DNA from: Chloroflexota bacterium
GTDB lineage: Bacteria; Chloroflexota; UBA6077; JACCZL01
Direction: 5' to 3'
Length of the DNA stretch: 58,820 nucleotides
Assembly: GCA_020850535.1 (NCBI GenBank)
Contig: JADZEM010000081.1
Location: 1 to 58,820, forward strand
Positions 1 to 58,820 of this stretch are shown here, piece by piece. Position numbers and translations under genes: made by a program. The first letter of the stretch is position 1. Each line of letters starts with the position of its first letter. A model generated the notes under the pieces. The model saw only the letters and a list, made by a program, of their open reading frames with translations, had not been told where the DNA came from and made no database searches.

Positions 1-32
1 CCTACTACTGCGCCATGGTGAATACGAGGGGT

Positions 33-148
33 GTCATCCCGACCGAAGCGAGGCACGAGCGGAGCGGAGGGATCTTCTCCGGCCACACACCAGGTCCACC
101 GGGGAAGATCCCTCGACTTCGCTCCTTCGTCGCTTCGCTCGGGATGAC
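33..148. repeat. Family B hairpin repeat, CCCGACC subtype
   Basis: An imperfect inverted repeat begins GTCATCCCGACCGAAGCG and ends CGCTTCGCTCGGGATGAC, with inner arms around GGGATCTTC and GAAGATCCC. It lies beyond the 3' end of the first membrane gene. A sister copy with the same ends is at 33020-33135, and related hairpins with GTCATCCTGAGC ends occur at 14282, 20153, 21836 and 41402. No coding signal is seen in it. It is seen directly as an intergenic repeat that could fold in RNA or DNA. Confidence 0.8.
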
Positions 149-181
149 GGATACGCCCATCAGCTTCATCGTGGTCGTGTA

Positions 182-802
182 CTACGCGCGCCGTCGGAGA
201 TTGAGCAGGGCCAACCCGCTGAAGGCCGCCAGCGCCAGCCCGGCCAGCGCACCCACGACGACACGCTCCTCGCCGGGATCAGGCAGGCTCGCCAGGACGC
301 GCCCGCCGAACCAGCCGACGACCAGCATGTTCAGGCTCAGCGCCAGCAGCGCGTGGAGCGGCGCCAGGAACGATGCACCGTGCCAGGAGCGGTGCAGCAC
401 CCACCACTGCGTCAGGCCGGCCACCATGCCACCGAGGGCTGGCGAGAGCCGGAACACGGCGTCCCGATCCAGAACGATCCACGGAGCGATCCATCCGATC
501 GTCATCACCGTCAGGAAGAACGCGATCAGGTAGAACCAGAGCGAGCTGATCCCCAGGACGACCGCCGCGACGGCGATGACGGTCGGCTTCTTCGAGGTTG
601 GCGCGAGCGGACGGAGCAGCAGCGTCTGCATCGCGCCGATGGCGACGGGATACCAGAATGCCCAGTAGACTGCCTGCGCCTGAGGTGTTGCCCGGGCGTT
701 GACCACCAGCACGGCCAGCAGCGCGGCGTGGGTCGCCAGCCAGAGCGTGACCAGCGGCCGGCTCACGAGCGGCCGAACGTCTCCACTTCCCGCCAGCATC
801 AT
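182..802 (-). CDS. Multi-pass membrane protein, N-type half unit
   Basis: The 206-residue protein has about six hydrophobic segments and no recognised enzymatic motif. Its sequence parallels the first half of the protein encoded at 1538-2902: LSPALGGMVAGLTQWWVL here against LTPALTGALAGLVQAWVL there, and a similar first segment (LWLATHAALLAVLVVNAR against IWFGVNAAVLAGICALNV). It is the last of three same-strand membrane genes and starts 51 bases after the preceding stop. Function is unknown. A role as a small integral membrane subunit is only an inference from hydrophobicity. Confidence 0.7.
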   Translation of the reverse strand: MMLAGSGDVRPLVSRPLVTLWLATHAALLAVLVVNARATPQAQAVYWAFWYPVAIGAMQTLLLRPLAPTSKKPTVIAVAAVVLGISSLWFYLIAFFLTVMTIGWIAPWIVLDRDAVFRLSPALGGMVAGLTQWWVLHRSWHGASFLAPLHALLALSLNMLVVGWFGGRVLASLPDPGEERVVVGALAGLALAAFSGLALLNLRRRA

Positions 803-853
803 CCAGGGCCGCGCCTCCTCATCAAGCTCAACGGATTGCGCTGCGCCCGAGGG

Positions 854-1516
854 TCACGCGGGAGCCGCTGCGCCTCGGGCGGCCAGCAGGCACAGGGTCG
901 CTGCGCCGAGGAGCAGGGCGGCGGCCAGGCCACCAATCGCTGCCCCCGCGACGGTCACAAACACCAGAATGGCCATCGGGCCGAGGCTGCCAGCGGGCGA
1001 ACTGAACAGCAGGAACGGAAGCCACCGATGCGACGTGAGCAGGATCGGCGGCGCGAGCGTGTGCGCCAGCAGGAAGCCCACCGCCACACCGTGACGGCGG
1101 ACCGCCCCGCCGAGCAGCCGGCGCTGCACCACGCCGAGGCCGAGACCAGCGCCGGCCGCTGGCGTCAGGATGACCGTGTCCAGGGCGTCAGACGCAAGCT
1201 CAGCAGAGACCAGACTCAGGAGCAGTACCAGTGCAGTGGCGCACGCGGCCGCGATCAGGCCGCCGACGGCTGGCACGACGATGGACGGCAGCAGCCACCC
1301 CCGTCCCAGCGAACGCGCCGAATGCGTCCCCGGCCGCAGGATGAGCGCCTGGAGCACGCCGAAGGTGGGGCCGTAGCCGAGCGCGCCGAGCAGGAGCATC
1401 GTGCCTGCGGAGGATGCCGCCACACTGGTCAGGCTGGCGAGGATCATATGGCCGAGCAGCCACGCCACTGTGAGCACGCTCAGACGCGCGCCCCCAGCGG
1501 GCGTCACGGTGGACAT
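854..1516 (-). CDS. Multi-pass membrane protein, C-type half unit
   Basis: The 220-residue protein is strongly hydrophobic with about six predicted membrane segments. It matches the second half of the 1538-2902 product: GALGYGPTFGVLQALILRP here against GLLGYALTVGLLQALLIGP there, followed by similarly spaced segments. It follows that gene by 21 bases, so the two are probably cotranscribed. No catalytic or transport signature was recognised. Together with 182-802 it supplies free-standing versions of both halves of the upstream gene, in reversed order. Confidence 0.7.
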   Translation of the reverse strand: MSTVTPAGGARLSVLTVAWLLGHMILASLTSVAASSAGTMLLLGALGYGPTFGVLQALILRPGTHSARSLGRGWLLPSIVVPAVGGLIAAACATALVLLLSLVSAELASDALDTVILTPAAGAGLGLGVVQRRLLGGAVRRHGVAVGFLLAHTLAPPILLTSHRWLPFLLFSSPAGSLGPMAILVFVTVAGAAIGGLAAALLLGAATLCLLAARGAAAPA

Positions 1517-1537
1517 GCCTCACAGTATCTCACACCG

Positions 1538-2902
1538 TCACGCGGCGAGCTGCATCGGCGTGTCCTGGGCTGGCCGCTCGGGGCGGACCATCAGCCAGAG
1601 CGCTCCGCCCACCAGCAGCGCGACCACCAGCCCCGCCACGCCGGCCCCGGCCACCGCGTAGACCGACCGATGCACCAGCAGCGCCCCACGCACTCCCTGG
1701 TGACCGGGCGACACGAGCAGCAGCCCGTGGGTGATCCCCATCAGGACGAGCGGCGCCAGCGCCTGCGCGAGCAAATACAGCCCGCTCCAGCCCGGGCCGC
1801 GGCTGTACGAACGGATGCGCCGCCACTGGAGCCAGCCCAGCGTCAGGCCCACACCCGGGAACGTCGTGACGGCCAGGTACGGCGACAGAATCGGGAAGCC
1901 GGCCGGCGAGTGGCCCACCGGTGACGGGATGAGGTGGATCATCGCCGCCGCCGTGAGGAGCCCCAGCCCCAGAATCAGGGACGGGATGCCGGCCAGCGGC
2001 GGCAGCACTGCAAGGCACATGACGCGGACTTCCGTGAGGCCGGTGTCGCCGCCGAGCCACGGTCCAATCAGCAGCGCTTGCAGCAGCCCGACCGTCAGCG
2101 CGTAGCCGAGCAGGCCGAACAGCGGCGACTGCGGCACGCTGGGAATGATGGCGTTCAGCACCACCAGCAGCAGCACATGCGCGCCGAGCCACAGCCCGAC
2201 GATGAACGCATCGGGCCGCTGGGCAAGGTCACGGGGCGGCGGTGGCTCCGTCGTTGTGCGCGCAGACGGCAGGTCAGGCTGTGGCTCGAGGCGGCGCAGC
2301 ACAAGCCAGATACCTGCCGCCACGCCCAGGCCCAGCAGCGCGCCGGGCGCGAGCCGCATCGGATCCCAGAGGTCACGGGTGGTCATGAACAGGCCTGGCA
2401 CGCCCGTGAACAGGCCAGCAGCGATGCACCCCACCAGTGTGGCGAGGATTGCGTGGCCGCCCACCAGCAGGATCGTGCGCTGCCAGTACGGACGGAGCAC
2501 CCAGGCCTGCACCAGCCCGGCCAGCGCACCGGTCAGGGCCGGCGTGAGGAACGGCAAGATCTCGTCGCTTCGCGGGATGAGGCGAAAGAACACCTCGAAG
2601 ACGAGAAACAGCAGCAGCACGGCCACCATGTAGAGCGGCAGCCAGAGGAGGCCGACGACGACCGGCGCGCAGGCGACGATCCACGGTCGGCGCGACCCTG
2701 GCGTCACCGAGCGCAGCGCGACGACCTGGGCCGGGACCAGGACCACCGCGTAGGCTACCCCGATGAACACCACCAGCGAGTAGGCATCCCGAACGTTGAG
2801 CGCGCAGATGCCCGCCAAGACGGCCGCGTTGACGCCAAACCAGATCGACCAGAAACGACCACCGTGAGGAACTGCCGGGGACAGATGCCGCGGATGCATC
2901 AT
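1538..2902 (-). CDS. Large multi-pass membrane protein made of two related halves
   Basis: The start at 2902 is preferred over an upstream ATG at 2956 because a GGAGG motif lies nine bases before it; this gives 454 residues. Residues roughly 10-225 and 245-450 each form a six-segment membrane unit joined by a charged, proline-rich linker (EPPPPRDLAQRP). The halves share a weak common plan: a short helix, an AY/GY..V..LQAL-like segment, then a G..LG..QWR or GALAGLVQAW-type segment. The next two genes are single-unit homologues of the second and first half. No family name or substrate can be assigned. This looks like a lineage-specific membrane family expanded by duplication. Confidence 0.7.
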   Translation of the reverse strand: MMHPRHLSPAVPHGGRFWSIWFGVNAAVLAGICALNVRDAYSLVVFIGVAYAVVLVPAQVVALRSVTPGSRRPWIVACAPVVVGLLWLPLYMVAVLLLFLVFEVFFRLIPRSDEILPFLTPALTGALAGLVQAWVLRPYWQRTILLVGGHAILATLVGCIAAGLFTGVPGLFMTTRDLWDPMRLAPGALLGLGVAAGIWLVLRRLEPQPDLPSARTTTEPPPPRDLAQRPDAFIVGLWLGAHVLLLVVLNAIIPSVPQSPLFGLLGYALTVGLLQALLIGPWLGGDTGLTEVRVMCLAVLPPLAGIPSLILGLGLLTAAAMIHLIPSPVGHSPAGFPILSPYLAVTTFPGVGLTLGWLQWRRIRSYSRGPGWSGLYLLAQALAPLVLMGITHGLLLVSPGHQGVRGALLVHRSVYAVAGAGVAGLVVALLVGGALWLMVRPERPAQDTPMQLAA

Positions 2903-3008
2903 CAGTGTGCGCCTCCGTGATAGGAGAACGCTCTTTCGACCGGGGAAGTGTCGCAATGTCGGCGCGGGCGACCGTGGCCCGCGCCTGACGCACGGTCGTC
3001 AGGGGTCA

Positions 3009-3144
3009 GTGGTCAGCAGCCTGCCGACGTCAGGCGGCCTGCACCTTGCCCGGTCCGCCCCAGTTGCAGAGACCGATGGCGAGGTGGTCAGCAGCCTGCC
3101 GACGTCAGGTGGCCTGCGCCCGACCGCGGGCCGCCTGACGTCGG
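3009..3144. repeat. 34-bp direct repeat pair with a 16-bp hairpin
   Basis: A 34-base sequence beginning GTGGTCAGCAGCCTGCCGAC occurs at 3009-3042 and again at 3084-3117 with one difference. The second copy also pairs with a reverse arm at 3129-3144 (GGCCGCCTGACGTCGG), forming a 16-bp stem with one G-T pair around a 14-base loop. The hairpin lies seven bases beyond the stop of the cupin gene on the minus strand, so it could end that transcript, although no T tract follows. Confidence 0.7.
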
Positions 3145-3150
3145 CGGTTG

Positions 3151-3795
3151 CTACGGGCGGTCGGCCGCTCGCGGCGCGAGGTCGTTCCAGGCGTTCGTCA
3201 TGGCGTCGAGCCGATCGTGGCTGGCGCGGACGTGCGCCCACAGGCCATCCATCGCGGCGACGACGCCGGCCTGGTCATCAGCCTCGGCAGCTGCCGTGAG
3301 CGCCGCGATACCCTGCTCGTGGGCCGCGGCAGCCGCCCGCACGGTCTCGGCGAACTGGCGGAACGCCTGGAGCTGGCGCTCGGCAAGCTCGACGGTCGGG
3401 ACGCCGGCCACCCGGTCCGGCTGATCGAACGAGCCGGGCGGATTGTAGCGGGGCGGCAGCTGCTCGCCCGTCTCCTGGTCGTAGTGGGTGTGGGTCGGCT
3501 CGACGTGCGGCGTCACCGAGAGATACATCGTCATCGGGACGGTACCCGGGTTGCTGGCCTGATGCATCTGATGCGCCCAGGCTACGCACATCTGCCCGGG
3601 CAGGAGCCGCTCGGTCTGCCCGTCGATCTCCATATCGCAGATGCCTTCCAGAATCAGGAAGATCTCGTGCCCGAGATCGTGGCTGTGGCGTCGGGCCACC
3701 TCGCCCGGCTCCATCTTGAGGAAGCGGCTCCGAATCCGCGAGGTGAAGAACAGACTCTTGACATCGGTACGGTAGTCGAACACCTGATACGGCAT
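3151..3795 (-). CDS. Cupin-domain protein
   Basis: This 214-residue protein carries a single cupin barrel at about residues 25-105, with the metal-binding first motif (HSHDLGHEIFLILEG) and the second motif (GQMCVAWAHQMHQ). A helical C-terminal tail of about 90 residues follows. The ATG at 3795 is chosen over a GTG at 3801 because the GGAG motif overlaps the latter and sits five bases before the former. Cupins of this layout bind a metal and small carboxylic or sugar ligands; the substrate is not visible. It lies beside a Gfo/Idh/MocA oxidoreductase on the same strand, which suggests sugar-derivative metabolism as an inference. Confidence 0.75.
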   Translation of the reverse strand: MPYQVFDYRTDVKSLFFTSRIRSRFLKMEPGEVARRHSHDLGHEIFLILEGICDMEIDGQTERLLPGQMCVAWAHQMHQASNPGTVPMTMYLSVTPHVEPTHTHYDQETGEQLPPRYNPPGSFDQPDRVAGVPTVELAERQLQAFRQFAETVRAAAAAHEQGIAALTAAAEADDQAGVVAAMDGLWAHVRASHDRLDAMTNAWNDLAPRAADRP

Positions 3796-3869
3796 GGTCA
3801 CTCCGACGCTCGCGGTGCGGATTCTCCATCATTTCGTTCGCCGTGTTGCCGAGGCCGACGCAGGCGGGG

Positions 3870-4958
3870 TCAGCGGTTCAGGTACGCCAGGATGATGTCG
3901 CGGGTCAGGGCGATATCGTCGCGGGCGTCTCGGCCGGGCGTGATCGGCTGGCGGCCCGCCAGGATACTCTCACGGAAGTGCCGGATCTCGATCTTGAACG
4001 GGTTGTCGTGCCAGGCGTACCCCTTCGTCCAGGGCGTCCCGTCTTCGTCCATGCCCTTGACCGTGACGTGGGTCGGCAGGCCACGCGAGAACCCGGTCGG
4101 GAACGACACGATCACCCGATCCCGCGAGCCGTACACCTCGAACGTTTCGTCGAAATCCTGAAGCTCGGGCAGGTCAACCCAGCTCACCACCGCGCGGATG
4201 TCGCCCGCGTACTGCAGCACGATGGTGATCGCCCGGCCGCCGCCCCAGATCTCCGTCGAAACGACGCGCTCGGGCGGTCCGAAGCAGCCGTACAGGTTAC
4301 CAAGGTCGTGAATCAGGCTGCCGAGCACCAGGCTGAACGCCTGGACGATGTCGTCGGGCGCCGAGGGCAGGCCGAGCGCTTCGGCCACCAGCCGGCGATG
4401 CTCCGCCCGCACGGCATCCCGCGCGCCGGGCGGGAAATCGTCGAACGTGTGCAGGTTGAACTCGGCGAGGTGCAGCGAGTTGTCGGGATGCAGGTGGTTG
4501 ACCTGGATGAACCTGACATCCGGGATCGCTTTGATCCGCGCCTGTGCGAACTGGTAGGCCGGCTCGTGCCGCTTCATGTAGCCGACCTGGAGGATCACGC
4601 CGGCCCTCTCGGCGGCAGCGACCATCGCGTCAGCCTCGGCGACGGTCACGCACATCGGCTTCTCGACGAACACATGCTTGCCGGCCTCGGCGGCGGCGAT
4701 GCTGGCCGGGGCATGCGTCCCAGACGGACAGACGATCACCGCCTCGACATCCGAGGCCAGCAGGTCGCGATAGTCCTGGAACTGGCGTTCCGGCGAGACG
4801 CCGTACTCCTGGCCCAGCCGGGCCATCAGGCCCTTTGAGAGGTCGCAGAGCCCCGCGATCTCGAAGTCATCAGGCAGCTCACGGAGATGCGGAAGGTGCT
4901 GAACCTGGGCGATGGCGCCACAGCCAATGATGCCGATCTTCAACCGGGTGCTGGCCAC
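3870..4958 (-). CDS. Gfo/Idh/MocA family NAD(P)-dependent oxidoreductase
   Basis: The 362-residue protein opens with a Rossmann motif (IGIIGCGAIAQ), an acidic residue after the second strand (GLCDLS) and the family EKP signature (VFVEKPMCV). The C-terminal half is the usual alpha/beta dimerisation and substrate domain. GTG at 4958 is taken as start because GAGGAGG lies six bases upstream; a longer reading frame to 5018 adds an unlikely arginine-rich leader. Such enzymes oxidise or reduce sugars, inositols or their derivatives. The substrate is unknown. The gene lies 74 bases upstream of the cupin gene and may share its transcript. Confidence 0.85.
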   Translation of the reverse strand: MASTRLKIGIIGCGAIAQVQHLPHLRELPDDFEIAGLCDLSKGLMARLGQEYGVSPERQFQDYRDLLASDVEAVIVCPSGTHAPASIAAAEAGKHVFVEKPMCVTVAEADAMVAAAERAGVILQVGYMKRHEPAYQFAQARIKAIPDVRFIQVNHLHPDNSLHLAEFNLHTFDDFPPGARDAVRAEHRRLVAEALGLPSAPDDIVQAFSLVLGSLIHDLGNLYGCFGPPERVVSTEIWGGGRAITIVLQYAGDIRAVVSWVDLPELQDFDETFEVYGSRDRVIVSFPTGFSRGLPTHVTVKGMDEDGTPWTKGYAWHDNPFKIEIRHFRESILAGRQPITPGRDARDDIALTRDIILAYLNR

Positions 4959-5109
4959 ACTCGTCCTCCTCGACGACCGGCCGGTGCGGCTTCGCGCAGG
5001 GAAGCCCGCGACGGCCACGCGACGGCCTCGCCGCCGCGGCCAGAGGATAGCCCGGCGGGCACGGCGAGCGCGTCAGCATGGCAGTCGCGGTGGCCGTAGC
5101 GCGAGGGCG

Positions 5110-6144
5110 TCAGACCGTCGCGGCGACAGACGGCTCGGGACGGCCAATCCCGTCAGCATGCAGGCCACCCACCGCCTCGGCCACGATCTCCAGCGAGCGC
5201 ACTCGCGCCGCGTGGTCCCAGATCGCGCTGACCAGCATCAGCTCACTGGCCCCTGTCTGCTGGACAATCCGCTCCAGGCCCGCCCGCACCGTCTCCTTCG
5301 AACCGACGATGGCGTACTGGAGCTTGTGCATCACCTGCGCCTTCTCCTGCAGGGTCCAATAGCTGTCGATGTCGTCGGTGGGCGGCGGCAACTGGCCCCG
5401 GGTGTTTCGCAGCTGGTTGGTGCTGGACTGCAGCGTTGAGGTGAACAGGTGCTGGGCCTCGGCGTCCGTCTCAGCCGCGACGACGGGCAGGCCGACCATC
5501 GCGTACGGCTGCTCGAGCTGCACGGACGGCTTGAACCGCTGCCGGTAGAGGTCGAGCGCCTCCATCAGCAGGTCCGGCGCGAAGTGCGAGGCGAAGGCGT
5601 AGGGCAGTCCGAGGATGCCCGCCAGCTGCGCGCCGTAGGTACTGGACCCCAGAATCCAGAGCGGCACGTTGGTGTCGGCGCCGGGGACCGCCTGGATGAT
5701 CTGGCCTTCCTGCACGGACCCCATCAACGCCTGAAGCTCCTGCACGTCGCGTGGGAAGTTCTCGGCGGCCATCGGGTTCCGGCGCATCGCGCGGATCGTG
5801 TAGCCGTCCGTGCCGGGCGCCCGCCCCAGCCCGAGGTCGATGCGGCCCGGATAGAGCGATTCGAGCGTCCCAAACTGCTCGGCGATCACGATGGGCGAGT
5901 GGTTCGGCAGCATGATGCCGCCTGAGCCGACCCGGATCGTCTTCGTGCCACCGGCCAGGAACCCGATCACGACGGAGGTCGCGGCACTGGCGATGCCCGG
6001 GCTGTTGTGATGCTCGGCCACCCAGTAGCGCGTGTACCCGAGCCGCTCGGCGTGCCGCACGAGGTCGAGGCTGTTCTGGAGGGCATCACCGGGCGCGGAG
6101 CCACGTGGGACCGGAACCAGATCGAGGATGGAGAGGGGGACCAT
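5110..6144 (-). CDS. LLM class flavin-dependent oxidoreductase
   Basis: This 344-residue protein belongs to the bacterial luciferase-like superfamily. It has the N-terminal strand motif ([10 protein letters not shown]), the [14 protein letters not shown] block near residues 41-54, and the [12 protein letters not shown] phosphate/flavin loop near residue 105. These are typical of the MsnO8/YhbW-like group, which uses reduced FMN (or F420) to oxidise small organic molecules. The TIM barrel is complete and of normal length. Neighbours do not define a substrate. It is separated by about 150 bases from the Gfo/Idh/MocA gene and is probably an independent unit. Confidence 0.85.
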
Positions 6145-6308
6145 GCAGGCATCTCCACACCGCCATGGCGGTCGTCAGGATTTGGTCAGGCTATGGGCGT
6201 CGGCAGTTTCGCGCGTACCTCTCACCACAACACGATTCGCGGAGCCGATATTTCGCACGGACGATTGGGGCGGGGCTGGCGCGCATGCCGCCCGACGTCG
6301 GTGCGAGA

Positions 6309-6599
6309 TCAGCCGCCGCCGCGGAAAAGGCGCGGCGCAAGCCGGGAGAGCATCCCGCGCACCTCGTCGGGATCGCCGGTGACGCGCAGGCGGACCTGGC
6401 CGCTGCTCAGACCGCCGATCCGGTAATCCTCCAGCTGCGTGAGCGTCGCCTGCCAGCCGTCGCCGTCGACGATGTCTTCGTCAGCGCCGGCCGCGCCGTC
6501 GCCACGCTCACGCGTCGTACCGCCGAGGTCTTCCAGGTAGCCGCACAGCAACCAGCGTGGCATCCCACGCAGCACGCGCTCGTGGACGGCGTCACTCAT
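6309..6599 (-). CDS. Small protein beside MoaD-like gene, possibly DUF1952/MoaD-associated
   Basis: A 96-residue soluble protein whose ATG at 6599 follows GGGAGG by six bases. It has a short helical start (VHERVLRGMPRWLLCGYLEDLG), an acidic centre, and a C-terminal stretch (GQVRLRVTGDPDEVRGMLSRL) that reads like a small alpha/beta fold. It lies 48 bases downstream of the MoaD-like gene on the same strand, so the two likely form an operon. The position recalls the MoaD-associated C-terminal domain (DUF1952) of Thermus-type proteins, but that match is tentative. Function is unknown. Confidence 0.6.
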   Translation of the reverse strand: MSDAVHERVLRGMPRWLLCGYLEDLGGTTRERGDGAAGADEDIVDGDGWQATLTQLEDYRIGGLSSGQVRLRVTGDPDEVRGMLSRLAPRLFRGGG

Positions 6600-6647
6600 T
6601 GTCGGCCTCCCTCGCGCTCACCCGGCCCTCCACCCGGCCCTCGCACG

Positions 6648-6926
6648 TCAGCCTCCCCCGACCGGCGGAAAGACGTCGATCTTGTCCTGCTCGCGCAAGG
6701 GCGTCTCCATGCCAGCCGTCAGGTACGGCGCGTCGCGCCCGTTGACCATGACGTGAACGTGGCGGGCCAGCTTCCCATCCCGATCGAGCAACTGCGGCCC
6801 GAGCGCCGGGTACCGCTCGATCATCTGCGTGACGAAGCCCCAGACGGTCAACCCGTCGTACCAGTCAACGTCCACGTGCTTGCCGCCGACCGCCTGTCTG
6901 AGCGTCGCGTGAAACCGCACGTCCAC
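6648..6926 (-). CDS. MoaD/ThiS-type ubiquitin-fold sulfur carrier protein
   Basis: The 92-residue product has the beta-grasp pattern of MoaD: VDVRFHATLRQAVGGK, a helix with VTQMIERYPAL, then VMVNGRDAPYL, and the terminal PPVGGG that presents the diglycine tail for adenylation and thiocarboxylation. GTG at 6926 is chosen because GGGAGG precedes it by seven bases; the longer frame to 6965 lacks a ribosome site. It could serve molybdopterin synthesis or another sulfur-transfer reaction. No MoaE, MoeB or other cofactor gene lies in the window, so its pathway is inferred only. Confidence 0.8.
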   Translation of the reverse strand: MDVRFHATLRQAVGGKHVDVDWYDGLTVWGFVTQMIERYPALGPQLLDRDGKLARHVHVMVNGRDAPYLTAGMETPLREQDKIDVFPPVGGG

Positions 6927-7039
6927 TCGATACCCTCCCAGGGTCCCGTCGCCGCAGCGTCTCACGCTCGACTAGAAGCAATCGTACCGAGCGCGCGCCC
7001 CGCCCGACTACTGTGGCGACCGGCACACGGCAACATGCG

Positions 7040-7166
7040 CGTCGCAGCATGCACGATGTCTGGTCCCACCCGCGAGTCGCTCCGCGAACTGTGACAGGCT
7101 GATCTACTCGCCGGCCGCATCTGGCAGAGTAAAGTGGGGGGCGCGGTCGCCGACACGCAGAGGCAT
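7040..7166 (-). pseudogene. Remnant of a peroxiredoxin (AhpC/TSA) gene
   Basis: From an ATG at 7166 the minus strand reads MPLRVGDRAPHFTLPDAAGE, an excellent match to the start of thioredoxin-fold peroxiredoxins, then meets a TAG at 7104-7106. In the same frame the next residues are ISLSQFAERLAGG, which continue the family pattern (dGe-ISLSqF) before similarity fades. No catalytic cysteine motif (P..T..C) was found downstream in any frame. No ribosome site precedes it. I read it as a decayed gene start between the MoaD-like gene and the divergent MFS gene. Confidence 0.55.
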
Positions 7167-7215
7167 GGGACGGTAGTATCCGATCCGTGGGTGACGCGCA
7201 GGGGAGCGGGCAGGC

Positions 7216-8535
7216 GTGGATGTGACACCTGAAACAGCGGGCGGGCCACACGCGGCGCGCCCGGCGAGCCAGAGCGGGACCGGCCAGCGCATCTCGCCGC
7301 TGGCCGTCGCAAGCTGGGTCTCCTACGACCTTGCCAACACGATCTTCTCGTTCAACATCGTCTCATTCTTCCTGCTCCAGTGGGTCGTCAACGACATGGG
7401 CGGCAAGGACGGCAACTACGGCCTTGCCAACAGCCTCTCGATGGGGCTGATGTTCGTCACGGCCCCGCTGATCGGCGCGATCTCCGATCAGGCCGGCCGC
7501 CGGATGCCGTATCTGGTCGGCACCACGCTCGCCTGCATCACCTTCACGCTGCTGCTGGGGCAGGGCGGCCTCTGGGTCACCCTCGCGTTGTTCGTCTTCG
7601 CGAACTACTTCTACCAGGCAGGCCTCGTCTTCTATGACGCCCTCTTGCCCGTCGTCAGCACGCCGGAGACGCGCGGCCGGATCGGCGGGCTTGGGGTGGG
7701 CGTCGGGTACGTCGGATCGTTCATCGGCATCGGGACGGGCCTGCTGCTGGTGGCCGACAACGCCCCGGTGCCGCCGCTGATCTTCCAGGTCACCGGCCTG
7801 CTCTTTCTGGCGTTCGCCGTGCCGTGCTTCCTGTTCGTCCACGAGCCGAAGCGCCTCGACACGCAGCCGCTGAGCATGCGGACGCTCAAGGCGGCCGTCT
7901 CCGAACTGTCCCACACCGTTGGGCGGGTGCGCCACTATCCGGGCCTGGGGCGCTTCCTGTTTGGCCGCATGTTCTACGCCGACGCCGCCAACACGCTGAT
8001 CGCGTTCATGGGCATCTACATCACCAACGAGATCGGCTACAGCAAGAGTCAGAGCCAGCTGCTGCTGCTGGCGGGCATCGTGGCAGGGATTGTCGGCGGC
8101 CTCGGGTGGGGACCGATCGTCGACAAGCTCGGGGCGAAGCGGACCCTCGACATCATCCTCTGGCTGTGGCTCGTCGTGTTCGGGCTGGTGGCCGCCATCG
8201 GGGCGTTCGATCTGCCGGGCTGGCTGTTCTGGATCGCCAGCCCGGTGGCCGGCATCGCGCTGGGCGGCACCTGGACCGCCGACCGTCCGCTGATGCTCCA
8301 ATTGGCGCCGCCGCGCTACCTGGGCCAGTTCTACGGGCTCTACTCGATGGTCGGGCGGTTCGCCGCCATCACCGGGCCGCTGCTCTGGTGGCTGGTGGCG
8401 GACTACCTGGCGCTCGGCCGCCCGATGGCCGTGCTGACGCTGGCCGTGTGGATCGTCGTGTCGTTGGTCATCTTGCGCGGTGTCCCGAACACTCCGCACA
8501 CCTGGAGACCGGAAGACCTGCCCGTCTCCGCCTGA
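7216..8535 (+). CDS. MFS transporter, UMF1/Atg22-like
   Basis: A 439-residue integral membrane protein with about twelve transmembrane segments. After a short polar leader it has the family start VASWVSYDLANTIFSFNIVS, an MFS loop 2-3 motif (GAISDQAGRRMPYLVGT) and a long central loop around LSHTVGRVRHYPG. This pattern fits the UMF1/Vps22-like branch of the major facilitator superfamily, in which bacterial members are proposed exporters of amino acids or small metabolites. GTG at 7216 follows GGGGAG by about nine bases. It is transcribed away from the MoaD-like gene. Confidence 0.8.
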   Translation: MDVTPETAGGPHAARPASQSGTGQRISPLAVASWVSYDLANTIFSFNIVSFFLLQWVVNDMGGKDGNYGLANSLSMGLMFVTAPLIGAISDQAGRRMPYLVGTTLACITFTLLLGQGGLWVTLALFVFANYFYQAGLVFYDALLPVVSTPETRGRIGGLGVGVGYVGSFIGIGTGLLLVADNAPVPPLIFQVTGLLFLAFAVPCFLFVHEPKRLDTQPLSMRTLKAAVSELSHTVGRVRHYPGLGRFLFGRMFYADAANTLIAFMGIYITNEIGYSKSQSQLLLLAGIVAGIVGGLGWGPIVDKLGAKRTLDIILWLWLVVFGLVAAIGAFDLPGWLFWIASPVAGIALGGTWTADRPLMLQLAPPRYLGQFYGLYSMVGRFAAITGPLLWWLVADYLALGRPMAVLTLAVWIVVSLVILRGVPNTPHTWRPEDLPVSA

Positions 8536-8621
8536 GCGCGCCCGTCGCGTTGCAGCCGGGCCTGAAACCTGTATCGTCGCCCTGCTACACTGCCCGCGCG
8601 CAACGTCGCAGGGAGGATCAG

Positions 8622-9500
8622 ATGCCACGGGTCAACCGGGCGATCGAGCTGCTCGCGCAAGACCAGCCGATTTACTACCACACCACGCAAGATCTGACGT
8701 ACGAAGGCGGCAAGGCGGCCGCCGCGACCTGGGCCGACTTTATCAACGTCGATATGGAGCATCATCCGTACGACATCGCCGGCCTGAGCAAGTTCATGCA
8801 GGGCCTCGCCGACGCCGGCCCGACGCGCAGCGGCCATCGGATGCCCGCCGTCATCGCCGTGGTGCCCGTCACGGCGAAGGAGGAGTACATCATCCGCGCC
8901 AACGCCTGGATGTTCACCCAGGTGCTGTGCGCGGGCGTCCACGGCATCCTGATGACGCACTGCAACAGCCCCGCGGCGGTGCGGGCGTTCGTCGAGAGCT
9001 GCCGCTACCCCTTCAACCTCGAAGGCGTCGGCAAGGGCCTGGGCGAGGGCCAGCGCGGCAGCGCCGGGCAGGCGCACGCGGCCTCGATCTGGGGCCTCGA
9101 GGTGCCGGAGTACCTGGCGAAGGCCGATCCGTGGCCGCTCAACCCGAACGGCGAGCTGCTGCTGGGCCTCAAGATCGAGAACCGCCACGCGCTCCAGTAC
9201 GCCGAGATCCTGACCCAGATCCCGGGCATCGGCTTCGTCGAGTGGGGCCCTGGCGACATGGGCATGTCGATGGGCCACCCGGACGCGCACGATCCGCCGT
9301 ACCCGGCCGAGATGTGGGCCGCTCGCAATCGCGTCTTCGCCGCGGCGAAGGCGGCCGGCATCGCGTTCCTCGAAGGGATGACCAGGGAGAACGTGGCCGA
9401 GCGGATTGACGAGGGCGTCCGGATCAGCTCGGCTGGCCGGGGTGGCGAGGAGATCGCCGAGATCGGCCGCAAGCACTCCAAGCGGACGATGCCCTGGTAA
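8622..9500 (+). CDS. HpcH/HpaI aldolase/citrate lyase family protein
   Basis: The 292-residue protein starts at an ATG preceded by GGGAGG with five bases between. It shows the pyruvate-aldolase barrel features: WADFINVDMEHHPYD, GVHGILMTHCNSP, a metal-site segment LLLGLKIENRHAL, and VEWGPGDMGMSMG. Such class II aldolases cleave or form 2-keto-3-deoxy or related acids with a divalent metal. The 86-base gap from the MFS gene and the following PhyH gene on the same strand suggest a catabolic set. The frame stays open far upstream inside the MFS gene, but only this start has a ribosome site. Confidence 0.85.
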   Translation: MPRVNRAIELLAQDQPIYYHTTQDLTYEGGKAAAATWADFINVDMEHHPYDIAGLSKFMQGLADAGPTRSGHRMPAVIAVVPVTAKEEYIIRANAWMFTQVLCAGVHGILMTHCNSPAAVRAFVESCRYPFNLEGVGKGLGEGQRGSAGQAHAASIWGLEVPEYLAKADPWPLNPNGELLLGLKIENRHALQYAEILTQIPGIGFVEWGPGDMGMSMGHPDAHDPPYPAEMWAARNRVFAAAKAAGIAFLEGMTRENVAERIDEGVRISSAGRGGEEIAEIGRKHSKRTMPW

Positions 9501-9592
9501 GCTCCAGGTGACAGGTCCTGGATCGTGGGTCGTGGGGACACGTGCCCCTTGACCTGCGATCCACGACCCTCGACCCACACGCACAGGAGGCA

Positions 9593-10564
9593 ATGATGCC
9601 CGGCCTGACCGCCGCGCAGTTGGAGCAGTTCAACCGTGAAGGCTACCTCGTCGTCGAGAACGTGCTCGACCCGGTGGCCGATATCCAACCCCTCTTCGCC
9701 GAGTATTCGGCAGTCCTCGACGGCATCGTGGATCGGCTGGTGGCCGAGGGGACGCTGCGCGAGCGCTACGAGAACCTGAGCTTCGCCGACCGCCTCACCC
9801 AGGTCTGCATGGACGCCCGGCGAGTGTTCTCGAGCAACTTCGACATCAGCCTGCCCCAGAAGGGCATCAAGTACGACACCCCGATGCATGTCGGGCCGGC
9901 CGTCTTCCGGCTGCTGACCTCGCCGCGCCTGCTCGACGTGGTGGAGAGCATCATCGGGCCGGAGGTCTACTCGAACCCGGTCCAGCACATCCGCACCAAG
10001 CTGCCGCCGAAGGTCTTCAAGAACGGGGCGCAGGGGAACGGCCTCGTCAGCAAGATCGAGTGGCACCAGGACAACGGCGTCGTGCTGCCGGAGGCCGACG
10101 AGGCGACCATCCTGACGGTCTGGCTGCCCCTGACCGACGCGACCGAGGCGAACGGCTGCATGCAGGTGATCCCGCGCAGCCACGTCGAGGGTCTCAAGGA
10201 CCACTGCCCGCTCGACCAGCTCCGCATCCCCGAGATGCTGTTCGACACCAACCTGGCGAAGCCGCTGCCGATGAAGGCCGGCGGCGCCCTGCTGATGAAC
10301 CAGCAGACGATCCACTCCTCGCTGGACAACGTGACCGAGGATCAGGTCCGGATCAGCTTCGACCTGCGCTACCAGCCCATCGGCCAGCCGACCGGCCGGC
10401 CGAGCTTCCCGGGCTTCGTGGCGCGGAGCCGGGTCCACCCGGAGCAGGTGCTCGACGACCCGGCCGCCTGGGCGAAGCTGTGGCTCGACACCCGCGAGCA
10501 CCTCGCCCGGCTGGAAGACCCATCGTACAACCGCTGGAGCGCCGACGCGCCGGTCTGCGCGTAG
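9593..10564 (+). CDS. Phytanoyl-CoA dioxygenase (PhyH) family protein
   Basis: This 323-residue Fe(II)/2-oxoglutarate oxygenase has the facial triad in WHQD (H158, D160) and IHSS (H241), and a 2-oxoglutarate-binding arginine in RISFDLRY (R253). AGGAGG stands two bases before the first ATG and five before a second ATG at 9596, so the true start may be 9596. PhyH enzymes hydroxylate varied small molecules, not only phytanoyl-CoA. The upstream HpcH aldolase suggests joint breakdown of a hydroxy- or keto-acid, which is an inference. The gene ends at a strong bidirectional terminator. Confidence 0.85.
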   Translation: MMPGLTAAQLEQFNREGYLVVENVLDPVADIQPLFAEYSAVLDGIVDRLVAEGTLRERYENLSFADRLTQVCMDARRVFSSNFDISLPQKGIKYDTPMHVGPAVFRLLTSPRLLDVVESIIGPEVYSNPVQHIRTKLPPKVFKNGAQGNGLVSKIEWHQDNGVVLPEADEATILTVWLPLTDATEANGCMQVIPRSHVEGLKDHCPLDQLRIPEMLFDTNLAKPLPMKAGGALLMNQQTIHSSLDNVTEDQVRISFDLRYQPIGQPTGRPSFPGFVARSRVHPEQVLDDPAAWAKLWLDTREHLARLEDPSYNRWSADAPVCA

Positions 10565-10574
10565 GGGCCGAGCG

Positions 10575-10613
10575 AAAAGCCCGCACCACCGACAACCGGG
10601 GGTGCGGGCCTTT
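10575..10613. terminator. Bidirectional intrinsic terminator
   Basis: A perfect 9-bp stem (GCCCGCACC at 10579-10587 and GGTGCGGGC at 10601-10609) is flanked by AAAA on the left and CTTT on the right. It lies between the stop of the PhyH gene at 10564 and the stop of the convergent luciferase-like gene at 10621, so it can end both transcripts. Confidence 0.85.
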
Positions 10614-10620
10614 CCCCGTC

Positions 10621-11799
10621 TTACCCTGCCGCCACCGGCTGCCGCGTGAACTTCGGCATGACCTCCTGGGCGAACCGCTCAAGCTGCTCCAGCACAATGG
10701 CCTTCGGCATGCCGACCGGGTGCCCGATATTGACCTCCTGCAGGCCCGGCCAGCGGTCCTGAATGTCGGCGATCTGCTCGGCGATCTGCTCCGGTGAGCC
10801 GACCAGCCACGCGCCCGACGCGATCTGATCCTGCATCGTCGGGAGGTTGCCGGTCCGCGCCGTGGCCGGCGAGGCCGCCGCCGCGACCTGGGCCTCGTTC
10901 AAGCCGCGCACGAAGCCGAGCGGCGCGAACATCTTGACCCACTCCTCGTAGTACGGGGTGGCCTCGCGGATGCCGGCCTCCTGGCTGTCGGCGATGTGGA
11001 CCGTCAGCCCGACGATCAGGTCGCCGCCAAGCTCCGTCTCCCGACCGTTCCGGGCCAGGGCGTCTCGCCACGCGACCGCCGTCCGCTCGCTGCCGCCGCC
11101 GATGGCCGCGCCGCCGCCCATGATGCCCTTCATGCCGTTGCGGGCCATGAAGTCCAGCCCGCGCGGACTGGCGCTGACGATAGGCTGGTAGCAGTCGACC
11201 GGGCGGGTGATCGGGCGGGGGACCAGGGTGATTTCCTGCACGTTGTAGCCACGGTAGGGGACGGGCGGCGGCACCGTGTAGTGCTTCCCCTGGTGGGAGA
11301 ACGCCCGCTGGTTGAACGCTTTCAGGATCAGCTCAACCTGCTCCTCGAACAACTCGCGGTTGGCGTCCTGGTCGAGCATCGGGGCGCCGAACACCTCGAC
11401 CTCACGGGTGTGGTAGCCGCGCCCCACGCCGAACACGACCCGGCCCTTCGTCAGGATGTCGGCCATCGCGTAATCTTCGGCCAGGCGGACCGGGTGCCAC
11501 ATCGGCGCGATGTTGAAGCCGCACCCGATCTTGAGCCGCGTCGTCAGGTGGGTGAGGTGGACGGCCATCATCAGGACGTTCGGGATGCACTCGTACCCCT
11601 CGCGCTGGAAATGGTGCTCGGCCATCCAGAACGTCGAGTAGCCGCTGCGGTCCATCAGCTTCGCGATGGCTTCGGCCTTCTCGTAGACGGTGTTCAGACG
11701 CTCGTCCGAGAGCCAGCGGTCGTTGACCGGCGTCGCTTCGTAGCCGTAGTCGTCAAGATCCACGGCCCCAGCGTACAGACTGCCGAACCGGGTGATCAT
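10621..11799 (-). CDS. LLM class flavin-dependent oxidoreductase
   Basis: A 392-residue luciferase-like monooxygenase or reductase of normal length. Diagnostic blocks are YSTFWMAEHHFQREG (residues about 54-68), LKIGCGFNIAPMWHPVRLAEDYAM, and GRVVFGVGRGYHTREVEVFG, which carry the flavin phosphate loop. A glycine run (MGGGAAIGGG) lies in the variable insert. The ATG at 11799 is preceded by AAGGGGG. It is a different subfamily from the enzyme at 5110-6144. Substrate unknown. Convergent with the PhyH gene and divergent from the tag gene. Confidence 0.85.
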   Translation of the reverse strand: MITRFGSLYAGAVDLDDYGYEATPVNDRWLSDERLNTVYEKAEAIAKLMDRSGYSTFWMAEHHFQREGYECIPNVLMMAVHLTHLTTRLKIGCGFNIAPMWHPVRLAEDYAMADILTKGRVVFGVGRGYHTREVEVFGAPMLDQDANRELFEEQVELILKAFNQRAFSHQGKHYTVPPPVPYRGYNVQEITLVPRPITRPVDCYQPIVSASPRGLDFMARNGMKGIMGGGAAIGGGSERTAVAWRDALARNGRETELGGDLIVGLTVHIADSQEAGIREATPYYEEWVKMFAPLGFVRGLNEAQVAAAASPATARTGNLPTMQDQIASGAWLVGSPEQIAEQIADIQDRWPGLQEVNIGHPVGMPKAIVLEQLERFAQEVMPKFTRQPVAAG

Positions 11800-12058
11800 G
11801 GTGCGCCCCCTTGCGCCAGCGTGAACGGGCCGAAGCGCCGTCTGAGCGCCTCGCCCAGGGATGGCCGGCCGCCAACAGGAGCCGGCACGGATACTGGCCT
11901 CACGGTACCACGGGAAGCCAGGACGCTGCCGCGCCCCGGAGCCACGGCCGGCCTTCCGGGAGGTCGCCGTCCAGCGCCATCACAGACGCGAATCAGCCGG
12001 CTCCCAGCGTAGACACCGAACACCTGTTCGGGTACGATGGTGTGGTTGGAGGGCTGGG

Positions 12059-12661
12059 ATGAGTGCAGAGGTGGCGGAGTCGGCGGCTGGTCTGGACGTA
12101 CAGGTCGGGCGGTGCGCCTGGGCGGGCACCGACCCGCTCTATGTGTCGTACCACGACGACGAGTGGGGCGTCCCCGTCCACGACGACGCGAAGCTGTTCG
12201 AGATGCTGACGCTCGAAGGCGCACAGGCCGGCCTGAGCTGGATCACCATTCTCCGCAAGCGCGAGAACTACCGCGCCGCGTTCGACCGCTTCGACCCGGT
12301 CCGCATCGCCGAGTACGGCGAGGAGAAGATCGCCGAGCTGCTGGAGAATCCGGGCATCGTGCGGAACAAGCTCAAGATTCGGGGCACGGTTCAGAACGCC
12401 CGCGCCTTCCTGGCCGTGCAGCGCGAGTTCGGCAGCTTCGACCGGTACATCTGGGGCTTTGTGGACGGCCAGCCCATCGTCAACCGTCCCCACGGCATGG
12501 GCGACATCCCGGCGAAGACGGCGGTGTCGGACGCCATCAGCAAGGACTTGAAGAAGCGCGGCTTCACGTTTGTCGGCTCGACCATCGTCTACGCACACAT
12601 GCAGGCGACCGGCATGGTCAACGACCACGTCACGTCGTGCTTCCGGTACGGGCAGGTATGA
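12059..12661 (+). CDS. tag: DNA-3-methyladenine glycosylase I
   Basis: The 200-residue protein is a full-length Tag base-excision enzyme that removes 3-methyladenine from alkylated DNA. Family residues are clear: zinc ligands C19 and H32 (RCAWAGTDPLYVSYHDDEWG) and H190 and C194 (NDHVTSC), the catalytic-region glutamate E53 in LEGAQAGLSW, and LRKRENYR. The ATG at 12059 follows GGAGGG by five bases, whereas the longer frame to 11861 has none. It stands alone and divergent from the luciferase-like gene. A damage-response promoter was not identified. Confidence 0.95.
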   Translation: MSAEVAESAAGLDVQVGRCAWAGTDPLYVSYHDDEWGVPVHDDAKLFEMLTLEGAQAGLSWITILRKRENYRAAFDRFDPVRIAEYGEEKIAELLENPGIVRNKLKIRGTVQNARAFLAVQREFGSFDRYIWGFVDGQPIVNRPHGMGDIPAKTAVSDAISKDLKKRGFTFVGSTIVYAHMQATGMVNDHVTSCFRYGQV

Positions 12662-12748
12662 GCGAGTGGTCAGTTTCGGCCTTCAGTTGCCAGAGGCTGG
12701 CCAGCAGACCGGCCGATTCACCGCGAACTGAGGACTGAAGACTGACTG

Positions 12749-13252
12749 CTATGCGAGCGTCTTGTAGTAGAAGACCGTCGCGTGCAGACTGCCGCCCGCC
12801 GAGCGTGCGTAGCCCGGGATCTTGCCCACGTCCAGGTAACCCATCGAGCGGTACAGGTCGTTCGACGGGTCGCCGTCGCGCGTGTCGAGCACCAGCAGCG
12901 AGCGCCCGTCGCGCCGCGCGACGTCCTCCAGCCGCACCATCAGCGCCCGTCCCAGTCCACGGCGGCGGGCCTTCGGAGACACCATCACTTTGGCGACCTC
13001 CGCGCGGTGGTTGCCGTTGGCGCGCGGCTCCAGGTGCAACTGGGCCGACCCGATGATCGCTCCATCCTCCTCGGCCAGCAGGAGCACGGTGTTCGGCCCG
13101 AGCACGCCGCGCCAGTACGCATCAGCCTCGGCGGGGGCGAGCGGCGGCAGAAAGCCGATCGAAGCACCGTCGTCCACCACGGCCACCAGCAGCTCGGCGA
13201 GTTGGTCGTACTCGGCCTGGGACAGCGTGTTGGCCTCGCGAATCTCGATCAT
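12749..13252 (-). CDS. GNAT family N-acetyltransferase
   Basis: The 167-residue protein has the Gcn5-related acetyltransferase fold. VAKVMVSPKARRRGLGRALM contains the acetyl-CoA pyrophosphate loop (R-R-x-G-L-G-R-A), LLVLDTRDGDPSNDLYRSMGY is the motif B region, and FYYKTL is the terminal strand. The ATG at 13252 follows GGGGGAG by about five bases; a much longer frame upstream is antisense to the haloacid dehalogenase gene and is rejected. Likely substrates are amines, amino acids or antibiotics, but none is indicated. It is divergent from the dehalogenase gene. Confidence 0.85.
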   Translation of the reverse strand: MIEIREANTLSQAEYDQLAELLVAVVDDGASIGFLPPLAPAEADAYWRGVLGPNTVLLLAEEDGAIIGSAQLHLEPRANGNHRAEVAKVMVSPKARRRGLGRALMVRLEDVARRDGRSLLVLDTRDGDPSNDLYRSMGYLDVGKIPGYARSAGGSLHATVFYYKTLA

Positions 13253-13462
13253 CGCCGCTCCCCCAGCGTGCCTGACGGCTCTCCCGTTCTGCCCATAGCT
13301 GCCAACGCTTGCTCGTTTCGTCGTTCGGATGTGCGCGGAGGGTACCATTCCACGCGACAGGCCCACACGGCGATGGCGTCTCCGGGCCGGTCGGTCAGTG
13401 GCGCACCCGACGATGCGACAGTCTGCCCGATGGCGGGCAGCCCGGTGAGGGGAGCAGCAGCG

Positions 13463-14194
13463 ATGAGCTCGGCAGGCATCGGCAGTGAGGTCAAGGCACT
13501 CGTCTTCGACGTGTTCGGGACGGTGGTGAACTGGCGTGGGTCGGTCATCAAAGCCGGAGAGCAGATCACCCGCGAAACCGGCCTGACGACGGACTGGCCG
13601 AGGTTTGCCGAGGAGTGGCGGCGGGTCGGCTACCACGAGCAGATCGCGAAGATCCGCGCGGGCACCGCGCCCTACCAGACCACCGATGAGTTCATGATGG
13701 ACAAGCTTCAGGAGATGCTGCCGAAGTACGGCCTGAACGGTCTGTCCGAGGCGCAGGTGGCCTGGCTGCACAAGGTCTGGCATCGGCTGGACCCGTGGGC
13801 GGACTCCGTCGAGGGGCTGACGCGCCTCAAGAAGAAGTTCGTGATCGCTACGCTGTCGAACGGAAACGTCGCGCTGCTGACCGACATGGCGAAGCACGGC
13901 GGCCTGCCCTGGGACGCGATCCTCTCGGCTGAGCTGGTGCAGAAGTTCAAGCCCGAGCCGGAGATGTACCTCTCCTCTGGGCGGTTCCTGGGCCTGCCGA
14001 TGCACCAGGTGATGATGACGGCCGCCCACCTTCGCGACCTCTACGCCTCGCGAGAGCACGGCATGCGAACCGGGTTCGTGCGCCGCGACGCCGAGTGGGG
14101 CGAGAACGGCCAGCGCGAAGGCGAGCCGGACCGCGAGAAGATCGACGTGGTGGCGACCAGCTTCGTGGACCTTGCGGAGCAGCTGGGCGCGTAG
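13463..14194 (+). CDS. Haloacid dehalogenase type II-like HAD hydrolase
   Basis: A 243-residue HAD-superfamily protein. Motif I is DVFGTVVNW with the nucleophile aspartate at residue 16, motif II is TLSNGN, and the lysine motif is KFKPEPEMY, all as in L-2-haloacid dehalogenases. The motif III area reads VMMTAAHLRDLYASREHGM, resembling the AAH..DL pattern of that group. ATG at 13463 lies eight bases after GGGGAG. It may dehalogenate 2-haloacids or hydrolyse a phosphate ester. It stands alone, followed by the heptamer array at 14198. Confidence 0.85.
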   Translation: MSSAGIGSEVKALVFDVFGTVVNWRGSVIKAGEQITRETGLTTDWPRFAEEWRRVGYHEQIAKIRAGTAPYQTTDEFMMDKLQEMLPKYGLNGLSEAQVAWLHKVWHRLDPWADSVEGLTRLKKKFVIATLSNGNVALLTDMAKHGGLPWDAILSAELVQKFKPEPEMYLSSGRFLGLPMHQVMMTAAHLRDLYASREHGMRTGFVRRDAEWGENGQREGEPDREKIDVVATSFVDLAEQLGA

Positions 14195-14197
14195 GCT

Positions 14198-14227
14198 GGG
14201 TCGTGGGTCGTGGGTCGTGGGTCGTGG
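14198..14227. repeat. Heptamer array GGGTCGT x4
   Basis: Four perfect copies of GGGTCGT followed by GG begin four bases after the stop codon of the haloacid dehalogenase gene. A shorter run of the same motif is at about 9520-9537, and a related CGTAGGT array is at 20274-20357. Confidence 0.85.
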
Positions 14228-14281
14228 AAGCATGCTTGCTGACGCGCGCCGCTGCGATGTAGTAAAGACGCAACTCTCCAT

Positions 14282-14576
14282 GTCGTCCTGAGCGCAGCGA
14301 AGGACCTCACCCACTGACCGTCAACCTGCGCAGCACCCACTGACCGTCAACCTGCGCAGCACCCACTGACCGTCAACCTGCGCAGCACCCGCTGACCGTC
14401 AACCTGCGCAGCACCCGCTGACCGTCAACCTGCGCAGCACCCACTGACCGTCAACCTGCGCATCACCCGCTGACCGTCAACCTGCGCAGCACCCGCTGAC
14501 CGTCAACCTGCGCAGCACCCGCTGACCGTCAACGACCGCGTCAGCGGGTGAGGTCCTTCGCTGCGCTCAGGATGAC
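14282..14576. repeat. Family B hairpin with expanded loop
   Basis: The left arm reads GTCGTCCTGAGCGCAGCG then AAGGACCTCACCC; the right arm is its reverse complement, ending CGCTCAGGATGAC. The loop, normally 20-40 bases in other copies, holds a nine-copy 26-bp tandem array. The element fills the gap between the dehalogenase gene and the 3' end of sucB. Confidence 0.9.
14313..14533. repeat. 26-bp minisatellite, nine copies
   Basis: The unit begins ACTGACCGTCAACCTGCGCA and ends GCACCC; GACCG starts at 14316, 14342, 14368 and then every 26 bases to 14524. Copies differ mainly at an A/G position before CTGACC (cActg or cGctg) and one GCAT for GCAG. The last copy is cut short by the right arm of the hairpin. 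There are no unique spacers, so this is not a CRISPR array. Confidence 0.95.
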
Positions 14577-14624
14577 AGTTGGAGTTCGCGTCCTTACGCC
14601 TGTGTCGAACGACAGGCCAGCTCG

Positions 14625-15875
14625 TCACGAGTCCAGCAGCAGCGCCGTCGGGTCTTCGATCAGCTCCTTGATTCGCACCAGGAACTGGACCGCCTCCTGG
14701 CCATCCACGATGCGGTGATCGTAGGAGAGCGCCAGGTACATCATCGGGCGGATCACGACCTCGTTGTTGACGGCGATGGGCCGCTGCTGGATCTTGTGCA
14801 TCCCCAGAATGCCGACCTGCGGCGGGCTGAGGATCGGGGTGGAGAGCAGCGAGCCGAAGACGCCGCCGTTCGTGATCGTGAAGGTGCCGCCGCGCAGATC
14901 GTCCAACGTCAGCGTGTTGTTACGGGCCTTCTCGGCCAGTTGCACGATGGTGCGCTCGATCTCCGCGAAGCCCTTGCGGTCGGCGTCACGCACGATCGGC
15001 ACGACCAGCCCTTCACTCGCCGCCACGGCGATGCCGATGTCGTAGTACTTCTTCCGAACGATCTCGTCGCCCTGGATCTCGGCGTTGATGTTCGGGAACG
15101 CCCTGAGCGCCGCGACGGCCGCCTTGGTGAAGAAGGACATGAAGCCCAGCCCGATGCCGTGCCGTTTCTGGAACTCCTCGCGGCGGGCCGAGCGCAGGGA
15201 CATGACGCCGCTCATATCCACCTCGTTGAAGGTGGTGAGCATGGCCGCCGTACGCTGGGCCTCCAGCAGCCGCATCGCGATGGTCTGGCGGCGACGGGAC
15301 ATCCGCGTCCGCTCCTCGCCGCGCGGGTCGGCCGGGCGGGCGCCGGCGGTGGGCGTCGGGGCAGCCGCCGCCGCAGCGGACGGAACAGGCGCAGCCGGGC
15401 GCTGCTGCGCGAGGTACTGCTCCACGTCCTCGCGCGTGACCCGGCCGCCGGTTCCACTGCCGGTGATCTGCCCGAGATCGACCTGATGCTCGTCTGCCAT
15501 CCGCCGCGCCACGGGTGAGGCGTGCGGCCGGTCGGCAGCGCTGGCGGTCGCCGCGGCCGGCTCAGATGGCGCGGGAGCGGAGGCTTCGGCGTCGGCCAGG
15601 GCGGGGGCCGCGGCTGGCGCGCTCGCGGACGCTGCGCCAGGATCGGCCACCTCCGCCAGCACGTCGCCCGGCTGGACCGTCTCGCCGGCCGCGCGGATGA
15701 TCCTGGTCAGCACCCCGGAGCGCTCGGCAGCCACGTCGACGTTTACCTTGTCGGTCTCCAGCTCGACGAGCGGCTCGCCGGCTTCGACGATGTCGCCCTC
15801 GTGCTTGAGCCAGGAGGCGACAGTAGCCTCGTTCACCGACTCGCCAAGCGTCGGGACGCGAACCTCAACCGGCAT
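14625..15875 (-). CDS. sucB: Dihydrolipoyllysine-residue succinyltransferase, E2 of 2-oxoglutarate dehydrogenase
   Basis: The 416-residue E2 core subunit transfers succinyl groups to CoA in the TCA cycle. It has one N-terminal lipoyl domain with the lipoylated lysine in [10 protein letters not shown] (residue about 42), an Ala/Pro-rich linker, a peripheral-subunit-binding domain ([20 protein letters not shown]), a second linker, and the catalytic domain with SYDHRIVDG near the end. ATG at 15875 follows AGAGAGG by eight bases and lies inside the last codons of sucA, so translation is probably coupled. The E3 gene is not in this window. Confidence 0.95.
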
Positions 15876-18684
15876 GGCTGACACCTCTCTCACGGATAGC
15901 GTCTAGGACGGACTCGATGATACGGCGCTGCTCCGCCGCGTGCGCGTCAGACCAGCCCTCAGAAGGACTGGCCATCGGCGGCCGGCCGGCATACTCCAGG
16001 GCGATGCCTGCAGGCAGGATCGTCCGCAGCCGCCCCTGCACGAACGTCCACGCCCCCAGATTCTGGGGCTCCTCCTGAAGCCACGTCACCGACTCCAGGT
16101 GCGGGTACGCACGGACGATGGCGGCAAGCTCGTCGGCGGGGAACGGGTAGAACTGCTCCAGCCGCACCACCGCCAACGACTCGGCAGCGGCCCGCTGCTT
16201 GTGCCCTTCAAGGTCCGTCCAGACCTTGCCCGAGCAGAGCACCAGCCGACGGATGTCGGCGCGACGGGCGGCGGCGTGAGCGTCGTCCAGGACGGGGTGA
16301 AAAGCCCCACCAGCGAGGTCAGCCGCGCGGGCGGCGGCCATCGGATGCCGTAGCAGGCTCTTCGGGCTCATGACGACCAGCGGACGCGGGCGCTCGCCCA
16401 GCGAGGCCGCCTGTCGCCGCAGCAGGTGGAAATACTGCGCGGCGGTGGAGCAGTTGACAACCTGCATGTTGTCCTCGGCGCACAGCTCGAGGAACCGTTC
16501 GAGGCGGCCGCTCGAATGGTCCGGCCCCTGGCCTTCCCAGGCGTGGGGCAGCAGCAGCACCATCCCCGAGAGCATGCCCCACTTGGCCTGCCCCGAGCAG
16601 ATGAACTCGTCGATGATGGCCTGGGCGCCGTTGATGAAGTCGCCGTACTGGCCCTCCCAGAGCACCAGCGTGTCGGCTGCCTGGACGCTGTAGCCGTACT
16701 CGAAGCCGAGGGCCGCGTTCTCGGAGAGCGGGCTGTTCCGCACGTCAAACGAGGCCCGCGCCGACGGCAACGCCTCCAGCGGCGTGAACGGCGCACCGGT
16801 CTTCGCGTCGTAGAAGGTCAGGTGGCGCTGGCTGAACGTGCCACGCACGGCGTCCTGGCCGGTCAGGCGGATCGGCACGCCTTCGCGGAGCAGCGTGGCG
16901 AACGCCAGCGTCTCGGCGTGGCCCCAGTCAATCGGCGCGTCCGGCGACTCGAAGCCGGCCCGCCGCCGCTGGATGGCGCGGTCGAGCTTCGGATTCAGCG
17001 TGAAGCCGTCTGGGAAGCGCAAGAGCGCGGCGTTGAGGTCGCGCAGGGTGTCGAGCGTCGGGCCGCCACCCAGCAGCGAGGCGGCCGGCCGGTCATGGCC
17101 GTTCCTCGCCACCTGGAGGTCCGGCACCGGGGCAGCGTCGACGCCGCGCGCCAGCACCGCCTCGCGGATACGCTGCAACTCGTCCAGGCCGGCCTTGAGC
17201 AGCGCGGCCGGCTCGTCCGGACGCACGACGCCCCGCGCGATCAAGTCCTCGACGAACATCTCGCGGACCGTCGGCAGCTTCGAGATCGTCTCGTACATGG
17301 CCGGCTGCGTGAACGACGGCTCGTCGCCCTCGTTGTGGCCCCAGCGGCGGTAGCCGATCAGGTCGATCAGGAAGTCTTTGCCGAAGCGCGCGCGGTAGGC
17401 CACCGCCAGCCGGACTGCCGCCAGGCAGGCCAGCGGATCCTGGGCGTTGACGTGGACCACGGGGATCTCGAAGCCCTTGGCGAGGTCGCTGGCGTAGAGG
17501 GTCGAGCGGTCCTCGGAGGGGCCAGTCGTGAAGCCGAGCTGATTGTTGGCGATCAGGTGGAGCGTCCCACCCGTCCGGTAGCCCGGCAGGCCGGAGAGGT
17601 TGAGCGTCTCCGCGACGATCCCCTGGCCCATGAAGGAGGCGTCGCCGTGGATCAGGACGGCGACGGCGGCATCAGGATCCTGGGTGGGACGACCGGCACT
17701 GTGGCGATCCTCGTCGGCGGCGCGGGCCATCCCCTGCACGACGGGATCGACCAGCTCCAGGTGAGAGGGGTTCGGCACCATCACCACGGCGATGGTGGCC
17801 TTGCCCTCGGTGTACTCTTGCCGGCCGCCGGCGTGGTACTTCACGTCGCCGGCCCAGCCCCCCTCCACCGTGTCGTTCGGGCTGCTCCTGAGCGCCCGGC
17901 CGCGGCCCTCGAACTCGCCAAGCACCTGATCGTACGGCTTGCCGAGGACGTGGGTCAGCACGTTGAGCCGGCCCCGATGCGCCATGCCGAGCAGGATCGA
18001 GCGGGTGCCGCCCTGGGCCGCCCGCGCGATCAGCTCGTCCAGCATCGGGATCATCATGCCGACGCCCTCGACGGAGAAGCGCGTCTGCCCGGGGTAGGCA
18101 CGGTGCAGGAACCGCTCGAAGGCCGAGACCTCGGTCAGACGGTCGAGCAGCTCGCGCTCGTCCACGGGGTCGGACGGCGGAGCGTAGCGGCCCTCTTCGA
18201 TGGCCTCGATCAGCCAGGCGCGCTCGGCCGGCGACTGGACGTGCGCCAGTTCGTAGCCGGTCGAGTGGGAGTAGAGGGCGCGCAGCCGCCTGATGGCGAT
18301 GGCGGCGTTGGCGGAGGTCCGCCCGACCGGCCCGCCGACGGCGCTGCCGGGCAGGCGCGCCAGCAGGTTCTCGTCGATGCCGTGAGAGGACGCGTCGAGC
18401 TGCGGATCGCCCGGCGGCGCGGTTCCCAGCGGATCGAGGCTCGCGCCGAGGTGGCCGTACAGCCGGATCGCCTGGGCGAGCGCCGCCGCGCCGGCAGCCG
18501 CCGACACGTCGAGCGCGTCGGCGGCAGGCGTCGGGACGACCGTGGACGGGGCGGGGGCCGATTTCCAGGCGTCGAAGATCGCGCGGGTCTCGGCATCCAC
18601 CGAGGCCGGGTTCTCCAGATACTGGTCGAACAGATCGGCGACGTAGCCGGCGTTCGGCCCGAAATACTCTTCGAGACTCGTCAT
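15865..18684 (-). CDS. sucA: 2-oxoglutarate dehydrogenase E1 component
   Basis: The 939-residue thiamine-diphosphate enzyme decarboxylates 2-oxoglutarate and passes succinyl to the E2 lipoyl group. The N-terminal E2-binding segment ([25 protein letters not shown]) is present, followed by the linker, the ThDP domain ([11 protein letters not shown], and [18 protein letters not shown]), and the transketolase-like and C-terminal domains ([20 protein letters not shown]). Length matches E. coli SucA. It overlaps sucB by 11 bases. No promoter could be fixed in the 318-base upstream gap. Confidence 0.96.
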
Positions 18685-19002
18685 GCTGTTGGCCCCCGCT
18701 GCGAATCAGAGCGGCTCACTCGGGAGAGTACTGTAGCGTGGCCGAGTATGGCAGATCATCATGCTCATGGCTGGAGCGTGACGATGCTGTGCCGCCGTCG
18801 GCGCACGCTGCAAGATTGACGCCGGCAACCGGCACGATCGACAGTGCGCGCGTCCGCCCCGAGGGCCGACAGGGTGCGCGATGAAGACCGGGCGGTACTG
18901 GCCGACGGAGCGTCAGGGCCGAGCCGCCACGGACCTGGCGCGCGGGGATACCCCCTTCGACAGAATTGACGTTTTGACACAATACGCCGTGCCGCGCCCG
19001 TT
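18685..19002. other. Intergenic gap upstream of sucA
   Basis: No convincing gene is visible. The only notable feature is a short AT-richer island at about 18962-18985 (GACGTTTTGACACAATA on the plus strand), which on the minus strand could contribute to the sucA promoter. No clear -35/-10 pair was found. The gap also receives the 3' end of the neighbouring hydrolase gene. Confidence 0.4.
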
Positions 19003-19770
19003 TCAGGTGGCGATGGCGACCGTTGCACGGGAGCGCTCGGCGCAGGCCGCCACGAACGCCTCGAACAGGCGACGGCTCGGCTCGTGGGCGGGCGTCAGAT
19101 CCTCGGGGTGAAACTGGACGGCCAGGAGCCACGGATGCTCGGTGCTCTCGACCGCTTCGATGACGCCGTCCGGCGACCACGCCACGGGCGTCAGGCCACG
19201 GCCCGGCCGCTTGACCGACTGGTGATGGAAGCTGTTCACCGAGAACTCGCCGCTGCCGAAGATCGCGGCGAGGCGTGAGCTTTCCTGGACGTTGATCGGA
19301 TGGGCCAGCTCGTCGCGGAGGGCGGCGGCGCTCTGCGGATGCGCGATGCCGTGGGTCGGCAAGTCCTGGATCAGCGTGCCGCCCAGCGCCACGTTGAGCA
19401 ACTGCTGCCCTCGGCAGATGCCGAGCGTGGTCAGCTCGCGCTCGGCGGCCCAGGCTGCGAGTTGCAGCTCCAGGGCGTCGAGCGGCTCATCGGCGTTGAC
19501 GGTCGGGTGCGTCTCCTCGCCGAAGCGCGACGGGTGAACGTCCAGCCCGCCCGGGAAGAGCATACCGTCAAGCGTCGAGAAGATCCGTTCGAGCGCTTGC
19601 CGGTCCTCGATAGGTGGGATCAGGACCGGTGCGCCGCCGGCCGCCGTGATGGCGATGCCGTAGCTCTCTGGCAGGCGCACGTAGGTCCGGCCGAGCCGAT
19701 CAGTGTGGCGGCCAATCGAGATGCCGATCAGCGGGCGGCGGGCCTGGGTGTGCGTCGACAGGCTGGACAC
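19003..19770 (-). CDS. Gamma-glutamyl-gamma-aminobutyrate hydrolase family protein (class I glutamine-amidotransferase fold)
   Basis: This 255-residue peptidase C26 protein has the nucleophile elbow LGICRGQQ (C119) and the partner residues in QFHPED (H221, E223), so the Cys-His-Glu triad is intact. PGGLDVHP is the typical oxyanion-region block. PuuD-like enzymes cleave gamma-glutamyl amides, for example in putrescine breakdown, but no putrescine genes are nearby, so substrate is uncertain. The GTG start at 19770 follows GAGGAGG by five bases. It is a single-gene unit upstream of sucA on the same strand. Confidence 0.88.
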   Translation of the reverse strand: MSSLSTHTQARRPLIGISIGRHTDRLGRTYVRLPESYGIAITAAGGAPVLIPPIEDRQALERIFSTLDGMLFPGGLDVHPSRFGEETHPTVNADEPLDALELQLAAWAAERELTTLGICRGQQLLNVALGGTLIQDLPTHGIAHPQSAAALRDELAHPINVQESSRLAAIFGSGEFSVNSFHHQSVKRPGRGLTPVAWSPDGVIEAVESTEHPWLLAVQFHPEDLTPAHEPSRRLFEAFVAACAERSRATVAIAT

Positions 19771-19919
19771 GGTGGCCTCCTCAAGGTGCGGCCAATTGTA
19801 TCGGCGGTCAACGGTCAGGCGTCAGCCAGTGGTGATTGCATGATGGGCGCGTCCTGCAGCTTCGTCGGGGCTTGATGGCGATTGACGAAGCGTTGCGGTA
19901 TTCCACACGGCGTGGACGA

Positions 19920-19964
19920 CCCCTCACCCCCGGACCCGCCGCGCGGCGGGTCGGGGGTGAGGGG
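19920..19964. repeat. GC-rich palindrome
   Basis: A nearly perfect palindrome with arms starting CCCCTCACCCCCG and ending CGGGGGTGAGGGG around a GCCGC/GCGGC centre. A related CTCACCCC-type sequence appears in the coding region of the DUF5682 gene near 54440-54560. It lies within a degenerate stretch (19872-20052) that ends in TGCAATCGCCCTG, like family A elements. Confidence 0.75.
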
Positions 19965-20051
19965 CTATTGCCGCGGCACTTCGTCAATCTGCACAAACCC
20001 GCGACCGCCCGTTCACCGTGTTCGGAAACACGAGCGATTGTGCAATCGCCC

Positions 20052-20161
20052 TGTGTGTCATCCTGGCTGTGTGTCATCCTGCCTGTGTGTCATCCTGGCT
20101 GTGTGTCATCCTGGCTGTGTGTCATCCTGCCTGTGTGTCATCCTGGCTGTGTGTCATCCTG
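20052..20161. repeat. 16-bp tandem array, seven copies
   Basis: The unit TGTGTGTCATCCTGGC (or ...TGCC) repeats six times in full from 20052 and a seventh time in part. The seventh copy runs directly into the left arm of a family B hairpin, whose terminal GTCATCCTG is contained in the unit. Confidence 0.93.
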
Positions 20162-20244
20162 AACGAGCGAGCTTGCGAGCGACGTGAAGGATCTCCCAAC
20201 CGTGACGGTCAGCGGGTGAGGTCCTTCGCTACGCTCAGGATGAC
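20153..20244. repeat. Family B hairpin repeat
   Basis: The left arm starts GTCATCCTGAACGAGCG; the right arm ends GCTACGCTCAGGATGAC. The loop contains GTGACGGTCAGCGGGTGAGG, the same core as the other copies. The left outer arm is less well matched than in other members. Confidence 0.8.
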
Positions 20245-20273
20245 AACTGGGACTTGCGTGCTTTCACCGACAT

Positions 20274-20357
20274 CGTAGGTCGTAGGTCGTAGGTCGTAGG
20301 TCGTAGGTCGTAGGTCGTAGGTCGTAGGTCGTAGGTCGTAGGTCGTAGGTCGTAGGT
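20274..20357. repeat. Heptamer array CGTAGGT x12
   Basis: Twelve perfect, uninterrupted copies of CGTAGGT run from 20274 to 20357, ending about 10 bases before the 3' end of the M24-like gene at 20368. Perfect identity suggests recent expansion. Confidence 0.96.
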
Positions 20358-20367
20358 CGCTGATGGC

Positions 20368-21462
20368 TCAGGCGCGTACCAGCACGTCGGGTCGGGGCCG
20401 GCCGTCCACCTCGACGCTCGGCCAGGCCGGGTCGATGGTCAGGATCTCGATGCCGCCGCGGCTGGTGATCACCGTGTCCTCGATCTTCGCGCCCGGGAGG
20501 CTCGGGTTCCAGGCGAGCGCGGTGTTCTCGTCGATGGGCAGGCCCAGCCCTGGCAGCGCGAACGCCTCGCGCGAGAGGTAGCCGGTGGTGCCTCCCTGGT
20601 GGTGCTGCTGCTCCTGGCCGGGGTGGCCCAGCTCGGCGTAGGCGCTGACGATCACGTCGTAGACCGCGCCGGCCGTCGTGCCCGGGGTCGAAGCGGCGAA
20701 GGTCACCGCCTCGACCCGCGCGACGTGCTCGATGAGCGTCTCTTCCTCGGCGGTCGGGTTGCGGAAGTAGACGAAGCGCGTCAGATTGGCGTAGAGGCCG
20801 TGCCGCCGACCGCAGAAGACCAGCATCGCGCGGGAGCCGAGCGGCTTGCGAGTGGCCGTGGCGTGGCGGAAGTGGGGCAGGCGTTCCTCGCCGCCCACGA
20901 GGGTGAGGGTCGGCTCGATGCCGCGCCGCCAGAGCGCCTCGGCGCCGGCTCCGGCCAGCTGCCACTCGGTCCAGTCGGGCGCGGCGCGGTGAAGCACCTC
21001 GGTCATCGCCTCGGCGGCGTCCCGCCCGAGCAGACGGTAGCGGTCAAGCTCGGCTGGCAGGAGCCTGCGCTTGGCGGCCACCAACTCGCCGGGGAGCGGC
21101 ATCTCGGTCAGCAGCGGACGGTCGCTGACGACCTTGCCGCCCGCCACCACGCTATCCACGAACGCCTGCCGGGCCAGCCCGTCGTTCCACGGGGCGGCCC
21201 AGACCGGCAGGCCCAGCGGCGCCTCTTCGGCGGCCAGCCGGCCAGCCTCGATCTCGTCGGTCAGCACCCAGGCGGCGTCCGTCGTGATGAAGACCTCGCC
21301 GACACCGGTCTCGGTGGTCAGGATCACGACGTTGGAGCCGCCACAGGTGGCCCAGGCAAACCAGTCAACGCCGCGCAGGCGGGCAGCAACCGCGCCGTCC
21401 CGCTCCAGCGCCCCGCGAACGATGTCGAGCTTTGTCGCCAGCTCGGCCGAGATCCCGTTCAT
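20368..21462 (-). CDS. M24 (pita-bread) family protein with lost metal ligands
   Basis: The 364-residue protein has the two-domain layout of Xaa-Pro peptidases and creatinases: an N-terminal domain (to about 135) and a C-terminal pita-bread domain. ATG at 21462 follows GGGAG by eight bases. Of the five usual metal ligands, the two aspartates fall at MLVFCGRRHG (no Asp) and YANLTRF (Asn for Asp), and the first glutamate at LAWNPSL (Asn for Glu); a histidine (QHHQGG) and the last glutamate (KIEDTV) remain. A metal-free activity, as in creatinase, or a non-enzymatic role is therefore likely. It is a single-gene unit. Confidence 0.8.
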   Translation of the reverse strand: MNGISAELATKLDIVRGALERDGAVAARLRGVDWFAWATCGGSNVVILTTETGVGEVFITTDAAWVLTDEIEAGRLAAEEAPLGLPVWAAPWNDGLARQAFVDSVVAGGKVVSDRPLLTEMPLPGELVAAKRRLLPAELDRYRLLGRDAAEAMTEVLHRAAPDWTEWQLAGAGAEALWRRGIEPTLTLVGGEERLPHFRHATATRKPLGSRAMLVFCGRRHGLYANLTRFVYFRNPTAEEETLIEHVARVEAVTFAASTPGTTAGAVYDVIVSAYAELGHPGQEQQHHQGGTTGYLSREAFALPGLGLPIDENTALAWNPSLPGAKIEDTVITSRGGIEILTIDPAWPSVEVDGRPRPDVLVRA

Positions 21463-21599
21463 TGGTGTCGCTCCCGTTCTGTCGAGCACGCCCGCCATGC
21501 ATCAGGATGCAAGCGCCTCTCCGTAGAGGGTACGCCACGGCAGGAGCGCCCTGCTTCTCCTGTCGCGAGTGTCGCAGGGGCGTGGGGCGTGGGGCGCGG

Positions 21600-21785
21600 G
21601 GCGTCGTCGGGGCTTGAAAGCCCCGCCTACCATCCTGCAGTCGCTGCGCGACGCTCCAGTCGCACCAGTGCCGGCCGTTCCCGGCGGCCGTCGCACAGCG
21701 ACGGAGTGAGTGTAGGCGGGGTTGAAACCCCCGCCTGCGCGTTTCACGGCGTTGCGGGAACATCAACGAACGTGCAATCGCCCTG
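21600..21785. repeat. Family A MITE-like element, left end missing
   Basis: From about 21600 it carries the inner hairpin GGGGCTTGAAAGCCCC, the GACGCTCCAGTCGCACCAG core, the second hairpin region (GGGGTTGAAACCCCC) and the right terminal repeat GTGCAATCGCCCTGG ending at 21785. The left terminal repeat is replaced by a GGGCGTGG-type run. Directly repeated sequence GCGAGTGTCGCAGGG flanks it at about 21563 and 21786. Confidence 0.8.
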
Positions 21786-21811
21786 GCGAGTGTCGCAGGG
21801 ATGTGGGGCGA

Positions 21812-21945
21812 GGTGAAAGCATGCGACCCCCCATTGTCATCCTGAGCGCAGCGAAGGACCTCACCCGCTGACGCGGGCGTTGACGGTCAGCGGGTGAGAT
21901 CCTTCGCTGCGCTCAGGATGACAATGGGGGTCGCACTATTTCACC
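21812..21945. repeat. Family B hairpin with ~55-bp arms
   Basis: The usual inner element (GTCATCCTGAGC at 21836 to GCTCAGGATGAC at 21922) is embedded in a longer palindrome: outer arms GGTGAAA...TGCGACCCCC and GGGGGTCGCA...TTTCACC extend it to 21812-21945. Pairing is nearly continuous. It lies beyond the 3' end of the TPR membrane protein gene. Confidence 0.9.
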
Positions 21946-21982
21946 CGAGATCCCTGCCTGGCGCCTGACCACTGCGAGCCCC

Positions 21983-22525
21983 TCAGCGGCGCGGCGCCAG
22001 GGCGGCCACGCCGTGCAGCAGCATCGCGACGCCGGCGACGGACAGCGCGTACAGGATCACCAGCACGCCCTGGCCGTAGACCATCGCCACCAGGAAGCCG
22101 CCGACGGCGATTGACGCGCCCGACACGATGTAGACCAGGCCGCGACGGCGGTGGGCCGCCGGGTCAGTCGGCGTGGCCACCGGTTGGGCCTCAGCGCGGG
22201 CGCGGGCTTCAGCCTCCTCACGCTCGCGCTGCTGCCGAACGCGCAGCCGTTGAGCCTCGGCGCGCGCCCGCACGCTCAGATCCTGGCGGCCTTGCACCGC
22301 GTACAGCCGGCCCAGCGACTCGTACACGTCGACGTCATGGTGGCCGGCCTCGATGCAGGTCACCAGCAGTTCGACGGCCTCGTCGGGCATGCCACGCCGC
22401 TCGAAGATGCGGGCCAGCCCGATCCGCGCTGCGATTTTCTGGTCGTGCGGGCCGTCCTTGAGCACGCCGAGCCAGTGATGGGCCTCGGCCTGCTCGTTCG
22501 GAAAGCGCTGTGGCGACGATCCCAT
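21983..22525 (-). CDS. TPR-like protein with two C-terminal membrane segments
   Basis: The 180-residue protein has an N-terminal helical repeat region (HHWLGVLKDGP, ARIGLARIFERRGMPDEAVELLV, DVYESLGRLYAVQGRQDLSV) that reads as two tetratricopeptide repeats. A charged coiled segment rich in Arg, Glu and Ala (about residues 85-115) follows, then two hydrophobic helices (VYIVSGASIAVGGFLVAMVYG and VLVILYALSVAGVAMLLHGV). It starts 15 bases after the stop of the rhodanese gene and is probably the last gene of that operon. A scaffolding role is inferred; no enzymatic motif is present. Confidence 0.7.
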   Translation of the reverse strand: MGSSPQRFPNEQAEAHHWLGVLKDGPHDQKIAARIGLARIFERRGMPDEAVELLVTCIEAGHHDVDVYESLGRLYAVQGRQDLSVRARAEAQRLRVRQQREREEAEARARAEAQPVATPTDPAAHRRRGLVYIVSGASIAVGGFLVAMVYGQGVLVILYALSVAGVAMLLHGVAALAPRR

Positions 22526-22540
22526 CAGGCTGGACGCCGG

Positions 22541-24127
22541 TCAGCTCGGCGCGTACTTCTTGCCGAGCGCCTCTTCCCAGCGCAGGTATTCGACCATGTC
22601 GGCATGGCCGCGGTCGGTGCCGGCCGGCACGATGTCATCTGGTGGGTCCATGACGCCGGTCAGGCCCCGCTCGACGGGCAGTCTGGCGGCAGCCCAGGCC
22701 CGTGTGCCGCCGGCCAGCACGGCCACGTCGTGGTAGCCGAGGTCGAGCAGCGTGGCCGCCGCCAGCGTCGCATCGACGCCGTCCACGCTCGTCACCACGA
22801 TGGGCTCGGTCCAGTCTGGGATCAGCGCATCAAGGCGCGGCTCCAGCCAGCCGCGCGGCAGCCAGTGTGACCCGAGCACGTGCCCGGCCGCGAACTCGCG
22901 GCTTGTGCCGACGTGCAGCACGATGGGCGGTCCAGGGGTCTTCAGCAAGCCGGCAAGCGCCCGCGGGTCCATCGGACGAACCCGCGCCTGCGCCTCCGGC
23001 AGCCCGGCCGGGAGCTGCTCGGACGCCCCCGACTCCAGCGCTCGGCCGCTCGCCGCCCAGGCCGCGGCTCCGCCATCCAGCACCGAGACGTTCGGGAAGC
23101 CGAGCTGCCGGAGCCAGGACGCGGCGACGCCGGCCCGCGCGATGCCGTCGCAGGTCAGCACGACCGTCCCGTTCCGCACGGCGACGGCGTCGTCGCTGCG
23201 CTGCACGACCTGTCCGCCGGGAAACCACCAGAAGCCGGGGATGTGGCCCTGCTCGTACTCGGCCTGCGTGCGCACGTCGATGCAGTACAGGCTCCGACCG
23301 TCGTCGCGGGCCTGCAACTCGGTCAGTTGCTCCGGGGCCACGGTCCGCACGCCATCTTCGGCCATGATGCGGCGGGCGTAGGCCTCGGCCTGCGCGCGCG
23401 TCTCCGGGGACGGCTCGGGCAACTCCAGGCGGCGCGCGCCGGCCTCCAATTGCTGGCCGGCCAGGACCCAGCCGCTGGTGCCGTTCTTCAGCCCGACGAC
23501 GTTCTGCAGACCCATCCGCTGGAGCGTGCGCGTCCCGATGATGCCGCGGGTGCGCCCGGCGCAGTTGACGACGATCTGCGCCGTCGGGCGCTCGCGCTGG
23601 ATCTCGCCGATGCGGTACGCCAGCTCGCCGTTCGGGACGCTCCGGCCGCCAGGGATGCAGAACCGGGCGTACTCGTCGGGGGTGCGGGTGTCGAGGATGG
23701 TGAGATCGTCGCCCCGCGCGATGCGTGCGGCCAGCTCGCGCGCGTCGATGCTCGGGACGTGCTGCTGGATCTCGACCTTCTCGCCGAACTCCTTGCTGGG
23801 GACGTTCATGCCCCACTCGGTCGGGCGCTCGTCGGAGGCCCAGCCGTTCAGACCGCCATCCAGCACGGCGACGCGCGCGTATCCCAGCCGCTCCAGCGTC
23901 TTCGCTGCGAGTCGCGAGCGCAGGCCGGTGTCATCACAGAGGACGATCTGGGTCTGCCGCCCGGGCACCAGCTGACGGATGCGGTGCTCGATCAGCCGGC
24001 GTGGCAGCGCGGACGCACCGGGGATGTGGGCGCGGTTGTACTCGCCGTGCTCGCGGACGTCGAGCAGCGCAAGGGTCGAGCCGGTCTGAAGGAGGTGCTG
24101 GAGCGTGTCCGCCCCGATATCGAGCAT
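22541..24127 (-). CDS. Four-domain rhodanese (sulfurtransferase) protein
   Basis: The 528-residue protein contains four tandem rhodanese domains, at about 1-105, 120-230, 255-365 and 380-490. Active-site cysteines are present in domain 1 (LCDDTGLR, C64), domain 2 (NCAGRTRG, C189) and domain 3 (TCDGIARA, C326). Domain 4 reads VVTSVDGVDA with serine (S447) at that place, so it is probably inactive. Each domain keeps the LD.R...EY...HIPG and LDGG...W blocks. Rhodaneses move sulfane sulfur through a cysteine persulfide. It follows a cysteine-dioxygenase-like gene by about 100 bases, supporting a thiol or persulfide oxidation pathway as an inference. Confidence 0.9.
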   Translation of the reverse strand: MLDIGADTLQHLLQTGSTLALLDVREHGEYNRAHIPGASALPRRLIEHRIRQLVPGRQTQIVLCDDTGLRSRLAAKTLERLGYARVAVLDGGLNGWASDERPTEWGMNVPSKEFGEKVEIQQHVPSIDARELAARIARGDDLTILDTRTPDEYARFCIPGGRSVPNGELAYRIGEIQRERPTAQIVVNCAGRTRGIIGTRTLQRMGLQNVVGLKNGTSGWVLAGQQLEAGARRLELPEPSPETRAQAEAYARRIMAEDGVRTVAPEQLTELQARDDGRSLYCIDVRTQAEYEQGHIPGFWWFPGGQVVQRSDDAVAVRNGTVVLTCDGIARAGVAASWLRQLGFPNVSVLDGGAAAWAASGRALESGASEQLPAGLPEAQARVRPMDPRALAGLLKTPGPPIVLHVGTSREFAAGHVLGSHWLPRGWLEPRLDALIPDWTEPIVVTSVDGVDATLAAATLLDLGYHDVAVLAGGTRAWAAARLPVERGLTGVMDPPDDIVPAGTDRGHADMVEYLRWEEALGKKYAPS

Positions 24128-24231
24128 GTGCGAGTCCTCGGTGGTCGGTGCTCAGTCATCAGTGGCCTGTCACGATGTCACGGCCTGCCCCTCATCTCTG
24201 ATCACCGACAACTGAGCACTGACGACTCCTC

Positions 24232-24813
24232 TCAACAGTTATCGAACTTGCTGCTCTTGAAGTGTTGGACCTTGCCGGTCTCCAGGCTGTACTGGCAGCG
24301 GTCCAGCCCGACGAGATCCTTCCCATAGACGTGAATCTCGTAGGTTGCGCGGTCGCTGAAGTTGTCCATGGCGTGGATCTCGTCGATCTCCGGGACCAGC
24401 ACGCTGACGTCCCCAGGCTTGACCAGGGTGGTACGGTCCTTCTCCAGCCGCGCGTAGTCCGCGCGGTCGCGGTCGTCCACCCGACGGTAGCGCGTCTCCT
24501 GAATCGCGTTGCCGGCCACCCCGATCATGCCCCAGGTCATGTGATCGTGCGGACCGATGTGGTCGCCCGGCCCCCACACGACCGAGCTGACGAACAGGCC
24601 CGGCCCTCGGTAGATGGCGTAGCTGCCGTGGTTCGGCCGCCGGCCCTTGCCGGACGGCACGCGGAACTCCTCGGGAATCGCGTCAGGTGTCGTGACGAGC
24701 CGCTCCAGGTAGGCCGAGCCCTTGTCGAACAGTTTCTGCTGGTCTGGCTGCGCGTCCACGAGCTCTTGCATGTCGGCGATGAACTGGTCGAGCGTGTACG
24801 TGCTGATCGCCAT
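24232..24813 (-). CDS. Cysteine dioxygenase-like cupin (thiol dioxygenase)
   Basis: A 193-residue non-heme iron cupin. The three-histidine iron site is visible as GPHDHMTWGM (H89, H91) and DEIHAMDN (H147), and the C-terminal strand TYEIHVYGKDL matches the CDO family. These enzymes oxidise cysteine, 3-mercaptopropionate or other thiols to sulfinates with O2. Which thiol is used cannot be told. The ATG at 24813 is preceded by AAAGGAGG four bases upstream, the strongest ribosome site in this region. It is the first gene of a likely operon with the rhodanese and TPR genes. Confidence 0.85.
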   Translation of the reverse strand: MAISTYTLDQFIADMQELVDAQPDQQKLFDKGSAYLERLVTTPDAIPEEFRVPSGKGRRPNHGSYAIYRGPGLFVSSVVWGPGDHIGPHDHMTWGMIGVAGNAIQETRYRRVDDRDRADYARLEKDRTTLVKPGDVSVLVPEIDEIHAMDNFSDRATYEIHVYGKDLVGLDRCQYSLETGKVQHFKSSKFDNC

Positions 24814-24973
24814 GCGGCCTCCTTTGCGCGCAGCCTGGCTCGGTGCCGGTCCGGTGAGCGGCGGCCTCCCCAGTATATCGCTGGCCGGGGCGCAGACGGG
24901 CCTTTCCCACGAGCGCCGCCCGGCGCGCGCCAGGCGACCTCCCAGGACCGTTCCTGAAATCTCCGTGACGCGT

Positions 24974-25192
24974 CCAGGGCGATTGCCTGTTCATTGGTGT
25001 CCCTGAAGCATCATGGAACGAGCGGTCGGGGACTGAAGTCCCCGCCTACAGTCACGCCGTCGCTGCGCGACGGACGCAGGGAACGGCTGGGGCTGGCGAG
25101 CCTGGAGCGTCGCGCAGCGACTGCAGGATCGTAGGCGGGGCTTTCAAGCCCCGACGCCGCCGCACGACGCGCTCAACATACGATTGCACTGG
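24974..25192. repeat. Family A MITE-like element, copy 1 of a tandem pair
   Basis: The left terminal repeat is CCAGGGCGATTGCCTGTT; the right end is degenerate (CAACATACGATTGCACTGG). Inside are hairpins GGGGACTGAAGTCCCC and GGGGCTTTCAAGCCCC near either end and CGTCGCTGCGCGACG. No transposase is encoded. Orientation is opposite to the copies at 41777, 45845 and 46068. Confidence 0.88.
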
Positions 25193-25201
25193 TAGCAGCA
25201 T

Positions 25202-25420
25202 CAGGGCGATTGCATGTTGATTGGTGTACCCGAAGCATCATGGAACGGGCGGTCGGGGGTTGAAACCCCCGCCTACAGTCATTCCGTCGCTGCGCGACGG
25301 CCGTCGGGAACAGCCGTCGTCCGGTGAGACTGGAGCGTCGCGCAGCGACTGCAGGATCGTAGGCGGGGCTTTCAAGCCCCGACGAGGTGACACGACCACA
25401 TCAACATGCAATCGCCCTGG
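25202..25420. repeat. Family A MITE-like element, copy 2 of a tandem pair
   Basis: This is the cleanest copy: it begins CAGGGCGATTGCATGTTGAT and ends TCAACATGCAATCGCCCTGG, an almost perfect terminal inverted repeat of about 19 bases. It contains GGGGGTTGAAACCCCC and GGGGCTTTCAAGCCCC hairpins and a GACTGGAGCGTCGCGCAGC core. It lies nine bases after copy 1 and just upstream of the iron-operon promoter region. Confidence 0.92.
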
Positions 25421-25435
25421 GCGTACCCCTGGCGA

Positions 25436-25500
25436 TATTGTCTTAGATCGTACTAATATACGTCACCAGTGAATGCTTGTCTCTTGTATTAGGCCTATCG
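25436..25500 (+). promoter_or_regulatory. AT-rich candidate promoter/operator of the iron operon
   Basis: This short stretch is markedly AT-richer than its surroundings and precedes the imelysin gene by about 40 bases. It contains the inverted repeat TTAG-N6-CTAA at 25443-25456 and a second palindrome TAGGCCTA near 25490-25497. TTAG/CTAA half-sites resemble parts of DtxR/IdeR-type iron-repressor boxes, but the full 19-bp consensus is not met. No -35/-10 pair with standard spacing could be fixed. Confidence 0.4.
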
Positions 25501-25537
25501 AGAAGCTGTGCTCCATCGTCCTTCCCGGAGAGCCATC

Positions 25538-26917
25538 ATGACCAGATTGATCCGCGTTCTGCTTGTCGTTGTCTGTCTGCTGCAGGCGCTACCGCGCCCG
25601 GTTGCCGCACAGGGAGCCCCGTCCGAGGCTGATGTCGCGCTGGCCTACGTCGACAACGTGGTACTGCCGACCTACACCCTGCTCGCGCAGCGTCTCACCG
25701 CGCTCAAGTCCGCCGTGGTGACGCTCAGGCAGTCGCCCACGCCAGGGAATCTCCAGGCGGCGCGGGCCGCGTGGCTGGCCGCTCGTGAGCCATGGGAGTG
25801 GAGTGAAAGCTTCCTGTTTGGGCCGGTGAGCAGCCTGGCGCTGGATCCAGCGCTGGACTCCTGGCCGATCAGCGAGGACAACCTGAAGGCGCTGCTCGCC
25901 GAGACGACGCCGCTCAACGCCGCCGTGGTCGAAGGGCTGGAGCCGGACGTCAAGGGATATCACAGCCTGGAGCTGATCCTCTACGGTGAGAAGGGCGCCA
26001 AGGAAGCCTCGGCGCTCACCCCGCGCGAGCTGGAGTACGCGCAACTGGTCGCCGAGGATATGGAGGGGATCGGTCAGACGCTTGTCGCGGCCTGGACGAG
26101 CGGCGTCGAAGGGGAGCCAGCCTTCCGCTCGGTGGTGACGGGGGCTGGCGCTGGCAACGCAGTCTACGCCAGCTCGTCCGCCGTCGTGGAAGAGCTGCTC
26201 GTGGGCATCACCGACATCCTGAACGAGGTCGCCGAGGAGAAGATCGGGCTGCCGCTCGACAATCGCGATCCGGCGCTGGCCGAGAGCTGGTACAGCCAGA
26301 CCTCCATCGACGACTACCGCAACAACGTCCAGGGTGCGCTCCAGGCCTATGCGGGCGCGCTGCCGGGGCGGGCGGCGGCCACCTCCCTCCAGGCGCTGGT
26401 CAAGGCGAAGGATCCGGCCCTCGATGCCGACATCATGGCCGGCTTCCAGCGGACCCGTGCTGCCCTCGACGCCATCCCTGCACCATTCGAGCAGTCCGTA
26501 TTGAACGCCGCCAGCAGTGCCCAGGCTCGGGCGGCACGCAACGCTGCCGCCGATCTGGCCGATCTCTTCGACAACGAGACGTATGCCCTCCTGATCGGGG
26601 AGCACGAGGCGCCGGATGTGGCGCCGGCCGACCAGTTGATGGAGCTTTCAACGGCGATTGACGACGCGTCCCAGGCCCTCGGGCGCGGCGATGTCGCGGC
26701 GGCCCAGACGGCGTTCCGCCGGTTCGACGATGGCTGGGGCGACGTCGAAGCGGGCATCCGCTCGGCCTCCCGCGAGCGCTACCGTGAGATCGAGAGCGCC
26801 ATCGCCGAGGTCCGCTCGACCCTGCTGAAGCCGGCGCAACCCGACCGCGCGGCTGCCAGCGCCGCCCTGACAAAGCTGCGCTCGGTCATCGACACGGCGC
26901 TCCCCGAGCTCCGTTAG
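25538..26917 (+). CDS. Imelysin (M75) family lipoprotein-like iron-uptake protein
   Basis: This 459-residue exported protein has a signal peptide (LIRVLLVVVCLLQALPRPVAAQ) and the imelysin/EfeO signature GxHxxE as GYHSLE (residues 140-145). After the imelysin domain (to about 350) comes a separate helical domain, about residues 365-455 (ELSTAIDDASQALGRGD..., RFDDGWGDVEAGIRSASRERYREIE), which is closely similar to repeats at the N-terminus of the next gene product. ATG at 25538 follows GGAG by seven bases. It is the first gene of a three-gene operon with FTR1 and a di-heme cytochrome and probably binds iron outside the membrane. Confidence 0.85.
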   Translation: MTRLIRVLLVVVCLLQALPRPVAAQGAPSEADVALAYVDNVVLPTYTLLAQRLTALKSAVVTLRQSPTPGNLQAARAAWLAAREPWEWSESFLFGPVSSLALDPALDSWPISEDNLKALLAETTPLNAAVVEGLEPDVKGYHSLELILYGEKGAKEASALTPRELEYAQLVAEDMEGIGQTLVAAWTSGVEGEPAFRSVVTGAGAGNAVYASSSAVVEELLVGITDILNEVAEEKIGLPLDNRDPALAESWYSQTSIDDYRNNVQGALQAYAGALPGRAAATSLQALVKAKDPALDADIMAGFQRTRAALDAIPAPFEQSVLNAASSAQARAARNAAADLADLFDNETYALLIGEHEAPDVAPADQLMELSTAIDDASQALGRGDVAAAQTAFRRFDDGWGDVEAGIRSASRERYREIESAIAEVRSTLLKPAQPDRAAASAALTKLRSVIDTALPELR

Positions 26918-26950
26918 CACGGCGGCCAGCGGTGCCTGTGGAGGCATGAC

Positions 26951-28489
26951 GTGAGAGGCAGCAGCGCCGTTCGGGTGCTGGTGGCTGGCCTGCTCATGCT
27001 GGTGGCTGGTGTGGGCGTCAGCCTCCCAGCCGGGCTGGCCTGGGCGGCGACGCCTTCCGACGATGTTCAGGAGCTTGTTGGCGAGGTTGACCGGGCCCTG
27101 GCGGCCGTCAAGGCCGGCGACCCCGTGAGCGCCGAGGCGGCGATCGGGCGCTTCAATGACCGCTGGCTGGACGTGGAAGAGGGTGTGCGCGCGCTCTCAC
27201 GTTCCAGCTATCGGGGCATCGAAGATGCGCAGGCCGAGGCATCGCTCGCCCTCAAGGCGCGGCCAGTCGACGTGACGGCTGCCGTCTGGCAGTTGGAGCG
27301 TTTGCGGGCCGAGTGCGACGCCTTCGTCCTCGGCTACAGTGGTGCCGTCCCGTCGGCGCGGGCGACGGCGGTGCGCGCGTCCAGCGCGGCCCCGAGCCTC
27401 GCAACCGTCGTCAGGCGGCTGGGCACGGCCACGACCCGCCTGGACGCCAACGATCCCGCTGGCGCGCGCAGCGAGATCGACGCCTTCGCCCGGGAGTGGC
27501 CGGACGTTGAGGGGCTGGTCAAGGCGCGGTCGGCGCGCGTCTACACGGACACCGAGAACAACACGGCACGGGTCCGCGCGGCGCTCAATGCGCGCCCGCC
27601 GGACACGGCCCTTGCGCGCGACACCCTGGGGACGATGCAGCGCGATCTTGCGCCCATCGTCGAGTCTGGCGGGCGGTACGGCCCGTTCGACGCCGCCGCT
27701 ATCCTGCTCCGCGAGGGCCTGGAAGCGCTGCTGGTGATCGGGGCGCTGCTGGCGTTCCTCCGCAAGAGCGGCAATGCCGACAAGGGGCGCTGGATCTGGG
27801 CGGGGAGTGGCCTGGCACTGCTCGCGAGCGTGCTGGTGGCGCTCAGCGTCAACGCGATCTTCTCACGGGCCAGTGCGGGGGCCAACCGTGAGCTGCTCGA
27901 AGGGCTGACGGGCCTGGTGGCCGCCGTGCTGTTGCTCTACGTCAGCTACTGGCTGCATGCCAAGAGCAGCCTGGGCGCGTGGCAGCAGTACATCCACACA
28001 CGCGGCACGGCGGCCCTGGCGGGGAACAGCATGCTGTCCCTGGCCGCGCTGGCGTTCCTGGCGGTGTTCCGCGAGGGCGCTGAGACGGTGCTGTTCTACC
28101 TGGGGATCGCGCCGTCCATCGAGACCGGCGACCTGCTGCTCGGGCTGGGGATCGGGACCGCCGGCCTGGTGGTCTGTGGCGTCTTGATCCTGGGACTCGG
28201 GGTTCGGCTGCCACTGCGGCCCTTCTTCCTGGTGACCAGCGCCCTGATCTACTACCTCGCGTTCAAGTTCGTCGGGTCGGGGGTGCATGCGCTCCAGGTG
28301 TCCGGCTACGTGACGGCCACCCCGGAGCCGTTCCTCCCATCCAGTGACCTGATCGGCCTGTTTCCCACGCTGGAGACGACCATTCCCCAGGTGCTGCTGG
28401 TCCTGGCAGCAGCAGCCGTGTTGATCTGGCAGCGCCGGCAGGGCAGCCACGCGTCCGCGCCGTCGTCGCAGCTCTCCCATCATGGATGA
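26951..28489 (+). CDS. FTR1-family high-affinity iron permease
   Basis: The 512-residue protein has a signal or membrane leader, an extracytoplasmic helical region (residues about 35-240), then a seven-helix FTR1 permease. The iron-binding motifs are REGLE (254-258) and REGAE (374-378). The extracytoplasmic region holds two copies of the ~80-residue helical domain also found at the end of the imelysin protein (RFNDRWLDVEEGVRALSRSSYRGIE and AFAREWPDVEGLVKARSARVY). GTG at 26951 follows GGAGG by six bases. EfeU/Ftr1 proteins import ferric iron after oxidation of ferrous iron. Its last bases overlap the start of the cytochrome gene. Confidence 0.93.
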   Translation: MRGSSAVRVLVAGLLMLVAGVGVSLPAGLAWAATPSDDVQELVGEVDRALAAVKAGDPVSAEAAIGRFNDRWLDVEEGVRALSRSSYRGIEDAQAEASLALKARPVDVTAAVWQLERLRAECDAFVLGYSGAVPSARATAVRASSAAPSLATVVRRLGTATTRLDANDPAGARSEIDAFAREWPDVEGLVKARSARVYTDTENNTARVRAALNARPPDTALARDTLGTMQRDLAPIVESGGRYGPFDAAAILLREGLEALLVIGALLAFLRKSGNADKGRWIWAGSGLALLASVLVALSVNAIFSRASAGANRELLEGLTGLVAAVLLLYVSYWLHAKSSLGAWQQYIHTRGTAALAGNSMLSLAALAFLAVFREGAETVLFYLGIAPSIETGDLLLGLGIGTAGLVVCGVLILGLGVRLPLRPFFLVTSALIYYLAFKFVGSGVHALQVSGYVTATPEPFLPSSDLIGLFPTLETTIPQVLLVLAAAAVLIWQRRQGSHASAPSSQLSHHG

Positions 28490-29940
28490 CCGCAGTCATG
28501 AGTGAACAGCCATTGCCCCGGCGCGCCCCAGTGCCTGGCCTTCAGAAGCCGTACCCCCGGCTCAACAGCCGCTGGCAGTGGCTGTTCCTGGCCGTGCTGG
28601 TGGCAGGGATCCCGTTCGTGCTGGTCGCCTCCGCCGCCGTGGCTGCGCCCGGACGCCAGCCAGCCACGCCCGTTGTGCCGGAGGATGGGCGGCTCGGCGG
28701 CGATCTCACCGTCGTCAGCCGCACATCACGGGCGTTCGGGCTGCCCGGCCCGACGTTGAGCGCCGAGGAGCGCGCCCTGTTCCTGACCGGCGATACCGCG
28801 TTTGAAGCGACCTTCGTGGCCGGCGCGGCCCCGACCAACAGCGGCCTCGGGCCGCACTTCAACAACGCCTCGTGCGCCGGCTGTCATGTCGGGGACGGCC
28901 GCGGGCAGCCGGTGGTCGGGAGCGGCGCGCGGCGGAGTCAGGCGCTGGTGCGGGTGAGCCTGCCAGCGGGAGCGCCATACGTCCCCGGTGGCCCGGCCGC
29001 CGTGCCGGGGCTTGGGACACAGGTCCGCGATCATGCCACGTTCGGCGTTCAGCCGGACGCGGGCGTGGCGCTGCAGTGGCAGACCGTTGACGGCCAGTAC
29101 GCCGACGGCACGCCGTATCAGCTCCGTACGCCGAGCCTGACGATCACCCTGCCAGACGGGACGCCGCTCGGCCCCGAGGTGCTGCGCTCGCTGCGGGTCA
29201 CGCCGCCGAGCTTCGGGCGCGGCCTCCTGGAAGCTGTGCCCGAAGCGGCCATCCTGGCGCTGGCCGATCCTGAGGATCGTGATGGCGACGGCATCTCCGG
29301 CCGGCCGAACTGGGTCTGGGATGTCCCGAATGCAGAGCGCCGATTGGGGCGGTTCGGGCTGAAGGCGAACGTGGCCGGCCTGCCGCAGCAGGTGGCCCAG
29401 GCCTACAGCGAGGACATGGGCATCACCAACCCGATGTTCCCGGCCACGGACGGCAGTACGGAGATCGACCAGAGCACGCTCGACGCCGTCATCTTCTACG
29501 TCCGCACGCTGGCAGTGCCGGCTCGTCGGACGCCGTCTGCCGAGGCCCGCGCGGGCGAGGCGCTGTTCGTCGCGGCCGGCTGCACGGGCTGTCATACGCC
29601 TTCCGTCCAGACGGGACCAGGCCCGATACGCGCCCTGGCGAACCAGACGATCTACCCGTACAGCGATCTGCTGCTGCATGACCTGGGCGCCGAGCTGGCC
29701 GATGGCCGCCCGGACTTCGAGGCGAGTGGGACGGAGTGGCGAACGCCGCCGTTGTGGGGCATTGGGCTGACCGAGACGGTTGCTGGTGCGTCCTCGACCT
29801 TCCTGCACGACGGCCGGGCCCGCTCACTCGACGAGGCGATCCTCTGGCACGGCGGCGAGGCTGAGGCGGCGCGCAACTGGTTCGTCCAGGCGACGGCCGA
29901 GGAACGCGCCCGCCTGATCGCCTTCTTGCGCTCACTCTGA
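28486..29940 (+). CDS. Di-heme cytochrome c oxidoreductase (DUF1111/DHOR family)
   Basis: A 484-residue exported protein anchored by one N-terminal hydrophobic helix (WLFLAVLVAGIPFVLVASAAV). Two c-type heme sites are present: CAGCH (130-134) and CTGCH (366-370). The C-terminal block (TPPLWGIGLT...FLHDGRARSLDEAILWHGGEA) is typical of the di-heme oxidoreductase/MauG-like cytochrome peroxidase superfamily. The ATG shares four bases with the FTR1 stop (ATGA), which couples translation; a second ATG is at 28498. In this operon it occupies the place of the EfeB peroxidase of efeUOB, so a role in iron oxidation or electron transfer is inferred. Confidence 0.88.
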   Translation: MTAVMSEQPLPRRAPVPGLQKPYPRLNSRWQWLFLAVLVAGIPFVLVASAAVAAPGRQPATPVVPEDGRLGGDLTVVSRTSRAFGLPGPTLSAEERALFLTGDTAFEATFVAGAAPTNSGLGPHFNNASCAGCHVGDGRGQPVVGSGARRSQALVRVSLPAGAPYVPGGPAAVPGLGTQVRDHATFGVQPDAGVALQWQTVDGQYADGTPYQLRTPSLTITLPDGTPLGPEVLRSLRVTPPSFGRGLLEAVPEAAILALADPEDRDGDGISGRPNWVWDVPNAERRLGRFGLKANVAGLPQQVAQAYSEDMGITNPMFPATDGSTEIDQSTLDAVIFYVRTLAVPARRTPSAEARAGEALFVAAGCTGCHTPSVQTGPGPIRALANQTIYPYSDLLLHDLGAELADGRPDFEASGTEWRTPPLWGIGLTETVAGASSTFLHDGRARSLDEAILWHGGEAEAARNWFVQATAEERARLIAFLRSL

Positions 29941-30041
29941 GCGGTCACCTGATGCACCTGGCGTGCGTGGGGAGTGCTCTGTGACGAGACGTGTATGCGT
30001 TGAGCCTGTCCTACTGTAGGGGATCAGCAAACGTACACGTA

Positions 30042-30527
30042 TCAGAATCTCCAGCCAACATCGTGAAGGAATTCTTCCCAGGTCAGGCAAGGGACACCGA
30101 GATCGTCACACACGTCGGGGATCTTCTTCCTGCCCGAAGGAGCCCTCCGACGTCGCTCATCAGTTACGACTTTGCCACCGTTCAAGTACGCGAGGGCGAT
30201 GAGATAAGGATCTGCCTTGTCGACCTGGCCTGTCGGATCAACAAGATCCTGACCATGGACAAGGACGTCTTGAAGCGCCTGTTGGAGCGGAACATCGAGC
30301 GGAACGAAGAGTCCGTCGTATCCCTTCAGCGTTGCATCGAGGCCGTCTCTCACTGAAAGGCGCTCCACCTCGGCCAGCACTACATCTGGGCACCGGAGAC
30401 TGCCGCTGACGACTGCTGCCGCGATTGCCTCCCACAACTGCACGAAGATGTCGGGAGGGCAGCCGCGCCGGATATCTATCCATACGCTGGTATCAAATAC
30501 ATACAAGGGAGTGGGCCGCGCGAGCAC
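30042..30527 (-). CDS. DUF4411 PIN-domain protein, probable toxin
   Basis: A 161-residue PIN-fold protein of the DUF4411 type. The acidic nuclease residues are visible: D12 in YVFDTSVWID, a glutamate in VVLAEVERL, KADPYLIALA, and VVTDERRR. PIN toxins are Mg-dependent ribonucleases. The start is a GTG at 30527, one base after the stop codon of the upstream XRE-ImmA/IrrE gene, so the two are cotranscribed. Codon and base use is lower in GC than the neighbouring genes, pointing to transfer. RNA target unknown. Confidence 0.85.
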   Translation of the reverse strand: MLARPTPLYVFDTSVWIDIRRGCPPDIFVQLWEAIAAAVVSGSLRCPDVVLAEVERLSVRDGLDATLKGYDGLFVPLDVPLQQALQDVLVHGQDLVDPTGQVDKADPYLIALAYLNGGKVVTDERRRRAPSGRKKIPDVCDDLGVPCLTWEEFLHDVGWRF

Positions 30528-30528
30528 G

Positions 30529-31707
30529 CTAGAGTCCCAGCCGGTCCGCCATCTCAGCGAAGTGCCGTGCCTTCACATCGAGGTAGTCGGAGGCATCCTT
30601 GATGCTGATTTGCTTGCGCTCTAGAGCGCCCAGGACAAGTTGGCTAAACCTCCGACCATTGTTGCGGATCGCTAGCACCGTGTAAGGTGGCCCACCGGTT
30701 GGCCGCGAGGTTTCCGACGGTGGAGATACGTAGGCTGCGCGATACTCGCCCAGCTTTCTGTTCACAAAGCTGCGAGGCACCATGTTCAACTCGGCTAGGC
30801 GAATGACTACCACCTCTCGGCTCACGAAGTGGGCTGAAGCGATGCTGGCGATCTCTGACTCTGCTGCCTCGCCTTCATGAACTCGCGACAAGCCCTCTGC
30901 ATCTTGCAGTAAGGTATTGCCTGGTAGCAAGATCGCCCCCGCCACTCGATTGCAGAAGCCTTCTACGCCCGAGTCATTCTCGACGGACGTGGATGTAGCC
31001 GCGACCAACCCGCATACGCCGCCCTCTCGGATCATAAGATGCACTAACTCATGCATCAAAGTGAAGATCCGGGCTGTTGCGGCATCAGCTCCATTGAGGA
31101 TGATGATGGGCAGACGGTCCCCGCTGATCGAGCAACCACGCATCATGCGGACAGGTATGCGTGATACTTGGCAGACCAGGATGTCACGTGCTTCGATTCG
31201 CTCTATCCATCCAGCAAGCGCCGCTTCCGCGGTCTTTGGTGGAATGGGTGTGAGCGAGGCTTCGAGCCACTCTCTCGCCTTGGATGCAACCATTTCTGGG
31301 TCTTCGGTGACTTCTGCATGCAGGGTGAAAGGCTTCGGTTCGATGCCCGACTCAGCGAGGAGCCGCAGCGCAATTTCGCGTCGACGGCGGGCACGCCGCA
31401 ACTCAAGCCGGAGTGTGGGTGAGATCTCAACTGATTCGTCGGCCGTCAGTCGCCGAAAATCTCGTGCAAGTGGCTCGGGAGCCGGCGGGTGGGGCAGGAA
31501 GAATGCCGCTAGCGGACGCTTGTATACGCGGGCAGCGTCCCGCAGTTTTGCAAGGGTGAGTTGACTTCGACCTTGCTCAGCATCAGCAAGCTTCGATCCG
31601 TCTTTGAAACCAAGCTTGTGAGCGGCCTCGTCAATTGAGTATCCGGACGCTTCTCGTGCCCATACCAGCAACTCTGGACGGACAACTGCTGGCACGCTTG
31701 CGGGCAT
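30529..31707 (-). CDS. XRE helix-turn-helix plus ImmA/IrrE metallopeptidase
   Basis: The 392-residue protein joins an N-terminal XRE-type HTH (about residues 12-65, EASGYSIDEAAHKLGF...) to an ImmA/IrrE zinc peptidase domain with HELVH (219-223) and a downstream region EGFCNRVAGAILLP that supplies the third ligand area. A C-terminal domain of about 100 residues follows. Proteins of this build often act as antitoxins or proteolytic regulators for a toxin encoded downstream, here the DUF4411 PIN protein. GC content is visibly lower than in flanking genes. Autoregulation by its HTH is likely but no operator was resolved. Confidence 0.88.
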   Translation of the reverse strand: MPASVPAVVRPELLVWAREASGYSIDEAAHKLGFKDGSKLADAEQGRSQLTLAKLRDAARVYKRPLAAFFLPHPPAPEPLARDFRRLTADESVEISPTLRLELRRARRRREIALRLLAESGIEPKPFTLHAEVTEDPEMVASKAREWLEASLTPIPPKTAEAALAGWIERIEARDILVCQVSRIPVRMMRGCSISGDRLPIIILNGADAATARIFTLMHELVHLMIREGGVCGLVAATSTSVENDSGVEGFCNRVAGAILLPGNTLLQDAEGLSRVHEGEAAESEIASIASAHFVSREVVVIRLAELNMVPRSFVNRKLGEYRAAYVSPPSETSRPTGGPPYTVLAIRNNGRRFSQLVLGALERKQISIKDASDYLDVKARHFAEMADRLGL

Positions 31708-31977
31708 GAGGGTAGCCGAGACCTCGAAATGTCTTCACAACCGTGCAGAGACGGCAAGTGAACTCGAACAGGGCGCAGCGACTCACATCAAAGCCTGTCC
31801 AGGCGATGGTAGGCTAGGCTGGGCCTCTGTGTCCATCGGAATTGTGCTACGGACAGGTGGCGCGCCTTAGTTTTCGAGTTGGTCCCAACGAACTCTCAGT
31901 TCCGTCTCTCCCCCAACCCCTGCCGCGTGGGCCACAATGCAGGGGCGATGTTGTGGGGTAGGAAGGGAGTCACCGTC

Positions 31978-32919
31978 ATGCCGAAGCTTGATCTTCCAAG
32001 GCGCACGCTGGGGCGCACTGGTCTGGACGTCACCGTGCTCGGCTACGGCTCGATGGAGATGCGCGGCGTTCCACGGGGCCGCGACGTGACCGACGAGCAG
32101 TCCGAGCGGATCCTGAACGCCGTGCTGGACGCCGGCATCAACTTCATCGACACCTCGATCGACTACGGCCTCGCCGAGGGCCGCATCGGACGGTTCATCG
32201 GGCGTCGGCGCTCCGAGTATTTCCTGGCCTCGAAGTGCGGCTGCCTGACCGGCGAGCTGCTCGATAACCCGCCGCCCGCGAAGGCTGGATCGAGCCAGCC
32301 ACACGTCTACACGCCTGAGAATATCGTGCGTGGGGTCGAGCAGAGCCTCCAGCGCATGAACACCGACTACCTCGATCTCGTGCAGTTCCACGGCTCGCCG
32401 TCGCGGGCCCAACTGGAGGAGCATGGCGGCCTCCAGGCGCTCCGAGAGCTCCAGCGGCAGGGCAAGGTCCGCTTCATCGGCATCTCGGGCACCCTCCCGA
32501 ACCTGCCAGAGCAGATCGCGATGGGTGTGTTCGACGTGTTCCAGATCCCGTACTCGGCGCTGGAGCGCCAGCACGAGCTGCTGATCGAGCAGGCATCCGC
32601 CGCCGGGGCCGGCATCATCATTCGAGGCGGCGCGGCCAAGGGCGGCCCAGGCAAGGAGCAGGGCGCATCGTGGGACGCCTGGCAGCAGGTCGGCATCGAC
32701 GACTTGCTGGGTGGGATGTCGCGGATGGAGTTCGTCCTCCGCTTCACGATCACCCACCCCGACCTTGACACCACCATCGTCGGGACCATCAACCCCGCGC
32801 ACCTCGCCGATAACGTCCGGGCACTGCTGGCCGGGCCGCTCCCACACGACATCTACGCCGAGGCCAAGCACCGCCTTGCAGAGGCCGGCTCGGAGCCGGT
32901 CGCGATCCCGGCCACCTGA
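31978..32919 (+). CDS. Aldo/keto reductase
   Basis: A 313-residue NADPH-dependent oxidoreductase with the AKR barrel. The catalytic tetrad is visible as D and Y in FIDTSIDYGLAEG, K in FLASKCG, and H in DLVQFHGSP. The family end-block (TIVGTINPAHLADNV) is present. The ATG at 31978 follows GGGAG by eight bases; the frame stays open to 31879 but without a ribosome site. Substrate unknown; such enzymes often reduce sugar aldehydes or ketones. The following Gfo/Idh/MocA gene is separated by a repeat-bearing gap of about 410 bases. Confidence 0.88.
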   Translation: MPKLDLPRRTLGRTGLDVTVLGYGSMEMRGVPRGRDVTDEQSERILNAVLDAGINFIDTSIDYGLAEGRIGRFIGRRRSEYFLASKCGCLTGELLDNPPPAKAGSSQPHVYTPENIVRGVEQSLQRMNTDYLDLVQFHGSPSRAQLEEHGGLQALRELQRQGKVRFIGISGTLPNLPEQIAMGVFDVFQIPYSALERQHELLIEQASAAGAGIIIRGGAAKGGPGKEQGASWDAWQQVGIDDLLGGMSRMEFVLRFTITHPDLDTTIVGTINPAHLADNVRALLAGPLPHDIYAEAKHRLAEAGSEPVAIPAT

Positions 32920-33019
32920 TGGCTCCCGCGTAGTCGCTCGGAGCAGCCGCGAGGATCGCAACGGGTCGTGGAACGAGCCTACCCCATCCCCGTCATCCAA
33001 GCGACTGTGAGCCGGCCCC

Positions 33020-33135
33020 GTCATCCCGACCGAAGCGAGGAACGAGCGAAGTGGAGATCTTCCTCAGGCCCCGTGCATCGTCGTTCCGGGAAGATCCCTC
33101 GACTGCGCTCGCACGCTCGCTCCGCTCGGGATGAC
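33020..33135. repeat. Family B hairpin repeat, CCCGACC subtype
   Basis: The left end is GTCATCCCGACCGAAGCGAG and the right end CTCCGCTCGGGATGAC, with inner GAGATCTTCC and GGAAGATCCC arms. It matches the element at 33-148. It occupies the middle of the 32920-33331 gap, in which no gene was seen. Confidence 0.85.
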
Positions 33136-33331
33136 GGGGTAGTGGCGCGGGGTCGCTCCGCTCGAGAGGACGGACACGGTGTCAACATCGGCGTGGTGAC
33201 GTGCTTGCCCGTGTGCCGTGTCAGACCGGGGCCGGCGTGGCGGCGGATCAAGCGCACCTGGCGGCCGGGCTACAGTATCCCCAGCCGTCGCTGGCCCATC
33301 GCGGAGCCGCCGGCGGCCTGGGAGAGTATTG

Positions 33332-34336
33332 ATGCGCGTGATGTTGGTCGGCACGGGCGCCATCGCCTACCGGCATGCGGCGGCCTGCCGTGACCTGGAC
33401 GGCGCTGATCTGGTGGCCGTCTGCGACGTGCGGCGCGAGGCCGCCGACGCCCTGGCTGACACCTTTGGCGTCGAGAGCCGCTACACCGATCTGAACGTTA
33501 TGCTCGGGCAGGAGCAGGCGGACCTTGCGATCATCGCGACCTGGGGCCTGTACCACGCCGAGTTGGTGGACAGGCTGTCCGCCTCCGGGAAGGTTCGCGC
33601 CATCCTCTGCGAGAAGCCGTTGGCAATGGACACCGCCCAGGCCGCTGAGATGGCCCGGCTGGCCCAGGAGCGCGGCGTCCTGCTGGCCGAGGCGTTTCGT
33701 CTGCGACACCAGCCGATCCACCACCGGGCCATCGAGATTGTCCGCTCGGGCGGCATCGGCGAGGTGCGCCACGTCCGCAACGCCATGATGTCCGTCACCG
33801 CCGAGGAGGATCGCGATCCGCAGAAGAACTGGCGGTTCAACAAGGCCGTCGGCGGCGGCGTCACCTACGACATCGGCTGCTACTGCATCAACCAGTTGCG
33901 CTGGGCGCTCGACGCCGAGCCGGAGACCGTCCAGGCCATCGGCACCTGGGGGCCGACCGGCGTCGACGAGCACGTCGTGGCGATGGCGACCTTTTCCGGT
34001 GGCCGAACGGCCGAATGGTGCGTCTCCTGGCAGGCCGGCCCGCGCCACGTCGCCGAAGTGATGGGCAGCGAAGGCTCGCTGCGGATCGAGAACGCCTGGG
34101 GCGACAACCTCGGCACCGCCACCACGCTGGAGATCTTCGACCGTAAGCGCAACCGCACCGTCGAGACCTTCGAGCCGACCGACCAGTTCTGGCTGCAACT
34201 GCAGCACATGCAGGACTGCCTGGACAACGGCGTCCCACACCGGCTGCCGCCGGAGAACAGCATCGCGCAGATGCGGGTCATCGACGCCGTGTACGCCTCG
34301 CTGGCGTCGGGCCGCCCGGAGCCGGTGGCACGATAG
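33332..34336 (+). CDS. Gfo/Idh/MocA family oxidoreductase
   Basis: The 334-residue protein begins with a nucleotide-binding motif (VMLVGTGAIAYRH), has the family signature CEKPLAM (about residue 90) and a GGGVTYDIGCYCIN block that matches the catalytic region of sugar dehydrogenases. Normal length. ATG at 33332 follows GGGAG by seven bases, while the longer frame to 33218 is unsupported. It is only distantly similar to the enzyme at 3870-4958. Probable role: NAD(P)-dependent oxidation of a sugar or cyclitol. Confidence 0.88.
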   Translation: MRVMLVGTGAIAYRHAAACRDLDGADLVAVCDVRREAADALADTFGVESRYTDLNVMLGQEQADLAIIATWGLYHAELVDRLSASGKVRAILCEKPLAMDTAQAAEMARLAQERGVLLAEAFRLRHQPIHHRAIEIVRSGGIGEVRHVRNAMMSVTAEEDRDPQKNWRFNKAVGGGVTYDIGCYCINQLRWALDAEPETVQAIGTWGPTGVDEHVVAMATFSGGRTAEWCVSWQAGPRHVAEVMGSEGSLRIENAWGDNLGTATTLEIFDRKRNRTVETFEPTDQFWLQLQHMQDCLDNGVPHRLPPENSIAQMRVIDAVYASLASGRPEPVAR

Positions 34337-34446
34337 TTGCCGTGGGCTGGCCGGGCTTCCGGAGGCTGCACATCGCTTCAGGAAATCTTCAGCTTTCTCG
34401 CCGCTGGAGTTCAGCCTCCGCGCACCATCATAGGCGTGTCCCGCTT

Positions 34447-34488
34447 CACTCCCTGCCAGTGCGCTCTGCCCAGCGCTGGCAGGGAGTG
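34447..34488. repeat. 13-bp inverted repeat in a 448-base gap
   Basis: CACTCCCTGCCAG at 34447-34459 pairs perfectly with CTGGCAGGGAGTG at 34476-34488, and inner GCGCT/AGCGC bases extend the stem. It lies 111 bases after the Gfo/Idh/MocA stop and could be a transcript end, although no T tract follows. The rest of the gap 34337-34784 holds no gene that I could recognise. Confidence 0.65.
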
Positions 34489-34784
34489 TCTCGCGGGCGG
34501 CCACCCTGCTGGCTCGGAAGCGCATGATGACCGTTGTTCGCCATCCTCTTCGCCGCCCCTGCCGCCTGCCACGGCTGTGTGGATGATGCGCGCCCTTGCC
34601 GCGCCTTGCACGGCCCGTCAGCGGCCGGCTATCGTCCGCTCGCGCCGGGGGCACGGGAGCGTGAGGGGTGGCTGCGTGCATCCTGGCGGCACGCTGCTGT
34701 GGGTTCGGCGCTGAGCAGATGGTCTTCCCCCCACACACAAGACGCGGACGCGCGTCGGCGTACCTGAGCTAACCGAGGCGATCC

Positions 34785-37268
34785 ATGGCTACCGCTGTCC
34801 TCTCGCGTATGCGCCCCCGGCGACCCGGCCGGCTCCCTCCGATTGGCCGTCGCTGGCTGATCCTGCTTGTGCTGATCGTGCTGGGCGTGGTCGCCGGGAT
34901 CATCTGGTGGCAGTACACTCGCTCGCAGACCACCCGCCCCAACTACCAGTCGTCCGAGGTCAACCGCGGCACCCTCCGCACCACCATCGCCGCGACGGGC
35001 CCGATTGCCAACCCGACCAGCGTGCCTGTCAGCTTCAAGAATGCTGGCAAGCTGGTGGAGGTCAACGTCTCCATCGGGGACCGCGTCCAGCCCGGGCAGA
35101 TCCTGGCGCGCCAGGACACCGGAGATCTAGAAACCGCGGTCCGGCAGGCCGAGGCCTCCTACGAGCAGGCCCTGGCCAACGAGCGGCAGGTGCGTGAAGG
35201 CCCGCGCGATGAAGAGGTCGAGCAGGCGAACGCCACGCTCGAAGGGGCGCGCGTCAGCCGCGAAAGCGCCGTCCGCAGCCTGGAGTCAACCCAGGCCAGC
35301 GCCGCGACGGCCATCACGGCCGCCGCCGCCGACGTAACCTCTGCGCGCGTCGATCTCGAAGGCGCGCAGAGCTCGCTGGCCAGCGCCGTCGAGCAGCGCG
35401 ACACGGCCCTCGCCAGCAGCCAGCAGGCCGTCGAGAACGCCCAGGTCTCGCTGGAGAACGCCCGCGCCGACTACGAGACGGCCGTCACCCAGGCCAGCAT
35501 CGCCAACGCCGAGGCCCAGGTGGCCGTGGACAGCGCCCTCAACGACGTCGCGGCGGCGAAGGCGAGCCAGGCCGCCACCACCGATGTCGGCACACAGAAC
35601 GGTGTCAGCGACCGTGTCTCCGTCGAGAACGCGCGGAAGGCGCTGGAGAACGCCCAGAAGGAGTTCGAGGCCCAGAAGAGGACCACCGAGCGCGAGCTGA
35701 CCGTCCAGCGGCGGCAGCGCGATCAGGCCAGGGTCAGCGTGCAGTCCGCCGTCTCGGCGCGGCAAGAGGCCTGCTCTGGCAGCGGCAACAACTCCACCGC
35801 CTGCAACTCCGCCAAGCGCAACGAGAACGAGGCCCGCGCCAGCCTCCGCACCTCCGAGGCCCAGCTCGATCAGGCCGAGGCCTCGGCGCGGCAGTCCGTC
35901 ACGTCGGCCGCCTCCTCGGTGACCAGCGCGCAGAGCGCCGTCCGCACCGCCGAAGCCAGCATCAACACCGGGCTTGCCAGCACGCGCCAGTCGCAGACCA
36001 CCTCCCAGAACTCGGTGCAATCGGCCTCGGACGCGCTGAAGGCCGCGATGGTCTCGGCCGCCAACACCAAGAGCCAGAGCGTGTCGAACGTCGCGCAGGC
36101 GAAGTCGTCCGTCGATCAGGCGGACTCGACGCTGCGGACAGCCCAGAAGTCGCTCGAATCGACACGGGCACAGCAGCAGGCCAGCGTCACCCAGGCGCAG
36201 AACGCCCTCGAACAGTCGCGGGTGGCGCTGCAACGGGCCGAAGCGTCGCTGGCCAACACCCGCGCGGGCCAGGCCGGCACGGTCCAGAGCGCCCAGAACA
36301 CCCTCAGCCAGCAGGATGCCGCGCTCAGCTCGGCCCAGGCCGCTCACGCCGTCAGCGTCGCGCCGAGCCGCCAGACGGAGATCGACCAGGCGGCCTCGGG
36401 CACCCGACAGCAGGCCGAAGCGCTGGCGACGGCCCAGCTCAACCTCAACTCGGCAACCCTGTCCTCGCCGACCGAGGGGACGGTCTCCAGCATCAGCGGC
36501 GTCGTCGGGCAGTGGGTCAGCGGCTCGGGCTCCTCGAACACCAACGGCACATCCTCCAGCTCCACCTCGGCGACGGCGGTCTCCTCCACCGGCGCCACCA
36601 ACGCCACCGGCGGCTTCATCACCCTGACCGAGGTCGGTACGCTCCAGGTGACGCCCCAGGTCAGCGAGGCCGACATCGGGCGGATCGCGGCGGGGCAGGG
36701 GATCACCTTCACGGTGACGGCGTTCCCCGGGCGGACCTTCACCGGGCAGGTGCTCGCGATCCAGCCCGTCGGCCAGACCGTCTCGAACGTGGTCGTCTAC
36801 AACGTCATCTGCCAGGTGGACAAGACCGACGCCCGCCTGCTGCCGGCCATGACGGCGACCGTGAACATTATCGTCGAGCAGCAAGACGACGTTATCCTGA
36901 TACCAACGTCGGCGATCTCCTACGCTCGCTCGCAGACAGGGACGGCAGTCACCCGGACAGCCTCGCCCACCCCGAGCGGGCAGACGGCAGGCGCTGGCGG
37001 CACGCCGTCGACGGTCCTCGTCTTGCAGGATGGGCAGGCAGTCCCGACGCGCATCCAGATCGGGAGCAGCGACGATCAGAATACCGTGGTGCTGAGCGGC
37101 CTCAACGTGGGTGACCGGGTCATCACCGGCCAGAGCGTGGCCGCCCCCACCAGCAGCGGCAGCAGCCTGTTTGGCCCCAGCCCGAAGCCCGGCGGTGGTG
37201 GCGGCAATCAGGCCAAGCCCAGCAACACCGGCGGCGGTGGTGGCGGCCCGCCACCGGGCGGCCCGTAG
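34785..37268 (+). CDS. HlyD/MacA-like export adaptor with very long coiled-coil hairpin
   Basis: The 827-residue protein has one N-terminal membrane helix (WLILLVLIVLGVVAGIIWW), a split lipoyl domain (VNVSIGDRVQPGQILARQ and LNSATLSSPTEGTVSSISG), and a membrane-proximal barrel region (VTAFPGRTFTGQVLAIQP). Between the lipoyl halves lie about 440 residues of Ala/Gln/Ser/Glu-rich heptads, far longer than in ordinary MacA (whole protein about 370). Near the middle is CSGSGNNSTAC (residues about 330-340), the likely hairpin tip with two cysteines. The tail is Gly/Pro-rich. It heads an operon with an ABC ATPase and permease. The ATG follows GAGG by six bases. Confidence 0.88.
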   Translation: MATAVLSRMRPRRPGRLPPIGRRWLILLVLIVLGVVAGIIWWQYTRSQTTRPNYQSSEVNRGTLRTTIAATGPIANPTSVPVSFKNAGKLVEVNVSIGDRVQPGQILARQDTGDLETAVRQAEASYEQALANERQVREGPRDEEVEQANATLEGARVSRESAVRSLESTQASAATAITAAAADVTSARVDLEGAQSSLASAVEQRDTALASSQQAVENAQVSLENARADYETAVTQASIANAEAQVAVDSALNDVAAAKASQAATTDVGTQNGVSDRVSVENARKALENAQKEFEAQKRTTERELTVQRRQRDQARVSVQSAVSARQEACSGSGNNSTACNSAKRNENEARASLRTSEAQLDQAEASARQSVTSAASSVTSAQSAVRTAEASINTGLASTRQSQTTSQNSVQSASDALKAAMVSAANTKSQSVSNVAQAKSSVDQADSTLRTAQKSLESTRAQQQASVTQAQNALEQSRVALQRAEASLANTRAGQAGTVQSAQNTLSQQDAALSSAQAAHAVSVAPSRQTEIDQAASGTRQQAEALATAQLNLNSATLSSPTEGTVSSISGVVGQWVSGSGSSNTNGTSSSSTSATAVSSTGATNATGGFITLTEVGTLQVTPQVSEADIGRIAAGQGITFTVTAFPGRTFTGQVLAIQPVGQTVSNVVVYNVICQVDKTDARLLPAMTATVNIIVEQQDDVILIPTSAISYARSQTGTAVTRTASPTPSGQTAGAGGTPSTVLVLQDGQAVPTRIQIGSSDDQNTVVLSGLNVGDRVITGQSVAAPTSSGSSLFGPSPKPGGGGGNQAKPSNTGGGGGGPPPGGP

Positions 37269-37356
37269 CCGTCCAGCGAGCAGCCAGCAGGCGCTGACGG
37301 ACCAGCAGGCTCGACAGGCACCAGGACAGGCAGCAGGCGAAGAACAGAGGCTCCAG

Positions 37357-38205
37357 ATGTCAGACGAGCGCGCAACCAGCACCATGTCGGCGGTGGCCCC
37401 CCACGGGGCCGCCGCTGACGCGCTGGACGACGCCCCGACGCAGGTCGCGCCCATCCATCGCGAAGGGCAGCCGGTCATCGAGGTGGCAGACCTTCGCAAG
37501 GAGTACCACATGGGTGACACCGTGGTGGCGGCCTTGCGTGGCGTGGCGCTCAAAGTCTGGGCCGGCGAGATGGTCATGGTCATGGGGCCGTCCGGCTCCG
37601 GCAAATCCACCTTCATGAACGTGATCGGCTGTCTGGATCGCCCGACGGCCGGCTCCTACAAGCTCGACGGCGTCGAGGTCTCCTCGCTGGCCGGCAACGA
37701 GCTGGCGGACCTTCGGAACCTCAAGATCGGGTTCATCTTCCAGGGCTTCAACCTGCTGCAGCGTACGGATGCCATCGGCAACGTGATGCTGCCGATGATG
37801 TACGCCGGCGTGTCGCCCCGCGAGCGCGAGGAACGGGCGATGGCCGCGCTCGAAGCGGTCGGGTTGGCCTCACGGGCGCACCACCGGCCGAACGAGCTGT
37901 CGGGCGGCCAGCAGCAGCGCGTCGCGATCGCCCGTGCGCTCGTCAACGCCCCCAGCCTGATCCTGGCCGACGAGCCGACGGGGAACCTGGACAGCAGAAC
38001 CAGCGTCGAGGTTATGGCGATCCTGCAGCGGCTCAACGCCGAGGGCGCCACCATCGTGCTGGTCACCCACGAGCCGGATATCGCGGCTCACGGCACCCGG
38101 AACGTCGTGTTTCGGGATGGGCACGTCATTCAGGATCGGCTCGTCGAGAAGCCGCTCCAGGCCGAGGCCGAGCTGGCATCCTGGCAAACGACGGAGGACT
38201 GGTGA
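37357..38205 (+). CDS. MacB/LolD-type ABC transporter ATP-binding protein
   Basis: A 282-residue ATPase with Walker [11 protein letters not shown]-loop FIFQGFNLL, signature LSGGQQQR, Walker [13 protein letters not shown] and switch histidine VTHEPD. An unusual polar N-terminal extension of about 40 residues precedes the domain. Start at 37357 follows AGAGG by six bases; a later ATG at 37384 is possible. It belongs to the MacB/LolD (type VII ABC, mechanotransmission) group, which powers export with a periplasmic-type adaptor. Its stop overlaps the permease start. Confidence 0.93.
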
Positions 38206-39551
38206 GCATCGCAACTCCCCCCGCAACCCCTGCTGCTGCCGCCGCTGCTCCGCCGTCTACCCCATCGGCGGTCTCGCCCACGATGCGGGCGGCGTTCGAG
38301 GCCCTCGCCAAGCGCCCGACACGCCGCCCTGGCACCCTGCGCTTCACCCAGAGCATCCCCTCGGCCCTCGAAGCGCTCCGCGCGAACAAGGGCCGCGCCA
38401 TCCTGACCACCCTCGGCATCGTCATCGGCGTGGCGGCTGTCATCGCCATCGTGGCCCTCGGGCAGGGCTCGCAGGCGTCTGTCACGTCGCGGCTGGCCGG
38501 CCTGGGCACCAACGTGTTGACCGTCTCACCGGCCAGCGCGCGGTCGAGCGGCATCGCGGCCGGCGCCGGCACCGGCAGCTCGCTGAAGCTGCCGGACGCA
38601 GACGCGATCGAGGACATCAACGGGGTGGTGGCCGTCAGCCCGATTGTCCAGGGCAACTCGCAGATCATCGCCGGCAACCAGAACTGGCAGACGCGCGTGC
38701 AGGGCGTCCGCGCCAACTACCAGCAGATCGGCAACTGGGAGCTGGCCACGGGCGGCTTCTTCACCGAGGCCGACGATGCCGCCGCGCGGAACGTCGCGGT
38801 GATCGGGCAGACCGTCGCCACCAGCCTGTTCAGCCGTCCTGAGTCGGCGGTCGGCCAGTACATCGTCGTCAGAAACATCCCGACCATCGTGGTCGGCGTG
38901 CTCGCGCCGAAGGGCAGCGGCTTCGGCGGTGACCAGGACGACGTGGTCTTCGTGCCGTTCAACATGGCGCGCGTGCGGCTGTTCGGGGCGGCCTCGCTCA
39001 ACTCGATCAGCATCCAGGCGGAGGATGCCGACTCGATGACGCGCATCACGACCGAGATGACGGCGCTGCTGCGGAGCCGCCATCGCCTCCAGCCGAGCCA
39101 GTCGAACGACTTCAACATCCGTAACAACAACAGCCTGGTGGAGACGGTCACCAGCGTCAGCCAGACCATGACCTACCTGCTGGGTGGCGTGGCGGCGGTG
39201 TCGCTGGTGGTCGGCGGCATCGGCATCATGAACATCATGCTGGTCTCGGTGACGGAGCGGACCCGCGAGATCGGCATCCGGATGGCGATAGGCGCGCGCG
39301 GCAGCGACATCCTGGCCCAGTTCCTGATCGAAGCGATTGTGCTCTCGATGTTGGGCGGGATGATCGGGATCGTGGTCGGGATCGCCGTCGCCTACGGTGC
39401 GAAGGCCGTGGCCGGCTGGGCGATTGCCGTGCCGCTCTGGTCAATCGCCCTGGCGTTCGGGTTCTCGGCAGCGGTGGGCATCTTCTTCGGGATCTACCCG
39501 GCGCGGAAGGCGTCGAAGCTGGACCCGATTGACGCGCTGCGCTACCAGTAG
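38202..39551 (+). CDS. MacB-like ABC transporter permease (FtsX fold)
   Basis: The 449-residue permease starts at a GTG sharing four bases with the ATPase stop (GTGA). It shows an Ala/Pro-rich cytoplasmic leader, first membrane helix at about residues 68-90 (AILTTLGIVIGVAAVIAIVALGQG broken), a MacB_PCD extracytoplasmic domain (about 95-285), and three C-terminal helices with the conserved block GGIGIMNIMLVSVTERTREIGIRMAIGAR. FtsX and MacB_PCD domains are complete. With the adaptor and ATPase it should form an export machine for a peptide or other small molecule. Confidence 0.93.
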   Translation: MSIATPPATPAAAAAAPPSTPSAVSPTMRAAFEALAKRPTRRPGTLRFTQSIPSALEALRANKGRAILTTLGIVIGVAAVIAIVALGQGSQASVTSRLAGLGTNVLTVSPASARSSGIAAGAGTGSSLKLPDADAIEDINGVVAVSPIVQGNSQIIAGNQNWQTRVQGVRANYQQIGNWELATGGFFTEADDAAARNVAVIGQTVATSLFSRPESAVGQYIVVRNIPTIVVGVLAPKGSGFGGDQDDVVFVPFNMARVRLFGAASLNSISIQAEDADSMTRITTEMTALLRSRHRLQPSQSNDFNIRNNNSLVETVTSVSQTMTYLLGGVAAVSLVVGGIGIMNIMLVSVTERTREIGIRMAIGARGSDILAQFLIEAIVLSMLGGMIGIVVGIAVAYGAKAVAGWAIAVPLWSIALAFGFSAAVGIFFGIYPARKASKLDPIDALRYQ

Positions 39552-39593
39552 GGCGCGAAGCGTGGTCATCGTGCAGAGCGGGGCAGCTACCCT

Positions 39594-41219
39594 ATGACCG
39601 TGACCACCGAGCGCCCAGACACTGTCAGAAACACCGTCGAGCCGGTCAGGCGGGCGCTGCGGCCGGCCCCGGACCTCCCGACCCTCGCCCCGAAGACCTG
39701 GCTGGTGGGACATCTGACCGAGAGCGCGCTCCAGAGTCCGCCGTGGGCCGTCGAGCGGTCCGGACGGGGCTACATCCAGATGGGCGAGCTGGCCTACCTC
39801 GTTGCGGAGCAGGCGACGGGCCAGCAGACCGTCGAGGAGATCGCGCGGGCCGTCTCGGAGGCGCAGGGCCGGCCCGTGAGCGCCGGGGACGTGCAGGCGC
39901 TGATCGACTTCGTGCTGATCCCGCGCGGCGTCCTGGCCGACCCAGCGGACGAGCCGGCCGAGGAGTGGCTCGGCGCAGTTGATGCAGCCGAGGCCGCGGA
40001 AGAAGGCCCGTCCGGGCTGGCAGCCACTGGACTGGCCGCGACCGGGCTGGCCGGGCGGCAGCGACGTGGCGCCGGGCCAGGGCGGCGCGCGCCCGGCCCG
40101 CCCCGCGAGATCGTCGTCGGGCCGCGAGCGCTCGAAGCCGTGGCGTCGGTGCTGATGTGGCTGTTCTGGCCGCCGGCGATGCTGGTCGTGGCGGGCATCA
40201 GCGCCGCCATGCTCTTCTGGTTGTTCGTGTTGCACGGGCTGGCGCAAAGCGTCGTGGCCGTCCTGGTGCAGCCGCTGCTGCTCGTGCCGGTGGCGTCGCT
40301 CGCGGCGCTGGCCGTGGCGGTCAGCCCGCTCGGCCCGATGGTGGCGCTCTACGGCGGCGGCGGCGCCATCGAACGGCTCCGCGTCAGGCCGAGCCTCCTG
40401 CGTTTGCGCCTCGTGGTGGACGTGGACAACGACTACGGTCTCTCGCGGTGGGCGCGGCTGATCGTCAACCTGAGCGCCGTCTATCTCCAACTGGTGCTCG
40501 CGCTCGGGTTGTGCCTGCTGGGGAGCATCACCGGTTGGGAATGGCCGTATCTCTCGGTGGCCCTGCTGACGCTGAACATGCTGCGGCTGCTGGCCCCCTT
40601 CGGACGGCCCGAGGCGGACCGGCTGCTCTCCGACGTGCTGCTGGTTCCGCACCCGCTGCGGTACGCCGGCCAGTGGCTCGGGCGGCTTGTCCCGAAGCTC
40701 GCCGGCGATGGGGAGCCGTTGCCGCCGCTCAAGCCGTGGGGTACGGCCACGATTGTCGCGTTCCTCGTGGTCTCCGTGCTTGGCGTGTGGCAGGTCGGGC
40801 TGGCGTTCCTGTGGGCCACCCCGACGCTGCTCACGACGCTCGCCGAAGCCATCCTGGCGTACCTCGGCAGCCTGTTCGACGCGGTGGGCTCCCGCGATCC
40901 ATTCCTGTTCGTCGTCTCGTTCGTGAAGGGGACGGTCCTGCTGCTGGCCGCGTTCGTGCTGGCCGTCAGCGTGCTGGTGGGGCTGCGCCGGGCGCTGGCC
41001 GACCTCTGGCGGTGGGGTGCAGACAGCCCGGCCCGGCGGCGCGCCGTCCTCGGCGGACTGGTGATATCAGCCCTCCTGCTGACGATCTTCTGGCTGCCGG
41101 TCAACCTCACCAGCCCCGGCCGCGTGGCGCTTGACGAGCCGCCGCGCTCGCTGGTCGGGACGCCGTGGGCCTCCCTGACGCCGTCCTCGCGCGGGGCGCT
41201 CGGAGACGTGCCGCGGTAG
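39594..41219 (+). CDS. PqqD-like/M50-like multi-pass membrane protein lacking the protease motif
   Basis: The 541-residue protein begins with a winged-helix region like PqqD or the N-terminus of peptide zinc metalloprotease proteins (RGYIQMGELAYLVAEQATG, QTVEEIARAVSEAQ, VQALIDFVLIPRGVLA). About ten membrane helices follow. The block NMLRLLAPFGRPEADRLLSDV resembles the N-L-L-P-F..DGY.LLSD region of M50-type site-2-like proteases. However the HExxH site expected in the earlier helix is absent; that helix reads VPVASLAALAVAV. It follows the permease by 42 bases and is probably in the export operon. Role unknown; a pseudo-protease chaperone or immunity function is inferred. Confidence 0.6.
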   Translation: MTVTTERPDTVRNTVEPVRRALRPAPDLPTLAPKTWLVGHLTESALQSPPWAVERSGRGYIQMGELAYLVAEQATGQQTVEEIARAVSEAQGRPVSAGDVQALIDFVLIPRGVLADPADEPAEEWLGAVDAAEAAEEGPSGLAATGLAATGLAGRQRRGAGPGRRAPGPPREIVVGPRALEAVASVLMWLFWPPAMLVVAGISAAMLFWLFVLHGLAQSVVAVLVQPLLLVPVASLAALAVAVSPLGPMVALYGGGGAIERLRVRPSLLRLRLVVDVDNDYGLSRWARLIVNLSAVYLQLVLALGLCLLGSITGWEWPYLSVALLTLNMLRLLAPFGRPEADRLLSDVLLVPHPLRYAGQWLGRLVPKLAGDGEPLPPLKPWGTATIVAFLVVSVLGVWQVGLAFLWATPTLLTTLAEAILAYLGSLFDAVGSRDPFLFVVSFVKGTVLLLAAFVLAVSVLVGLRRALADLWRWGADSPARRRAVLGGLVISALLLTIFWLPVNLTSPGRVALDEPPRSLVGTPWASLTPSSRGALGDVPR

Positions 41220-41401
41220 CCCTGGCCAGTCTGCCCGCGAGTCTTCAGCCCCGACGTCTTTCCCTGGGCACGGACCTGGAGACGACCTCAAGAAACCGCT
41301 CATGCAGCGTGGGGTCTGTCAACCTGAGACAAGCTCTCATGGTCTGATGGTTCAACCAGGTGACTGATGGCAGATGCACAGTAATGCGAGCGAAGTCCTA
41401 T

Positions 41402-41504
41402 GACATCCTGAGCTTGCGAAGGACCTCACCCGCATACCGTCAACGCTCGCATCAGCGGGTGAGATCCTTCGTTTCGCTCGCAGGCTCGCTTCACTCAGGA
41501 TGAC
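41402..41504. repeat. Family B hairpin repeat
   Basis: The left arm is GACATCCTGAGCTTGCGAAG and the right arm ends TTCACTCAGGATGAC; the inner CACCCGC...GCGGGTGAG pair is intact with an ATACCGTCAACG loop. It lies 180 bases after the M50-like gene. Confidence 0.85.
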
Positions 41505-41633
41505 ACGATTGCTCTCGTGCAGCGCTCTGAATCTGTCATCTGTCGCTCTGTTTCAATGGTCCACCCAGAAGCCCCACTGCCGTTCAGAGAGGACGCCATC
41601 CGCACCGCGAGCGTCAGCGAGTCGGACCTGCGA

Positions 41634-41684
41634 CCATGCGGGTCCACTCGCCATGCGGGTCCACTCGCCATGCGGGTCCACTCG
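41634..41684. repeat. 17-bp tandem array, three copies
   Basis: CCATGCGGGTCCACTCG occurs three times without interruption at 41634, 41651 and 41668. It lies in the 823-base gap between the export operon and the MoxR-DUF58-VWA operon. No gene was recognised around it. Confidence 0.92.
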
Positions 41685-41776
41685 CTGACGCTCGTGGTAC
41701 GGAAGCGCGACGCGTGCCAAACTGAACGGCATCGCCCAGAAGCCCTGTGTGCGTGAGAAGGGGCCGGGCGGTGAGG

Positions 41777-41992
41777 CAGGGCGATTGCACGTTGAGCGGG
41801 TCGCGCAGCGCCGTCGGGGCTTGAAAGCCCCGCCTACCATCCTGCAGTCGCTTCGCGACGCTCCTGGCTCACCTGTTGCCGCTGCTCCCGGCGTCCGTCG
41901 CGCACGACGGAGTGAGTGTAGGCGGGGGTTTCACCCCCCGACGGCGCGTTTCACGGCGTTGCGGGAACATCAACGAATGTGCAATCGCCCTG
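41777..41992. repeat. Family A MITE-like element
   Basis: It begins CAGGGCGATTGCACGTTGAG and ends TGTGCAATCGCCCTG. It contains the hairpins GGGGCTTGAAAGCCCC and GGGGGTTTCACCCCCC and the CTGCAGTCGCTTCGCGACGC core. The right part is nearly identical to the truncated copy at 21600-21785. Confidence 0.9.
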
Positions 41993-42042
41993 GGCGGTGA
42001 GGGCGTTCCCGTGCCGGTGGTCAGTGATGCCTGTGCCGGCCG

Positions 42043-43056
42043 TCAGGGCAGGCCGTGCAGCCAGCGCAGGCTGAACAGCCCGGCCGCCACCATCAGCAGC
42101 GTCCCGGCCGCGCTCATGAGGGCCGTCACCTCGGTCTTCTCCTCGTTCCAGCTAACCTGCGTGCTGATGCTGGAGTAGATGCGCTCCAGGTCCGCCGACT
42201 GCGCCGCGTAGAAGTACTCACCACCCGTCGTCCGGGCGATCTCCTGCAAGCTGCGCTCGTCGAGGTCAGCCGGGGTGCCGCCGCGCACGCGGACGTTCGA
42301 GTTCCGCTGCCCCATGCCGACGGTGTGGACGGTCACGCCGGCCTGGGCCGCCCGTGAGGCCGCCTGGGCTGGCGGCTGCCCGGCCGAGGTCGCCCCATCT
42401 GAGAGCAGGATGACCGTGCCGACCAGCGGCTCGTTCGCGGCGGCGTTGCCAGCCTGGGAGCCAGCCTGCTGGCTGCCGGACTGCGCGCCGGGCTGCTGGC
42501 CGCCAGCGCCCTCGGTTTGCCCGCGCCGGAGCACCTCCAGGCCGAGCGCCAGCCCATCGCCGATGGCCGTCCCGCCCTCGGCCTGGAGCGTTCGCAGGGC
42601 CGCCAGGACCGCCGTATGGTCCCGCGTCAGCGGCGCGACCACCTGGGCACGATTCGAGAAGCTGACCAGCCCGACCTTCGTGTTGGCCGGCAGGGCTTGA
42701 ATGAACGAGAGCGCCGCCTGCCGCGCGGCCTCGATGCGGGTTGGCTTCAGGTCGGAGGCGGCCATCGAGCCGGACACGTCGAGCACCAGGACGATGGACG
42801 CCTCGTCACGCGGGACGGCGATGACGGCGCTCGGGCGGGCGAGGCTCACCAGCAGCGCCCCCAACCCGAGCAGGAACAGCAGCGGCGGGAGGTGTCGGCG
42901 CAGGCCCGGCCGCCGCCCAACGACCTCCTTGAGCAGCGCCAGGTTGGTGAACCGCAGGGCGTAGGCCCGGCGTCGCCGCTGGGCCAGCAGGTAGAACCCG
43001 AACAGGATCGGGAGGAGGACGAGACTCCAGAGCAGCAGCGGCCACTCGAAGGTCAT
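42043..43056 (-). CDS. Membrane-anchored von Willebrand factor A protein
   Basis: A 337-residue protein of the BatA/BatB build: two N-terminal membrane helices (LLLWSLVLLPILFGFYLLA and HLPPLLFLLGLGALLVSLA), a VWA domain (about 85-290) with the metal site DVSGSMAASD, and a C-terminal helix (MSAAGTLLMVAAGLFSLRW). A Gln/Gly/Ala-rich insertion (EGAGGQQPGAQSGSQQAGSQ) interrupts the VWA domain around residue 180. It is third in the MoxR-DUF58-VWA operon. Such proteins work with the MoxR ATPase in metal insertion, protein assembly or stress responses; the exact client is unknown. Confidence 0.88.
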   Translation of the reverse strand: MTFEWPLLLWSLVLLPILFGFYLLAQRRRRAYALRFTNLALLKEVVGRRPGLRRHLPPLLFLLGLGALLVSLARPSAVIAVPRDEASIVLVLDVSGSMAASDLKPTRIEAARQAALSFIQALPANTKVGLVSFSNRAQVVAPLTRDHTAVLAALRTLQAEGGTAIGDGLALGLEVLRRGQTEGAGGQQPGAQSGSQQAGSQAGNAAANEPLVGTVILLSDGATSAGQPPAQAASRAAQAGVTVHTVGMGQRNSNVRVRGGTPADLDERSLQEIARTTGGEYFYAAQSADLERIYSSISTQVSWNEEKTEVTALMSAAGTLLMVAAGLFSLRWLHGLP

Positions 43057-43098
43057 GGGGGCTCTCCAAAATGGGACAGGGACAGGGAAGCGGCGTGG

Positions 43099-44058
43099 TC
43101 AGCGGGCGATGATTCCTGCACGCCGGCGGGCATCCAGCCGTCGCCGGTCGAGCAGGTCCAGCAGGGTCGGGAGCAAGTCGGCGTCGGTGCTGGCGATGAC
43201 CCGCCGCACACTGCTGATCGTCAATCGCCGGTCGATCTCGGCGGCCTGGGCCAGGGCGGCGGCCTGGAACCGCTCGCGCAGGCGGCGGTCTGCCGTATCG
43301 ACCAGCAATTGTTCGCCGGTCTCGGGGTCTTCCAGGGTCACGATGCCGACGTCGGGCAGCGATGCTTCTCGGGGGTCCGTCAGCCGCAGCCCGACCACCT
43401 CGTGTCGCTGCGCCAGCCTCCCGAGCGCCGCCGACCACCCATCAGAGACCAGGAAGTCGGAGAGGAGCACCACCACGGACGGCCGCCGAATGACCGTCCG
43501 CGCGAGGTCGAGCGCCGCCTCCAGGTCAGTCGCGCCGCGCTCGGCTCGCCGTGGCGTCTCGCGGAGGCGAGCCAGCAGGCGCAGCAGGTGGTGGCGGCCG
43601 GTGGCCGGCGGCAGCACCTCGACGGGGCGCTCGGCGAAGAGGATCGCGCCGACCCGGGTGTTGTGCCGGCCGAGTACCTGGGTGATCGCCGCCGCCAGCT
43701 CCTCGGTCTGGCTGCGCTTGGTGCGCCGCGCCGTGCCCCAGTCAATCGACGGGCTGACGTCGATCAGCAGCCAGGCGTCCAGCGCGCGCTCGGCGTAGGT
43801 CTGGCGAACGTGCGGCACACCTGTCCGCGCCATCGCCGCCCAGTCCAGGAAGCGCACGTCGTCCCCGGGCTGGTACTCGCGGATCTCGGCCAGGTCGAGG
43901 CCGCTGCCGCGCTGCGCCGAGCGCCGGTCCCCGCCCGGCCGCAACGCCAGCGGACGGAGCACCGTCCACTCCAGCCGCCGCAGCACCTGCGCGATGGGTT
44001 CTTGCCGCTCGGGGGCCGGCGGCTCGGGCCCGCGCCGCTTACGCCACGTCCCGATCAT
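43099..44058 (-). CDS. DUF58 domain-containing protein
   Basis: The 319-residue protein has the DUF58 core, recognisable from LAEIREYQPGDDVRFLDWAAMARTG near residue 55 and a VWA-like domain with a DxSxS metal motif (LLIDVSPSIDWG). ATG at 44058 follows GGGAGGGAG by five bases; the longer frame to 44124 is disregarded. Its first codons overlap the 3' end of the MoxR gene by 20 bases. DUF58 proteins are standard partners of MoxR ATPases, probably as adaptor or substrate-recognition subunits. It has no clear membrane helices. Confidence 0.9.
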   Translation of the reverse strand: MIGTWRKRRGPEPPAPERQEPIAQVLRRLEWTVLRPLALRPGGDRRSAQRGSGLDLAEIREYQPGDDVRFLDWAAMARTGVPHVRQTYAERALDAWLLIDVSPSIDWGTARRTKRSQTEELAAAITQVLGRHNTRVGAILFAERPVEVLPPATGRHHLLRLLARLRETPRRAERGATDLEAALDLARTVIRRPSVVVLLSDFLVSDGWSAALGRLAQRHEVVGLRLTDPREASLPDVGIVTLEDPETGEQLLVDTADRRLRERFQAAALAQAAEIDRRLTISSVRRVIASTDADLLPTLLDLLDRRRLDARRRAGIIAR

Positions 44059-45082
44059 GCTCGCTCCCTCCCAGCTCCAGGCGCGGCGGCGGGAACCGCC
44101 CGAGCAGCGCTTGAACGACGGCATCCGGCGTCACGCCCTCCGCGATGCCCTCGTAGCTGAGGATCAGGCGGTGCCGGAGCACGTCCGGCGCAAGCTCGGC
44201 CACGTCACGCGGCAGGGCATAGTCCCGTCCGCGCAACAGGGCCAGCGCCCGCGCCCCCAGCACGAGGTTGATCGAGGCGCGCGGGCTGCCGCCAAACTGG
44301 ACGGCCGTCGCGTACTGGGGCAGCCCGTGCTGCCCCAGCGCACGGGTGGCGGTGACCAGCCGTGCCGCGTAGGCCGTCACGCGGGGGTCGACGTAGACGG
44401 CCTCGATCGCCTGCTGGAGCCAGCGCAGCCGCTCCAGCGTGACGCGCGGCCGGAGGGTGATCCTGGGGCCGATCATCCGCTCGACGACGGTGATCTCGTC
44501 TTCGTAGGAGGGGTAGTCCACCAGCACCTTGAACATGAAGCGGTCGAGCTGGGCCTCGGGCAGTGGATAGGTCCCATCCGACTCGATGGGGTTCTGCGTC
44601 GCCATGACCAGGAACGGGTCTGGTACGGCGTAGGTCTGCCCGCCGATGGTGACTTGCCGCTCTTGCATCACCTCCAGCAGCGCGGACTGGACCTTGGCGG
44701 GCGCGCGATTGATCTCGTCTGCCAGCAGCAGGTTGGCGAAGACCGGCCCGACCTCGGTGCTCAGATCGCCGGTGCGGGGGTTGTAGACGCGGCTGCCGAC
44801 CAGGTCCGAAGGCAGCAGATCGGGGGTGAACTGGACCCGTCCGAACGTCCCGCCAACGGTGTCGGCCAGCGCCTTGATGGTGGCGGTCTTGGCGAGGCCG
44901 GGGACGCCTTCCAGCATGATGTGGCCGCGCGCCAGCAAGGCTACCAGCAGCCGCTCCAACAGGTGATCCTGCCCGACGATCAGCCGTCGGACCTCGAAGA
45001 CGATGTGCTCAGCCAGTGAGCCGACGGACAGGGCATCCAGGGTGTCGTCGTTCGCTGGGCGGCCGGGGAGTGCATCAGTCAC
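44039..45082 (-). CDS. MoxR-family AAA+ ATPase
   Basis: The 347-residue ATPase has Walker A in EGVPGLAKTATIK, Walker B LLLADEINRAP, the MoxR block MQERQVTIGGQTY, sensor 1 VMATQNPIE and the arginine-bearing LPEAQLDRFMFK. GTG at 45082 is chosen because GGAGG precedes it by six bases; the frame extends to 45166 without support. MoxR proteins are chaperone-like ATPases that activate or assemble partner complexes together with VWA proteins. It is the first gene of the three-gene operon ending at 42043. Confidence 0.93.
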   Translation of the reverse strand: MTDALPGRPANDDTLDALSVGSLAEHIVFEVRRLIVGQDHLLERLLVALLARGHIMLEGVPGLAKTATIKALADTVGGTFGRVQFTPDLLPSDLVGSRVYNPRTGDLSTEVGPVFANLLLADEINRAPAKVQSALLEVMQERQVTIGGQTYAVPDPFLVMATQNPIESDGTYPLPEAQLDRFMFKVLVDYPSYEDEITVVERMIGPRITLRPRVTLERLRWLQQAIEAVYVDPRVTAYAARLVTATRALGQHGLPQYATAVQFGGSPRASINLVLGARALALLRGRDYALPRDVAELAPDVLRHRLILSYEGIAEGVTPDAVVQALLGRFPPPRLELGGSEHDRDVA

Positions 45083-45398
45083 GCGCGTCCTCCATCCATG
45101 ACCGAACGGCGGGGACGCACGGCACACGCCCGCAGGCTGCCCGTTGGCTGCTCGCGTTCGGGCCACGCCCCCTCAGTCAAAGACTGTACGGAGCCGGCTT
45201 CAGGGCCAGATGAGGCCCAGGTGAGGACCGGATCAAGATGTCAGGTGAGGCGTGACAGCAGTTCTGCCGAGCCAACCTCACTTGCGACGAAACGTTCGTC
45301 GGTTCTTCATGGCCCTTTCACTGCGCGTTCATGCGGCCCGCGGATGCTGGCCTGGATACTCGCTGCAGCCGGGCGATGTCGCCCGAATCGGAGGCCCC
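45083..45398. other. Divergent intergenic region
   Basis: It separates the minus-strand MoxR operon from the plus-strand secreted-protein gene and should contain both promoters. Short imperfect direct repeats of AGGTGAGG are seen around 45220-45250. No clear promoter boxes, RNA gene or further reading frame was recognised. Confidence 0.35.
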
Positions 45399-45839
45399 AT
45401 GCCAGGAGGAATGCTCGTTCGACGCCTGTGCGCGGCCCTCATGATCGCTATCGTGGTAGAGAGCGGGGCCATCGTGCCCGCTGCGTTCTCACCGTCAGCG
45501 ATCAGTGTGGTCGAAGCGGCGCCGGCGCAGGGCAAGGACCGCGACAACAAGGATCGGAAGAACCAGGGTAGCGACGACGACGAGGATCACACCCTGAACG
45601 GACAGGTGCTGGAGATCGACACGCTCAAGGATCCGCCGGAGCTCGTGCTTGGGAGCGTGGATGGCCTGACCGTCATCCGCGTGCTCAAGACTGACGAGAT
45701 CGCCATCAACGGCGTCCGACTGGGGGATTACATCCAGGCCAAAGGCGAGAAGCAGAGCGAAGTGCTCTTTGAAGCTACCGAACTGAGCGTCAGCGAGCAC
45801 TACACCGCGCCATCCGACGACGGTAAGAAGAAGCACTGA
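45399..45839 (+). CDS. Small secreted protein of unknown function
   Basis: From ATG 45399 (GGAGG four bases upstream) the product is 146 residues. It has a signal peptide (LVRRLCAALMIAIVVESGAIVPAAF), a very charged linker (GKDRDNKDRKNQGSDDDEDH) and a compact beta-rich domain of about 75 residues (LNGQVLEIDTLKDPPELVLGS..., VLKTDEIAINGVRLGDYIQAKGEK). The domain looks like a small OB-type barrel, as in DUF5666-like proteins, but this is tentative. A frame extending back to 45252 is possible but hides the signal peptide inside. No operon partners. Confidence 0.6.
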   Translation: MPGGMLVRRLCAALMIAIVVESGAIVPAAFSPSAISVVEAAPAQGKDRDNKDRKNQGSDDDEDHTLNGQVLEIDTLKDPPELVLGSVDGLTVIRVLKTDEIAINGVRLGDYIQAKGEKQSEVLFEATELSVSEHYTAPSDDGKKKH

Positions 45840-45844
45840 TTCGT

Positions 45845-46062
45845 CCGGGCGATTGCACGTTGGGCGGGTCGTGCAGCGTCGTCGGGGCTTGAAAGCCCCG
45901 CCTACGATCCTGCAGTCGCTGCGCGACGCTCCAGTCGCACCAGTGCCTGCCGTTCCCGGCGGCCGTCGCGCAGCGACTGAATGCGTGTAGGCGGGGGTTT
46001 CAACCCCCGACCGCCCGTTCCATGATGCTTCGGGTACACCAACGAACAGGCAATCGCCCTGG
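45845..46062. repeat. Family A MITE-like element, copy 1 of a tandem pair
   Basis: It begins CCGGGCGATTGCACGTTGG and ends CAGGCAATCGCCCTGG, with hairpins GGGGCTTGAAAGCCCC and GGGGGTTTCAACCCCC. It starts six bases after the stop of the secreted-protein gene. Confidence 0.9.
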
Positions 46063-46067
46063 GGGAG

Positions 46068-46286
46068 CCAGGGCAATCGCATGTTGATGTCGTCGTGCCG
46101 CCGCGTCGGGGCTTGAAAGCCCCGCCTACGATCCTGCAGTCGCTGCGCGACGCTCCAGTCGCACCAGTGCCTGCCGTTCCCGACGGTCGTCGCGCAGCGA
46201 CGGCGTGACTGTAGGCGGGGACTTCAGTCCCCGACCGCCCGCTCCATGATGCTTCGGGGACACCAATGAACAGGCAATCGCCCTGG
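46068..46286. repeat. Family A MITE-like element, copy 2 of a tandem pair
   Basis: It begins CCAGGGCAATCGCATGTTGA and ends CAGGCAATCGCCCTGG, with hairpins GGGGCTTGAAAGCCCC and GGGGACTTCAGTCCCC. Five bases separate it from copy 1. Its right part is the reverse complement of the left part of the element at 24974. Confidence 0.9.
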
Positions 46287-46308
46287 AGCAGTTCCGCCGT
46301 TAGAACAC

Positions 46309-46656
46309 ATGGGGAGTGGTCGGACCACGATGAGACGGGGTATTGAGCCCTGGATGCGAGAGTCCTCCGTGTTCCGCGCGATTTTGAGGAAGGCTGCGCC
46401 GCGGGGTCTACACGAGGGCAGTACGAAGCGGGCGTGCTTGATGGACGTGTCGGAGGCTCGCGCGATGCTGTTCATATCGGGCCAGACCCGGCTCGACGTG
46501 CCGCCGTCCCATGCCGTTGCTGCACTGATGCGTCTCTCAGACATCGACGCGTTTCATCGGATGTTTGACGTCCTTATGATCGCTGCATCCTGGCATGAGG
46601 TGCTGGCGGCCGGAGACATCGAAACTCACCAAGACGACGGCCCCGTCGGTCCGTGA
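46309..46656 (+). pseudogene. Possible RidA-like remnant
   Basis: The 115-codon frame has no ribosome site, but residues 50-63 (ARAMLFISGQTRLD) and 76-90 (RLSDIDAFHRMFDVL) resemble the two best conserved blocks of RidA/YjgF proteins (LFvSGQ..ld and ylsDidDFa..N.vy). About 30 residues that normally lie between them are missing. I read it as an internally deleted, decayed gene. It could also be chance similarity in an otherwise empty region. Confidence 0.3.
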
Positions 46657-46684
46657 CGCGAGCATTGCGTGCCGTCTATTCAGA

Positions 46685-48787
46685 TCAGGCGAAGTCGACG
46701 CGCAGGTTGCGGAGGGCGTCGATTGCGCAGCGAGCGCCAGGCCCGATGACCACCGTGGACTCGCGCTCCTCGACGATGGCCGGTCCGTCAAAGGTCGTCC
46801 CCGGGGCGAGCCTGTAGCGGTCGTAGACCGGCGACTCGCGATACTCGCGCCACTCGGGGTGGTAGACGCGCCGCGACCCCTTGAGCGCCTGCTCGGCGGT
46901 GCCTGACTCCGGCCCTTCAGCCCTGAGGCGCAGATCCGGGCGCGGGCCAGAGACGACCAGCCGCCAGGAGATCACCTCAAGGCCGACGTTCGGTCCGATC
47001 CGCCCGTAGAGCTGCTTGTAGACCGACTCGAACGCTTCGACCACCGCCGGCAGCGAGTCTGCGCCCAGCGCACCGGCGAGCAGCGGCACTCGCACCTCGT
47101 ACCCTTGCCCGACGTACCGCACGTCCGCCGAGCGGATGTACTCGATCTCGCTCGCGGCGACGCCCGAGGCGAGCAGGATGTCCCGCCCGCTGGTCTCCAT
47201 CTCCGTGTAGATGCTGTTGACCGCCGACCAGTCCAGCTCGTCCAGGCGACCGTACGACGTCCGCACGAAATCGAACGCCAGCGGGGCAGACAGGAATCCA
47301 ACGGTCGACGTAACCCCCGCCGCGTATGGCGAGATCATCGACGGGGCGTGCAGCGCCTCGGCCACCCGGTAGGCATGGACCGGCCCGGCCCCGCCGAACG
47401 CAAAGACCGGGAACGAGCGCGCGTCCTTTCCGCGCTCAATGGCGTGGACGCGGGCGGCGTTCGCCATGCTCTCGTTGACGACCTGGTGGATTCCCCAGGC
47501 GGCCTCCGGCACGCTGATCCCGAGTGGGTCGGCGATCTTCTCCTTGATCGCGCGCTCGGTCGCGGCGAGGTCGAGCTGCATACGACCGCCGAGGAAGAAG
47601 GCGGGATCGAGGTAGCCGAGGATCAAGTCAGCGTCGGTGACGGTCGGCTCCGTGCCGCCGCGACCGTAGCAGACCGGCCCGGGCTCGGCCCCGGCGCTGT
47701 CAGGGCCGACCTTCAGCAACCCGAGCGAGTCGATCCGCGCGATGCTGCCGCCGCCCGCCCCGATCTCGATCATCTCGATGACGGGGGTCTTGACCGGCAG
47801 ACCGCTGCCCTTCTTGAAGCGGTACTTCCGGTCAACCTCGAAGTCGTTGGCCGTCAGCGGCTGTCCCTTCTCGATGACGCAGAGCTTGGCTGTGGTGCCG
47901 CCCATGTCGAACGACATCAGGTCGGCCGCGCCGATCCGCTGCCCGAAATACGCTGTCGCCAGCGCGCCGGCGGCCGGACCAGACTCCAGCAGCCGAATCG
48001 GAAAGCGGGTCGCCGTCTCGATGGTGCCGATGCCGCCACTCGACAGCATCACGAACAACTGCCCGCCGAACCCGAGCGTTCGCAGGCGGCTCTCCAGCTC
48101 GCGCAAGTACCTGTCCACCCGGGCCTGGACGTAGACGTTCGCGCAAGTGGTGCTGGTCCGCTCGTACTCGCGGATCTCGGGGACCACGTCAGACGAGATC
48201 GACACGCGGATCTCGGGCGCGACTTTCGCGATCAGGTCGGCCACCTGGCGCTCGTGGGTCGGGTTGGCGTAGCTGTGGAGCAGCGAGACGGCGATGGCCT
48301 CGATGCCCTTCTCCTGCATCTCCCGTACGAGTGGCTCCAGGTCTTCGAGATCAGGGGCTTTGACGACCTCGCCGCTCGCCAGCACCCGCTCGTCAACCTC
48401 CAGCCGCAAGTAGCGCGGGACCAGCGGCGTCGGCATCTCCAGGAACACGTCGTACAGGTCGTAGCGGTGCTCACGACCGATCTCGACGGCGTCCCGAAAG
48501 CCCTTCGTCGTCAGCAGCGCCGTCTTCGAGCCTTTGCGCTCGATCAGGCTGTTGGTGACGAGCGTCGTGCCGTGAATGATGTTCTCGACCCGAGCAGCCT
48601 CGACGCCTGAGCGTGTCAGCGCATCGCGAAGCACCGTCTCGACGGCTTCAGACGGGTCAGATGGCGTGGTCAGCGACTTGCCGACAGACATCGCGCCGGT
48701 CGCCGTCTCGACGAGGATCAGGTCGGTGAACGTGCCCCCGATGTCGACGCCGACTCGGTAGGTGGCGTCGGGCCTGGTGTCACTCAC
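46685..48787 (-). CDS. Hydantoinase/oxoprolinase family protein, subunit A
   Basis: The 700-residue protein has the N-terminal hydantoinase domain (YRVGVDIGGTFTDLILVE, IIHGTTLVTNSLIERKG), and the ASKHA-type ATP-binding core (SFDMGGTTAKLCVIEKG; GAGGGSIARIDSLGLLKVGPDSAGAEPGP). The C-terminal domain ends with EERESTVVIGPGARCAID. Full length for HyuA. These enzymes use ATP to open cyclic imides, 5-oxoproline or related rings, or carboxylate ketones, usually with a HyuB partner. No hyuB is adjacent here. Start is GTG at 48787 with GGAGG upstream at a rather long spacing. Confidence 0.92.
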   Translation of the reverse strand: MSDTRPDATYRVGVDIGGTFTDLILVETATGAMSVGKSLTTPSDPSEAVETVLRDALTRSGVEAARVENIIHGTTLVTNSLIERKGSKTALLTTKGFRDAVEIGREHRYDLYDVFLEMPTPLVPRYLRLEVDERVLASGEVVKAPDLEDLEPLVREMQEKGIEAIAVSLLHSYANPTHERQVADLIAKVAPEIRVSISSDVVPEIREYERTSTTCANVYVQARVDRYLRELESRLRTLGFGGQLFVMLSSGGIGTIETATRFPIRLLESGPAAGALATAYFGQRIGAADLMSFDMGGTTAKLCVIEKGQPLTANDFEVDRKYRFKKGSGLPVKTPVIEMIEIGAGGGSIARIDSLGLLKVGPDSAGAEPGPVCYGRGGTEPTVTDADLILGYLDPAFFLGGRMQLDLAATERAIKEKIADPLGISVPEAAWGIHQVVNESMANAARVHAIERGKDARSFPVFAFGGAGPVHAYRVAEALHAPSMISPYAAGVTSTVGFLSAPLAFDFVRTSYGRLDELDWSAVNSIYTEMETSGRDILLASGVAASEIEYIRSADVRYVGQGYEVRVPLLAGALGADSLPAVVEAFESVYKQLYGRIGPNVGLEVISWRLVVSGPRPDLRLRAEGPESGTAEQALKGSRRVYHPEWREYRESPVYDRYRLAPGTTFDGPAIVEERESTVVIGPGARCAIDALRNLRVDFA

Positions 48788-48874
48788 TGGCTGGTCGCTC
48801 CTCCGGGATGTGCGCCGACATGCTACAGCAATCGGCGCGTCCTCCGGCGCGCGATCGGTGTCAGGAAGGCTGCG

Positions 48875-49864
48875 TCAGGGCAGCGGTGAGACTGGATCCC
48901 AGGGCAGTCCCGGCAACAGGTGGACGATCCGGGCTGGCCGATTGAGCTTGCCCGGCTCCAGCATGGCGAGCGGCGTCAGGAACTGCCCGGCCGGGCCACT
49001 CCAGGCAAGCACCCAGGCCGGCCCGAACCGGTAGGCGTCGAAGGCGGCCCGAGCCGATGGATCGATCCAGGTGGAGCCTGTCAGCTCCTTCGCATCAGCC
49101 GGCACGACGTGCAGGCCGGAACCCCACCATACCACCGGCGTCTCGCGCTTGAGGTTGTCTACGGCGAGCGTCATCCTGAACTGTTGGAACTGGCTCGCCT
49201 CGGAGGAGTCGGGCTTCTCGATCCACTGGGCTTCGTCCATGGCGCAGAGCGCGGTCTCGCCGCTCGCACCGAGTGGGTAGCGGCCGACCCAGCTCAATGC
49301 ACCTCGCAGCTGCCAGTGCATCCAGACGGAGCCAGGGGCTGCGTCGGCCGGCTGGCCGGTCAGCCGCTGCTTGATCCGTCCCAGAAAACCGGTCGACTGC
49401 TCCTCAACGACCGGCCGCTCGGGAGGAGCGAGGGGCGGCTCCAGCAGCACGACCTGGTAGCGTACTCCCCACGAGCAGGCCCAGACTTCGCGTTCTTCAA
49501 GCTCCAGTCTCGCCAGCGGGATGAGCGTGTCCTGAGCCGTGCGCTGGCGTCGTCGAGGCGGCTTGACCGCCGTCCATCCATCAGGCGGCTGCTGCGCCAG
49601 CAGGCGCAATCGGAGCAGCCGGCAGGCGCTTTCGGCCAGCGCCAGGGCGCGCAGACCGGTGGCGGCGTCGGGCGCATCGGCGACAGCGGCCACATGTGCT
49701 GCGACGGCCGGCAGGCCGACCTCGGCGAGCCCCTCGGCCAGCCGGCAGAACTCGTCGGCTTCGGCCGACGCCTGCCGCCAGCCGGAGGTCAGGAGCCGCT
49801 GTACGCGCTCCTCAACCTGGAGCAACTGGGCGGTGAGGCCACGGGCAGCCTCGCTGTCGATCAT
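48875..49864 (-). CDS. Unrecognised fifth protein of the MoxR-DUF5682-VWA-SWIM operon
   Basis: A 329-residue soluble protein with no family that I recognise. Residues 1-100 are helical (LTAQLLQVEERVQRLLTSGW..., ALAESACRLLRLRLLAQQ). A basic linker (PPRRRQRTAQ) leads to a beta-rich region with many tryptophans (VWACSWGVRYQVVLLEPP; VWMHWQLRGALSWVGRYPLG; TPVVWWGSGLHVVP; AWVLAWSGPAGQFLTPLAML). It starts 19 bases after the SWIM gene stop and must be cotranscribed. It may be a substrate-recognition or regulatory subunit of the ATPase system, which is inference from position only. Confidence 0.75.
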   Translation of the reverse strand: MIDSEAARGLTAQLLQVEERVQRLLTSGWRQASAEADEFCRLAEGLAEVGLPAVAAHVAAVADAPDAATGLRALALAESACRLLRLRLLAQQPPDGWTAVKPPRRRQRTAQDTLIPLARLELEEREVWACSWGVRYQVVLLEPPLAPPERPVVEEQSTGFLGRIKQRLTGQPADAAPGSVWMHWQLRGALSWVGRYPLGASGETALCAMDEAQWIEKPDSSEASQFQQFRMTLAVDNLKRETPVVWWGSGLHVVPADAKELTGSTWIDPSARAAFDAYRFGPAWVLAWSGPAGQFLTPLAMLEPGKLNRPARIVHLLPGLPWDPVSPLP

Positions 49865-49883
49865 GTCCTGCGCCTCAACACAT

Positions 49884-51299
49884 TCATCCGGGGAAGATCC
49901 GACCGTAGCTGCCGCGCCCCGTCGAGCGCGGGGTCATCCCGACCACCGAGAGCGGGCGCAGGCGCGGTCCGAACGCCGTCGGCGTCACGATGCCAAACAG
50001 GGCGAACGGGTCGTCCGGCGGCGGGGCCAACTCAAGTCCGGCCACGGCGAGTGCGCTCCAGTCCAGCGCCAGAAACTGTCCGCTCCTGTCGAGAGCGCCG
50101 GCCGGCGCCCCGGCGCGGGTGGTCGCGAGACCAGGTGTGCCCTCCGGCGCGGTCAGCAGCGCCGACGGACGGAACAGGACCGCTGCCTCGGGTTGCCCGA
50201 ATGGGGATGCCGCCCGCTCGATGAGCCTTCGCTGGATCTCGGTCACATCGGAGGCCGCCCCCTGAACCAGTCGGTCCAGGTGCTCGCTCCGCAGTGTGGC
50301 GCGCTCATACTGCGCGAGCTTGATCCGTCGTGGTGCCAGGCCCGGGTAGAGGCCGGCCGAGCGGACCAGCAGCCGCAGCCGATGGTTCGGCGGCTCAGTT
50401 CCGCGCAGGCGGCGCGGCGCGATCACGCGGTCGACGTAGATCGTCAGGGACGCGAGGTCCGCCAGGTACGAGGTCGCGACCAGGAACTCGCCGTCGCTCT
50501 CCTGCGTCGTTGCCACCTGCACCAGCTCCAGGTCGGCGACCGGCTCCAGCTCCTCCGCGCGCCAGGTCTTCCCGAGCAGGTCCTCGGCGAGGCGCGGATC
50601 GAGCGCGACGCTGCCGTCGAGCATCGCGCCGGTCGCGGTGCGACAGCGGTACAGGTCGAGCAGCAGGCTGGTGAAGGTGGCGGCATCGATGCCCTGCGAG
50701 TCGGCCACGGCCCGTTGGAGCTGCATCAACAGGTTGCCGAGCCGCCGCAGCTTGAGCGCGCGCACCAGCTCGCCGCACTGCGCGATCAACTGCGACTTCT
50801 CCGCGCCGAGCGCCATCAGGCCGCCGTCGGTCAGCTCCAGCAGCAGGCGGTCCAGGACGTCGAGTCCGGCTGCGCGCTGCGCGGCCGGCTCGACCTTCGT
50901 CTTCGATGCACCGCCCGCACGACTGGTCTTCTTCCTGGCCGCCGGCGCAGGCGGCTCCGGCAGCGAGTCCAGCACCGAGAAGGCGGCCGGCTGTTCCAGC
51001 AGCGCCGCGCAGACGGCCACCACGTGCTTGCAGAATTTGTTGCGCCGATGGGCCGGACAGGTACAGGTCACCCTGGCCTCATCGGCGGCGGGCAGGCGCA
51101 CTGAGACCCGGTAGTCCGTCGAGCCGGACACCAGGGCGAACGCGGCCGGCTCCTCGACGCCCGGCGCGACGGACCCATCCTTGACATGGCCCTTGCGAAG
51201 GTAGTCACGACCGGCCTTGTACGCGGAGTCGCCGGCCAGTTTCTGGAGTCGCTGGCCGAGGCTGGTCAGTTGCGGCAGCGTGGCCGGGTCAAACGACAT
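49884..51299 (-). CDS. SWIM zinc-finger protein (YehQ-like)
   Basis: The 471-residue protein carries an N-terminal SWIM zinc finger, CTCPAHRRNKFCKH (CxC then CxH, about residues 84-97), preceded by the usual AYKAGRDYLRKGHV region. A long C-terminal domain rich in helices and strands follows. ATG at 51299 overlaps the 3' end of the VWA gene by 11 bases, so translation is coupled. SWIM fingers bind nucleic acid or proteins. In E. coli the yehL-M-P-Q cluster has the same members; their function is still poorly known. Confidence 0.88.
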   Translation of the reverse strand: MSFDPATLPQLTSLGQRLQKLAGDSAYKAGRDYLRKGHVKDGSVAPGVEEPAAFALVSGSTDYRVSVRLPAADEARVTCTCPAHRRNKFCKHVVAVCAALLEQPAAFSVLDSLPEPPAPAARKKTSRAGGASKTKVEPAAQRAAGLDVLDRLLLELTDGGLMALGAEKSQLIAQCGELVRALKLRRLGNLLMQLQRAVADSQGIDAATFTSLLLDLYRCRTATGAMLDGSVALDPRLAEDLLGKTWRAEELEPVADLELVQVATTQESDGEFLVATSYLADLASLTIYVDRVIAPRRLRGTEPPNHRLRLLVRSAGLYPGLAPRRIKLAQYERATLRSEHLDRLVQGAASDVTEIQRRLIERAASPFGQPEAAVLFRPSALLTAPEGTPGLATTRAGAPAGALDRSGQFLALDWSALAVAGLELAPPPDDPFALFGIVTPTAFGPRLRPLSVVGMTPRSTGRGSYGRIFPG

Positions 51300-52461
51300 C
51301 GTCTGCCCCCCGCCCGTCGCCCCGCAGCGCCCGTTCGACGGCATCCACCAGCTTGCCTGGCGTGGCGGCGAAGGTCGGGATGTCGAGCGCCGCGACTTTG
51401 CGCGCCATATCTGCGTCGAACGATGCCGTGCCCTTGTCGTTGAGCGCCAGCACGCACAACACGTGCGCCCGCGACTCCTTCAGAGCGCCCAGCCCCGCCA
51501 GGAGGTTCTCGCGGCTGCCGCCCTCGATCAGGTCCGTGATGAGCAGCAGCAGGGTCTTCTCCGGCTGGGTCACCAGCGACGCCCCGTACTGGACAGCCCG
51601 CGCGATGTCGGTGCCGCCGCCGAGCTGCACGCCGAACAGCATCTCGACGGGGTCCGACAGTTGATCGGTGACGTCGGCGACGGCCGTGTCGAAGAAGACG
51701 AGGCGGGTGTCCAGCGCCGGCAGCGATGCGAAGACCGCCGCCACGATGGACGAGTACACGACCGACTCGCCCATCGATCCGCTCTGGTCCACCAGGATGA
51801 TGACGCGCCACTCGTGGAAGCGCTGCTGATTGGCGAAGAAGTGGACGCGCTCCGGCACGATCTTCCTGAGCGACGGCTGATAGTTGCGAAGTCCCTCGCG
51901 GACCGTCCGCTTCAGGTCGAGATTGCGTGCCACGCGCAGCGGACTGTGCCGGTCGCGCCGCATCGCCCCGAGCAGCGCCTGCCGGGTCTCGTTCTCCAGC
52001 CGCTTGCGGAGGTCGTCCACGATCTCGCGGACGACCTGTCGGGCCGTCTCACGCGTTTGCTCGGGCATCAGGTGCTTGAACGCCAGGATCGTCGCGACCA
52101 GCCCGACATCCTTCTGCAGCGACTGGAGCGCTTCCGGTTCGAGCAGCAACTGGCGCAAGCCTCTCCGCTCGATGGCGTCCTTCTCCATGAACGCCACCAC
52201 GTCCCGCGAGAAGTAGCGCCGAATGTCGCCCAGCCAGCTTGCGACGTAGGGGCTGCTGGCCTCCGAGCCGCCCCGCTGGCCGCCGTCGCCGTAGAGGAAG
52301 TCCAGGGCACGGTCAACCTCGCCCAGCCCGGACTCGGACTGCACGGCCTGCTCGGCCTCGGCCCAGATGCCGCCGGCCTGCTGCCGCGACTGCTCAGGCC
52401 CGAGCACCAGCCGCCAGCGCAAGAGCGTCCGTTGGGCCGCGTCGTCAGGCGCCGATGCCAT
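51289..52461 (-). CDS. VWA-domain protein, CoxE/YehP-like
   Basis: A 390-residue cytoplasmic protein. The N-terminal half is helical (LRQLLLEPEALQSLQKDVGLVATILAFK), the C-terminal half is a VWA domain with metal site DQSGSMGES (about residue 222) and GGGTDI, TDLIEGG downstream. It lacks membrane helices, unlike the VWA protein at 42043. The start overlaps the end of the DUF5682 gene by 17 bases and its end overlaps the SWIM gene. It is the VWA partner of the MoxR ATPase at 54952. Confidence 0.9.
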   Translation of the reverse strand: MASAPDDAAQRTLLRWRLVLGPEQSRQQAGGIWAEAEQAVQSESGLGEVDRALDFLYGDGGQRGGSEASSPYVASWLGDIRRYFSRDVVAFMEKDAIERRGLRQLLLEPEALQSLQKDVGLVATILAFKHLMPEQTRETARQVVREIVDDLRKRLENETRQALLGAMRRDRHSPLRVARNLDLKRTVREGLRNYQPSLRKIVPERVHFFANQQRFHEWRVIILVDQSGSMGESVVYSSIVAAVFASLPALDTRLVFFDTAVADVTDQLSDPVEMLFGVQLGGGTDIARAVQYGASLVTQPEKTLLLLITDLIEGGSRENLLAGLGALKESRAHVLCVLALNDKGTASFDADMARKVAALDIPTFAATPGKLVDAVERALRGDGRGADDVV

Positions 52462-54931
52462 ACCGATCCTTCCAGTCCTGGAGCGTGGCTGCGACGGCCC
52501 GGTCGGCCTCCTCCAACCACGCCCGGTCGGTGGAGGTCACCTGAAGCGCGCGCCCCGCCGTCGTGGCGCTCAGCCCGAGGAGCGCCCCCAGCGTCTCCGA
52601 GAGGTAGACGCGCTCCGGGCCGCTCAGGTTGCCGAGGCTGCGCCGAAGCACCGGCAGCAAGGGGGTCAACTGCTCCAGCTCGAGGCCGGCCAGGAACTCC
52701 GTCACCGCGCCGACGAGCGCCCGATTTCGCACCAGCGTCGCCCGGTGCAGCACGAACAGGCCCGACACCAGACGTGCGTTGTCGACGGCGTCCGTGACGG
52801 AGGACAGCCAGTAGCGCAGCCGGGCGGTCAGGTCGCCGTCGGCGAGCCGACCGCCAAGCTCCAGCAGCACCAGCGCCAGGCCGCGCAGCATCGGGTTGCT
52901 GGCCGGGCGCTCGGCAACCGAGGCGATGGCCTCCCAGAACGCGTCAAGCTCGCCTGCGACTACGTTAGAGCGACGCTGCACCAGCTCGTGCAGGGCTACC
53001 AGGGTCGTGCGAACCTCGTCTGCCGCTTCGTCGGCGCAGACGGTCGCGGCCGGCAGGTGCAGCACCGCTCGCGCGAACAGCCGCCGTGCGAGGTCGAGAA
53101 GTCGCGCGGACGGCAGCTTGCGCGCGGCACCGTAGGCCAGCAGGCCGTCCAGGTGGTACGTCGCCCGCGCCAGCGCCGGAAAGCTGCCGCTGTCCGCCGC
53201 CAGCGACTCGCAGCGGGCCAGCGCCGCGCCGAACGCCGGGCTCTCGGCCAGGTCGCACAGCGCCATCTGCAACAGCGCCTCGGTGCCGCTGTCCACGCGC
53301 TGCGCGCCGTCCAGGCGCTCGCGCAGGACGCGCCCCGTCGCCTCGGCCAGCGTGCTGCCCCAGGCCGTCCGCTCGATGAGCCGACCGTCCGTGGCCGGGC
53401 TCCACTGGACCTCCCAGCGCTCGCGGACCCGCCCGAGCTGTTCGAGCGGTCCCCTCGCCAACTGCCCACCCAGCCCGCTGGCCTGCTCCGACGCGAACGG
53501 CACGCCCAGCGCGCGCAGGCGGTGAAACAGCACCGACTGCTCGGCCTCGGCAGCGTTCCCGGCCAGGTGGACCAGCACGATCTTTGGCGTGTCCTGAAGC
53601 GGGAGCCGCAGACGGTCCACCGTCGCGTAGAACTCGTCCTGGAGTGGCGTTCGGCCGGCCCGCCCGGTGACCCGCCCGACGGCGTCCCCGATCAGCACAC
53701 CCTGGATCGCCGTGGAGACCACGTCGCCGTGCCCCTGGCCGAAACAGGCGATGGCCGCGTCCACCAGCTCGTCGACGCCGGGGGCCTGCTTGTCCCGCAT
53801 CGCGGCCAGCGTTGCCGCCAGCGTCTGCGCGTCGATGGCCTGGGCGACCGATGCGCCATGACCCCGCCGCCGTAAATGCCGCGCGAGCACGACCAGCCCG
53901 CTCCGGGTGGCGGCGGCATAGTCGCCGTTTCGTTCCCAGACCTGCTGGTAGTACCAGGGCGCGCGGTTGCCAGCGCCGTACCCGGCCTGCTCGCTGAGAC
54001 GCGGATACGAGTAGGGGATCAGGGCAAGCTGGGCCGCCGTGGGTTCTGGGTGTTCGGCTGCGGGCTCCGGGGAGGGCAGGGCCGCCGACAGCTCACCCGC
54101 ATCGGGCGGCAAAACGGGATCGGGGGACGCATAGGCAGCGGCGATGGGGCCGGCGTGCGCTGCGCCACACACCAGCAGGATGTCCGCGTCGGCAATGCCT
54201 CGGCTCAGCGACGCGGAAGCGGCTGCAGCCATCGCCCGTTCGCGCGCGTCGTCGTATCCGCGATCTCGCCCGCTCAGAAGCTCGCGGGCCTGCGCTCCGA
54301 ACGCCGTCATCAGCTCGACATAACGCGCAGAGTGACCGCTGCCGGCCTCCTGCTCGAAGCCCGCTTCCCAGAACGCCTCGAACGAGCCAAAGCCGGCCGC
54401 CTCGGCCAGGGCCGCCATGTACTCGGCGTAGCCAACGTTCAGGGGTGCATCCTCCCCCTCTCCGCGCCGGGGATGATGTCGGCGAAGCCGATGGTCGCGC
54501 CGCGCAACGGGTTGGGGGGTGAGGTTCGTCGGGGGCCGCGGGGTGAGGCTGTCCGCGCTGCGCCCGGCTGTCTCGCCATCGTCTGCCGTCTCGGTAACGA
54601 CCGCCTCTTCCACCTGCCACGCCAGCGTCACACTGGTTGGCAGATCGCAGAAGCGCACCTCGGCGCCGACCTCGCGGCCGGCGGTCATCGCTACGTATTC
54701 CGGCGAGTACGCGCAGAACGGGTAGTAGGCCGCCCGCACGTCCTCGCCCTGCCGCTGGTAGGCGTACACCGCGACCGGTGGCCGCGTGGCGGGGTCTGTC
54801 AACTGCTCGATCAGGTCGGTCGCGTCGGACGGACCCTCGATCAGCACGACGCGCGGACGCCGCTCGCGGATCAGCCGTCCGACATGCAGGGCAGCCGCTG
54901 GCGAGTGGTGGCGGATCGGGACGATCAGCAC
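52445..54931 (-). CDS. DUF5682 family protein (YehM-like)
   Basis: The 828-residue protein begins with the family block LIVPIRHHSPAAALHVGRLI then VVLIEGPSDATDLI, followed by VAVYAY and YYPFCAYSPEY, typical of DUF5682. The C-terminal two thirds are mostly helical repeats (DTPKIVLVHLAGN, EALLQMALCDLAES). The GTG start follows GAGAGG by seven bases. Residues about 125-165 are an odd Pro/Arg-rich insertion (LTPRPPTNLTPQ) that looks like a translated intergenic repeat. Function unknown; it is the constant large partner in MoxR-VWA-SWIM operons. Confidence 0.88.
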   Translation of the reverse strand: MLIVPIRHHSPAAALHVGRLIRERRPRVVLIEGPSDATDLIEQLTDPATRPPVAVYAYQRQGEDVRAAYYPFCAYSPEYVAMTAGREVGAEVRFCDLPTSVTLAWQVEEAVVTETADDGETAGRSADSLTPRPPTNLTPQPVARRDHRLRRHHPRRGEGEDAPLNVGYAEYMAALAEAAGFGSFEAFWEAGFEQEAGSGHSARYVELMTAFGAQARELLSGRDRGYDDARERAMAAAASASLSRGIADADILLVCGAAHAGPIAAAYASPDPVLPPDAGELSAALPSPEPAAEHPEPTAAQLALIPYSYPRLSEQAGYGAGNRAPWYYQQVWERNGDYAAATRSGLVVLARHLRRRGHGASVAQAIDAQTLAATLAAMRDKQAPGVDELVDAAIACFGQGHGDVVSTAIQGVLIGDAVGRVTGRAGRTPLQDEFYATVDRLRLPLQDTPKIVLVHLAGNAAEAEQSVLFHRLRALGVPFASEQASGLGGQLARGPLEQLGRVRERWEVQWSPATDGRLIERTAWGSTLAEATGRVLRERLDGAQRVDSGTEALLQMALCDLAESPAFGAALARCESLAADSGSFPALARATYHLDGLLAYGAARKLPSARLLDLARRLFARAVLHLPAATVCADEAADEVRTTLVALHELVQRRSNVVAGELDAFWEAIASVAERPASNPMLRGLALVLLELGGRLADGDLTARLRYWLSSVTDAVDNARLVSGLFVLHRATLVRNRALVGAVTEFLAGLELEQLTPLLPVLRRSLGNLSGPERVYLSETLGALLGLSATTAGRALQVTSTDRAWLEEADRAVAATLQDWKDRYGIGA

Positions 54932-54951
54932 GGGCCGGCCTCTCGTTGCCG

Positions 54952-56094
54952 CTACCGGCCGAGCAGATCGTGGCCGGCCGCGTACAGGTCGCGCCAGAGC
55001 CGCTCGGATCGCGTCTTCGCCACCGTCTCCAGATACTCCTGGAGCACCGCGAGATCGGCCTGGTTCTCCTTGGCGACCGTCCCGACCAGCGCTCCGACGC
55101 AGTCCTGCACCGTTGGCTGTCCCTGCCCGCCCACTCCGAAGAATGACCCGACGAGCGCGCCGTCCGCCACCACCGAGATCAGCTCGGCGGTACTGAGGAC
55201 CGTTGACGGCGACTTGACCTTCGCCTTGCCGTCAACCGTCTGGCCGCGCCGCAGCTCCGAGAACACCGTTGCCAGCAAGCGGATCAGATCGCGCGGCACG
55301 GCGGCCGGCACGCCAAGGTCGGCCAGCAGCTCGCCGCTGCGCCGCTCGACCAGTGCCACTTCTTGCTCGATGTCCGCCACGACGGGGATGGTCACGAAGT
55401 TGAACCGCCGCTTTAGCGCCGACGACATCTCGTTGACGCCCCGGTCGCGGGTGTTGGCCGTGGCGATCGCGGCGAACCCACGTCGGGCCGGCACCACCTC
55501 GTGCAGCTCCGGAATCGCCACCTGCTTCTCGGACAGCACCGAGATCAGGGCGTCCTGCACCTCGGCAGCGCACCGCGTCAGCTCCTCCAGCCGCACGACC
55601 TGCCCCTGCTGCATGCCGCGCAGCACGGGACTTTCCACCAGCGCCCGACGCGTCGGCCCCTCGGCGATCAGGAGCGCGTAGTTCCAGGAGTATTTGACCT
55701 GCTCCTCAGTGGTGCCGGCCGTGCCCTGCACCACGAGCTGCGACGTCCCCGAGATGGCCGCCGACAGGTGCTCTGACAGCCACGACTTGGCCGTTCCCGG
55801 CTCGCCGGCCAGCATCAGCGCCCGATCCGAAGCCAGCGTCGCGATGGCCACCTGTACCAGCCGCCGGTCCCCGACGAACTTCGGCTGCACCTGGACGGGA
55901 CCGTTGGGACCAGGAACGGCCTCGCGGCTGCCGAGGATGAACGTCTCGACGGCTCGCGGCGAGAGCTGCCACCCGGGCGGCCGCGCACCACGGTCGGCTG
56001 ACTGGAGCGCCGCCAGCTCGGCGGCGCACCGCACCTCGGCCGGCTGCCGCACAACCCCGTTACTGCCCGCTGGTGCTGTCCCCGCTGCTGACAC
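54952..56094 (-). CDS. MoxR-like AAA+ ATPase (YehL-like)
   Basis: The 380-residue ATPase has Walker A AGEPGTAKSW, Walker B region VVRLEELTRCAAEVQDAL, sensor 1 IATANTRDRG and arginine-finger segment SALKRRFNFVTIP. It belongs to the YehL-type branch, distinct from the MoxR at 44039. GTG at 56094 is preferred since GGAGG stands five bases upstream; the GTG at 56100 overlaps that motif. It is the first gene of the five-gene operon running to 48875 and presumably powers remodelling by the VWA, DUF5682 and SWIM proteins. Confidence 0.92.
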   Translation of the reverse strand: MSAAGTAPAGSNGVVRQPAEVRCAAELAALQSADRGARPPGWQLSPRAVETFILGSREAVPGPNGPVQVQPKFVGDRRLVQVAIATLASDRALMLAGEPGTAKSWLSEHLSAAISGTSQLVVQGTAGTTEEQVKYSWNYALLIAEGPTRRALVESPVLRGMQQGQVVRLEELTRCAAEVQDALISVLSEKQVAIPELHEVVPARRGFAAIATANTRDRGVNEMSSALKRRFNFVTIPVVADIEQEVALVERRSGELLADLGVPAAVPRDLIRLLATVFSELRRGQTVDGKAKVKSPSTVLSTAELISVVADGALVGSFFGVGGQGQPTVQDCVGALVGTVAKENQADLAVLQEYLETVAKTRSERLWRDLYAAGHDLLGR

Positions 56095-56243
56095 CGCCAC
56101 CTCCGTGCGTGCTGACGTCCCGCCAGTCAGTCTGCCGCGCCGGCAATGGCGCGCTCAACCATTCCAGTGGCGGCTGACCTCGCTACCCGTGCAAACGAGA
56201 GGGATCGTGCACCAGTCACGGTTCTGTGCGCCTTCCTCGCGTT

Positions 56244-57239
56244 TCAGGTAGATGTGCGGACCACGGTCCGTCCCTGAATGCCCCCGCCGACGATCCGCTC
56301 CAGTACCGACGGCGCCTCCGCAAGCGTGATCTCACGCACAATGGCCGAGTCCAGGTGGGGCGGCCGTAGATCGGTCGCCAGCCGCTCCCACAGCGCGATC
56401 CGCGCGGGCAGCGGGACCATCACCGAGTCGATGCCGAGGACGTTGACGGCCCGAAGGATGAACGGGAACACCGTGGAGGTGAACTCCACGCCGCCGGCAT
56501 TGCCGCTGATGGCGATGCTGCCGCCGTACTGCAAGGTCCGCAGCAGGTAGGCGAGCGTAGAGCCGCCCACGGCGTCAACCGCGCCGGCCCAGCGACTGCG
56601 CTCGAGTGGCCGGCCGCTCTCAGCGCTGGTCTCTGCGCGGCCCAGAATCTCGGTCGCGCCGAGATCGCGCAGGAAGGCGTGGGCATCGGCCGAGCCAGTG
56701 CTGGCGGCCACGGCGTAGCCGCGCGCCGCCAGGATGTCGATAGCGGTCGAACCGACGCCGCCCGACGCCCCCGTCACGATGACCGGTCCGGCCGCCGGGG
56801 TCAGGCCGGCCGCTTCGAGCCGGGCCACCGACAGCGCCGCCGTGAAGCCGGCCGTGCCGAGCGCCATCGCCTGCCGTGTGGTCAGCCCGGCCGGCAACGG
56901 CACGACCCAGCCGGCCGGCACTCGGGCGATCTCGGCCAGCCCGCCATGATGGGCGACGCCGGTATCGTACCCGTGCACGATCGCCTTGCTGCCCACGGCC
57001 ACCGAGTCAGCGTTGCTGGCGATGACCTCGCCGGCCAGGTCGATGCCCGGGATCAGCGGGTAGCCGCGGACCACCCGCCCATCGGCTCGAACGGCCAGCC
57101 CATCCTTGTAGTTGATCGACGAGTACTCGACGCGAATCGTCACGTCGCCGGGCATCAGGCGGTCAGCCGACCACTCGCGGACGGCCAGGCTGACGCCGTT
57201 CTCGGCCTTATCGACGACCAGCGCGCGGAACGACTGCAC
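56244..57239 (-). CDS. YhdH/AcuI-type medium-chain reductase (quinone oxidoreductase family)
   Basis: A 331-residue MDR enzyme without zinc. Key blocks are YSSINYKDGLAVRADGRVVRGYPLIPGIDLAGEV, GTAGFTAALSVARLE and the NADPH motif VTGASGGVGSTA, which characterise the YhdH/AcuI group of acryloyl-CoA reductases. C-terminal GGIQGRTVVR is also typical. The GTG at 57239 follows AGAGAGG by six bases and is three bases from the stop of the translin gene, so the genes form an operon with translin and AlaX. Confidence 0.9.
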   Translation of the reverse strand: MQSFRALVVDKAENGVSLAVREWSADRLMPGDVTIRVEYSSINYKDGLAVRADGRVVRGYPLIPGIDLAGEVIASNADSVAVGSKAIVHGYDTGVAHHGGLAEIARVPAGWVVPLPAGLTTRQAMALGTAGFTAALSVARLEAAGLTPAAGPVIVTGASGGVGSTAIDILAARGYAVAASTGSADAHAFLRDLGATEILGRAETSAESGRPLERSRWAGAVDAVGGSTLAYLLRTLQYGGSIAISGNAGGVEFTSTVFPFILRAVNVLGIDSVMVPLPARIALWERLATDLRPPHLDSAIVREITLAEAPSVLERIVGGGIQGRTVVRTST

Positions 57240-57242
57240 GGG

Positions 57243-57911
57243 CTACCTCTCTAACGGCTCGGATGCCGGGCCACCCTGCCGCGGCGCGCCCCGGATGCTC
57301 TGCTCGACGCGAGCGAGCGAGTTCTCCAGCTCCTGCTGCCGCAGCGCGAACGTCAGGTCGCCGCGCGTGCGCTCCAGGATGCCGCGCGTCGAATCCGTCG
57401 TGCGCCGCAGGCCGCCGGTCAGCGCGTCAGGGTAGTCGATGGTCACCAGCAGGCTGTAGATGTCGTCCATCGTCTGGAGCAGCTCGTCGGCCCCGCCAAG
57501 CTCTCCACGCCGCAGCTTGTCCAGGACGTACCGGCGAAGCTCGCCGACCGTCTCCGCCAGTCCGTTCAGGAACGGCGCGGCCGCCACGCCGAGGCTCAGC
57601 GGTTCGGGGAAGGCCGATCCGCTGAGCATCGCCAGCGTGTACGTCGCCTCGACGAACTCCTTCTGCGCGTCCTGGACGTAGCCGGTGTAGAACAGGTCAG
57701 GGTGGGGAGCAAGGTCCGCCGTCAGCCGCTCGGAGAGGGTGCGGGCAGCGTTCAGCAGCGTCTGCGCCTGCTCGAAATCGCGGCGGTGGACGGCGCGAAT
57801 CGTGTTGGCGCAGGTTCGGGTCAGTTCGCGGGAGTGGGCCAATGCCTGCTCACGGGCGGCATTCTTGGTCTCGAACTCGGACCGTGCCCAGCGTTCGATA
57901 TCTTCGAGAAT
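57243..57911 (-). CDS. Translin family RNA/DNA-binding protein
   Basis: A helical protein of the translin superfamily, with TYTLAM and the diagnostic YTGYVQDAQKEFVEA block. The first ordinary start in frame is TTG at 57842 (199 residues), but this cuts the conserved N-terminal helix. The frame continues upstream through LEDIERWARSEFETKNAARE and AL, which matches the family, back to an ATT at 57911; GGAG lies eight bases before that ATT, three bases from the AlaX stop. A non-standard ATT start (222 residues) is therefore proposed. Translins bind and process small RNAs; the bacterial role is unclear. It lies between AlaX and the reductase. Confidence 0.8.
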   Translation of the reverse strand: MLEDIERWARSEFETKNAAREQALAHSRELTRTCANTIRAVHRRDFEQAQTLLNAARTLSERLTADLAPHPDLFYTGYVQDAQKEFVEATYTLAMLSGSAFPEPLSLGVAAAPFLNGLAETVGELRRYVLDKLRRGELGGADELLQTMDDIYSLLVTIDYPDALTGGLRRTTDSTRGILERTRGDLTFALRQQELENSLARVEQSIRGAPRQGGPASEPLER

Positions 57912-57913
57912 GG

Positions 57914-58639
57914 TCAGCTCTCCAGCACGATTTCGAGCCGCTTGTTGATGCGGCCCTTGTTCTCAAACTTCGAGATCCGCACGCGCCCGACCTCGGCTGT
58001 GTTGGCGACGTGGGTGCCGCCGTCCGCCTGCTGGTCGATGCCCTCGATGTTGACGACGCGGACGTCCTGGATGGCGGGCGGCAGCAGGTTGATGTTGGTG
58101 CGGATCAGGTCAGGGATCTGAAACGCCTCCTCACGCGGAAGCACCGTGACGTGGATCGGATGGCCCTCGGCCAGCAGCCGGTTCGTCTCGTCCACGATGG
58201 CCTGCCGCCGCTCAGCCGACAGGTCTTCCAGGGCGAAGTCCATCCGGGCGCGGTCCGTGTACATCTGACCGCCGGTCACCAGCGACCCGAACAGCCGGTA
58301 GATCACGCCGGACACCGAGTGCAGCGCCGTGTGATACCGCATCAGGACGTAGCGGCGGTCCCAATCGATCTCGCCGAACACCGTCATGCCGACGGGCGGC
58401 GCATCGCCATCGATCTTGTGGAGCAGGTCCGCGCCCTGCTTCTTGATCTCGACCACCCGGCAGGTCTGGGCATCGCCGGAGGCGTCCGTCCAGGTCAGCG
58501 TGCCGGTGTCGTGGGGCTGGCCGCCGCCCGTGGCATAGAAGACCGAGCGATCCAGCACGACCGCTCCGTCGCGGATCTCCTGAACGACGGCATCCATCGT
58601 CTTGAGGTAGGCGTCTCGGAGGTACAACTGGTCGGTCAT
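57914..58639 (-). CDS. Alanyl-tRNA editing protein AlaX-like
   Basis: The 241-residue free-standing editing domain hydrolyses mischarged Ser- or Gly-tRNA(Ala). FYATGGGQPHDTG and the zinc histidines HTALH (H103, H107) are present. The second zinc motif, usually CxGTH, reads DGGTHVANT (residues 206-214) with aspartate for cysteine and H210 kept. ATG at 58639 follows GGAGG by four bases; the longer frame to 58801 is rejected. It is the first gene of a three-gene operon with translin and a YhdH-type reductase. Confidence 0.9.
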   Translation of the reverse strand: MTDQLYLRDAYLKTMDAVVQEIRDGAVVLDRSVFYATGGGQPHDTGTLTWTDASGDAQTCRVVEIKKQGADLLHKIDGDAPPVGMTVFGEIDWDRRYVLMRYHTALHSVSGVIYRLFGSLVTGGQMYTDRARMDFALEDLSAERRQAIVDETNRLLAEGHPIHVTVLPREEAFQIPDLIRTNINLLPPAIQDVRVVNIEGIDQQADGGTHVANTAEVGRVRISKFENKGRINKRLEIVLES

Positions 58640-58779
58640 CTTCCCTCCGCCGACCGATTGTACCAGAGCGATTCGGCGCGGTCTCGCTGGCGGTCTAGAA
58701 GCCCGGCCGGAAAGGGGGGCTACCGGGAGGGTGGGGCGGCCGGGTAGGATGAAGGCAGCCGGTGGGTCGGGGTGCAGGG

Positions 58780-58820
58780 ATGCTGGGGAAGCGCGGGCCA
58801 CAGCGGGGGCTGTTCGAGGC
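58780..58820 (+). CDS. 5' end of a possible transposase gene, cut by the window edge
   Basis: ATG at 58780 opens a frame MLGKRGPQRGLFEA that runs off the window. The short sequence resembles the start of IS1182-type transposases (M-L-G-x-R-x-P-Q-x-x-L-F-x-A), but 13 residues cannot prove it. A weak purine-rich stretch (GGGTGCAGGG) precedes it. If real, an insertion-sequence left end should lie in 58660-58780. Confidence 0.35.
   Translation, partial: MLGKRGPQRGLFE

Follow-up and report, generated by a model that had tools for sequence, protein, structure and literature searches.

Organization of the operon

The window, that is, the whole stretch of 58,820 nucleotides analysed here (contig JADZEM010000081.1 of a Chloroflexota bacterium), carries five ORFs on its minus strand, all read in the same direction in the order MoxR-DUF5682-VWA-SWIM-fifth (Table 1). 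By family and by order the first four correspond to E. coli yehL-yehM-yehP-yehQ, as the first-pass annotation had recognized. The tight coupling that it described is also borne out, with a 17-nt overlap between DUF5682 and VWA, an 11-nt overlap between VWA and SWIM, and a spacing of 19 nt between SWIM and the fifth gene, whose ATG is preceded by a ribosome-binding site, GAGG, at about 49873-49876. The MoxR frame may start at a GTG at 56100 or at a second GTG at 56094; the latter lies 5 nt past a GGAGG, so that the shorter reading (54952-56094) is plausible. No sigma-70-like promoter was seen in the operon stretch, and the sole terminator-like site there falls within the MoxR gene, at no more than chance level. 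A hydantoinase gene, of other function, lies 87 bases downstream of the fifth gene on the same strand.

Table 1. Genes, domains and motif residues of the operon, in window coordinates; E-values are Pfam matches
Feature	Position	Strand	Evidence
MoxR-type AAA+ ATPase (YehL-like)	54952..56094, or to 56100	-	AAA_5 2.5e-36
DUF5682 protein (YehM-like), 828 aa	52445..54931	-	PF18934 7.5e-129
Putative TraB/TIKI-like domain, DUF5682 residues 1-310	54002..54931	-	profile-profile match to TraB/GumN
DUF5682 H8, H9 motif residues	54905-54910	-	
DUF5682 E32 motif residue	54836-54838	-	
DUF5682 R230-E231-M234 motif	54230-54244	-	
DUF5682 G256xxH259 motif	54155-54166	-	
VWA (CoxE-like) protein (YehP-like), DxSGS MIDAS motif	51289..52461	-	VWA_CoxE 6e-47
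SWIM zinc-finger protein (YehQ slot)	49884..51299	-	SWIM 2.5e-5
Fifth gene, 329 aa	48875..49864	-	GC3 and codon use; 19-nt gap to SWIM
HD2-like four-helix domain, fifth protein residues 12-86	49607..49831	-	profile match; AF2 helices 4-90
Trp-rich domain, fifth protein residues 93-329	48878..49588	-	13/14 Trp; AF2 pLDDT <50, predicted strands

MoxR, VWA and SWIM proteins

The window MoxR matches its counterparts in sister DUF5682 operons at 1e-96 to 3e-128, with one truncated ORF at 8e-60. The VWA motifs, DQSGSM (residues 225-230) and GGGTD (residues 281-285), are invariant across five aligned relatives save for the residue following D225, and in the VWA tree the window sequence and that of the nearest operon, L054, form one clade (90/97) separate from both main types. 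The SWIM protein is composed of the finger, a helical domain HD1 (84.7 bits to its profile) and a C-terminal part.

A probable TIKI-like domain in the DUF5682 protein

The AF2 model of the DUF5682 protein (mean pLDDT 83.8, pTM 0.82) has an N-terminal alpha/beta domain followed by a C-terminal alpha-helical solenoid. Profile-profile comparison of DUF5682 with TraB/GumN gives a score of 32.5 (P 8.6e-4), against at most 19.8 for 100 column shuffles and at most 20.9 for four decoy families. The three TraB/GumN motifs (H, E and RxxxM...GxxH) are collinear and in register along the whole DUF5682 N-terminal domain, and its key motif residues are invariant in 39 of 39 sequences. These statistics support placing the domain with the TraB/GumN (TIKI-like) hydrolases, with a putative hydrolase activity predicted from sequence. 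E. coli YbaP, a TraB/GumN member, shares the three motifs in the same register and differs in having GxxH and RNxxW where DUF5682 has HH and RExxM; the long helical solenoid is an addition in DUF5682. A Foldseek search of the PDB with the whole protein placed no TIKI structure among the best 50 matches listed, which are dominated by helical solenoids. A relationship to erythromycin esterase was also considered and rejected, scoring no better than column shuffles. The TIKI-like motifs thus give the operon the appearance of a motor, made of MoxR and VWA, to which a TIKI-like hydrolase is joined.

The fifth protein

The fifth ORF is a real coding frame, with a GC3 of 0.82 and a codon score of 0.18 that is the top of the six frames (runner-up 0.03). 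Its product is indeed Trp-rich, as reported earlier: 14 of the 329 residues are Trp (4.3%, vs 1.2% across the ORFs of the window), 13 of them after residue 92. Pfam gives nothing over its cut-off for this protein and detects no HEAT repeats in it; membership in DUF2267 was rejected at an E-value of 0.012, under the cut-off. Genome contigs, plasmids, phages, viral contigs and the PDB yielded no full-length relative, and the gene is thus not a recurrent fifth gene: the survey for its recurrence turned up no full-length homologue in any other operon, and it is the N-terminal domain that recurs, on other proteins of sister operons.

The AF2 model of the fifth protein alone is usable only for residues 1-92, which contain helices at 4-90. 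The predicted strands of residues 93-329 suggest that this part is probably a beta-rich domain. By eye it appears collinear with the beta domain of SWIM/YehQ proteins; the idea that it is a copy of that domain gained no support, all profiles tried scoring no better than shuffled controls, but the comparison is a weak one, since one of these profiles fails to detect even the SWIM protein of the window.

A probable HD2 domain on a separate protein

We use the name HD2 for the helical domain that ends YehQ-type SWIM proteins. An HMM built from nine YehQ-type C-termini, excluding the fifth protein and orf413 of L054, scores the N-terminus of the fifth protein at 16.3-18.2 bits, whereas the best of 2000 shuffles reaches 11.1; the likeness had first been spotted by eye and was tested afterwards. 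At 18.2 bits the E-value in the target set is 2.5e-4, and the match covers positions 6-81 of about 88 in the model, nearly the whole domain, which makes up about a quarter of the fifth protein. The same HMM gives 24.5 bits for orf413. Among 555 real genes, scores near these two are found only for type-A SWIM proteins, the SWIM-slot protein of L055 and two source proteins of the profile, L053 and L052. In 29 whole genomes, searched with an alignment that includes orf413, the fifth protein is the top non-member match (E 0.0012; the next in its own genome is 0.04). Leave-one-out scores for the fifth protein range from 8.4 to 22.5 bits depending on the sample, and three accepted HD2 members score below 5 when left out. 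By profile, HD2 is present on the SWIM proteins of E. coli, Iodobacter, Allorhizobium, Sinorhizobium, Nocardia and genome G308; the profile finds no match in the SWIM protein of L054, nor in that of the window. The match is moderate, and the statistics support reading residues 12-86 as an HD2 domain.

The fifth gene may instead be an unrelated passenger, an orphan behind SWIM that is perhaps co-transcribed, with the HD2 match a chance likeness between helical bundles. This would agree with its occurrence in one genome only so far, with a modest match that shifts in leave-one-out, and with the same-strand hydantoinase gene shortly downstream. It is made rather unlikely by the 19-nt gap with its own ribosome-binding site behind overlapping genes, by the rank of the match in the 29 genomes, by HD2 being otherwise a feature of SWIM-slot proteins and of orf413 in sister operons, and by the absence of exactly this domain from the window's SWIM protein. 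In our reading the fifth gene appears to be a lineage-specific accessory subunit that brings HD2 to the complex. The 'new subunit' suggested in the first-pass annotation is supported for the N-terminal part only, because HD2, which elsewhere forms the C-terminus of YehQ, has here a protein of its own. The split YehQ of Iodobacter (L115), which might have shown the domain on its own gene in another operon, was rejected: its two ORFs are different frames of one and the same DNA segment, which looks like a frameshift.

Comparison with related operons

Sets of five are general among DUF5682 operons, in the orders SWIM-DUF5691-MoxR-DUF5682-VWA, DUF4132-MoxR-DUF5682-VWA-SWIM and MoxR-DUF5682-DUF4132-VWA-SWIM; a fifth gene is thus not unusual in itself, and what is unusual is its identity. 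Elsewhere the fifth protein is DUF4132 in the E. coli type and DUF5691 in most relatives within the phylum. The E. coli operon has the same four families in identical order with overlapping ends; it differs in having WGR-DUF4132 and DUF4132 upstream and HD2 on YehQ, whereas the window has a SWIM protein without HD2 and a separate fifth gene. The operons of most phylum relatives, Deinococcus, Rhizobium and Methylosinus likewise hold the four families plus a fifth protein, but are led by SWIM and DUF5691. The 7.65 Mb genome of the window gives no match to DUF4132 (PF13569), for which the E. coli positive control was detected, or to DUF5691 (PF18944).

The nearest operon, L054, is from another class of the phylum (G103; DUF5682 1e-142, VWA 4e-133, SWIM 4e-32). 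As in the window, its SWIM protein lacks HD2, and a domain similar to HD2 is carried by a different protein of the operon. That protein, orf413, starts with HD2, continues with HEAT repeats and is encoded between DUF5682 and VWA, which is the DUF4132 slot of Allorhizobium; no co-directional fifth gene follows SWIM in L054. Together with the absence of both partner families from the window's genome, the HD2 shared by this slot-filling protein and the fifth protein would fit a fifth protein that is the functional counterpart of DUF4132/DUF5691, as a non-homologous replacement of the usual partner. We consider this improbable: the fifth protein lacks detectable HEAT repeats, its C-terminal part is predicted, at low confidence, as strands and not as a solenoid, and it is far shorter than DUF4132 proteins.

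Relation to conflict systems

The first-pass annotation had noted that the system is proposed to be conflict- or stress-related. The literature searched, which left most subscription journals outside, gives no function for yehLMPQ-type genes; with PADLOC, DUF5682 matches nothing, and the one match to a candidate-defence model (PDC-S62) comes from the SWIM-finger region, so that such a role finds no support. MoxR-DUF5682-VWA is also present in a single 14-kb record labelled 'Bacteriophage sp.', which is unverified; the record is possibly a bacterial scaffold and was not counted as a phage link.

In the MoxR-vWA ternary conflict systems, displacement of effectors around the core is the rule (PMC7159879). 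This, and the lineage-specific occurrence of the gene, would suit a role of the fifth protein as a dedicated effector or toxin, or as the immunity partner of one, in a conflict system driven by the MoxR-VWA core. Toxin and effector domains gave no matches, however, and the operon is not among the systems of that paper, which makes no mention of SWIM, YehL, YehM or DUF5682. The third component of those systems (VMAP, iSTAND, FtsH or beta-propeller) was not found here: in no operon protein does a match to VMAP, STAND or a propeller domain pass the cut-off, and bpMoxR reaches 22.8 bits with the window MoxR, under the cut-off of 27. We regard an effector as very improbable, and the earlier suggestion of one is left without supporting evidence.

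Proposed function and significance

The reading we prefer, to which we give an even chance, is that the operon encodes a divergent form of the YehLMPQ (DUF5682) system, in which a fifth subunit specific to this lineage docks through HD2 and MoxR and VWA act together with a TIKI-like hydrolase. RavA-ViaA and NorQ-NorD are likewise pairs of a MoxR AAA+ ATPase and a MIDAS-bearing VWA protein (PMC9976466); they differ in lacking DUF5682, SWIM and the fifth protein, and their known targets are respiratory enzymes. As in these pairs, the MoxR ring would work with the VWA protein as adaptor, here to remodel or gate the putative hydrolase, while the SWIM protein would recognize a target. Through HD2 the fifth protein would take the docking place that the C-terminal end of YehQ has in E. 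coli; binding of a target or partner may be added by the Trp-rich domain. More tentatively, and at somewhat less than even odds, YehLMPQ-type operons as a whole could encode AAA+-gated peptidases or esterases of the TIKI family, MoxR-VWA regulating YehM and an exchangeable helical HD2 plugging in lineage-specific recognition subunits, the fifth protein among them. No paper on a TIKI-like YehM or a transferable HD2 was found in the literature searched, which leaves out most subscription journals.

The yehLMPQ genes occur in E. coli and across several phyla, and the system is open to testing in E. coli K-12 on two counts: YehM has the residues that are conserved in TIKI-like hydrolases, which allows point mutants, and HD2, as a seemingly transferable docking module, gives clear predictions for domain swaps and pull-downs.

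Operon layout and coding potential

The five open reading frames (ORFs) described in the first-pass annotation are indeed arranged in tandem, all on the minus strand, and the overlaps (17 and 11 nt) and the 19-nt gap agree with those given there. The MoxR, DUF5682, VWA and SWIM assignments are confirmed by Pfam, and these four genes agree in family and order with yehL, yehM, yehP and yehQ of E. coli, while the fifth protein (329 aa) is as unrecognised as was claimed, with no Pfam family above cut-off. Its frame is coding, with a GC3 of 0.82 and the best codon use among the six frames. The protein is indeed Trp-rich (4.3% vs 1.2%), and 13 of its 14 Trp lie beyond residue 92.

ORFs of the operon in the window
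Gene	Position	Strand	Type
MoxR	54952-56100, alternatively from GTG at 56094	-	ORF
DUF5682	52445-54931	-	ORF
VWA	51289-52461	-	ORF
SWIM	49884-51299	-	ORF
Fifth gene	48875-49864	-	ORF

On the same strand, a hydantoinase/oxoprolinase A gene (46685-48787) starts 87 bases past the fifth gene with no terminator-like site in between, and the two may share one transcript. A second MoxR-family AAA+ gene (44039-45166; AAA_3 5.8e-62, bpMoxR 2.1e-16) lies on this strand about 4 kb past the operon.

A probable HD2 domain in the fifth protein

Full-length relatives of the fifth protein were found neither in 41 related genomes and 29 genomes of the window's class nor among genome contigs, plasmids, phages, viral contigs and PDB chains, and NCBIfam, PADLOC and PHROGs gave no match. 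Recurrence of the fifth gene, which the first-pass annotation had proposed to survey, was not seen: phmmer returned no match among the ORFs flanking 40 DUF5682 loci of the phylum.

Profile statistics nevertheless support assigning its N-terminus to HD2, the helical domain of ~85 residues that ends YehQ-type SWIM proteins. A profile of nine YehQ-type C-termini, excluding the fifth protein and orf413 (the HEAT-repeat protein of the sister operon L054), scored the fifth N-terminus at 18.2 bits against 11.1 for the best of 2000 shuffles, a test made after the likeness had been spotted by eye. It scored orf413 at 24.5 bits; with two of the proteins used to build the profile (L053 and L052) set aside, the only scores close to these among 555 real genes came from SWIM proteins of type A, from orf413 and, at locus L055, from the protein in the SWIM slot. 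The family is diffuse, and leave-one-out profiles gave the fifth protein 8.4 to 22.5 bits. With a ten-row profile including orf413, run on 29 whole genomes, the fifth protein was the top match outside the alignment members (E 0.0012), the next in the window's genome having E 0.04. The match covers residues 12-86, almost the entire domain, and coincides with the one stretch that AF2 modelled at usable confidence. By profile, HD2 is absent from the window's SWIM protein and from that of L054. Beyond HD2, the by-eye collinear likeness of the fifth protein to the SWIM beta domain did not exceed that of shuffles, in a weak test in which one profile misses the window's own SWIM protein.

DUF5682 as a possible TIKI-like hydrolase

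The AF2 model of DUF5682, built with 39 sequences, is confident (pLDDT 83.8) and shows an N-terminal alpha/beta domain followed by a long helical solenoid. In profile-profile comparison, its N-terminal 325 residues scored 32.5 (P 8.6e-4) against TraB/GumN (YbaP and relatives), compared with at most 19.8 for 100 column shuffles and 20.9 for four unrelated operon families. The alignment places IRHH on GSIH, LIEGP on IVEAD and RExxM...VCGxxH on RNxxW...VGxxH. None of the residues H8, H9, E32, R230, E231, M234, G256 and H259 varies across the 39 sequences, and E. coli YehM carries the same motifs; enzymes of the TIKI family rely on conserved His and Glu (PMC6254334). Foldseek with the DUF5682 model showed no TIKI structure among the top 50 PDB hits, because the helical solenoid dominated. 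The profile and motif comparisons support the view that the N-terminal domain (54002-54931) resembles the hydrolase domain of TraB/GumN (TIKI).

A relationship of DUF5682 to erythromycin esterases was also considered, and the comparison was negative. Erythromycin esterases and TraB belong to one superfamily (TIKI); the same profile method found no link between them, and its reach is therefore limited.

Arrangements of DUF5682 operons

Of 400 genomes from the phylum, 56 have a match to PF18934 (DUF5682). The common order there is SWIM-DUF5691-MoxR-DUF5682-VWA, which is also found on Deinococcus, Rhizobium and Methylosinus plasmids. DUF4132 stands upstream of MoxR-DUF5682-VWA in E. coli, Iodobacter, one Streptomyces plasmid and genome G308 (L053), and between DUF5682 and VWA in Allorhizobium and Sinorhizobium; Pseudomonas, Proteus and other actinobacteria have, instead of the upstream DUF4132, a long ORF without a named family. 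In L054, the window's nearest relative, orf413 fills the slot between DUF5682 and VWA. Window and L054 group together in the VWA tree (support 90/97), outside both main types. Neither DUF4132 nor DUF5691 was found in the window's genome, an assembly 96% complete in 227 contigs. Given these varied arrangements, a fifth protein is normal for the DUF5682 family, and which protein it is varies.

Several further loci were noted. L055 (4871-11425) is a very divergent version, orf452-VWA-MoxR-DUF5682, whose orf452 lacks the SWIM finger and has a weak HD2-like stretch. In L052, from a genome of the window's order, a SWIM-slot ORF (13455-14795) follows MoxR-DUF5682-VWA near a contig end, with HD2 and no Pfam SWIM match; the VWA and DUF5682 proteins of this locus cluster with their Streptomyces atratus counterparts (L114). 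On Iodobacter fluviatilis plasmid pl1 (L115, 12522-14578), yehQ is split into two overlapping ORFs in different frames, apparently by a frameshift. A 14-kb record from human faeces, labelled 'Bacteriophage sp.' and unverified (MT835988.1; L160), also has MoxR-DUF5682-VWA at 253-4879, and PHROG 31592 matches the VWA protein too (1.2e-67).

Proposed mechanism

No published function for yehLMPQ-type genes was found in a literature search with little reach into subscription journals. By analogy with NorQ-NorD, a precedent for a MoxR/VWA motor and adaptor (PMC9976466), MoxR and VWA would form the motor and adaptor of a complex in which DUF5682 is the putative hydrolase. The SWIM and fifth proteins may then serve as recognition or docking parts, with HD2 acting as a plug.
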